In this document: piece by piece, positions 1 to 32,439 of the stretch
How positions within the stretch are numbered: the stretch's first letter is position 1
Layout of the letters: every line of letters starts with the position of its first letter
NCBI GenBank assembly: GCA_031272825.1
Contig: JAISTE010000104.1
Span: 1-32,439 of the forward strand
DNA length: 32,439 bases
DNA from: Propionibacteriaceae bacterium
GTDB taxonomy: Bacteria; Actinomycetota; Actinomycetes; Propionibacteriales; Propionibacteriaceae
Direction of reading: 5' to 3'
Program-made: the position numbers and the translations under genes
Notes under the pieces: generated by a model
Databases searched by the model: none
What the model was told of the DNA's origin: nothing
What the model saw: only the letters and a program-made list of their open reading frames with translations

Positions 1-343
1 ACTCGGCCGCAGCGGCGTCAAGCGTGATGGGTTTTTCCAGCAGCACCGGCTTACCTGCTCTCAGGGCGAGTTCAGCGAGTTCGGCGTGGGTGTTATTGGT
101 GGTCGCGATGTACACCACGTCCACATCTGGCCGTGCCAAGACGGCCTCGTAGGTTCCAAAGAAGGGGATTTCCCAGCGCTGAGCAAAAGCTTGGGCGCGA
201 TCGGAAGAGCGTGACCCGACGGCCACCAGACGTTGGTTGGTTGCCAGCTGCAGGCATTCGGCCACCATCGAGGCAATCCAGCCAGGCCCGAGAAAACCCC
301 ACCTCAGCGCCGGAGCGTCAAGCGGGTCAAGGATGTTCGTCAT
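1..343 (-). CDS. Gfo/Idh/MocA family NAD(P)-dependent oxidoreductase, N-terminal part, cut by window edge
   Basis: Reading leftwards from an ATG at 341-343, the frame stays open to the window edge, giving about 114 residues of an unfinished protein. It begins with a dinucleotide-binding fold: RWGFLGPGWIA near residue 14, followed by VAVGSR and a helix, then DVDVVYIATTNNTHAE and the family signature KPVLLEKPITL near the cut. These are the standard N-terminal marks of the Gfo/Idh/MocA family, which oxidises or reduces sugars, inositols, dihydrodiols and related substrates with NAD(P). The substrate-binding C-terminal domain lies outside the window, so no substrate can be given. There is no Shine-Dalgarno sequence before the ATG. 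A -10-like hexamer sits 6 nt upstream, so the mRNA may be leaderless. The HypD-like gene lies upstream on the same strand, 150 nt away, with its own structured 3' region between them. Confidence 0.9.
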   Translation of the reverse strand, partial: MTNILDPLDAPALRWGFLGPGWIASMVAECLQLATNQRLVAVGSRSSDRAQAFAQRWEIPFFGTYEAVLARPDVDVVYIATTNNTHAELAELALRAGKPVLLEKPITLDAAAAE

Positions 344-349
344 GCAGCA

Positions 350-378
350 AGAATATGTTGCAAACTGCAACAAATCAG
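350..378 (-). promoter_or_regulatory. Promoter with palindromic operator in the spacer, for the Gfo/Idh gene
   Basis: On the minus strand, a -35-like CTGATT (373-378) and a -10-like TATTCT (350-355) are exactly 17 nt apart. The whole spacer (356-372) is a perfect inverted repeat, TGTTGCA-gtt-TGCAACA. Six nt separate the -10 from the ATG, so transcription would start at or near the first base of the gene. A palindrome filling the spacer is a usual position for a repressor of the LacI, ROK or GntR type, which would fit a catabolic dehydrogenase. The palindrome is read directly; the promoter and its regulator are inference. Confidence 0.5.
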
Positions 379-414
379 CGAAAATGAGAGATACGTGCGG
401 GAGTATCGCCGCAT

Positions 415-520
415 TTACAGCACCTGCTCCGTCCGTGCGATACCGCGCCCATCTGGGGACGATCCCCAGACCCCAGAAAGATCATCGCACCGATTACAGC
501 ACCTGCTCCGTCCGTGCGAT
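415..520. repeat. 27-bp direct repeat: duplicated 3' end of the glycyl radical enzyme gene
   Basis: An identical 27-bp sequence, starting ttacagcacctgctccgtcc, occurs at 415-441 and at 494-520. The second copy is the stop codon and last eight codons of the glycyl radical enzyme gene on the minus strand. The first copy lies beyond the gene and is non-coding. The copies are 79 nt apart from start to start. The 52 nt between them contain a 7-bp stem (452-458 with 464-470). Confidence 0.85.
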
Positions 521-525
521 GATCT
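479..525. repeat. 12-bp perfect inverted repeat around the glycyl radical enzyme stop codon
   Basis: agatcatcgcac (479-490) is the exact reverse complement of gtgcgatgatct (514-525), with 23 nt between. The right arm lies inside the last codons of the glycyl radical enzyme gene and the stop codon is in the loop. In mRNA this would form a hairpin over the end of the gene. No T-rich run follows on either strand, so it is not a classic intrinsic terminator. It could protect the 3' end, stop transcription by another route, or be a recombination remnant. Confidence 0.6.
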
Positions 526-2866
526 CGTCCTGCAGGGCTTTGTCTAAGTTGTTGAAGTAGTCGGAATATCCCGCTACCCGCACTATTAGGTCTGTGTATT
601 GGTCGGGGTGGGCTTGGGCGTCCAGCAGCGTGGCCCGGTCTACCACGTTGAACTGGAGATGGTGGCCGTCTAGAGCGAAATAGGTGCGGATTAGCGACGC
701 CACTGCTGAGATACCCCGATCGCCTGCGAATACCTGCGGGGTGAACTTTAGGTTCAGCAGGGCTCCGCCAGTCTTCAGTTGGTCCAGCTTGGCCGCCGAT
801 TTAATGACGGCCGTGGGCCCATTTCTATCGGCCCCCTTTTCGGGGGCGATGCCATCAGGCAGCGGGATGCCCTTGCGGCGGCCATTCGGCGAGGCCTCCA
901 TCACCTGCCCGAAGTACACGTGGCAGGTGGTGGGCAAGAACTCGACGATCGTCTTCGAACCCTTCGGAGTAGGACGCCCGGCGATGGCAGACTGCAGCGA
1001 ATCGGCTACCGAGCGCATGATCGAATCAGCGAAGTCGTCGTCGTTGCCGTACTTAGGGGTGTGGTTGAACACCAGATCGAATACCTCGTCGCGGCCGACG
1101 AAATCATCGGCCAGAGCATCCAGCAGCTCCCCAATCTCAAGCGAGCCGCCGAACACCTGCCGTGCGAAGACCGCCAAAGAATCCGTCACCGTCGCAATGC
1201 CGACGCACTGGATATAGGAGGTGTTGTACCTTGCCCCGCCGCAGTTGTAGTCAAGGGCCTTGGCGATGCAATCGTCGGTGATCACGGAAAGCAGCGGAAC
1301 CGGCAGGGTGTCCATGAATAGCCGCTCGATGAGATTATTTCCGGCAACCTTCACATCGGCCACATAGCGCAGCATCTTCTCGAAGGCCGCGTACAGCTCG
1401 GCGTAGGAGCCGAACTCGCGCGGATCACCGAAGTCGGGGGCGACGACCCTGCCCGTGTAATGGTCGTAGCCGCGGTTCAACACCAACTCCAGCACCTTCG
1501 GCACGTTGAAATAGCCGGTGAGCACATAGGCTTCCTTCCCCGCGACCCCGGTTTCCACACAGCCGGAGGCGATCCCGGACTCGCGGGCGTCGTCGAGGCT
1601 CTTGCCCATGTTCATAAGCTCAGCGATGATCGCCTCGGAGTTGTAGAACGCGGGCTGACCCCAGCCCTTTCGGGAGATTTCCAGGGCCCTGCGCAGGAAG
1701 TGTTCGGGGGATTTGCGGGAAATCTGTACGTTGGACGAGGGCTGCAGCAGGCGCATCTCGTCCATGACCTCCAAGATCAGGTAGGACAGGTCGGATACTC
1801 CAGTGGTTCCGTCGGGCCGCAGCGAGCCGGTGTTGATATTGCAAAAGTCGGTGTAGGTGGCCGATTCCTTCAACGTGATGCCCACCTTCGGCGGTGCGGG
1901 CTGGTTGTTGAATTTCACCCACAGGCATTCCAAGATTTCGCGGGCGTCATCCCTCGTCAAGGTGCCATCGGCCAGCCCAGAGACGTAGAACGGTTCCAGG
2001 TGCTGATCGAGCTTGCCGGGGGAGTAGGCATCCCAGTTGTTCATCTCCGAGGTGACGCCGATGTGCGTGAACCAGTACATCTGCACGGCCTCGCGGAAAT
2101 TGCGCGGGGCATGGGCGGGTACCTGTTCGCAAACGGCTGCGAGATCGTCCATCCCGCGCGAGCGCGCCAGGGCGGCGTAGCGCTCGCCCAACACGCACAT
2201 GCCCTCGCACACCAGCCTCATACCCTGCAGCTCGGCGATCTTGGCCGCGGCATCCATATCGCCCAAATACGAGATGGACGCCAAACGGGCGTCTATGTCT
2301 TCGATCAGCTCGGCGTACCCCCGCCGGTAGATTTTCCCGTCGGCGACGGTGTGCCCGGGGCCGCGCTGGGCCATGAACTCGGTGAAGAGCCCGGCCTCAA
2401 AAAGCAGGTGCCAGGATTCGGGGAGGGCGTCCATCATCTTGGACATCGAAGCGCGCTCAGCCCAGTAGGGGATGATGGTTTGGGCTTGGATGCGCTTGTC
2501 GTCCTCGGTTACCGAAAACGAAACCCGTTCCCGGGCGGCCATGTTCTCGAAGTCTTCGACGGTGTGGCAGCACAGCTCGGGGAATGTGGGTGCAGATTGG
2601 GGTGCGACGCCCTTTTCGCCGACGATCAGCTCGTCGTCGCCCAGGTACAAGGTTCTGCGGCTCATGAGCTCGTAGAAGAACTTTCCGCGCAGCACAGGGG
2701 CCGGTACTTTGCCCTCCCATTGCTTATAGACCTCGGTTTCGATGAGGGCTCGTTCTAGGGTGATAGAGGGACGGGCTGTTTCCGATTGCGCTCTGAGCCG
2801 CTGTGTGCGCGGTGTGGAGCCGCGCAAGTGCTCGGTTTTGACCGGTGCTTCCAACAACAGGCTCAT
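494..2866 (-). CDS. hypD: Glycyl radical enzyme, trans-4-hydroxy-L-proline dehydratase (HypD)-like
   Basis: This 790-residue protein belongs to the pyruvate formate-lyase/glycyl radical superfamily. The thiyl-radical loop SGCVETG places the catalytic Cys at 436 and the acid/base Glu at 438. The C-terminal glycyl radical motif RVAGYSDYF places the radical Gly at 766. CVETG followed by KEAYVLTGYFN, and the length, match the HypD group, which dehydrates trans-4-hydroxy-L-proline to pyrroline-5-carboxylate, rather than PFL (Cys-Cys) or the CVEP choline and glycerol lyases. From memory, C. difficile HypD uses C434, E436, G765 and pocket residues D278, S334, F340, Y450 and T645; this protein has D279, S335, F341, Y452 and T646/T647. 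A strong AGGAGG lies just upstream of the ATG. Such enzymes need a radical-SAM activase and are destroyed by oxygen. No activase and no proC is in the window. The family is certain; the substrate is a good guess. Confidence 0.85.
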   Translation of the reverse strand: MSLLLEAPVKTEHLRGSTPRTQRLRAQSETARPSITLERALIETEVYKQWEGKVPAPVLRGKFFYELMSRRTLYLGDDELIVGEKGVAPQSAPTFPELCCHTVEDFENMAARERVSFSVTEDDKRIQAQTIIPYWAERASMSKMMDALPESWHLLFEAGLFTEFMAQRGPGHTVADGKIYRRGYAELIEDIDARLASISYLGDMDAAAKIAELQGMRLVCEGMCVLGERYAALARSRGMDDLAAVCEQVPAHAPRNFREAVQMYWFTHIGVTSEMNNWDAYSPGKLDQHLEPFYVSGLADGTLTRDDAREILECLWVKFNNQPAPPKVGITLKESATYTDFCNINTGSLRPDGTTGVSDLSYLILEVMDEMRLLQPSSNVQISRKSPEHFLRRALEISRKGWGQPAFYNSEAIIAELMNMGKSLDDARESGIASGCVETGVAGKEAYVLTGYFNVPKVLELVLNRGYDHYTGRVVAPDFGDPREFGSYAELYAAFEKMLRYVADVKVAGNNLIERLFMDTLPVPLLSVITDDCIAKALDYNCGGARYNTSYIQCVGIATVTDSLAVFARQVFGGSLEIGELLDALADDFVGRDEVFDLVFNHTPKYGNDDDFADSIMRSVADSLQSAIAGRPTPKGSKTIVEFLPTTCHVYFGQVMEASPNGRRKGIPLPDGIAPEKGADRNGPTAVIKSAAKLDQLKTGGALLNLKFTPQVFAGDRGISAVASLIRTYFALDGHHLQFNVVDRATLLDAQAHPDQYTDLIVRVAGYSDYFNNLDKALQDEIIARTEQVL

Positions 2867-2954
2867 GGCGACCTCCTCGCAGGTTGCGGCGAAGTCTACC
2901 CGAGGGATGTTTCGGCGGCTTGCGTTGGTTATGGTGCGGGAGGAGATTGGGAGG

Positions 2955-3030
2955 AGATCCTGCGACTACGCGCAGGATGACGAGGGTGGGGATGTGCAGG
3001 ATGACGAGGGTGGGGATGTGCAAGATGACG
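2955..3030. repeat. Dispersed repeat: one hairpin arm plus 24-bp tandem units
   Basis: A 27-bp hairpin element at 2955-2981 (stem ATCCTGCG / CGCAGGAT around ACTACG) differs by one base from the element at 22269-22295. Its right half, gcaggatgacgag, then repeats at 2996 and 3020 with a 24-bp period, the last copy carrying a substitution (caagatgacg). The element lies upstream of the glycyl radical enzyme gene and just past the helicase terminator, in a 221-nt gap that otherwise holds only that gene's ribosome site. It belongs to the same family as 22147-22364 and 32357-32439. Confidence 0.85.
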
Positions 3031-3043
3031 AGCGGGGAACGAT

Positions 3044-3080
3044 ACAAAAGAGCCGCCCCAGGTTTCCCGGGGCGGCTCTT
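3044..3080 (-). terminator. Intrinsic terminator closing the seven-gene operon
   Basis: A 12-bp perfect stem, AAGAGCCGCCCC (3048-3059) with GGGGCGGCTCTT (3069-3080), has a 9-nt loop. On the minus strand the stem is followed by TTTTGT. It starts 7 nt beyond the stop codon of the DEAD-box helicase gene. No T run follows on the plus strand, so it acts in the minus direction. Confidence 0.9.
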
Positions 3081-3087
3081 CAAGCGT

Positions 3088-4551
3088 CTATTCAACGGGC
3101 TTGCCGTTGTGAAGCCTGCGGCGCGTGCGCTCCTTGCGGGGCTTGTGCTCGGCCTTGACCTCGGCGGGGCGATCCTCGTTTTGCCTTCTCGGGCGGCGAT
3201 CCCGGTCGCGGTCGCGGCCACGTTCGACTCCTTTGGAAGGCTTTCGATCGTCGCGATGTCCGCGGCCGCGCCCGGAGCGCTCTTCGCGCCGATCCTTGCC
3301 GCCCAGCGGGCGATCCGGATCAGGCTCGGTGAGCCAGCCGGGGGCGTCCTCGGGAATATCGAGGTCGGCCAAGAACTCCGGGGAGGTCGAGTAGATCTCT
3401 GCGGGTTCCTCGAAGCCGAGCTTGAGTACCCGGTTGATGACCTTCCAGCGGGTGAGGTCGCGCCAATCGACGAGCGTCACGGCAATGCCGGAGGCACCGG
3501 CCCGGCCCGTGCGGCCGATGCGGTGCACGTAGGTGAGTTCGTCGTCGGGGCATTCGTAGTTGACCACGTGAGTGACGTCGTCGATGTCCAGGCCGCGGGC
3601 CGCGACGTCCGTGGCCACCAAGATGTCGATCTTGCCTTCGCGGAATTTTTCCAGTGCGCGCTCGCGGGAGACCTGCGAGATGTCGCCGTGGATGGCCTTG
3701 GCGGCAAAACCGCGGGCCTTCAGCTCGTCCAGCAGCCGCTCGGCGGCGCGCTTGGTGTTCGTGAAGATGATCACGCGGCCGCGGTCGCGCGCCTGCAGCA
3801 GTTTGCCGACGAGGGCGGGCTTATCCAGGTCGTGGGCGCGGTAGACGAACTGCTTGGTATCGGGAACCGTAAGTTTGGCGTCCCCGGTTTCGGCGCGAAC
3901 GTTGATCGGTTGGTCGAGCTGCGAGCGGGCCAGGGAAACGATGGCCGAGGGCATGGTCGCCGAGAACAGCAGGGTCTGGCGGGACTTCGGGGTCTTGGAG
4001 ACGATCTTCTCCACATCGGGCAAAAACCCCATGTCGAGCATTTCGTCGGCCTCGTCCAGTACCAGCACCGATACCTCGGAAAGATCGAGGGAGCCGCGGT
4101 CGACCAGGTCGATGATGCGTCCCGGTGTGCCGACGACGACGTCAACGCCCTTCTCCAGAGCATTGAGCTGCGGCTCGTACCCAACTCCGCCGTAGACGGT
4201 CAGTACCCGGGTGGGCTTGAAGGTGGAGGCGACGGTGAGGTCGTCGGAAACCTGCGAGGCCAGCTCGCGGGTGGGCAGGAGCACCAGGGCCTGCGGTTTC
4301 TTGGATGGCGAGGGGAGCTTGATGTTTTGCAAAACGGCGACGCCGAACGCCAGCGTCTTGCCCGTTCCTGTGCGCGCCTGCCCGATCATGTCCTTACCCG
4401 ATAGCGCGATCGGGATCGCCAGTTCCTGGATCGGGAAGGGTTCGGTGATTCCCACCCCTCTGAGGGCCTTTACTATGGCCGGTTCGACGCCCAGTGTCGC
4501 AAATGTCTTCTTCTTTTCGGGCGTGCTTGTCTGATCTATCATTCTTCTCAT
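3088..4551 (-). CDS. DEAD-box ATP-dependent RNA helicase, RhlE/CsdA-like
   Basis: All DEAD-box motifs are present and intact: Q motif GITEPFPIQ, motif I ARTGTGKT, Ia PTRELA, Ib TPGR, II DEAD, III SAT, V ARGLD and VI HRIGRTGRAG. After the two RecA-like domains comes a tail of about 75 residues rich in Arg, Asp and Gly (RSGRGRGHRDD, GRDRDRDRRPRR), typical of RNA-binding extensions. The protein should unwind short RNA duplexes in ribosome assembly or mRNA turnover, often under cold or stress. The start is uncertain. I chose the ATG at 4549-4551 (487 residues). An in-frame TTG at 4567-4569 would add six residues, and a third choice is the ATG at 4540-4542; none has a good Shine-Dalgarno. It is the last gene of a seven-gene run, 62 nt after DUF3107, with a strong terminator behind it. 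Confidence 0.93.
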   Translation of the reverse strand: MRRMIDQTSTPEKKKTFATLGVEPAIVKALRGVGITEPFPIQELAIPIALSGKDMIGQARTGTGKTLAFGVAVLQNIKLPSPSKKPQALVLLPTRELASQVSDDLTVASTFKPTRVLTVYGGVGYEPQLNALEKGVDVVVGTPGRIIDLVDRGSLDLSEVSVLVLDEADEMLDMGFLPDVEKIVSKTPKSRQTLLFSATMPSAIVSLARSQLDQPINVRAETGDAKLTVPDTKQFVYRAHDLDKPALVGKLLQARDRGRVIIFTNTKRAAERLLDELKARGFAAKAIHGDISQVSRERALEKFREGKIDILVATDVAARGLDIDDVTHVVNYECPDDELTYVHRIGRTGRAGASGIAVTLVDWRDLTRWKVINRVLKLGFEEPAEIYSTSPEFLADLDIPEDAPGWLTEPDPDRPLGGKDRREERSGRGRGHRDDRKPSKGVERGRDRDRDRRPRRQNEDRPAEVKAEHKPRKERTRRRLHNGKPVE

Positions 4552-4554
4552 TTC

Positions 4555-4570
4555 GTTGGCGTGCGCCAAC
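4555..4570. promoter_or_regulatory. 16-bp palindrome at the helicase gene start
   Basis: GTTGGCG-tg-CGCCAAC is a perfect inverted repeat whose inner edge is 3 nt from the chosen ATG (4549-4551), exactly where a ribosome site should be. In RNA it would form a tight hairpin. It may hide the start until unwound, giving cold or self-regulation, or it may bind a protein in DNA. The symmetry is read directly; the role is inference. Confidence 0.45.
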
Positions 4571-4613
4571 CCACAACCTTACCGGCAACTACCGGCAGCG
4601 AAACAATCTAGGG

Positions 4614-4838
4614 CTAAAGGGTGCCGAACCCGACCTGCCGGGCGTGTTCGGTGTCGAAATCGAGATAGCCGACCGCCTTGGCGTTGATTAGAACAGTGCG
4701 CCCCTTCGTGTCGATCAGCTTGAAAACTCCGTCGGCTTCGAGCGCGGAGGCCAAGGACTTCTCCACTTCGGCCTGGGTCAGCTCGGTGTTCACCACGACC
4801 TCGCGGGGAACGTTTTGGACATATACCTTTACTTCCAT
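4614..4838 (-). CDS. DUF3107 family small protein
   Basis: This 74-residue protein begins MEVKVYVQNVPREVVVNT and contains an SLASALEADGVFKLIDTKGRT-like core ending in a short strand. It matches DUF3107, a small actinobacterial family of unknown function (M. tuberculosis Rv3208A/TB9.4, from memory). The pattern of strand, helix, strand suggests one small alpha/beta domain; there is no signal peptide or membrane segment. The ATG follows the FHA stop codon with no gap (TAG then ATG), so its translation is probably coupled. GAAGAAAG just upstream can serve as a weak ribosome site. The DEAD-box helicase follows 44-62 nt later, depending on that gene's start. The family assignment is firm; no biochemical role can be given. 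Confidence 0.88.
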   Translation of the reverse strand: MEVKVYVQNVPREVVVNTELTQAEVEKSLASALEADGVFKLIDTKGRTVLINAKAVGYLDFDTEHARQVGFGTL

Positions 4839-5276
4839 CTAACTTTCTTCTTCCATCTTCGCGAAGGTCGCGATCTCTTCATCGGTTGCCCGGCGTACGT
4901 AGATCTTCGTCCAAGCGCCGACGTACACCGCCTGGCCCTCGGAAAGCTCCACTTTGCCCGCAATGGGGAGCGCGGGCAGAGGGCCGGTGACATTGCCCAC
5001 GAACGTGCCGTTGGCGGAGCCGAGGTCTTCGACCCACCAGCGGGTGCCGTCGGTGCTGAGCTCGGCATGTTTGCGGGAGACGCCGGTGTCGAGCGAGCAC
5101 TCGATCTCCGGGTTGATTCCGCGCGAGGGCGACGAGCGCCCAATCAGGAACGTCTTCCCTTGCAAGGGGATGATGTCGGGAAGCCCGGGGGAGGGCATCT
5201 TCTCTTCGGAGCCTTGGGTGGCGTACCAGTCGGGATCCATCCAAACTTCCGCGACCCAGGCCAGAGGTTCACTCAT
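4839..5276 (-). CDS. FHA-domain phosphothreonine-binding protein
   Basis: This 145-residue cytosolic protein has one forkhead-associated domain: IGR at 45-47, SRKHAE at 67-72 and SANGTFV at 87-93. These residues bind phosphothreonine, so the protein should read marks made by a Ser/Thr kinase, most simply the PknG-like kinase two genes upstream. The N-terminal 40 residues (EVWMDPDWYAT, then SPGLPDIIPL) resemble FHA proteins found beside vWA genes in other actinobacteria, from memory. They lack the ETTS-type phosphorylation motif of GarA/OdhI. The start at 5274-5276 is set by AGGAG 5-6 nt upstream; an earlier in-frame start would add 18 residues without a ribosome site. It lies 25 nt after the vWA stop and touches DUF3107. 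Confidence 0.92.
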   Translation of the reverse strand: MSEPLAWVAEVWMDPDWYATQGSEEKMPSPGLPDIIPLQGKTFLIGRSSPSRGINPEIECSLDTGVSRKHAELSTDGTRWWVEDLGSANGTFVGNVTGPLPALPIAGKVELSEGQAVYVGAWTKIYVRRATDEEIATFAKMEEES

Positions 5277-5301
5277 GGTCTCTCCTTTCTGTGCCCATAG
5301 A

Positions 5302-6399
5302 TTACCCGCCCAACTTGGATGTGCCCGCATCCAGCTGCGTGTCGGCGGCGGGCTCGGTGCGTCCGGTATCGGCGTCGAGATTCAGCAACGACGTGGCCTC
5401 CTCGCGCGGCGCCTGAGGCAGCGTGAGCGGGGTGAGCGGCTCGGCCTGGCTCTCGGACGCCTGCCACTTGGCGATGACCCTGGCCGACGCCCGCGCCGAG
5501 CCTGCCTGCAAAAGCTCAAGGCGCGCTGCTAGCTGCTCCTTGCCCAGCGATCGGGGCGGAAGCCGGACGCCCAGGTGGTACTCCCTTTCCTCGTCCGACC
5601 AGTCAGCCGAAGGCAGCAGCGCGAACTGGCCGTCGAAGGAGGGGTGGAACTCTTCCAGATCGGGGGCGACGCGGCGCAGGTACAGCAGTTGGGCGTCCTT
5701 GGGAAGCCACAGGCGCAGCTGCACCTGGCGGTCGACGGCGTCGGTTTGCTGGTGCAGCAGCAGATCGAGCAAGGGGCCGAGCTGGTCTTGCGGCGGCATG
5801 ACGACGACCTTGCCGCCCAGCGAGCCTGCGATTTGTTCGAGCTCGGGGTGGGGTTGCTCGTCCAAGACCAAGACGTCGCAGCTGAACTGGCCCTTACACG
5901 AGTCGATGGCGGCGGTGAGCTGGGAGGGCAGCTCGTTGCGGTTGCCGCCGTCGGTGATGATGGTCAGGTGCCGGGGTTCTGGTACGGACGCAGATTGGAA
6001 CAGCAGCGCGGCAAGCTTGAGCCAGGTGCCGAACGCGGTGCCGCCGTCGGGCACGAGCCTGCGCAGGGCCTCCTTGGCCCGCGCGCGGGTGGCCGAATCG
6101 ATGAGATCCATACCCGAGCCGGTCGTCACCTCCGGGTAGGCGAGGTAGGCACGGTGGGTACCGGCGATGAGGGCGAAGGGGGTGCCGTCGGCCAGCCGCT
6201 GCAAGATGGCAAGCGCGGTAGCCCGGGCGGTGTTGAGCTTCTTCCCCATGGATCCGGAGGTATCGACGGCGATGATCTCGCCCGCTGCACCCCTCGCCAC
6301 CCCCTGGGAACGACGGGCGAACGAAACAATCGCATTCACATCGGTCGCGCCGACGGGCAGGAATTCGTTTTGGTAGACCTTGGCCTCGTACTCAGCCAT
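5302..6399 (-). CDS. von Willebrand factor A (vWA) domain protein
   Basis: The 365-residue protein has an N-terminal beta region (EAKVYQNEFLPVGATDV), then a vWA domain with a complete metal-ion site: DTSGS at 46-50, T121 in PDGGTAFGT, and D150 in IITDGG. Past about residue 230 it is a beta-rich region of unknown fold (VQLRLWLPKDAQLLYLRRV) and a low-complexity tail rich in Thr, Ala and Glu. It has no signal peptide or membrane segment, so it is likely cytosolic. vWA domains with an intact MIDAS bind protein partners through Mg2+, and here they would assemble the kinase, FHA and TelA proteins; this is inference. Its ATG overlaps the kinase stop by 8 nt (ATGGCTGA), and AAGGA precedes it. Confidence 0.9.
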   Translation of the reverse strand: MAEYEAKVYQNEFLPVGATDVNAIVSFARRSQGVARGAAGEIIAVDTSGSMGKKLNTARATALAILQRLADGTPFALIAGTHRAYLAYPEVTTGSGMDLIDSATRARAKEALRRLVPDGGTAFGTWLKLAALLFQSASVPEPRHLTIITDGGNRNELPSQLTAAIDSCKGQFSCDVLVLDEQPHPELEQIAGSLGGKVVVMPPQDQLGPLLDLLLHQQTDAVDRQVQLRLWLPKDAQLLYLRRVAPDLEEFHPSFDGQFALLPSADWSDEEREYHLGVRLPPRSLGKEQLAARLELLQAGSARASARVIAKWQASESQAEPLTPLTLPQAPREEATSLLNLDADTGRTEPAADTQLDAGTSKLGG

Positions 6400-8920
6400 T
6401 GGATTTTCCTTTCAAGAACTGGCGCTCCCAGCGTTTGGCGGTCTGATAGGCCGAGGACGACGGGGATATGGATTCGAGGGCAGCAGCCGACCCGTCCTTG
6501 TCGCCCAGGGCGAGCCGAACCCTGGCCAGGCCGAATGCGGACTGTGTGCCGTAGGCGGCGTCGGTGGCCAGGCAGATTTGGTAGAGCGATTCCGACAAGG
6601 CAAGCTGCCCGGATAGCTCGCAGGTGAGAGCAAGGGCGAGCTTGGGGGCGAGCTCGCCGGGGAGCACGCCGTAGACGGTGTTGAACGACTGCCTGGCCGC
6701 GCGGTACTGGCCCGATTGCAGCATCGCGATGCCTTTGAGCCACATCAACTGCCACTGCCAGGGGTCAGAGGGCAGCGACTGGTCGACCCGCTCGGCGGCC
6801 TTGGCCCAATCGAAGCGGCGCAGCCAGGCCAGGGCGTCGTCGTAGTCGGGGCTGGGGGAAACCAGCGGCAGGGGCAGCTGCTCCCAGTCGGCCCCGGCAC
6901 CCGAGCCGATCGGGGCAGTGAACAGGTGCGAGGAGCGGGTCTCCTTCGCCGGATCGGGGCTGGCGGCCAGCTCGCGCAGCACCAAGGAGAGCTGCACCTC
7001 CAGCTCGGCGACCGATTGGAAACGATCCCTGGGATCGGCGGCGAGCGTGCGCTCCAGCAGGCGAATCAAGGAGTCATGCCCCGCGAGCTCGGCGGGCGGC
7101 TGGGCTGGGTCGAAGCCCGAGGTTCCGGCGATGAGGGCGAGCAGCGTGCGCCCGACCGAGTAGACGTCGGAGGCGACGGATGGCCCATCGCTCGCCAGCT
7201 CGGGGGCCGCATAGCCGACGGTCCCGTAGATCGCCCGGTCGGTATCACCCAGCTCACGCACCGAGCCGAGGTCGATCAACATGACCTTGTTGGGCGTCGC
7301 CACGATGTTTCCGGGCTTGAAATCCAGGTAAAGCAACCCCAGCGAGTGCAGGTAGTCGAGCCCGGGCAGCACCGCCAACACCAGGGCGACGGCCTGGGCC
7401 GCGGTGAACGTACCGGATTTGAGCAGCTGGGCGAGCGAGCGTCCGGGCACAAACTCGGTAACCAGGTACTCGTCCGAACCGTACTCGACGACGTTATAGA
7501 TCTCGACGATCAGCGGGTGAGAGCCGAGCCGGGCCAGCATCCGGCGCTCGCGTGCGGCCAGCTCGCGCTGCTCGGGATCGTCGGGGTGAAGCATCCCTTT
7601 TAGAACGACGTCACGGCCCACCCGCTCGTCGCGGGCCAGGTATACCCAGCCCTGGCCGCCAAAGGCGATCGGCCCAAGCACACGATACTGCCCGGCAACC
7701 AGGGTTCCGGGTTCGATGGCGCGAGCCGAAACCTGCTTGTCGGCGGGGGGAGTGGGGTCGGAGAGCAGGAGCTCCTCGGGCTGAACCGGGGCAATCGGCA
7801 GCAGAGAGCGGCTCAGGCGCGTGATAACCGTGTCCTGCAAGGCCTCCGAAGGCCTGGGCCGCTGGTAATCCTGGGCGAGCGCCGAGCCGAACGGCAGGGT
7901 ACCGATGAGGGTGGAAAGGCCGGTACCGGATTCGCTTGAGGTCGCGGCGGGTTCCAGTCCGGATTTGCGGCCGCAGACGTTGCAATAGCCGTCGACAATC
8001 CAACCTTCGCAGCCCGCGTGCGAGCAGGGTTCACGCTCGGAGGCATCGTCTTTGTCGGATTCGGCGCCTCGGATCTCAAGGCCGCATACCGGGCAGACCG
8101 AACCGGTGTACGCGTGGCCGCACTCGGCGGGCTGAGGTGATGATGGGAGTTGATCCAAGGCCTTCACGCCGCAGACCTCGCAGTAGCCGTCGACGATCCG
8201 GCCGCCGCACCCGGGTTCCTGGCAGCGGCCCCCGGTGCCGGGCTGTGCGGGTTGCTCGAAGAAGACGGAGGTGTTTTGGCTGGTAGCGCCGACCACGATG
8301 AGGTCGCGCTCAGCCTTGGCCATGTCGTACTCGAGGGCGGAGAGCTCGCCGCCGACATCGGCCCCGCGCACGGCCTTTTCCTCCAGCGCGTCCAAGCGAG
8401 AGGCCAGCGCCGAAACCTGCCGCGACGGGATTCCTAGCAAGGTGGGCTGGGCGGCCACCTGCTCGCGCGCCCGCTCGACGGCCGCACGCAAGGCCGCCAG
8501 GCGCCTTCTAGTTGTCCCGTCCTCGGCGGCTAACCCCAAGCGCGAGACCATCTGGGAGTGCAGCATCATCACCAGGCGCCCGGCCTCGGCCAGGGTAAAG
8601 CTCTGGCCCTGCATCCCCTCGACCCGGCCCCAAACCTCGCGGCCGAACTGGGCGAGTTCACGCGCTCCTGCCCGGCCCGAATCCCACGTGGTTTTGAGGG
8701 CGTCCAACCGCTCTTTCACCGCTTGCCACAGGCTCATCGCAAGCTTTAAGTCGTCGATGAACTCGGGCGTCCTGCCGGTTGCGTAGACGGCGGCATCGAG
8801 TTCGTCGAGATCATCCTTGGCGACGCTCACCCACTCGGAGAGGGCGGTCAAGAACTCCAGCGCCTCCTGCGAGTTGGGTGCCACCTGGTAGGAACCCGGT
8901 GCCTGCGGGAAACTTCTCAT
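6392..8920 (-). CDS. PknG-like serine/threonine protein kinase with zinc-knuckle and TPR regions
   Basis: This is an 842-residue multidomain protein. Residues 1-225 are helical with no motif I recognise. Residues 233-316 carry three Cys clusters: C233/C238/C247/C250, C267/C276/C279 and C299/C304/C313/C316; the first and third share an IVDGYC-x-VCG repeat. The kinase domain is about 410-650: glycine loop FGGQGWVYLA, VVLK with the ATP-binding Lys at about 441, catalytic YLDFKPGN (Asp533, Lys535, Asn538), DLG for DFG at 550-552, and APE. VLKGMLHPDD, LPGLDYLHSLGLLYLDFKP and DVYSVGRTL closely match PknG. The C-terminal 150 residues are helical TPR-like, as in PknG. The start is set by GGAGGAG before the ATG. 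The gene overlaps the XpaC-like gene by 4 nt (ATGA) and the vWA gene by 8 nt. M. tuberculosis PknG sits beside glnH; this context differs. Confidence 0.92.
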   Translation of the reverse strand: MRSFPQAPGSYQVAPNSQEALEFLTALSEWVSVAKDDLDELDAAVYATGRTPEFIDDLKLAMSLWQAVKERLDALKTTWDSGRAGARELAQFGREVWGRVEGMQGQSFTLAEAGRLVMMLHSQMVSRLGLAAEDGTTRRRLAALRAAVERAREQVAAQPTLLGIPSRQVSALASRLDALEEKAVRGADVGGELSALEYDMAKAERDLIVVGATSQNTSVFFEQPAQPGTGGRCQEPGCGGRIVDGYCEVCGVKALDQLPSSPQPAECGHAYTGSVCPVCGLEIRGAESDKDDASEREPCSHAGCEGWIVDGYCNVCGRKSGLEPAATSSESGTGLSTLIGTLPFGSALAQDYQRPRPSEALQDTVITRLSRSLLPIAPVQPEELLLSDPTPPADKQVSARAIEPGTLVAGQYRVLGPIAFGGQGWVYLARDERVGRDVVLKGMLHPDDPEQRELAARERRMLARLGSHPLIVEIYNVVEYGSDEYLVTEFVPGRSLAQLLKSGTFTAAQAVALVLAVLPGLDYLHSLGLLYLDFKPGNIVATPNKVMLIDLGSVRELGDTDRAIYGTVGYAAPELASDGPSVASDVYSVGRTLLALIAGTSGFDPAQPPAELAGHDSLIRLLERTLAADPRDRFQSVAELEVQLSLVLRELAASPDPAKETRSSHLFTAPIGSGAGADWEQLPLPLVSPSPDYDDALAWLRRFDWAKAAERVDQSLPSDPWQWQLMWLKGIAMLQSGQYRAARQSFNTVYGVLPGELAPKLALALTCELSGQLALSESLYQICLATDAAYGTQSAFGLARVRLALGDKDGSAAALESISPSSSAYQTAKRWERQFLKGKSNG

Positions 8921-9402
8921 GGCTCCTCCGTTCTGAACTTCTCTTGCAGGAATGCCCCGTTGACGTACAGTGCCTGGGCGTCGCGGGCGCTGACCGCATC
9001 CAGCAGGTTGCGGGTGGTGGCGTCCAACAGATCCAGCTGCTCCACCAACAGCATCAGCGAGGTTTTCATTCCCGCCACCGGGCGGGTATCGGCCCACTGC
9101 CGGGGCAGCCGCAGATACGAACGCAGCGCCTCGGGCAGGTAGTCGGTGGCCGTCGCCATCGCCGCATAGGCGTCGTAGCTTCCCAGCCCCAGGTTTTCCA
9201 AACGCGGAAGGATCAGCCGCAGCGTGCCGGTGATCTTGCGCACCCTCGCCTTCACCGGGGTGGGGACGTCGGGGCGTTTCATCGTCTCTTCGATCTTGTC
9301 CAGCTGCCCTTGCAATTGCTCGGCAGTGGGGGCAGGTGTCACGACAGGCTCAACCGGCTCAGGCTCCTCGGTGCCCGTTCCCAACCAGTCGAACAGCCCC
9401 AT
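8917..9402 (-). CDS. XpaC-like helical protein, TelA partner
   Basis: This 161-residue protein has no signal peptide. It starts MGLFDWLGTG, continues with a Glu/Pro/Thr-rich linker to about residue 25, and is then almost wholly alpha-helical. The segment DYLPEALRSYLRLP, followed by LLVEQLDLLDATTRNLL and an end ALYVNGAFLQEKF, resembles the C-terminal part of XpaC-type proteins, which often neighbour telA. That resemblance is from memory and the match is partial, so I class it as XpaC-like only. It overlaps the telA stop codon by one base (TAATG) and the kinase start by four (ATGA). Such coupling suggests that TelA, this protein and the kinase are made in fixed proportions, perhaps as a complex. 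No catalytic residues are evident. Confidence 0.6.
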   Translation of the reverse strand: MGLFDWLGTGTEEPEPVEPVVTPAPTAEQLQGQLDKIEETMKRPDVPTPVKARVRKITGTLRLILPRLENLGLGSYDAYAAMATATDYLPEALRSYLRLPRQWADTRPVAGMKTSLMLLVEQLDLLDATTRNLLDAVSARDAQALYVNGAFLQEKFRTEEP

Positions 9403-10616
9403 TAGTCGATGGTCAGCTCAGGGAGATCCTTGCGCTGATCCTGGGCGCGCACGCGATCCAGATAGCTGCGGGACTTCATGACCTCGCCTTCGAGCACCTG
9501 CACGGTCTGGCTCATCGAATCGAGGGCCTTGGCCTTGAACTCGTCGATGGAATCCATCGTGGCATAGATGTTCTCGAACGCCTTTTGCAGCTGCTGCATC
9601 CCGATCGTCGAGGACGCGGCTTGCTCTTGGATGGACGCCGAGTTGGTGCGCAGCGCCTGCGAGGTGGACTCGATGATCTGGCTGGTGGTGGTGTTCAGGG
9701 CCGTCACCTGGTCGAGCACCAGCTTTTGATTGCCGACGGCCTGGGCCACGATCACCGCGGTGCGCAAGGCCGAGACGGTGGTGGTGGAGGCCCGATCCAC
9801 GCCCTTGATGAGCTCGACATTGTTCTTGATGATGACGTCGAGCGAAAGATAGGACTGGATGGATACGGCCAGCTGGGTGAGCAGATCCTGGTGCTTTTGC
9901 CGCACGTAGAACAGCACGTCCTGGGAGACGGCCTTGGCCTTCTCCGGGTCGGTTTGCTCCAGCTTCTTCACCTCAAGCTCAAGCTTGGAATCGAGCTGCT
10001 CGGCGATGTAGACGTACTGGTTGAGCCGGGCCATGATGTCCCACAGGTTCTTCTTCTCCAGGTTCAGGGAGGTGTTGTCCTTCTTCAGCTCGTCTTGGCC
10101 GGAGCGCAGCGAATGCAAGATGGCGTTGAGGTGGGACTGCGAGGATTGGTAGCGGCGGAAGTAATCCACTGACTTGCCGGTGGAGAACAAGCCGAGGAAC
10201 TTCTTCTCCTTGCCGCGCGCCCCCGCCGGGTCGAGCGTTTCGACTTCTCTTCTAAGGGCGAGCAACGAGTTGGCGATGTCGGAGCCCTCGGCCACGGCAC
10301 CGTCCTTGATGGCCTTGACCGGGGTTTCCAGCAGACGGTTGGAGGTTTCGGCGGCCTTGCGGATGTCGATGTCGCCCATCGAACGCGCGGCGTCGGCCTG
10401 TTTGGAAAGCTCTGGCGAGCCGGTCTCGGCTGTGGTCACCAAGTGGATGAACTCGTCGACTTTCTTGTCCAGCTCCGGCACCTTCTCCACGTCGATCTTG
10501 GGCGCCATCTTCGGGGCCTGGGTGAGCGCCACCTCCTTGGTGGGGGCGGGCGGCTCCAAATTCAAGACGTCCTCGGGCGGGGTCAGGGCATCGGATTCTT
10601 CGTTCGCAGCGGTCAT
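9402..10616 (-). CDS. telA: TelA family protein (toxic anion/tellurite resistance family)
   Basis: The 404-residue protein has an acidic Pro-rich start (to about residue 40) and then a long helical body: RKAAETSNRLLETPVKAIKD, FRRYQSSQSHLNAILHSLR, LNQYVYIAEQLDSKLE, and IIKNNVELIKGVDRASTTTV. This is the layout of the TelA family (toxic anion resistance), long coiled-coil cytosolic proteins. TelA was named for tellurite resistance on plasmids. The chromosomal members are usually tied to stress-response modules and their biochemical action is not settled. It is the first gene of the minus-strand operon. The ATG has AAAGG about 7 nt upstream. The promoter must lie in 10617-10805, shared with the divergent adnA, where I see no convincing -35/-10 pair. 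The family is well supported; tellurite resistance itself should not be assumed. Confidence 0.9.
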   Translation of the reverse strand: MTAANEESDALTPPEDVLNLEPPAPTKEVALTQAPKMAPKIDVEKVPELDKKVDEFIHLVTTAETGSPELSKQADAARSMGDIDIRKAAETSNRLLETPVKAIKDGAVAEGSDIANSLLALRREVETLDPAGARGKEKKFLGLFSTGKSVDYFRRYQSSQSHLNAILHSLRSGQDELKKDNTSLNLEKKNLWDIMARLNQYVYIAEQLDSKLELEVKKLEQTDPEKAKAVSQDVLFYVRQKHQDLLTQLAVSIQSYLSLDVIIKNNVELIKGVDRASTTTVSALRTAVIVAQAVGNQKLVLDQVTALNTTTSQIIESTSQALRTNSASIQEQAASSTIGMQQLQKAFENIYATMDSIDEFKAKALDSMSQTVQVLEGEVMKSRSYLDRVRAQDQRKDLPELTID

Positions 10617-10805
10617 GTCGGGCCTTTCGTAGTTGGTTCAACACTCTACTTCGTACCCGGTCGAACGTGTAGGCAAAACTCCCGGGATTATCCCTGATTC
10701 CAGCCTGATAAGCGGGTTCGGGGTTGCTCTGGGGCGTGAGTTTTCTCGGGTGTCGGCGATTGTCGCCTTCGGTTGACCGAATCCGAAATTGTTAGAAGCA
10801 GGTGA
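10617..10805. promoter_or_regulatory. Divergent intergenic region between telA and adnA
   Basis: These 189 nt must hold the promoters of the leftward telA operon and the rightward adnAB-nudC genes. On the plus strand TTGACC at 10773-10778 is a good -35 element, but no clean -10 follows at 16-18 nt. The minus strand shows AAAGG before telA and no convincing hexamer pair. A TCGAAC at 10660-10665 matches half of the actinobacterial LexA site, but the second half is absent. Confidence 0.35.
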
Positions 10806-13805
10806 TTGGATAGGGACGTGGATTTGAGTAGTTGGAACTGCCCGGTGTTGGCCGTCGGCGGGCCGGGCACGGGTAAGACTCGCCTCGTGCAAGATGCGGC
10901 GCTCGCGGCGCTGGAAAGCGGCGAGTGCCTGGTGCTTGCGCGCACCCGCAAGGAGGCCTCCAGGATGCGCAACCGAATCGTGCGCGCGCTTCCTTCGAGC
11001 GTTTGGACTCCCAGAGTGACGACGGCCAACGCGTTCGCCTGGTCGATCTTCTCTCGCTTCAACCCCGGCATCCGGCTGCTCGACGCTCCGGAGCAGGAAT
11101 ACCAATTGCGCGAGCTGCTCTCTGGCTCGAAGGAGTTGTGGCCGCAGTTTCTGGCGCCCGCACTGGGGACGCGCACATTCGCCTCCCGAGTTCGCGGGGC
11201 GCTGCAGCGAGTGCGGCAGCTGGGCCTCGACCCAGTGGACGTGCGGCGCTTCGGCGCCGAGGCGGGCAAGCCCGAGTGGGAGGCACTGGGAGCGTTCTTC
11301 GAGGTGTACCTGGACGTCCTGGAGGGCGAACAGGCAGTTGACTACGCCGAATGCACACACCGGGCCCGCCTGGCGCTTGCCGAACCCGAGAAGGCGGCCC
11401 AGCTCTTAGGCAAATACCAGGCGATAGTGGTCGACGATTTCACCGATCTGGATCCTTCCCAGATCGGGCTCTTGTCCGATGCGCTGCCGGCGTCCCGGCG
11501 TTTGTTGGCAACTGGAGATCCAAACACCAACGTCTACGGGTTCCGCGGCGCACACCCCAGGGCGGCCGAGCGATTCGCCGAGTTCTTCGGCGGTACCGTC
11601 ATAGAGCTCAAATCCGGGTACAGGCAAGGGCCGGTGCTGGCAAAGGCACTGGCCGGGGTGCGCTCCCGTCTTCCGCTTCCTTTGATCGACGGCCAGGCGC
11701 GGGTTCTCGATCCTGTTCCGGCTTGTGGCGGGCTAGCCGATGCCGCCCAGGTGCGCCTGACCGCCACACCCGCCGAGGAGGCGCGTTTCGTGGCTCAGCA
11801 GGTAGCGGCCCAGCACGCCAAGGGCCGCGCCTATAAGGACATGGCCGTGCTGCTGCGCTCGCCGGGCAGGCAACTTGGCGAGTACGAGCGGGCGCTGGCC
11901 GCCGAGGGCATCGAGGTCAGCAAGTTCTCAGCGGACATCGCACTCGCCCAGGCTCCCGCAGTCCAGCCGCTGCTGCTGGCGCTGCGGGCCGTGCTTTCGC
12001 CTGCAGGCAAGGCAAAGGCGCTGCTGGTCTCACCGATCGGGGGTCTGGATCCGCTGGATCTGCGGGTGCTGCAAAGGGAGGCCCGCTCCCTGGGAATGGC
12101 GCTTGGGCCGCAGTTGTTCGATCAGCTGCTGGCCGAACCAGGTGTGCTGCGCGGCGTTGACCGACCGCAGGCCAAGGCAGCGGTCGAGTTGTCCGAGCAT
12201 CTGCAGGCTGCGCGCGGCAAGCTGGAATCCGGGGCCACCCCCGCGGAGATCGCCTGGGAGTTTTGGAACGGTACCGCGTGGAGCAAGCGGCTGATCGAGG
12301 CGGCGAAGGGCAACGACGAAAATGCCCGGCTCGCCGATAGGGATCTGGACGCCCTGGTGGAGTTCTTCGCTTTCGCCGCCGAGGTCAACACGGTCGGTGA
12401 GGCCGGGGTGAAGCAACTGCTCGGTGAGGTTCAGGCCCAACAATTACCCGCCGACACGGCCCGTGAGGATCGCGTCGTCAACCCCGGGGTAACCCTGTGC
12501 TCGGTGTTCCAAGCTAAGGGATCGCAGTGGGATTTCGTCGCCATCCCTGGGGTGCAGGAAGGCTCATGGCCGCGGCTGCGCGGCGGGGCCGGAATGCTGG
12601 ATCCCGAATGGCTGACACTTGACGGCGTCGTCCAGCCGGACATGCGCCGGCAGATTCTTGCCACCGACCGCAAATTGTTTTACCTGGCCTGCGGCACGGC
12701 GAAAGAAGAGCTGCTTGTCACCGCAGCGAAGGAGGCCGAGGGGCAGCCCTCTCGCTTCCTAACCGAACTCGGGGTTCCGGTCTTAGACGCGCAGGACTTA
12801 GACGTACCGCGATCGCTTGCCCAGCTCACCTCGTCCTTACGCAAGAAGTCCGCACTTGGGAACACCTGGGCCGAGCGCGAGGGCGCGGCGGCGAACCTGC
12901 GTTGGCTGTCCAAGCAGCAAATCGACGGTGAACCAGCCGCCCCCAAGGCCGATCCTTACCAGTGGTGGTTGTACCGAACGAATACCGATCAGCTTGAGGA
13001 TTCTCAGCGCACGGTGTTCAGGATTAGCCCTAGCCAGGTGAGCACGCTGCTGTCCTGCCCGAGGCGTTACTTTCTGGCAATCGAGGCGCGGGCCGAGCAG
13101 CCCTCCGCCAGCGCACAGGTCGGAACCGCGGTTCACAAGGTGGTCGAAGAGCTGCAGCGTGGAAGCCTGGACGTCGAGTCGGCGAGGGTACGCCTGGAAG
13201 AGATATTCGCCGGACTCGTCTTCGGTTCCGAGCTAGAGGCGGTGAGCGAGCTTGAGCGTGCGGTGCGCATGGTGCAGGCGGCCGACCGCTGGCTGCGTCA
13301 GCGCAGGGATGAACTCGTGGGGGCCGAGGTTGACTTCGACCTGGACGTAGAGGTCGAAGGTGTGAAGCTGCTCCTGCACGGCAGGATCGACAGGCTGGAA
13401 CGAGTGGGAGATCAGTTGTTGGCCGTCGATTTCAAGACGGGGCAGGAGATCACCAAGGATCAGGCCGCGGCGCTGGATCAGGTGGGCATCTACCAGTTGG
13501 CCATTGAGCGCGGGCTGGAGGGCGTCGCCAAGGCCCGATCCGCTGGCGGGCTGCTCGTATACCTGAAGAAGGAGACGGCAGCCGGGCTGCCTACGGAGCG
13601 AGAGCAGCAGTCGCTGGACATCTCGCCGCACCTGATACCGCCCGAACCCGGCGAAGACCAATACGAAAACTGGATAACGCATCATCTGGCTCTCGCGGCC
13701 CGGGAACTGATCGCGGGCGATTTTCCGGCCAAACGCAACCCCGGCTGCGGCCACTGCCAGTTCTCAGACAGTTGCCCAATACAAGGAAGGCAGGTGCTCG
13801 CATGA
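10806..13805 (+). CDS. adnA: AdnA-like helicase-nuclease subunit (UvrD-like motor fused to Fe-S RecB-like nuclease)
   Basis: AdnA pairs with AdnB to resect double-strand breaks in actinobacteria. The 999-residue frame opens with Walker A GGPGTGKTR at 18-26. Motif III is GDPNTNVYGFRGA and motif V QAKGSQWDF. The Walker B is DDFTD at 210-214, with Asp where UvrD has the catalytic Glu. Motif VI reads YLACGTAKEEL near residue 625, with Thr in place of the arginine finger. So the motor looks weakened, in keeping with AdnB being the main motor in mycobacteria. The C-terminal nuclease has GTAVHK, GRIDRLE and AVDFKTG (about 874), and an Fe-S set: SCPRRY near 750 plus CGHCQFSDSC at the end. The start is unsure: TTG at 10806 or GTG at 10818 (AGGG just before). 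It overlaps adnB by 4 nt (ATGA). Confidence 0.9.
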   Translation: MDRDVDLSSWNCPVLAVGGPGTGKTRLVQDAALAALESGECLVLARTRKEASRMRNRIVRALPSSVWTPRVTTANAFAWSIFSRFNPGIRLLDAPEQEYQLRELLSGSKELWPQFLAPALGTRTFASRVRGALQRVRQLGLDPVDVRRFGAEAGKPEWEALGAFFEVYLDVLEGEQAVDYAECTHRARLALAEPEKAAQLLGKYQAIVVDDFTDLDPSQIGLLSDALPASRRLLATGDPNTNVYGFRGAHPRAAERFAEFFGGTVIELKSGYRQGPVLAKALAGVRSRLPLPLIDGQARVLDPVPACGGLADAAQVRLTATPAEEARFVAQQVAAQHAKGRAYKDMAVLLRSPGRQLGEYERALAAEGIEVSKFSADIALAQAPAVQPLLLALRAVLSPAGKAKALLVSPIGGLDPLDLRVLQREARSLGMALGPQLFDQLLAEPGVLRGVDRPQAKAAVELSEHLQAARGKLESGATPAEIAWEFWNGTAWSKRLIEAAKGNDENARLADRDLDALVEFFAFAAEVNTVGEAGVKQLLGEVQAQQLPADTAREDRVVNPGVTLCSVFQAKGSQWDFVAIPGVQEGSWPRLRGGAGMLDPEWLTLDGVVQPDMRRQILATDRKLFYLACGTAKEELLVTAAKEAEGQPSRFLTELGVPVLDAQDLDVPRSLAQLTSSLRKKSALGNTWAEREGAAANLRWLSKQQIDGEPAAPKADPYQWWLYRTNTDQLEDSQRTVFRISPSQVSTLLSCPRRYFLAIEARAEQPSASAQVGTAVHKVVEELQRGSLDVESARVRLEEIFAGLVFGSELEAVSELERAVRMVQAADRWLRQRRDELVGAEVDFDLDVEVEGVKLLLHGRIDRLERVGDQLLAVDFKTGQEITKDQAAALDQVGIYQLAIERGLEGVAKARSAGGLLVYLKKETAAGLPTEREQQSLDISPHLIPPEPGEDQYENWITHHLALAARELIAGDFPAKRNPGCGHCQFSDSCPIQGRQVLA

Positions 13806-16800
13806 CGCCCGAAGAACTGAAGACGGCACTCGGCATCCCGTTCAGCGAGCAGCAACTGGCCGCCATCTGTGCACCGCTGGAACCGCAGGTGGTGATCGCC
13901 GCGGCAGGCAGCGGAAAGACGACGGTGATGGCCGCCCGGGTAGTGTGGCTGATCGGCACCGGGCAGGTGAGGCCCGGCGAGGTGCTCGGCCTGACGTTTA
14001 CCCGAAAGGCTACCGCCGAACTGGGCGAGCGGGTGCGCTCTGCCCTGGACAAGGCCGAGCTCTCGGGTGATGACGAACCGCTGGTGCTCACCTACGATGC
14101 CTTCGCCAAACAACTCGTCGACGAGCACGGATTCCTGATCGGGGCCGAGGCGGATCAGCGGTTGATGAACACCGGGGTGGGCTACCGGCTGGCCATCGAA
14201 ACGGTCGTCGGCGCACTGCGTGAGGCCGCCGAGATGAAACCAGGCACGCTGGCGAACCGGCTGCTCGAACTCGATGCGCAGATGCAATCCAACCTGGTCT
14301 CTATCGAGGCCGTGCGCAAGTTTTGCGTGAGCGAAAGGGCGGCGTTCGAGGCCGAGAAACCCACCAAGGCGGTAGAGGACGCGATCGCCAAGCTCGACGA
14401 GCGGATGCAGCTCCTGAGCCTGGTGGAGGCGTTCAGGAAAGCCAAGGCTGAGCGGGGGCTGCGTTCGTTCTCGGATGTGCTGCAATCGGCGGTGAAGCTC
14501 TCCGAGCTAGAGCCGGTGGTGCTGGCCTGCCGCGAACAGTACAAGATCGTGCTGCTCGACGAATACCAGGACACCTCCACCGCGCAGGCGCGGCTGCTGC
14601 TGGCGCTGTTCGGCGGCGGACACCCGGTGACGGCGGTGGGCGATCCGCTGCAGGCCATCTACGGCTGGCGCGGGGCGGCCTATTCCAACATCGTCGATTT
14701 TTCGAACCAGTTCCGGCGCGCGGACGGAAGCGCTTCGGCCAACCTCCCGCTCAACCAGAACCGCCGCTCGGACACCGCGGTGTTGGAGGCGGCCAACGTC
14801 GTCGCCAAGCCCATGCGCGAGCTGGTCGAATCCAAGACAGGCTTGGAGCTCTCCTTGCAAGCCCCGGAAGGGACGGCTTCAGGGCAGATCACCACCGAGT
14901 TCTTTGAAACCGATCTCGAAGAACTTGATTGGCTCAGCTGGCAGATCGCCTGGCTGAAAGAGGCGGGCAAGGTGAGCGCCTGGAAGGACATCGCGGTGCT
15001 TACCCGCACGAACAAGGAGGCCGCCCAGGTGTACGCGGCTCTGGGAAGCCAGGAGATCCCAGCGGAATTGGTCGGGCTCAGCGGGCTGCTGGAGCTGCCA
15101 GCCGTGGCTGACGTGGTGGCCGTCCTGCGCTTGCTCGACGATCCGAGCGATAATCCCTCCTGCGTGCGGCTGCTCACCTCGCCGAGGTGGGCGATTGGCC
15201 GCCAAGACTTGAAGCGGCTGGGAGCAAGGGCACGCTTCCTGAAAGGAGAGGTACCAGGCGGCGACAGCCCCCAAGACCTGATCGCCAGGCTGAACGCCCC
15301 GGCGGAATCGCTGCTGGAGGCCGTCGGTGATCCAGGCAAGGGCGATCCGAAGCTGGGAGATTATTCGGCGGCGGCCAAGGAACGCTTGAAGGCCTTCGCG
15401 GGCGAAATCCGGCAACTCCGGCGCTGGCGGGGAGGGTCACTATCGGACTTGGCCTCGGCGGTGGTGAGGGCCCAGGATGCCCAGAACGAGCTTTCGGCCA
15501 GCGGCTTTGACCCGGCCATCTCGGGAATCGCCCAGTTCCTGCAGGCCGTCGCCGATTTCGAAGAGTACGACGCCGACGCGTCCTTGAGCGAGTTCTTGGC
15601 ATATCTCAAGGCCGCCGAAGAAGGCAGGGAACTCGAAGCTCCCATTGTTTCTGCGGACGATTCGGTGAAGGTACTCTCCATGCACAAGGCCAAGGGTCTG
15701 GAGTGGGACGTGGTCTTCATCCCCGGCATGGGGGAGCGGAACTTCCCCAATCCCAAGGTGACAGACGATTGGACGCACAATGCCGCCGAACTGCCCGCCC
15801 CGCTGCGCGGCGATGCCGATTCCATCCCGCAGCTGCGCGCCCACGACCGCAAGGGCCTTCTCGCCTTCCACGAGGAGCTGAAACAAGAACAGCTACTGGC
15901 CGAAGACAGGCTCGCCTATGTGGCGCTGACAAGGGCAAAGCACCTGCTGTATGCGAGCGGGCACGCCTGGAAGTATGGGGTGAAGAACCCGGTCGCGCCC
16001 TCCCCATATCTCGAAGCGGTACAAACGCTCGCCGCGAACCCCGGCACTTTCTACGTGCCCGAGGGCGATAACCCACTGAACCTCGAAGAGGTTTTGGCAC
16101 CCTGGCCGCAGCTAGGAGATCCTGAACTGCGCGAGCAGATTGCTGCGGCCGCCGAACTGGTGAAACAAGGCCGCGAGATCGACTGGGAGCATCCCGAGCT
16201 AGAAGGCGCCAGTGCCGAGGAGCTGGCCGAATGTGCGCTAGACCATTCGTACTGCGAGGGCCTGCTCAAGGTCGCCCAAGATGACGCTGCCGCCAAACCC
16301 CAGCTGCCCGGCTACCTGTCGGCGACGGCGGTGCGCAGGGCCACCGACAAGCCCGAGGAATACAAGCAAGGAGCACTCAGGCCGATCCCGCACCTGACGA
16401 GCCGAGAGCAATTGATCGGAACGCGGTTCCACGAATGGCTGGAGCGCTACTACAACACCCCGCCTACCCTCGACGGCCTGGAGCCGCCGGTCGGCGGCGA
16501 GGTGCTGGAGGGGCGTTTGTCACAGCTCGCCGAGGCGTTCAAGTCCAGCCGCTTCGCCGGACTGGTTCCGGTCGCGGTGGAAGAACCCTTCGACCTCAAG
16601 CTCGGCGGTGTGCCGATTCGAGGCCGGATTGACGCAGTGTTCCCCGGGCGGGGCGGATTTGCTTACATGGTCGTCGACTGGAAGACAGGGGACGCTCGCG
16701 GTGCCGACCCGCTGCAATTGGCGATCTATCGCCGCGCCTGGGCCGAGCTCAAGGGCGTGGCCGAAGACGACGTCGAGGCGGTTTTCTACGATTTCAAGGG

Positions 16801-16870
16801 GCCTGAGCCCAAGAGCGTCACACTTCCCAACCTGGACGAGTTCGCGTCCCGGCTAGCGGCCCTGGCGTAG
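13802..16870 (+). CDS. adnB: AdnB-like helicase-nuclease subunit
   Basis: This 1022-residue UvrD/RecB-type protein keeps every motor motif: FSEQQLAAI (Q motif), AAAGSGKTT at 33-41, LTFTRKA, DEYQD at 253-257, GDPLQAIYGWRGA, MHKAKGLEWD, and YVALTRAK with the arginine finger near 706. The C-terminal nuclease has GTRFHEW, GRIDAVF, VVDWKTG near 959 and QLAIYR; it has no Cys cluster, unlike its partner. It is therefore the likely driving motor of an AdnAB complex that unwinds and cuts DNA ends. The ATG overlaps the adnA stop (ATGA), with AAGGAAGG 11 nt upstream. I rejected an earlier in-frame start at 13772 that would add ten residues of adnA-overlapping sequence. nudC follows 10 nt after the stop. 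Confidence 0.95.
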   Translation: MTPEELKTALGIPFSEQQLAAICAPLEPQVVIAAAGSGKTTVMAARVVWLIGTGQVRPGEVLGLTFTRKATAELGERVRSALDKAELSGDDEPLVLTYDAFAKQLVDEHGFLIGAEADQRLMNTGVGYRLAIETVVGALREAAEMKPGTLANRLLELDAQMQSNLVSIEAVRKFCVSERAAFEAEKPTKAVEDAIAKLDERMQLLSLVEAFRKAKAERGLRSFSDVLQSAVKLSELEPVVLACREQYKIVLLDEYQDTSTAQARLLLALFGGGHPVTAVGDPLQAIYGWRGAAYSNIVDFSNQFRRADGSASANLPLNQNRRSDTAVLEAANVVAKPMRELVESKTGLELSLQAPEGTASGQITTEFFETDLEELDWLSWQIAWLKEAGKVSAWKDIAVLTRTNKEAAQVYAALGSQEIPAELVGLSGLLELPAVADVVAVLRLLDDPSDNPSCVRLLTSPRWAIGRQDLKRLGARARFLKGEVPGGDSPQDLIARLNAPAESLLEAVGDPGKGDPKLGDYSAAAKERLKAFAGEIRQLRRWRGGSLSDLASAVVRAQDAQNELSASGFDPAISGIAQFLQAVADFEEYDADASLSEFLAYLKAAEEGRELEAPIVSADDSVKVLSMHKAKGLEWDVVFIPGMGERNFPNPKVTDDWTHNAAELPAPLRGDADSIPQLRAHDRKGLLAFHEELKQEQLLAEDRLAYVALTRAKHLLYASGHAWKYGVKNPVAPSPYLEAVQTLAANPGTFYVPEGDNPLNLEEVLAPWPQLGDPELREQIAAAAELVKQGREIDWEHPELEGASAEELAECALDHSYCEGLLKVAQDDAAAKPQLPGYLSATAVRRATDKPEEYKQGALRPIPHLTSREQLIGTRFHEWLERYYNTPPTLDGLEPPVGGEVLEGRLSQLAEAFKSSRFAGLVPVAVEEPFDLKLGGVPIRGRIDAVFPGRGGFAYMVVDWKTGDARGADPLQLAIYRRAWAELKGVAEDDVEAVFYDFKGPEPKSVTLPNLDEFASRLAALA

Positions 16871-16880
16871 AGTGGTCGCA

Positions 16881-17726
16881 ATGTGGAGCGATAGCGAGCT
16901 AGACCTGGCAACTGTGGAACGCGCCGACCCGCTGTGGGTGCGCACGAAGTGGGAATCGGATCAGGCCCTGGTAGTGCAAGTAGCGGACGGCCGCTTTCCG
17001 ATGCGCGGCCCGGGTCAGCTCGACTGGCGTCCAACGCTGGAGCCCTATGCGCCCCAGCGCCACTACTTCTTGGCGCTAAAGGATGGCCGCCCCTATTTCA
17101 TGAACCTGATCCGCGGAGGCTCGCACGCGTTCAAGTCGCTGCGCTCCCAGCTCGGAGGTTTCGACGACGTCCAGCTTCCGTTCCTGGCAGCCGCGCTGGC
17201 CAACTGGCACCTGGAGAGCCGTTTTTGCCCCAACTGCGGCAACAGAACCAGGGTGACGCTGGCCGGGCACGCGCGCATCTGTGAACACTGCGACCGCGAA
17301 CACTTCCCGCGCATGGATCCGGCGGTGATCGTCGCCATCACCGATACCGACGGCAGGATTTTGCTCGGCAGGCAGCCGTCTTGGACACCCGGCCGGATGA
17401 GCGTGTTCGCCGGTTTCATCGAGGCGGGGGAGAGCGCAGAACAGGCAGTGCACCGCGAACTGCGCGAGGAAGTGGGCGTAGAGGTAGAGGACGTCCACTA
17501 CTTCGGCTCGCAGCCCTGGCCGTTCCCGCGCTCGCTGATGCTCGGCTTCGCCGCGCGCGCCCGCTCGACCGGCTTCGAGGTGGACGGCGACGAGATCGAG
17601 AAGGCCCGCTGGTTCACCCCGGCATCGCTCGATCAAGCCATTGCTGATGGTGAAGTGGAGTTGCCGAGCAAGTTTTCGATTGCCAGCAGGTTGATTGCGG
17701 CCTGGAAGGCCGGAGCGCTGGGTTAG
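16881..17726 (+). CDS. nudC: NAD(+)/NADH diphosphatase NudC
   Basis: The 281-residue Nudix hydrolase has the three NudC marks. First is a zinc ribbon, FCPNCG...CEHC, followed by HFPRMDP. Second is a Nudix box, GFIEAGESAEQAVHRELREE (G-x5-E-x7-REUxEExGU). Third is the NADH-specific signature SQPWPFPRS just after it. It hydrolyses NAD(H) to NMN(H) and AMP, and in some bacteria removes NAD caps from RNA. I use the ATG at 16881; a GTG at 16872 is the alternative. No Shine-Dalgarno is present, but TAGAGT (16868-16873), overlapping the adnB stop, lies 7 nt before the ATG and could be the -10 of a leaderless transcript. It ends 24 nt before the convergent tRNA-Leu. Confidence 0.95.
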   Translation: MWSDSELDLATVERADPLWVRTKWESDQALVVQVADGRFPMRGPGQLDWRPTLEPYAPQRHYFLALKDGRPYFMNLIRGGSHAFKSLRSQLGGFDDVQLPFLAAALANWHLESRFCPNCGNRTRVTLAGHARICEHCDREHFPRMDPAVIVAITDTDGRILLGRQPSWTPGRMSVFAGFIEAGESAEQAVHRELREEVGVEVEDVHYFGSQPWPFPRSLMLGFAARARSTGFEVDGDEIEKARWFTPASLDQAIADGEVELPSKFSIASRLIAAWKAGALG

Positions 17727-17750
17727 TGGGTGCGCCGTTAGCACGTCTCG

Positions 17751-17832
17751 TACACGAGAAGGGACTTGAACCCTCACGCCTTGCGGCACAGGAACCTAAA
17801 TCCTGCGTGTCTACCAATTCCACCACTCGTGC
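17751..17832 (-). tRNA. tRNA-Leu (anticodon UAG)
   Basis: The 82-nt minus-strand sequence folds as a class II tRNA. The acceptor stem GCACGAG pairs with CTCGTGT (first pair G-U), the anticodon stem CAGGA/TCCTG encloses TTTAGGT with anticodon UAG (plus-strand 17796-17798), there is a variable arm GCC-GCAA-GGC, and a T arm GAGGG-TTCAAGT-CCCTT. The discriminator base is A, as expected for Leu. The 3' CCA is not encoded. It lies 21 nt downstream of dinB on the same strand and may be processed from that transcript. Confidence 0.95.
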
Positions 17833-17853
17833 AAGCTCGGCAAGTCTATCTCA

Positions 17854-19161
17854 TCAAGTCGGATTGCTCGAAGCGCGCTCCAGCGGGTGCAGCGCCGGGT
17901 CGTCGATTGCGAAGGTCATGACCCGGCCCACGGGAGTGAACCTGGTCTCGAAGCGAACCGTCACCCGCCCCAACCCCGAGCCCCAGACCCAGCCTTGGCC
18001 ATACTCGTCGTGGACGACGTCCGAGCCGGGCTGCCAAGAAAAGGGGCGGCGGACATAGGGCGTGGTTTCCTCCTCGACCACCGCCTTGCGCTCGATCTCG
18101 AACAGCGGCTCTTGGGCGGTATCGGTGAACCCAGAGACCCCGACGCCGAGCAACCGGATTCCGCCCGACACGTCCAAGCCGGTCAGCAGATCCCGGGCCT
18201 CGGAGGCCACGCGCTCGGCCGAGCCGGTCGCGCCCTCCAAGGTGCGCGACCGGGAGGTGTGCGAAAGATCGGGCCAGCGCACCTTCAGCGTGATGGTCTT
18301 GGCGAACAGGCCCTTGCGCAACATGCGCTTGACGACTAGCTCGGAGTCCCGGTCGATGATGGCCTCAAGCTCGGAAACGCTGGAGATGTCGTGCTCGAAG
18401 GTGTCCTCCACCGAGATGGACTTTGCCTCGCGCGTCGGATGAACAGCGCGGTCGTCCTCGGCCCTAGCAAGCGCATAAAGCCCCTCGCCGCCGGCCTTGC
18501 CGAGCGTGCGCACCAGCTCTGGCAAGGACATCTGGCGGATGTCGGCGACGGTGTGGATTCCGTAGCGGGAGAGCTTGTCCATGGTTGCCGGTCCTACCCC
18601 GGGGATGGCACGGGCCGGAAGCTCGGCGATGGTGTCCAGCTCGGTTCCTGGGCTGACCAAGTAAAGGCCGTTGGGCTTGGCCAGCTCCGAGGCGACCTTC
18701 GCCATGAACTTGGACGAACCCATCCCCACCGACGATGTCAGCCCGGTTTGATCCAACACCTTTGCCCGAACGCTCTCGCCGAGCTCGATCAAGGCGCCAT
18801 CGGAAAAGTCGATGCTCTCACCGAGCTCCAAATCGACGAAGGCTTCGTCGAGCGACAGAGGCTCGACGGCCGGGGAGAGCTCACCCAGAATCCCCATCAC
18901 GATCCGGGAGGCCTCGCGGTAGGCGTCGAAGCGGCCCGATAGAAATGCGGCGTTGGGGCAGCGTCGCCTGGCCTCGTGCATCGGCATCGCCGAGTGCACC
19001 CCGTAAACCCTGGCTTCGTAGGAGGCGGTGGAGACGACGCCGCGACCGCTGACCCCGCCCACGATCACCGGCTTGCCGCGCAGCGAGGGCTTGTCGCGTT
19101 GCTCGACGGAGGCGAAGAACGCGTCCATGTCGAGGTGGAGGATCGAGGCGGCAGATCGCAT
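17854..19161 (-). CDS. dinB: DNA polymerase IV (DinB), Y-family translesion polymerase
   Basis: This 435-residue enzyme copies past damaged bases. It begins [15 protein letters not shown], with the first metal-binding Asp and the steric-gate Phe, and has [26 protein letters not shown], and the second catalytic set PLSLDEAF. The HhH region [16 protein letters not shown] and little-finger domain follow. The last 60 residues ([20 protein letters not shown]) are an extension seen in actinobacterial DinB proteins. The ATG shares its A with the folA stop (TGATG), so translation is coupled; no separate Shine-Dalgarno is seen. No SOS box is visible upstream of folA or here, so damage induction is not supported by the sequence. 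The tRNA-Leu begins 21 nt after the stop. Confidence 0.95.
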
Positions 19162-19655
19162 CAGGCGCGCGTGTAGTTCACGAAGCAAAACCCGTCATGT
19201 GGCTCGCGCCAGGTCTCGCGCCAAGTATCGGGTGAGATTTCGGGAAAGTAGGTATCGCCGGCGGGGGAGCGGTCGACTTGGGTGATGTCGAGATCGGTGA
19301 GCAGCGGCCAGGCCTCGCGGTACAGCTGCCCGCCCCCGCCGATGAACGTGGGTTTGGCTGGATCGGCAGCTGCCAGCGCCTCGTCTAGCGACGACACCCA
19401 AAGCAAGCGCGTCTCGGCCCCGCATTCAGCCGGTGTGAGGGTTTCGGCAGGCCCTGGCCTGGAGGTGACGACGATAGAGATCCGCCCCTTCAGCGCCCCG
19501 CCGATGGATTCGAAGGTCTTGCGGCCCATGATGAGGTTCGATCCCATCGTGACTTGCTTGAAACGGGCGAAGTCCTCGGGGATGTGCCACGGCAGCGCCC
19601 CGGCTACCCCGATCACCCCGTTGCGGGCCACGGCGGCGATAGCGGTCAGTTGCAT
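19161..19655 (-). CDS. folA: Dihydrofolate reductase
   Basis: This 164-residue protein reduces dihydrofolate to tetrahydrofolate with NADPH, which is required after thymidylate synthase. The key residues are [10 protein letters not shown] at the start, [13 protein letters not shown] with the catalytic acid, [15 protein letters not shown], and FIGGGGQLY for NADPH. It is of standard length. I choose the ATG at 19653-19655; an ATG at 19665-19667 would add four residues. Neither has a Shine-Dalgarno. TATGCT ends 7 nt before the chosen ATG, so the message may be leaderless. It overlaps dinB by one base. Its usual partner thyA lies 1.6 kb away on the same strand, beyond an oppositely directed gene. 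Confidence 0.95.
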
Positions 19656-19686
19656 GCGCACAAGCATAATCGCGTGCTGGTCAGCT

Positions 19687-19732
19687 TTAGAGTTCTAGGC
19701 AATTGGGCCTTTCAAAGGGCCGAAAACTCTAA
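19687..19732. promoter_or_regulatory. Nested inverted repeat in the folA / secreted-protein divergent gap
   Basis: TTAGAGTT (19687-19694) and AACTCTAA (19725-19732) are perfect 8-bp inverted arms. They enclose a near-perfect inner stem, GGCCTTT-c-AAAGGGCC, with one bulged base. The structure sits between divergent genes in a 167-nt gap, 32 nt upstream of the folA start. It may be a binding site acting on both genes or an RNA structure. I found no match to a known operator. Confidence 0.4.
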
Positions 19733-19822
19733 CGTTGGCTTTGCCCCGGCTTCCTAAACTGGTTAGCTATGCAGTGCGTCTTTCCCGGGGGCATTGGGAA
19801 GAACGCACGGGGAGAGTGAGAT

Positions 19823-21301
19823 ATGTTCGCAGCAACGCGGGTGCGCACCCGCAAGGTAACCGGCATGGTGCTGGCGCTCGCGCTGGGCGTCGGGCTGCTG
19901 GTGGCACCGGCACCGGCGAAGGCCGTAGCCCTTAGCGATAACGTCACCAAGTACGGAAAGACGATCATTTCGGTGGCCAAGGCCATGGACTTCGGTGACG
20001 ACGCCAAACACGCGGCCGTCGTCGCGTTCATGACCGTCTACCAAGAGTCGGATTTCCGCAATTACGCGAACGACGGGGTCTACACGGCGGCGCTCGACGG
20101 CACCTCGACGACCTGGTACGAGCGCCCGCGCGACTGGTGGCTGGAGCAGGTGAAGTACTCCATGACCCTGCCGCACGACTATGTGGGTTCTGATCACGAT
20201 TCTGTCGGCTTGTTCCAGCATCGGCCTGCCACCGAGTGGGACGCCTGGCCGTATGCGGCGACCTTGGCCCATTACTACCCCGAGTTGGCGATCAAGCGCC
20301 TGATGGATCCGGCCTGGTGCGCGCAGATCTTCTTCACTCACCTCAAGGCGGTGAGCGGTTGGCAGTCGATGGAGTACTGGAAGGCTGCGGCGAGCGTCCA
20401 GCACCCTGCCAAGCAATACGAAACCTATTACGAGAAGCACAAGACCAAGGCCGTCGCCGCCGTTGAGGCGCTATGGAACACAGTGGGAACGGCGAAGCTG
20501 CTGCCGAACACCTACACCGGCTCTGGCCCGCGCTGGGGTGCGCTGAAGAGCGCGCAGAACGTCTACTCGGGCTCCTACACCCAAAGCCCGGTGGTCGAAA
20601 CCCTGGCCAAGTCCACCCCGGTGCGCGTCTACTGCTACACGCTGGTGGACGGCGTCTACTGGGATCGCCTTTCCAATACCCAGGAGCGTTGGGTCTTGGA
20701 TCAAGAGGTGAACATCGGCGGGCATCCCAACCTGTTCGTAGACGAGTGCACGCCGATTATCAAGACCGCGCAGTTCACCCCGAAGATTTCCGGGACGGCC
20801 AAAGTCGGCAACACCCTCACCGCAAAGGGCGCGCCCTCGGGCTGGACGATCAAGTACCGCTGGCTGCGCAACGGCAAGTCGATCAAGGGTGCGACCAAGG
20901 CCAAGTACACGCCCACCTACGCCGACGCCGGACAACAGCTCTCGGTGAAGGTTACGGCCACCAAGAAGAACATGACCAAGACCGTCATCACCTCGGCCAT
21001 GAAGTACGTCTCAAAGCTCTCGACGAAGGTGAAGGTCTCCGCGCCGAAGACCATCTCGAAGAACACCAAGGCGGTGTTGAGGATCACGGTCAAGATCACC
21101 GGGAACTCCAAGCCCGCGGGCAAGCTGTTGATCTCTTACGGGTCTAAGACCAAGACGTACAAGCTCAAGGCCTCCAAGAAGGGCGTATTCAGCTACAAGC
21201 TGCCGAAGCTGGCCAAAGGCAAGCAGACGATCACCGTTCAGTGGGTGGGCGATTCGCACACCAAACGCAAGACCAAGACCTTCAAGATCAAGGTTCGCTA
21301 A
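19823..21301 (+). CDS. Secreted lysozyme/transglycosylase-like protein with SH3-like and Ig-like domains
   Basis: The 492-residue preprotein starts with a basic stretch, a hydrophobic core ([15 protein letters not shown]) and a cleavage site AKA-VA after residue 34. The region about 55-215 ([13 protein letters not shown] with Glu75, then [16 protein letters not shown]) resembles lysozyme-fold peptidoglycan hydrolases of actinobacteria, where a Glu in ES(G/D) is catalytic and SxGLFQ-RP follows. Residues about 230-305 look like a bacterial SH3 domain ([27 protein letters not shown]). Then comes an Ig-like wall domain ([28 protein letters not shown]) and a Lys-rich beta domain ending [10 protein letters not shown]. 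It has no LPxTG motif, so it is probably secreted and wall-bound by charge. GGAGAG precedes the ATG. Its stop overlaps that of convergent thyA. The catalytic call is moderate. Confidence 0.75.
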
Positions 21302-22092
21302 ACAGCGATCGGCGCCTTGATCCCCGGGTGCGGGTCGTAGCCGACGACCTCGATATCGGATAGCTCGAAGGCGTCGATCTGCATAACATCGGGGTTCAGT
21401 TTCAGCGTCGGCAGCGAACGCGGCTCGCGGGCGAGCTGCAGGTGCGCTTGGTCGATGTGATTCAAGTACAGGTGCGCGTCGCCGAGGGTGTGCACGAAGT
21501 CTCCGACCTCCAGGCCGGTTACCTGCGCGACCATGTGCGTAAGCAGCGCGTAGGAGGCGATGTTGAAAGGTACCCCCAAGAACAGGTCGCCGGAGCGCTG
21601 GTAGAGCTGGCAGGAGAGCTTGCCGTCGGCAACATAGAACTGGAAGAGCGCGTGGCACGGCGGGAGCGCCATCTCGTCGATCTGTCCCACGTTCCACGCC
21701 GAGACGATGTGCCTGCGCGAATCGGGATTCTCCATGATCGAATCAATGACGCCCTGGATCTGGTCTACGTGCCTGCCGTCGGGGGTGGGCCAAGAGCGCC
21801 ACTGGTAGCCGTAGATCGGGCCGAGCTCTCCGTCTTCGTCCGCCCATTCGTCCCAGATGGAAATCTTGTTCTCGTGCAGCCAGGCCAGGTTCGTCGATCC
21901 GCGCAGGAACCACAACAGCTCGCCGAACACCGAGCGTGTGTGAATCTTCTTCGTTGTCAGCAGCGGAAAACCCTCGGCCAGATTGAAACGCATCTGGTAT
22001 CCGAATACCGAGAGTGTGCCTGTGCCCGTCCGGTCGGACTTCTCGACGCCGTGGTCGAGCACGTGCTGCAACAGATCCAGATACGCTTTCAT
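21298..22092 (-). CDS. thyA: Thymidylate synthase ThyA
   Basis: The 264-residue enzyme makes dTMP from dUMP using methylene-tetrahydrofolate and yields dihydrofolate. It has [19 protein letters not shown], the catalytic [11 protein letters not shown] with its Cys, [20 protein letters not shown], and [11 protein letters not shown] for dUMP. Length and order match E. coli ThyA. AGGA lies 8 nt before the ATG. The stop codon overlaps that of the convergent secreted protein by three bases, so no intergenic terminator exists and the two transcripts must read into each other. The promoter would lie in the repeat-bearing gap at 22093-22146. Confidence 0.97.
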
Positions 22093-22146
22093 GCCGCCAT
22101 CCTACGCGACTGGTGGAAGTGGGATTTCCTATGGGTACCCAACCTC

Positions 22147-22364
22147 ATCATCCTGCGCTTCCCCCACCCGTCATCCTGCGTTTCCCCCACCCGTCATCCT
22201 GCGCTTCCCCCACCCGTCATCCTGCGCGAAGTCGCAGGATCTAACGCAAGCCAAGAACCCAGGTGGGGAGATCCTGCGACTTCGCGCAGGATGACGAAGA
22301 AGCTAGGCGCAGGATGACGAAGAAGCTAGGCACAGAATGCCGAAGAAGCTAGGCGCAGAATGAC
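22147..22364. repeat. Mirrored repeat array: 23-bp units on both sides of a 27-bp inverted pair
   Basis: On the left, four units with core GTCATCCTGCG start at 22147 (first base changed), 22170, 22193 and 22216, exactly 23 bp apart, with a C-rich filler (cttcccccaccc). The fourth runs into a 27-bp hairpin element, 22216-22242. Its exact reverse complement lies at 22269-22295, 26 nt away. To the right, the reverse core CGCAGGATGAC recurs at 22285, 22308, 22331 and 22354, again 23 bp apart, with a different filler (gaagaagctagg) and growing decay. The array fills most of the 328-nt gap between glgB and thyA. The only other content of the gap is the thyA ribosome site and 56 nt before glgB in which I see nothing. 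Confidence 0.9.
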
Positions 22365-22420
22365 GAGATGACTGCGCCCAGGATGGCAAGTGTGGGTAAG
22401 ACTGGACGACGAACGCCCGG

Positions 22421-24334
22421 CTACTCCTCGATTTCAGCTTCCGGCTTCTCATACTTGAAGATGACGCCGCCGAGCGGGGGAACCACCAAGGTCGCCGATG
22501 CCGGATAACCGTTCAGTTCCTCGTCGACGGCCTCAATCTTGCCCATGTTGCCGTGCGCGTTGGTGCCGTCGTAGACGCCCGAATCGGAGTTGAACAACTC
22601 CCTCCAGGTGCCCGTGTGCGGCAGACCGATGCGGTAGCGAGTCCAGGGCTCGGAGGAGAAGTTGACGACGATCGCCAGCTCTTCGCCATCCGAGGAACGG
22701 CGAATGTACGAGTAGGTGTTCCCGCCGGCGTCGTCGGCGTTGATCCAATCGAAGCCCTTCGGATCGGAATCCAGCTCCCACAAGGCCGGATGGGCGCGAT
22801 AGACCTCGTTGAGGTCGTGTACGAGCCGCTGCATTCCGCCATGCCCCCACAGCTCGGTTACCCACCATTCCAAGGAAACCGCCTCGTTGAACTCGGGCCG
22901 CTGAGCAAACTCCTGGCCCATGAACAAAAGCTTCTTGCCCGGGAACGTCCACATGAAGGTGTAGAAGGCTCGCAAGGTGGCGAACTGGCGCCAGGAATCC
23001 TGCGGAATCTTGTTGATCATCGAACCCTTGCCGTGCACCACCTCGTCGTGCGAGATCGGCAGAATGAAGTTCTCCGAATAGGCGTAGACCATCGCGAAGG
23101 TCATCTCGTGATGGTGGTACTGGCGGTAGATCGGCTCCAGCTCCAGGTAGCGCAGCGAGTCGTTCATCCAGCCCATGTTCCACTTGAAGCCGAACCCTAG
23201 GCCGCCTTGGTAGACCGGCTTGGTTACGCCGGGGAAGGACGTCGATTCTTCGGCGATGATCGTCACCCCGGGAACGCGCTCGTACAGGTGGCGGTTGACG
23301 TAGCGCAGGAAGTCGATGGCCTCCAGGTTTTCGTTGCCACCGTAGATGTTCGGCACCCACTGGCCGGGCTCGCGCGAATAGTCGAGGTAGAGCATGGAGG
23401 CGACAGCATCCACACGCAGGGCGTCGATGTGGAACTCCGAAACCCAGTACAGCGCATTGGAAACAAGGAAGGACTTCACCTCGTTGCGCCCGTAGTTGAA
23501 GATGTAGGTTCCCCAGTCCTTGTGCTCGCCCTGACGCGGGTCGGCGTGTTCATACAGCGCCGTGCCGTCGAAGCGGCCCAGCGCCCAATCGTCCTTGGGA
23601 AAGTGGCCGGGCACCCAGTCCAGGATGACGCCGATGCCGTTTTGGTGCAGGACGTCGACCAGGTGCCGGAACTCGTCGGGGCGACCGAGCCTGGATTCGG
23701 GAGCGTAGTAGTTGGTGACCTGGTAGCCCCAGGACGGTTCGAACGGGTGTTCGGTGACGGGCATGAACTCGACGTGGGTAAAGCCCATCCACTTGACGTA
23801 CTCAACCAGCTCCTCGGCGAGCTGCAGGTAGGTTTCGCCCTTGCGCCACGAGCCCAGGTGAACCTCGTAGATGCTCATCGGCTCGCTCCACAGGTGGCCC
23901 TTGGCGCGCTTGTCCAGCCAGGCGTCGTCGCCCCACACGAACTGGGAGGTGTAGACGATAGAGGAGTTGGCAGGGGCCTGCTCGGCGAAGAAGGCGTAGG
24001 GGTCGACCTTTTCGTGCCACTGGTCGTCGGCCCCGAGGATGTTGTACTTGTACAGCGTGCCGGTGCCCAGGCCCTCTACGAATAGCGCCCAGACGCCCGA
24101 GCCGGGTACCAGGTGCATCTCGTCGCCGGTCCACCAGTTGAAGTCGCCGTTGACGCGCACACGCTTGGCATTCGGCGCCCACACGGCGAAGCGTACGCCG
24201 GTGATGTCCCCGCGTTCGTCGTCGTGGATGGTGACTTCATGAGCGCCTAGGCGCTTCCAGGCTTCGGTGTCCCCGCCGTTGTGGAAACCCTCGAGATCCC
24301 AACCTGTGAGTCCTCCGGATAGATCGTGGGTCAT
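22421..24334 (-). CDS. glgB: 1,4-alpha-glucan branching enzyme GlgB
   Basis: The 637-residue GH13 enzyme makes alpha-1,6 branches in glycogen. A CBM48 domain (GVRFAVWAPNAKRVRVNGDFNWW) precedes the barrel, which shows SIYEVHLGSW, VTNYYAP, DWVPGHFP, nucleophile Asp309 in HIDALRVDAVASMLYLDYS, acid/base Glu362 in IIAEEST, and ISHDEVVHGKGS. The C-terminal beta domain ends at VVPPLGGVIFKYE. It is about 90 residues shorter than the long GlgB form, consistent with lacking the extra N1 module. GGGAG lies 6 nt before the ATG. It is the last gene of glgX-glgE-glgB, 68 nt after glgE. No intrinsic terminator with a T tract follows, so the hairpins in the repeat array may do that job. Confidence 0.96.
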   Translation of the reverse strand: MTHDLSGGLTGWDLEGFHNGGDTEAWKRLGAHEVTIHDDERGDITGVRFAVWAPNAKRVRVNGDFNWWTGDEMHLVPGSGVWALFVEGLGTGTLYKYNILGADDQWHEKVDPYAFFAEQAPANSSIVYTSQFVWGDDAWLDKRAKGHLWSEPMSIYEVHLGSWRKGETYLQLAEELVEYVKWMGFTHVEFMPVTEHPFEPSWGYQVTNYYAPESRLGRPDEFRHLVDVLHQNGIGVILDWVPGHFPKDDWALGRFDGTALYEHADPRQGEHKDWGTYIFNYGRNEVKSFLVSNALYWVSEFHIDALRVDAVASMLYLDYSREPGQWVPNIYGGNENLEAIDFLRYVNRHLYERVPGVTIIAEESTSFPGVTKPVYQGGLGFGFKWNMGWMNDSLRYLELEPIYRQYHHHEMTFAMVYAYSENFILPISHDEVVHGKGSMINKIPQDSWRQFATLRAFYTFMWTFPGKKLLFMGQEFAQRPEFNEAVSLEWWVTELWGHGGMQRLVHDLNEVYRAHPALWELDSDPKGFDWINADDAGGNTYSYIRRSSDGEELAIVVNFSSEPWTRYRIGLPHTGTWRELFNSDSGVYDGTNAHGNMGKIEAVDEELNGYPASATLVVPPLGGVIFKYEKPEAEIEE

Positions 24335-24402
24335 CTGAACTCCCTATCTCTTTTATCCTTATCTAACCCTTTTCGGGTACGGGATGTAAACCCTGGGAAG
24401 GG

Positions 24403-26436
24403 TCAATTCTTGGTCACGCGGAAAATGTGTGCTGGCTTGTCCGGCGTCAAACGCACGAAGTTGTTTGCCCCCCAGTGGAACAGGTTTCCGGTGAGGCGAT
24501 CCTCGACCTGGTAGACGTCGTCCCAGCCCATGCCGAGCGACGGAAGATCGACGTTCACCTGCCCCTCTTCCGTGTACTCGGGGTTGAGCGAGCACACCAC
24601 CAGGATGCAATCGTCGCCGTCGACCTTGGAGTAGGCGAGGATCCGCTCGTTCGTGGTGTTGTGGAACCGGAACTGCCGCAGCTGCTGCAGCGCCGGGTGG
24701 TGCTTGCGGATGGCGTTGAGCTTGCCGATGAGCACATTGAGGTTCGGCTGCGCATTGTAGTCACGGGGCCGGTACTCGTACTTTTCGGAGTTCAGGTATT
24801 CCTCGCGGTCTGGGCCGAGCGGCTCGTGCTCGAAAAGCTCGAAGCCCGAGTAGACGCCCCAGGCGGGGGAGAGGGTGGCGGCCAGAATCGCGCGGATGGC
24901 GAAGGCGGCCTGGTTGCCCGAGTGCAGGTAGAACGGGTTGATGTCGGGCGTGTTGACGAAGAAGTTGGGCCTGAAGAACGAGTCCGTTTGGGTGGTGAGC
25001 TCGGTCATGTACTGCTGAATGTCCCACTGGTGCTCGCGCCAGACGAAGTAGGTGTAGGACTGCTGGAAGCCCAGCTTGGCAAGGGAGTGCATCATCGCCG
25101 GGCGGGTGAAGGCCTCGGCGAAGAAGATCACCTCGGGGTGTTTCTTGCGGAAAAGGGTCATCAGGCGCGACCAGAAGGAGAGCGCCTTGGTGTGCGGATT
25201 GTCGACGCGGAAGATCTTCACTCCGTGGGCCATCCACAGCTCCAGGATGCGCACGACCTCCTTGAAGATGCCGTCGGGGTCGTTGTCGAAGTTGATCGGG
25301 TAGATGTCTTGGTACTTCTTGGGCGGGTTTTCGGCGTACGCGATGGTGCCGTCGACGCGGGTGGTGAACCACTCGGGGTGTTCTTTGACCCAAGGGTGGT
25401 CGGGGGAGCACTGCAGCGCGAAGTCGAGTGCGACCTCCATCCCCAGCGACTTGGCCTTCTCGACAAAGCGGTCGAAGGAGTCGAAGTCGCCCAGATCGGG
25501 GTTGACGGCGTCGTGGCCGCCGTCCTCGTTGCCGATCGCCCAGGGCGAGCCGGGATCGGCCGGGCCCGCGTTCAGCGTGTTGTTCTTGCCCTTGCGGAAG
25601 GAGTGGCCGATGGGGTGGATGGGCGGCAGGTAGACGACGTCGAAGCCCATCTGCGCGATCTCCTCCAGGCGCTGGTGGCAGCCGTCAAAGGTGCCTGAGT
25701 GCCAGCGTCCGGTCGATTCGTCGAACCAGGCACCCACCGAGCGGGGGAAGAACTCGTACCAGGAGGCGTAGAGGGCACGCTTGCGCTCGACCTGGATGGG
25801 GTAGGACTTGGTGGGGGAGACGAGGTCGCGCGGGCCGAACTGACCCATGATCGACGCCAAACGCGGGTCGTTGATCGTCTTTTCCAGTTCTTCGACGTTC
25901 TTGGCCGGGTCTAGTGCGGCGGAGAAGGATTTCAGGGCTTTGGCGTCGGCCTGGCGTTTGAGATTGGGCAGCGTGCGCTCGATCAGGTGCTGGCCTTCGA
26001 GGCAGACGAGCTGGAGGTCTTGCCCGGCATCGAGCTTGGCGATGGCGTTGTGGTGCCAGGTGGCCCACGGATCGGACCAGCCTTCGATGCGGAAGTGCCA
26101 CAGGCCTTCCTTGTCCAGGCGCACCCAGGCCTCCCAGGGGTCGAGGCCCCAAGGCTCGACGGCGTGCATTCCCACACGGATCTCCCGCCCACGGGGGTTG
26201 ACCAGCACCACGGTGGCGTTGACGGCGTCGTGGCCCTCGCGGAAGACGGTGGCCCGGATCGGGATCAGCTCATCCACTACGGCTTTTGCGGGATAGTCCC
26301 CCTCTTCTACGACCGGAGAGATACCGGTGACTGGGATGCGGCCGAAGCCTGGGGTACGGGCGGGAGCGGGTTTGGCGGCACGCGATCTAGGCTGGGCCTG
26401 CTTACCGCTCGCCTTTTGGGCAGTCTTCGCTGACAT
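24403..26436 (-). CDS. glgE: Maltosyltransferase GlgE (alpha-1,4-glucan:maltose-1-phosphate maltosyltransferase)
   Basis: This 677-residue GH13_3 enzyme adds maltose from maltose-1-phosphate to alpha-glucan chains. After a basic Ala/Lys/Pro-rich leader of about 30 residues come an N-terminal beta domain, the GlgE signature YPIQVERKRALYASWYEFFP, VYLPPIHPIG, AYAENPPKKYQDIYP, nucleophile Asp412 in KIFRVDNPHTKALSFW, and acid Glu441 in FFAEAFTRP. These residues set it apart from trehalose synthase and other GH13 members. GAGGAG lies 5 nt before the ATG, and the glgX stop is 7 nt upstream, so the two are tightly coupled. No treS, mak or glgM is in the window, so the source of maltose-1-phosphate must be encoded elsewhere. 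Confidence 0.96.
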   Translation of the reverse strand: MSAKTAQKASGKQAQPRSRAAKPAPARTPGFGRIPVTGISPVVEEGDYPAKAVVDELIPIRATVFREGHDAVNATVVLVNPRGREIRVGMHAVEPWGLDPWEAWVRLDKEGLWHFRIEGWSDPWATWHHNAIAKLDAGQDLQLVCLEGQHLIERTLPNLKRQADAKALKSFSAALDPAKNVEELEKTINDPRLASIMGQFGPRDLVSPTKSYPIQVERKRALYASWYEFFPRSVGAWFDESTGRWHSGTFDGCHQRLEEIAQMGFDVVYLPPIHPIGHSFRKGKNNTLNAGPADPGSPWAIGNEDGGHDAVNPDLGDFDSFDRFVEKAKSLGMEVALDFALQCSPDHPWVKEHPEWFTTRVDGTIAYAENPPKKYQDIYPINFDNDPDGIFKEVVRILELWMAHGVKIFRVDNPHTKALSFWSRLMTLFRKKHPEVIFFAEAFTRPAMMHSLAKLGFQQSYTYFVWREHQWDIQQYMTELTTQTDSFFRPNFFVNTPDINPFYLHSGNQAAFAIRAILAATLSPAWGVYSGFELFEHEPLGPDREEYLNSEKYEYRPRDYNAQPNLNVLIGKLNAIRKHHPALQQLRQFRFHNTTNERILAYSKVDGDDCILVVCSLNPEYTEEGQVNVDLPSLGMGWDDVYQVEDRLTGNLFHWGANNFVRLTPDKPAHIFRVTKN

Positions 26437-26443
26437 GTTCTCC

Positions 26444-28543
26444 TCAGTCGGTTAGTCCAGGTTCTGCCAGGGTGGGAACCTGGTTCACTACCTTGCCACT
26501 CAAGACCACGACAGTCCAAGCCGGGACAGTGAAGGTGTCGCCCGGATTGAGGGTTCCAGTGGGCAGCTCGCCGTTGTCGTCGGTGTCGAGGATGACCTGC
26601 CAGGATTCGGCAAACATATCGGTTGGCAGCTTCCAGTTGATGGGGGAGTGGCCGCCGTGGATGATCGCCAGCAGCGCGCTGTCGGTATCGGAAAGGTACA
26701 TGCCGAGCGTGCGCCGCAAACCCTCGTGCCACTGCGAATCGTTCAGCTCCCAGCCCGCCTCGTTGAGCCACGCGATGCCCGGGCGATCCAGATCGGCCCC
26801 GGCGCGGTCGCGCACCTCGACCGCCCAGCGAAACTGGGCCGGGCGCAGGATCGGATAATCGCGGCGCAATTTCAGCAGATCCTTGGTGAGCTTACGCAGG
26901 GACAGCCACTCAGTGTCGGGCGTCCAGTCCACCCAAGAGATCTCGTTGTCCTGGCAATAGGCGTTGTTGTTGCCGCCTTGCGTGCGGCCCATCTCGTCGC
27001 CTGCGGCCATCATGGGCATCCCGGCGGAAAGCAGCAAGGTGGCCATCATGTTCTTGGCCGTACGCACCCTCGCCAGGTTGATCTCGGGGTCTTTCGTCTC
27101 GCCCTCGTAGCCGTGGTTGTTGGAGCGGTTGTCGTTGGCACCGTCGTGGTTGGACTCGCCGTTGGCGTCGTTGTGTTTGAGGTTGTAGGTGACGACGTCG
27201 CGCAGGGTAAAGCCGTCGTGGCAGTCGATGTAGTTCACCGACGACGTCCCCGAGCGCCCCCCGTGATCGAACAAGTCAGAAGAACCCGAGAGGCGAGTGG
27301 CCAACTCTTGGACGTTGCGCGAATCGCCGCGCCAGAAGTCGCGCACGAAGTTGCGGTAGACGTCGTTCCACTCCGACCAGCCGACGCCCCAGCGCCCGAC
27401 CTGGTAGCCGTAGGGGCCGATGTCCCAGGGTTCGGCGATCATCACCTTGTGCCGCAGCACCGGGTCGGCGGCGATCAGCTGCTTGAACATGTGCCCCTGG
27501 TCGACCTCGTGGTTTTCGTTGCGGATCAGGGTCGGGGCCAGGTCGAAGCGGAAGCCGTCCGCGCCCATCTCCGTCGCCCAATAGCGCAACGAGTCGATCA
27601 CCAGCTCCAGCACCTGGGCGTGGGCGGTGTTTACCGAGTTGCCGGTGCCCGTGACGTCGTAGTCGTCGCGGTTCGAATTCGTCAGCCGGTAGTAGGCGAG
27701 GTGATCGATGCCGCGGAAGGACAGCGTCGGGCCTTGGTGGGAGCCCTCGCCGGTGTGGTTGTAGACGACGTCAAGGATGACCGCGATGCCGTTCGCGTGG
27801 AGCGTGGAGACCATGTCCTTGAACTCCGAAACCTGCTGGCCCATCTCACCCGAGGCCGAGTACTCGGCGTGCGGGGCGAAGAAGCCCATGGTGTTGTAGC
27901 CCCAGTAGTTGACCAGGCCGCGGCCGATCAAGAACGGCTCGGAGATGAAGTGGTGAACGGGCAAGAACTCGACGGTGTTGATGCCCAGATCCTTGAGGTA
28001 GGCGATGTTGGCCGGATGGGCGAAGCCCGCATAGGTGCCGCGCAGCTCTCTGGGGATGTCGCCGTTGAGCTTGGTGTAGCCCTTCAGGTGCGTCTCGTAG
28101 ACGACCATCTCGGCGGGCTTTATGGGTGTGGCTAGGGGGGTTGCTGGTTCGGTTGGGGCGACGACCACCGAGAGGGGTACCGAGAAGGCGTCGTCGGTGG
28201 TGTCCTGGGTGTAGTTGTCGCCCTTCGGGTGGTCGAAGATCGGCCCGGAATACTTGACGTCCTTGGTGATGGCCAGCGCGTACGGGTCGAGGTGCAGCTT
28301 GGCCGGGTTGAAGCGTTCGCCCGAATCCGGATCCCAGGGCCCGTGGAGCCGGTAGCCGTACATCTGGCCCGCGCCGATGCCGTCGATGCTGGCAGACCAG
28401 ATCCCGGTCTCTGGGTCGAGTTCCATGTCGTGGTTGACCTGTGTGCGGTCTTCGGAGACGAGGGCCAGTTCGACGCGGTTGGCCCTGGGTGCCCAGAGGG
28501 AGAAAGCCACCCCAGTGTCGGTCAAATGTGCTCCAAGAGGCAT
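26444..28543 (-). CDS. glgX: Glycogen debranching enzyme GlgX
   Basis: The 699-residue isoamylase-type GH13 enzyme cuts alpha-1,6 branches. It begins with an N-terminal CBM48 domain (GVAFSLWAPRANRVELAL), then YETHLKGYTKLN, NYWGYNTMGFFAP, DVVYNHTGEGSHQGPT, nucleophile Asp334 in GADGFRFDLAP, acid Glu371 in VMIAEPWD, and NYIDCHDGFTLRDVVTYNLKHNDANGE-type loops typical of GlgX. AAAGG precedes the ATG by 8 nt. It is the first gene of the operon with glgE and glgB, so trimming and building of glucan are transcribed together. The promoter should lie in 28544-28677, shared with divergent mnmA; I see no clear hexamers for it. Confidence 0.96.
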   Translation of the reverse strand: MPLGAHLTDTGVAFSLWAPRANRVELALVSEDRTQVNHDMELDPETGIWSASIDGIGAGQMYGYRLHGPWDPDSGERFNPAKLHLDPYALAITKDVKYSGPIFDHPKGDNYTQDTTDDAFSVPLSVVVAPTEPATPLATPIKPAEMVVYETHLKGYTKLNGDIPRELRGTYAGFAHPANIAYLKDLGINTVEFLPVHHFISEPFLIGRGLVNYWGYNTMGFFAPHAEYSASGEMGQQVSEFKDMVSTLHANGIAVILDVVYNHTGEGSHQGPTLSFRGIDHLAYYRLTNSNRDDYDVTGTGNSVNTAHAQVLELVIDSLRYWATEMGADGFRFDLAPTLIRNENHEVDQGHMFKQLIAADPVLRHKVMIAEPWDIGPYGYQVGRWGVGWSEWNDVYRNFVRDFWRGDSRNVQELATRLSGSSDLFDHGGRSGTSSVNYIDCHDGFTLRDVVTYNLKHNDANGESNHDGANDNRSNNHGYEGETKDPEINLARVRTAKNMMATLLLSAGMPMMAAGDEMGRTQGGNNNAYCQDNEISWVDWTPDTEWLSLRKLTKDLLKLRRDYPILRPAQFRWAVEVRDRAGADLDRPGIAWLNEAGWELNDSQWHEGLRRTLGMYLSDTDSALLAIIHGGHSPINWKLPTDMFAESWQVILDTDDNGELPTGTLNPGDTFTVPAWTVVVLSGKVVNQVPTLAEPGLTD

Positions 28544-28648
28544 CGGTCAACCTTTCTTTATTAGGCCAGCCATCCCCGGTGCGACAACGGCTGACCACAT
28601 TTCTCAGCTTATCGGCAAGCGTTGGCAGAGGCCACAAGGGGCACCCTG

Positions 28649-28678
28649 GGACATGTCCTGGCGAGTATTGTTTACGGG
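28649..28678 (+). promoter_or_regulatory. Candidate leaderless promoter of mnmA with a GGACATGTCC palindrome
   Basis: TATTGT (28666-28671) ends 6 nt before the GTG start at 28678, and there is no Shine-Dalgarno, so the message may start at the GTG. No good -35 is present. A perfect 10-bp palindrome, GGACATGTCC (28649-28658), sits where a -35 would be. The longer GGACATGTCCTGG recurs with one change at 29839-29851. Confidence 0.4.
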
Positions 28679-29736
28679 TGCGAATTCTAGTGGGTATGAG
28701 CGGCGGAGTGGATTCCTCGGTGGCCGCCGCGAGGTTGGTGGAGGCCGGGCACGACGTTACCGGCATGTATATGCAGTTGTCGAACGCCGAATCGTCGTAT
28801 TCGTACGGGATACCCGACGATCCGCGCGATGCGCAGCGCGTGGCGTCGATCCTGGGGATTCCCTTCCTGGTTTGGGATTTCGCCGCCGAGTACGAAAAGT
28901 CGGTGGTCGATTATTTCCAAGAAGAATATGCCGCCGGGCGCACCCCCAACCCCTGCCTGCGCTGCAACCGCACGATCAAGTTCGGCAAGACCCTGCAAAC
29001 GGCCCTGGATTCGGGCTTCGACGCCTTCGCCACCGGCCACTACGTGCGCACTGATGTAGTCGACGGCAAGACCCGGCTCCTGCGCTCCCACAACCTTCCC
29101 AAGGATCAGTCCTATGTGCTGGGCGTACTCAATCAGCACCAGCTCTCCCACGCGGTCTTCCCGCTGGGTGACGAGACCGAGAAGTCGGCGGTGCGCGCCG
29201 AGGCCGAGCGCCGCGGGCTGCCAGTGGCCGAGAAGAAGGATTCCTACGATATCTGCTTCATCCGCACCGGCACGGCGGCGTCGTTCCTCAAAGAGCGGCT
29301 CGGGGTGAAGCCGGGGGACATCGTCGACGAAGAGGGTGAGGTACTCGGGCATCACGACGGGGCCTTCCAGTACACCGTCGGCCAGCGCAAGGGCTTGGCG
29401 CTGGGCAAGCCTGCGAAGGACGGCAAGCCGCGCTTCGTGCTCGGCATCGACCCGGTGACCAACTCGGTCAAGGTCGGGCCGCGCGACCACCTGCGGGTGC
29501 AGACGATTCGGGGCAAATCGCTGACCTTCACCGAGGAGCGCGTCGGCGAGCCGTGGGAGGGTTTCGCCCAGTGGCGCGCGCACTCGCGCCCGGTGCCCGC
29601 TCGGTTCTCATACCCGGAGGGCAAGCTGCTTGTGGAGCTGAAAGAACCCGCCGAGGCGGTGGCATCCGGGCAGTTCTTGATTTGCTACGACGGCGAGCGG
29701 GTCGTCGGCTCTGCGGTGATCGAATCTGCCCAGTAG
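28678..29736 (+). CDS. mnmA: tRNA-specific 2-thiouridylase MnmA
   Basis: The 352-residue protein puts sulfur on U34 of tRNA-Lys, -Glu and -Gln. The PP-loop is SGGVDSS at 8-14. RTPNPCLRCNRTIKFG provides catalytic Cys96, and DSYDICFI provides the second, Cys193, needed for persulfide transfer. QRKGLALG in the middle and a beta-barrel end complete the family layout. The frame is open far upstream of the start, but the conserved start VRILVGMSGG and the divergent glgX gene fix the GTG at 28678. No cysteine desulfurase is adjacent, although in many actinobacteria one precedes mnmA. Confidence 0.95.
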   Translation: MRILVGMSGGVDSSVAAARLVEAGHDVTGMYMQLSNAESSYSYGIPDDPRDAQRVASILGIPFLVWDFAAEYEKSVVDYFQEEYAAGRTPNPCLRCNRTIKFGKTLQTALDSGFDAFATGHYVRTDVVDGKTRLLRSHNLPKDQSYVLGVLNQHQLSHAVFPLGDETEKSAVRAEAERRGLPVAEKKDSYDICFIRTGTAASFLKERLGVKPGDIVDEEGEVLGHHDGAFQYTVGQRKGLALGKPAKDGKPRFVLGIDPVTNSVKVGPRDHLRVQTIRGKSLTFTEERVGEPWEGFAQWRAHSRPVPARFSYPEGKLLVELKEPAEAVASGQFLICYDGERVVGSAVIESAQ

Positions 29737-29757
29737 AACGCTTGGGCGGCTCTGACG

Positions 29758-29823
29758 TTGCGGAACCTAGCTTTGGCGTACAACTAACGCACATTCGGTG
29801 ACGGCGTTTTGCGGAAACTAGCT
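29758..29823. repeat. Pair of near-identical 15-bp direct repeats
   Basis: ttgcggaacctagct (29758-29772) and ttgcggaaactagct (29809-29823) differ at one base and are 51 nt apart, close to five turns of DNA. They lie in the 184-nt gap between mnmA and the SPFH gene, ahead of the latter's promoter. The spacing suits paired binding sites of one protein, but chance duplication is possible. Confidence 0.5.
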
Positions 29824-29885
29824 CTCACAGCCGTCCCCGGATATGTCCTGGAAATACCAGGGTCGTCGCAAGACCATCTGCGCGT

Positions 29886-29914
29886 TATGCTTGCCGAAAA
29901 CCCATTGAGGGAGG
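29886..29914 (+). promoter_or_regulatory. -10 element and ribosome site of the SPFH gene
   Basis: TATGCT (29886-29891) is a good -10 element, placing a start site near 29898. GAGGGAGG (29907-29914) is a strong ribosome site 6 nt before the ATG. The -35 position (TCGTCG, 29863-29868) is weak. Confidence 0.45.
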
Positions 29915-29920
29915 TTCGCA

Positions 29921-30844
29921 ATGAACGTTGTGTTCGGAATTCTCGGCGGTTTGATCCCCGTCATCTTGATCGTCATCGTGCTGCTCATCGTGCTGGGAGG
30001 TGCGTTCTTCGTCGTACAGCAGCAAACCGCCGCGATCGTCGAGCGCTTCGGGCGCTTTCACATGGTCAAGACGGCAGGGCTTAGGGCCAAGATCCCGTTC
30101 GTTGACCGGATTCGCTACCGCATGGATCTGCGCGTGCGGCAATCCGATCTGAACCTGGAGACCAAGACCAAGGACAACGTGTTCGTGCGCATCTCTGTCT
30201 CCACCCAGTACCGCGTCGACCCGAACAAGATCGTCGCCGCTTTCTACGAGCTGTCGAACCCCGAGATGCAGATCGCCTCCTACATAGAGGATTCCATCCG
30301 TTCGGCGCTGCCGACGCTGAACCTGGACGAGGCGTTCGAGCGCAAGGACGATATCGCCGTGCAGGTCTCCCACCACCTGATGGAGTCGATGTCGGCCTAC
30401 GGCTACTACATCGTGAAGACCCTGATCACGGCGATCGAACCCGCGCTGGCCGTCAAGGAATCGATGAACGACATCAACGCCGCCCAGCGCAAGCGCGTCG
30501 CGGCCCAAGAGCTGGCCGAGGCCGACCGCATCCGCGTGGTCACCGCCGCCCGGGCAGAGGCCGAGAAGGATCAGCTGCACGGCCAGGGCATCGCCAACGA
30601 GCGCCGCGAGATCGTCAATGGGCTGTCCGAATCGTTCAAGGAACTCGCCGAATCCGGCCTGAATCAGGAGCAAATTTTCTCGATCCTGCTGGCGAACCAG
30701 TACATCGATGCCCTGGAAACCTTCGCGGTGAAGGGCAACTCGACCATCTTCTTGCCGGGCTCTCCGACTGGCGCAGACGAGTTCCGCAACGCCGTCATGG
30801 AGGCCATGGCCACCCAAAGAACCGTCCACAACGCAAAACAGTGA
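29921..30844 (+). CDS. SPFH/Band 7 (stomatin-like) membrane protein
   Basis: This 307-residue protein has an N-terminal membrane segment (about 5-32, LGGLIPVILIVIVLLIVLGG), then an SPFH domain: VQQQTAAIVERFGRF, PFVDRIRYRMDLRVRQ, TKDNVFVRISVSTQYRV. A long charged helix follows (NDINAAQRKRVAAQELAEADRIR, AARAEAEKDQLHGQGIANERR) and then an Ala/Leu-rich oligomerisation end. Such proteins form ring or cage assemblies on the membrane, organising microdomains or guarding proteases. It lacks the HflK/C sequence marks and has no neighbouring NfeD, so stomatin/prohibitin-like is the safest label. The stop is 136 nt before amt, and a GlnR-like box starts 5 nt past it. Confidence 0.92.
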   Translation: MNVVFGILGGLIPVILIVIVLLIVLGGAFFVVQQQTAAIVERFGRFHMVKTAGLRAKIPFVDRIRYRMDLRVRQSDLNLETKTKDNVFVRISVSTQYRVDPNKIVAAFYELSNPEMQIASYIEDSIRSALPTLNLDEAFERKDDIAVQVSHHLMESMSAYGYYIVKTLITAIEPALAVKESMNDINAAQRKRVAAQELAEADRIRVVTAARAEAEKDQLHGQGIANERREIVNGLSESFKELAESGLNQEQIFSILLANQYIDALETFAVKGNSTIFLPGSPTGADEFRNAVMEAMATQRTVHNAKQ

Positions 30845-30848
30845 CGGG

Positions 30849-30875
30849 TTTACGTCGGTGTAACTCGACTGCAAC
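30849..30875 (+). promoter_or_regulatory. GlnR-like nitrogen-control box upstream of amt
   Basis: TTTAC-n6-GTAAC-n6-GCAAC (30849-30853, 30860-30864, 30871-30875) has the 11-bp period of the GlnR site. The last two match the published GTnAC-n6-GnAAC pattern. It lies 105 nt upstream of the amt start, with a likely -10 TAGCTT at 30939-30944. GlnR activates amt genes in several actinobacteria. The match is by eye and the regulator itself is not in the window. Confidence 0.5.
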
Positions 30876-30980
30876 CGCGGGTGCGCGAATCGCAACACTG
30901 ATTTACACGCCGTAAACGCGCCGTTCTTCCAGCTTCCGTAGCTTTTGGGGCGTTAGCCAAACCCAAACAAAGGACGGATT

Positions 30981-32255
30981 ATGGAAGAAGCTACCAGCAT
31001 CGTTATGAGCGTCTGGTTCCTGATCGGCGCTGCGATGGTGTTCTTCATGCAGGCCGGCTTCGCAATGGTCGAGGCCGGATTTACGCGTGCCAAGAACGCC
31101 GCGAACATCATCATGAAGAACGTGATGGACTTCTGTGTTGGGACGATCGTGTTCCTTCTCATCGGGTTCCCCATCATGTGCGCCGAAGACTACGTGGCAG
31201 GCCTGATCGGCGTGCCGAACCTCGGCGTGTTCACCAGCTGGGCCGAGTTCGACTATTCGGGCTTCGTGTTCAACCTGGTCTTCTGCGCGACGGCGGCCAC
31301 GATCGTCTCCGGCGCTATGGCCGAGCGCACGAAGTTCTCTGCCTACCTCATCTACTCGGCGGTCATCTCCGCGGTTCTCTATCCGATTGAGGCCGGCTGG
31401 GTGTGGAACGCCAACGGCTGGCTCGCCCAGATGGGCTACATCGACTTCGCCGGTTCGACGGCCATCCACATGGTCGGCGGCACGGCGGCCCTTATCGGCG
31501 CGGCCTTCCTCGGCCCGCGGCTCGGCAAGTACACCAAGGACGCCAAGGGGCGCATCCACTCCAACACCATTCCCGGCCACTCGATCACCCTGGGCGCGCT
31601 CGGCGTGTTCATCCTGTGGTTCGGCTGGTACGGCTTCAACGGTGCCGCGGCGGGCGATCCGACGCAGCTGGGCTGGATCCTGCTGACCACCACTGTTGCC
31701 GCCGCGCTCGGCGCCTTCGCTGCGATGGTCTACTCGTGGATCAAGGACGGCAAACCCGACGTAACCCTCACCCTCAACGGTGCCCTCGGAGGCCTCGTGG
31801 CCATCACCGCCGGGTGTGCGAACCTGGACGCCTTCGGGGCACTGGTTGCGGGCGTCGTCGGAGGCGTGATCGTCTGCGTCGCTTCCGAGGTTGTTGACAA
31901 GGTCTTCCACATCGACGATGCGGTCGGCGCTTTCGCCGTCCACGGTGCCGCCGGTCTGTGGGGCGGCCTGGCGGTCGGTCTGTTCTCGGTTGAGGGCGGC
32001 CTGTTCTACTCCTGGACTCCCGACCTGTTCATCACACAGCTGATCGGCGCGTTCGCCATCCTCGGCTACACGGTCGTGGTGATGACGGCGCTGTTCGCCA
32101 TCTTGAAGGCGACGATCGGCATCCGCGTCCCGGCCGACGAAGAGGAGCTGGGGCTGGATCTTCAGGAGCACGGCCTTCCGTCGAGCTACGCGGACTTCGT
32201 GCTCGCCTCCTCCGTGACCATCACGGAACCAGAAGGGAACCGCATCTTGAGCTAA
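30981..32255 (+). CDS. amt: Ammonium transporter Amt
   Basis: The 424-residue inner-membrane protein has about eleven hydrophobic segments and the Amt family marks: FMQAGFAMVEAGFTRAKNAANIIMKN near the start, DYSGFVFNLVFCATAATIVSGAMAERTKF, GSTAIHMVGGTAALIGA with the first pore His, FGWYGFNGAAAG, and DAVGAFAVHGAAGLWGG with the second. It conducts ammonium for assimilation. AAAGGA lies 6 nt before the ATG. Its partner glnK does not follow; a terminator comes directly after. The C-terminal tail (VPADEEELGLDLQEHGLPSSYADF) is the usual cytosolic gate. Confidence 0.97.
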   Translation: MEEATSIVMSVWFLIGAAMVFFMQAGFAMVEAGFTRAKNAANIIMKNVMDFCVGTIVFLLIGFPIMCAEDYVAGLIGVPNLGVFTSWAEFDYSGFVFNLVFCATAATIVSGAMAERTKFSAYLIYSAVISAVLYPIEAGWVWNANGWLAQMGYIDFAGSTAIHMVGGTAALIGAAFLGPRLGKYTKDAKGRIHSNTIPGHSITLGALGVFILWFGWYGFNGAAAGDPTQLGWILLTTTVAAALGAFAAMVYSWIKDGKPDVTLTLNGALGGLVAITAGCANLDAFGALVAGVVGGVIVCVASEVVDKVFHIDDAVGAFAVHGAAGLWGGLAVGLFSVEGGLFYSWTPDLFITQLIGAFAILGYTVVVMTALFAILKATIGIRVPADEEELGLDLQEHGLPSSYADFVLASSVTITEPEGNRILS

Positions 32256-32275
32256 CCATTCGTGGTTTCCAACCG

Positions 32276-32302
32276 GGAGGGGCCTTAGGGCCCCTCCTTT
32301 TT
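32276..32302 (+). terminator. Intrinsic terminator after amt
   Basis: A perfect 9-bp stem, GGAGGGGCC (32276-32284) with GGCCCCTCC (32289-32297), has loop TTAG and is followed by TTTTT (32298-32302), 20 nt after the amt stop codon. It shows that amt is transcribed without a downstream partner. Confidence 0.95.
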
Positions 32303-32356
32303 CTTGCTCGCTATAGAGTCACCCCGCCTTGTCGTGATGCCGTGTTTCTCGCCCTG

Positions 32357-32439
32357 GTCATCCTGCGTTTCCCACCCTCGTCATCCTGCGTTTCCCACCC
32401 CCGTCATCCTGCGTTTCCCACCCCCGTCATCCTGCGTTT
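32357..32439. repeat. 23-bp tandem repeat array, cut by window edge
   Basis: Core GTCATCCTGCG starts at 32357, 32380, 32403 and 32426, exactly 23 bp apart, with filler tttcccaccc. It is the same orientation and period as the left half of the array at 22147-22242. The array continues past the window, where a hairpin element may follow. Confidence 0.9.

Follow-up and report, generated by a model that had tools for sequence, protein, structure and literature searches.

Gene content and layout of the locus

The window, a 32,439-nucleotide stretch of DNA from a Propionibacteriaceae bacterium, harbors seven minus-strand genes (Table 1) divergent to a gene at position 10806, whose product contains UvrD-helicase and PD-(D/E)XK nuclease domains, in keeping with the name AdnA that it received in a first-pass annotation. 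Rechecking of coordinates confirmed the seven genes and the junctions reported for them: telA and the XpaC-like gene overlap by 1 nt, the XpaC-like and kinase genes (start ATG 8920) by 4 nt, and the kinase and vWA genes by 8 nt, while 25 nt separate the vWA and FHA genes and 0 nt the FHA and DUF3107 genes. The overlapping junctions are compatible with co-transcription as an operon. The one junction missing from the earlier list, between the DUF3107 and helicase genes, comprises 62 or 71 nt (ATG 4551 or 4542), or 44 nt with TTG 4569; with a spacing of 62-71 nt, the helicase gene is less tightly joined to the other six. The single strong terminator previously placed after the helicase gene also holds up, with a fold of -32.7 kcal/mol and none of 200 shuffled sequences equally stable; it is missing from the list produced by a simple terminator scan. 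No match to the sigma-70 consensus was found within 2850-10900, where 0.9 would be expected by chance.

Table 1. Features of the locus, in window coordinates; aa positions refer to the fused kinase protein.
Feature	Position	Strand	Basis
telA, toxic anion resistance helical protein, 404 aa	9402..10616	-	PF05816 8.2e-87
XpaC-like small helical protein, 161 aa	8917..9402	-	position directly after TelA
Fused coiled-coil/PknG-type kinase gene, 842 aa	6392..8920	-	Pfam, alignment, PDB search
Fused coiled-coil domain, aa 1-about 210	8213..8920	-	alignment; separate gene in non-reduced relatives
Zinc-ribbon cysteine clusters	about aa 233-316
PknG-type kinase domain	about aa 405-652		PF00069 6e-34
Truncated TPR	aa 702-829		PknG_TPR PF16918
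vWA protein, 365 aa	5302..6399	-	VWA_3 6.7e-10
FHA protein, 145 aa	4839..5276	-	PF00498 2.2e-11
DUF3107 gene	4614..4838	-	PF11305 2.5e-22
DEAD-box RNA helicase gene	3088..4551	-	DEAD PF00270 6e-52
Intrinsic terminator	about 3085-3045	-	fold z -6.3
telA/adnA-like divergent intergenic region	10617..10805	.	189 nt, from gene coordinates

TelA is a member of PF05816 (291.8 bits vs. a curated cut-off of 30), with 65-74% identity to five aligned relatives, and served as the query that found 80 named loci (the best 80 of 203 relatives); a genome scan with the vWA protein as query found no relative, whereas the TelA alignment did. The XpaC-like gene directly follows telA in 79 of these 80 named loci, the exception being L135, whose contig stops there. 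Its product has no Pfam match, and a PDB search with its helical AlphaFold2 model (pLDDT 80.6) found nothing at E 0.001 or below. Assignment to true XpaC (PF10112) was rejected, as none of 22 family members match and hhalign gives a probability of 7.9%, though a YLP region aligns; the name ‘XpaC-like’ denotes a loose resemblance. XpaC-TelA gene pairs are known from Bacillus and Listeria, and the window's TelA likewise adjoins a helical protein, but one without a PF10112 match; in two loci from other classes of the phylum (L055, L069), a PF10112 XpaC does adjoin TelA.

The earlier description of the kinase as PknG-like agrees with a PDB search, in which PknG (2pzi) is the best match at 6e-80 and PknB follows at 8e-22; three of the top five matches are named PknG, and two carry only the name ‘Serine/threonine protein kinases’. 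Its catalytic domain is of the PknG type, and active-site columns K441, D533, N538 and D550 are invariant in 54 of 54 kinases, a set that excludes contig-cut or frame-broken kinases (L125, L132, L162, L173, L178, L182, L183). A TPR domain is matched in 53 of the 54, the window kinase retaining a partial PF16918 match (5.5e-31, positions 107-232 of 340). The rubredoxin domain (PF16919), described in one account as general in PknG, Corynebacterium excepted (PMC8546545), is found in 52 of the 54; the two without it are L106 and the window kinase, in which the segment is deleted in the alignment. The fused coiled coil shares 31-39% identity with 25 other sequences, the fused copy of genome G016 among them, in an alignment with 23 invariant columns, and its mostly helical AlphaFold2 model (pLDDT 87) matches no PDB entry at E 0.001 or below.

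The vWA protein retains a MIDAS motif (DTSGS), which reads DGSVS in G016/L106; a strict MIDAS pattern search found no match in L106, L143, L147, L155, L169 or L182. The VWA_3_C C-terminal domain was not found in the window vWA protein and is present in relative L036. The FHA protein retains its SRKH and NGT motifs, for which a pattern search found no match in L143 or L169, and is without the N-terminal zinc ribbons of its relatives (no CxxC in the window and L106 vs. three in six of six other closed frames).

A fuller operon in related Actinobacteria

This gene order exceeds chance: the greater part of it is found again in dozens of genomes, with TelA, the XpaC-like protein, kinase, vWA and FHA encoded in one conserved gene string. 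The full order, telA-xpaC-AAA-glnX-glnH-coiled coil-pknG-PP2C-vWA-FHA, is found in genomes of two other families of the order Propionibacteriales (f2, f3), and named Nocardioidaceae and Intrasporangiaceae carry the ten-gene operon as far as their loci extend; Propionibacteriaceae operons have no glnH. Among the best 80 of 203 relatives, AAA is present in 59 of 60 named loci with the kinase in view and PP2C in 53 of the 54 that extend 8.5 kb or more downstream (L106 being the sole exception for both). An HMM identified GlnX in 62 of the 63 loci in which AAA and the coiled coil are both in view, and GlnH is present in 30 of 63. Apparent absences of GlnX by tblastn in several loci reflect divergence: after one round of rebuilding from its initial matches, the HMM found GlnX in all but L123. 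Streptomyces-like loci and L098 encode GlnX, GlnH, PknG, PP2C, vWA and FHA with no adjoining TelA, and Mycobacteriaceae-like loci only GlnX-GlnH-PknG. Comparative gene order thus indicates that the window's five genes descend from a ten-gene actinobacterial operon, and its conserved position, together with trees that follow the families, suggests that it belongs to the core genome and is not mobile. No description of a TelA-PknG operon was found in the literature searched, though a 2012 paper on Ter systems might mention parts of it.

PknG, GlnX and GlnH constitute an amino-acid sensing module described for Mycobacterium and Corynebacterium (PMC6069109, PMC8546545), and a survey of kinase architectures also notes the pknG-glnH link. 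The first-pass annotation had treated the connection of PknG to glutamine sensing as one made elsewhere; the GlnX and GlnH sensor genes are in fact ancestral to this same operon and were lost here. The window shares with that module its type of kinase domain, a partially persisting PknG_TPR and relatives carrying the same GlnX-GlnH-PknG genes. It differs in having no GlnX, GlnH, rubredoxin or C-terminal TPR part, in the coiled coil fused to its kinase, and in the setting of that kinase among TelA, XpaC-like, vWA and FHA genes.

A second comparison is offered by the TerY-P triad, described as a TerY-like vWA protein, a PP2C and a kinase with a C-terminal zinc ribbon (PMC11090510). In the window's relatives, kinase, PP2C and vWA genes lie side by side, the kinase bearing zinc ribbons, a combination resembling the triad; these kinases differ in being PknG-like, with a TPR domain and N-terminal ribbons, and the window operon, lacking PP2C, does not contain the three genes together. 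This make-up, along with kinase matches to PADLOC kinase models such as PD-T4-6, might suggest a TerY-P-like module for anti-phage defence, a reading we consider highly improbable. The PADLOC matches sit on a kinase domain common to many kinases; of the window proteins only the kinase and helicase are matched, leaving TelA, the XpaC-like, vWA and FHA proteins and the coiled coil without a match. In relatives the kinase, AAA and PP2C are matched, the PP2C only by the candidate PDC-M21C and a generic PP2C model. The conserved position and trees described above also speak against a mobile module.

The first-pass annotation had proposed a Ter/TelA-type stress complex, encoded next to AdnAB repair genes, that works through the RNA helicase. 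The presence of TelA and the triad-like trio of the relatives are compatible with this, as is a report that a TelA homologue of Listeria has an effect on susceptibility to nisin and tellurite (PMC12791056). The proposal is nevertheless quite unlikely: the window operon has no PP2C, the operon occurs apart from the helicase, DUF3107 and AdnAB genes, and these occur together without the operon in other families, so that their inclusion as parts of one system is not supported. In Mycobacteriaceae-like L196 and L197, AdnA, DUF3107 and helicase genes fall within one 20-kb stretch in which no operon genes were found; DUF3107 is far from TelA in four f2/f3 genomes examined (G025, G028, G029, G032), and TelA has no AdnA upstream of it in seven of seven Intrasporangiaceae and 21 of 27 labelled Nocardioidaceae loci. 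Because they adjoin one another elsewhere without the operon, DUF3107, the helicase and AdnAB are probably old neighbours rather than operon members.

Gene loss and kinase fusion in one clade

The window operon lacks AAA, glnX, glnH and PP2C genes, and its reduced layout is also found in two more genomes (G016, G013), as far as their contigs extend; in G013 (71% complete), the contig ends in the XpaC-like gene and there is no TelA match. A further reduced genome, G006 (66% complete), is cut after the XpaC-like gene. GlnX, PP2C and AAA were sought genome-wide in the window's genome (G000), G016 and G006. GlnX is found in none of the three and is present in eight of eight other genomes. The best GlnH match in G000 scores 87 bits vs. 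380-612 for f2/f3 operon copies, and no glnX/glnH pair of the PknG module was found in the operon or the draft genome. PP2C matches in the three genomes reach at most 73.5 bits vs. 309-618 for operon copies, with nothing in G000 beyond a match of 60 bits at C25 and a ribbon match of 19 bits; AAA has no match in G016 and G006, and a 209-bit paralogue in G000 vs. 515-969 bits for operon copies. G019, in which the visible part of the operon is of the ordinary kind and the contig breaks off within the kinase, also has no strong PP2C match; a single absence of this sort in draft genomes therefore proves little.

Coiled coil and kinase occupy a single frame in G000, G016 and G013. In 20 other genomes of the genus with both matches, they lie in different frames, on the same contig in 19 and on different contigs in G012. 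An assembly error was rejected as the source of the fusion, given its in-frame occurrence in three separate genomes. The three fused kinases form one fast-evolving clade, with end branches of 0.88-1.46 vs. a median of 0.061 and catalytic residues intact; TPR is absent from the G016 kinase, and the G013 frame stops shortly past the kinase domain. A kinase tree with an outgroup nests the clade in Propionibacteriaceae, a nesting not seen in the midpoint-rooted TelA tree. Since the three reduced drafts represent one clade, their combined loss counts as one event. GlnX loss together with TPR decay agrees with the published docking of the TPR domain to GlnX, but as a single evolutionary event.

The long kinase branches could mean partial decay, and the whole operon might be a relic, lost stepwise and without function in this clade. 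The serial loss of GlnH, GlnX, AAA, PP2C, rubredoxin, TPR and zinc ribbons and the strongly accelerated kinase evolution would fit such a history, as would the names of the nearest named bins, whose prefix (Md513) is linked in one paper to a termite gut, where regulation may easily be lost. We nonetheless judge it unlikely: other Md513 bins (L118, L127) retain AAA and GlnX, frames are intact wherever seen in three reduced genomes, catalytic, MIDAS and FHA motifs persist, and dN/dS between the window and G016 is about 0.2-0.5, below 1, for the five genes.

Models for the reduced operon

We infer, on balance and from gene content, order and conserved motifs, that the streamlined operon probably encodes a cytosolic complex of TelA, XpaC-like protein, coiled-coil kinase, vWA and FHA proteins that is cut off from amino-acid sensing. 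In relatives with the full operon, GlnH, a lipoprotein of the periplasm, and GlnX, a membrane protein, would signal external amino acids to the PknG-type kinase via its TPR domain; PP2C would undo the resulting phosphorylation, the FHA protein would read phosphothreonine, and the responding scaffold would consist of the TelA, XpaC-like, AAA and vWA proteins. The clade that includes the window has lost this input arm (GlnH, GlnX), three control points (AAA, PP2C and rubredoxin) and some or all of the TPR domain, and its kinase is covalently joined to the putative coiled-coil partner. The coiled coil would tether this cytosolic kinase to TelA and the XpaC-like protein, kinase output being set by expression and assembly instead of amino acids, and the phosphorylated kinase, TelA or one another may serve as docking partners of the FHA and vWA proteins. 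An OdhI-like FHA protein encoded elsewhere may remain among the kinase's substrates.

Ordinary PknG metabolic control provides a competing account, in which the kinase, under some other input, still tunes 2-oxoglutarate dehydrogenase by phosphorylating an FHA protein of the OdhI/GarA type, and the TelA genes are passengers. OdhI/GarA FHA substrates carry an ETT motif, and G000 and G016 each encode an OdhI-like FHA protein containing a zinc ribbon and a [DE]TT motif (GETTK and GDTTS, respectively), along with the C-terminal domain of 2-oxoglutarate dehydrogenase (PF16870). The OdhI-like match in G000, at 125 bits, falls short of the curated cut-off of 200, as do those in all 11 genomes searched; other kinases could act on this protein, and passengers need not be retained, yet the XpaC-like gene persists in all three genomes and telA in the two that reach it. 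Metabolic control thus appears a serious but less likely possibility than the cytosolic complex favored here. A broader extension of that complex, which we offer tentatively as somewhat less likely still, is that PknG in many Actinobacteria would mainly be, rather than an amino-acid sensor, the catalytic subunit of a cytosolic TelA/XpaC-like/coiled-coil/vWA/FHA machine with a detachable GlnX/GlnH input, the window presenting the bare machine, with the coiled coil as constitutive partner and TelA as effector.

PknG is well studied, its TPR domain and GlnX/GlnH having been proposed as one control chain and its rubredoxin domain as a further control; here the chain lies within a set of ten genes that includes telA, and in one clade it is cut at GlnX, TPR and rubredoxin have decayed, and the rest of the operon survives, which lends TPR-GlnX coupling some support from evolution. 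With its fusion in three genomes, the coiled-coil protein becomes a new candidate PknG partner, and the poorly understood TelA gains a specific candidate kinase. The reduced operon therefore constitutes a natural experiment on the control of the PknG kinase family.

Organization of the operon in the window and its relatives

Contig 21 of the 2.57-Mb G000 draft genome constitutes the window. The seven minus-strand genes reported there by the first-pass annotation were recovered at the same positions, with junctions of 1, 4, 8, 25 and 0 nt and a strong terminator (z -6.3); the helicase gene begins 62 or 71 nt after the preceding gene, a junction left uncounted. Pfam supported TelA, a kinase with part of the PknG TPR domain, vWA, FHA, DUF3107 and DEAD helicase assignments, while the XpaC-like product matched no Pfam family. 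Other features are listed in the table. At least three of the four tandem arrays have TCATCCTGC-like words in common, on either strand, and the arrays are possibly one dispersed repeat family. In the genome of genus relative G016, a gene 79% identical to the dehydratase gene likewise follows the helicase.

Additional features of the window
Feature	Position	Remark
Tandem array	2972-3032	23-24-nt units
Tandem array	22148-22227	23-24-nt units
Tandem array	22284-22366	23-24-nt units
Tandem array	32357-32439	23-24-nt units
trans-4-hydroxy-L-proline dehydratase (glycyl radical enzyme)	494-2866	NF043068 above its cut-off
Alpha-glucan genes	22421-28543	include GlgE-like maltosyltransferase, two alpha-amylase/CBM_48 proteins
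tRNA-Leu	17750-17832	

Of 41 genomes comprising the window's own and those of relatives, 31 encode TelA (PF05816); across a phylum-wide sample of 296 genomes, G000 included, the PF05816 cut-off is exceeded in just 17. Where the stretch is long enough, genus relatives except G016 carry telA, an xpaC-like gene, and genes encoding an AAA ATPase, a membrane protein, a coiled-coil protein, a PknG-type kinase bearing rubredoxin and TPR domains, PP2C, vWA and FHA. In two other families of the order (f2, f3), a lipoprotein carrying a solute-binding domain of family 3 comes after the membrane protein, and the string closes with FHA. The membrane protein and lipoprotein are called GlnX-like and GlnH-like (hereafter GlnX and GlnH) because Mycobacteriaceae-like loci have a matching pair adjacent to PknG (tblastn E as low as 2e-30 and 2e-63, respectively). 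In a fourth family (G039), TelA is 42% identical and these operon genes do not adjoin it.

Among 80 named loci, the best 80 of 203, the gene after TelA is XpaC-like in 79; the remaining locus ends there. AAA is present in 68 of 70 loci with at least 1.5 kb downstream (absent from L106, on a G016 contig, and from L140, of which only 2.2 kb is in view) and in 59 of the 60 that include the kinase. Of the 54 loci with 8.5 kb or more downstream, 53 have PP2C; many loci stop short of FHA. Of the 63 loci that show both AAA and coiled coil, an HMM detected GlnX in 62, and GlnH occurs in 30 (loci labelled Propionibacteriaceae 0/18, Nocardioidaceae 21/28, Intrasporangiaceae 4/4, others 5/13). In locus L057, a TelA 60% identical to that of the window adjoins an operon-like AAA ATPase, and no other operon genes were found across a 20-kb stretch; TelA-AAA may therefore be a unit of its own.

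The kinase module is distributed in layers, in loci whose "-like" family names are guesses made partly on gene content. GlnX-GlnH-PknG stands alone in four Mycobacteriaceae-like loci (L102-L105), is combined with PP2C-vWA-FHA in six Streptomyces-like loci (L092-L097) and in L098, where both sensor genes are on the opposite strand, and is elsewhere joined to TelA-XpaC-AAA in the order seen in the window. Weak coiled-coil matches lie near PknG in L093, L095 and L098 (1e-4 to 2e-6). Two Streptomyces-like loci (L100, L101) contain a second, more distant PknG-like kinase adjoining a vWA gene.

The fused kinase and the loss of sensor genes

Residues 1 to ~210 of the window kinase correspond to the coiled-coil protein that stands separate elsewhere (31-39% identity to 25 sequences; 23 invariant alignment columns), which suggests that the separate protein binds PknG in other species. 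The rubredoxin segment is deleted and the zinc-ribbon clusters kept, while the TPR match ends at profile position 232 of 340. Rubredoxin is present in 52 of 54 complete kinases, and absent from those of the window and L106; the latter, of 454 aa, consists solely of coiled coil and kinase. Searching 30 genomes of the genus yielded a third fused gene, in G013 (XpaC-like, coiled coil-ribbons-kinase, vWA, FHA, DUF3107, helicase; the contig ends inside the XpaC-like gene). In 20 of the remaining 27 genomes the two matches fall in separate frames or on separate contigs, and seven gave no coiled-coil match at the threshold applied.

The kinase lysine and aspartates do not vary among the 54 kinases and are present in G013. 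The window also retains the MIDAS residues of vWA and the motifs of FHA, which recur with slight sequence differences in G016 and G013. Between the window and G016, dN and dS by a simple counting method were 0.21 and 1.04 for TelA, 0.40 and 0.84 (XpaC-like), 0.53 and 1.13 (kinase), 0.58 and 1.13 (vWA), and 0.31 and 0.85 (FHA). The three reduced kinases group together as a single clade (SH-aLRT 99) within a Propionibacteriaceae-type group (91), with a stem of 0.95 and tips of 0.88-1.46 versus a median tip of 0.061, lengths at which, as the tree program warns, branches may join falsely. TelA tips are 0.30 (window) and 0.18 (L106) versus 0.059; the kinase, more than TelA, has therefore changed fast in this clade. 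In the TelA tree, the window groups with L106 and L107 in a clade (100) that, under midpoint rooting, lies beside all others rather than nested. The short gene order common to its members argues for a single origin of the reduced operon.

GlnX was found in all eight comparison genomes, but not in G000, G016 or G006, the last 66% complete with a telA contig ending past the XpaC-like gene. AAA was likewise not found in the G016 and G006 genomes; G000 encodes a 209-bit paralogue on contig 142 (L193), with a different N-terminus and on par with G025 paralogues; this second AAA ATPase, related to that of the operon, is possibly from another system. PP2C matches in the three genomes reach at most 73.5 bits, versus 309-618 for operon copies; that of comparison genome G019 (85% complete, operon contig ending in the kinase) is also weak. 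GlnH is absent from whole genomes throughout the genus (matches of at most 123 bits versus 380-612 for the operon copies of f2/f3).

L123 (Md513_bin121) has an ordinary operon except that a 204-residue protein (3152-3763) occupies the GlnX place; by eye, this "headless" GlnX retains the membrane-like segments and shared C-terminal end, with the long stretches between them gone. The L123 kinase retains the rubredoxin cysteines and C-terminal TPR region.

The neighborhood of helicase, DUF3107 and AdnAB

The first-pass annotation had the complex act through the helicase, with AdnAB, a divergent repair motor, alongside; its observation was right, and its interpretation as a whole half right. In Mycobacteriaceae-like locus L196, a 14-kb stretch contains helicase, DUF3107 and AdnA/AdnB-like genes and no operon gene, and AdnA is upstream of TelA in none of seven Intrasporangiaceae loci, which speaks against these genes as parts of the system. 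L197, also Mycobacteriaceae-like, has AdnAB-like genes and helicase, with DUF3107 detected by HMM; DUF3107 and helicase are close together in L198-L200, L203 and L204 and ~7.5 kb apart in L202, and L201 has DUF3107 and AdnA. With at least 4 kb upstream, AdnA precedes TelA in 17 of 21 loci labelled Propionibacteriaceae, and it does so in six of 27 Nocardioidaceae (Micropruina, Propionicimonas, Propionicicella). From this gene order we conclude that the Propionibacteriaceae operon lies within an older AdnAB/DUF3107/helicase neighborhood.

Sensing, output and habitat

In the proposal set out in two papers, GlnH senses amino acids (aspartate, glutamate), GlnX relays the signal across the membrane, and the PknG TPR receives it (PMC6069109, PMC8546545); among Actinobacteria, the latter paper describes rubredoxin as missing only in Corynebacterium (PMC8546545). 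The reduced clade has lost GlnX and has its TPR cut or gone, whereas L123 has a short GlnX and keeps the TPR; this agrees with TPR-GlnX docking, although it is a single event and no statistical test.

A Listeria TelA homologue affects nisin and tellurite susceptibility, according to PMC12791056. L106, L107 and L123, together with L118 and L127, which retain AAA and GlnX, have the isolate prefix Md513; PMC12483993 links Md513_bin60 to the Mastotermes darwiniensis (termite) gut.

OdhI-like FHA proteins of the genus (L186, on G000 contig 158, L187-L190 and L192) begin with a zinc ribbon at the N-terminus and have a [DE]TT motif, which resembles the OdhI/GarA phosphorylation site. We found no description of the TelA-PknG operon in the literature searched. 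The window locus is a sensor-less, fused variant of this conserved operon, and the classical PknG output may persist in the reduced clade, since an OdhI-like FHA protein carrying the [DE]TT motif is encoded in G000 as well as in G016, as is a 2-oxoglutarate dehydrogenase domain.
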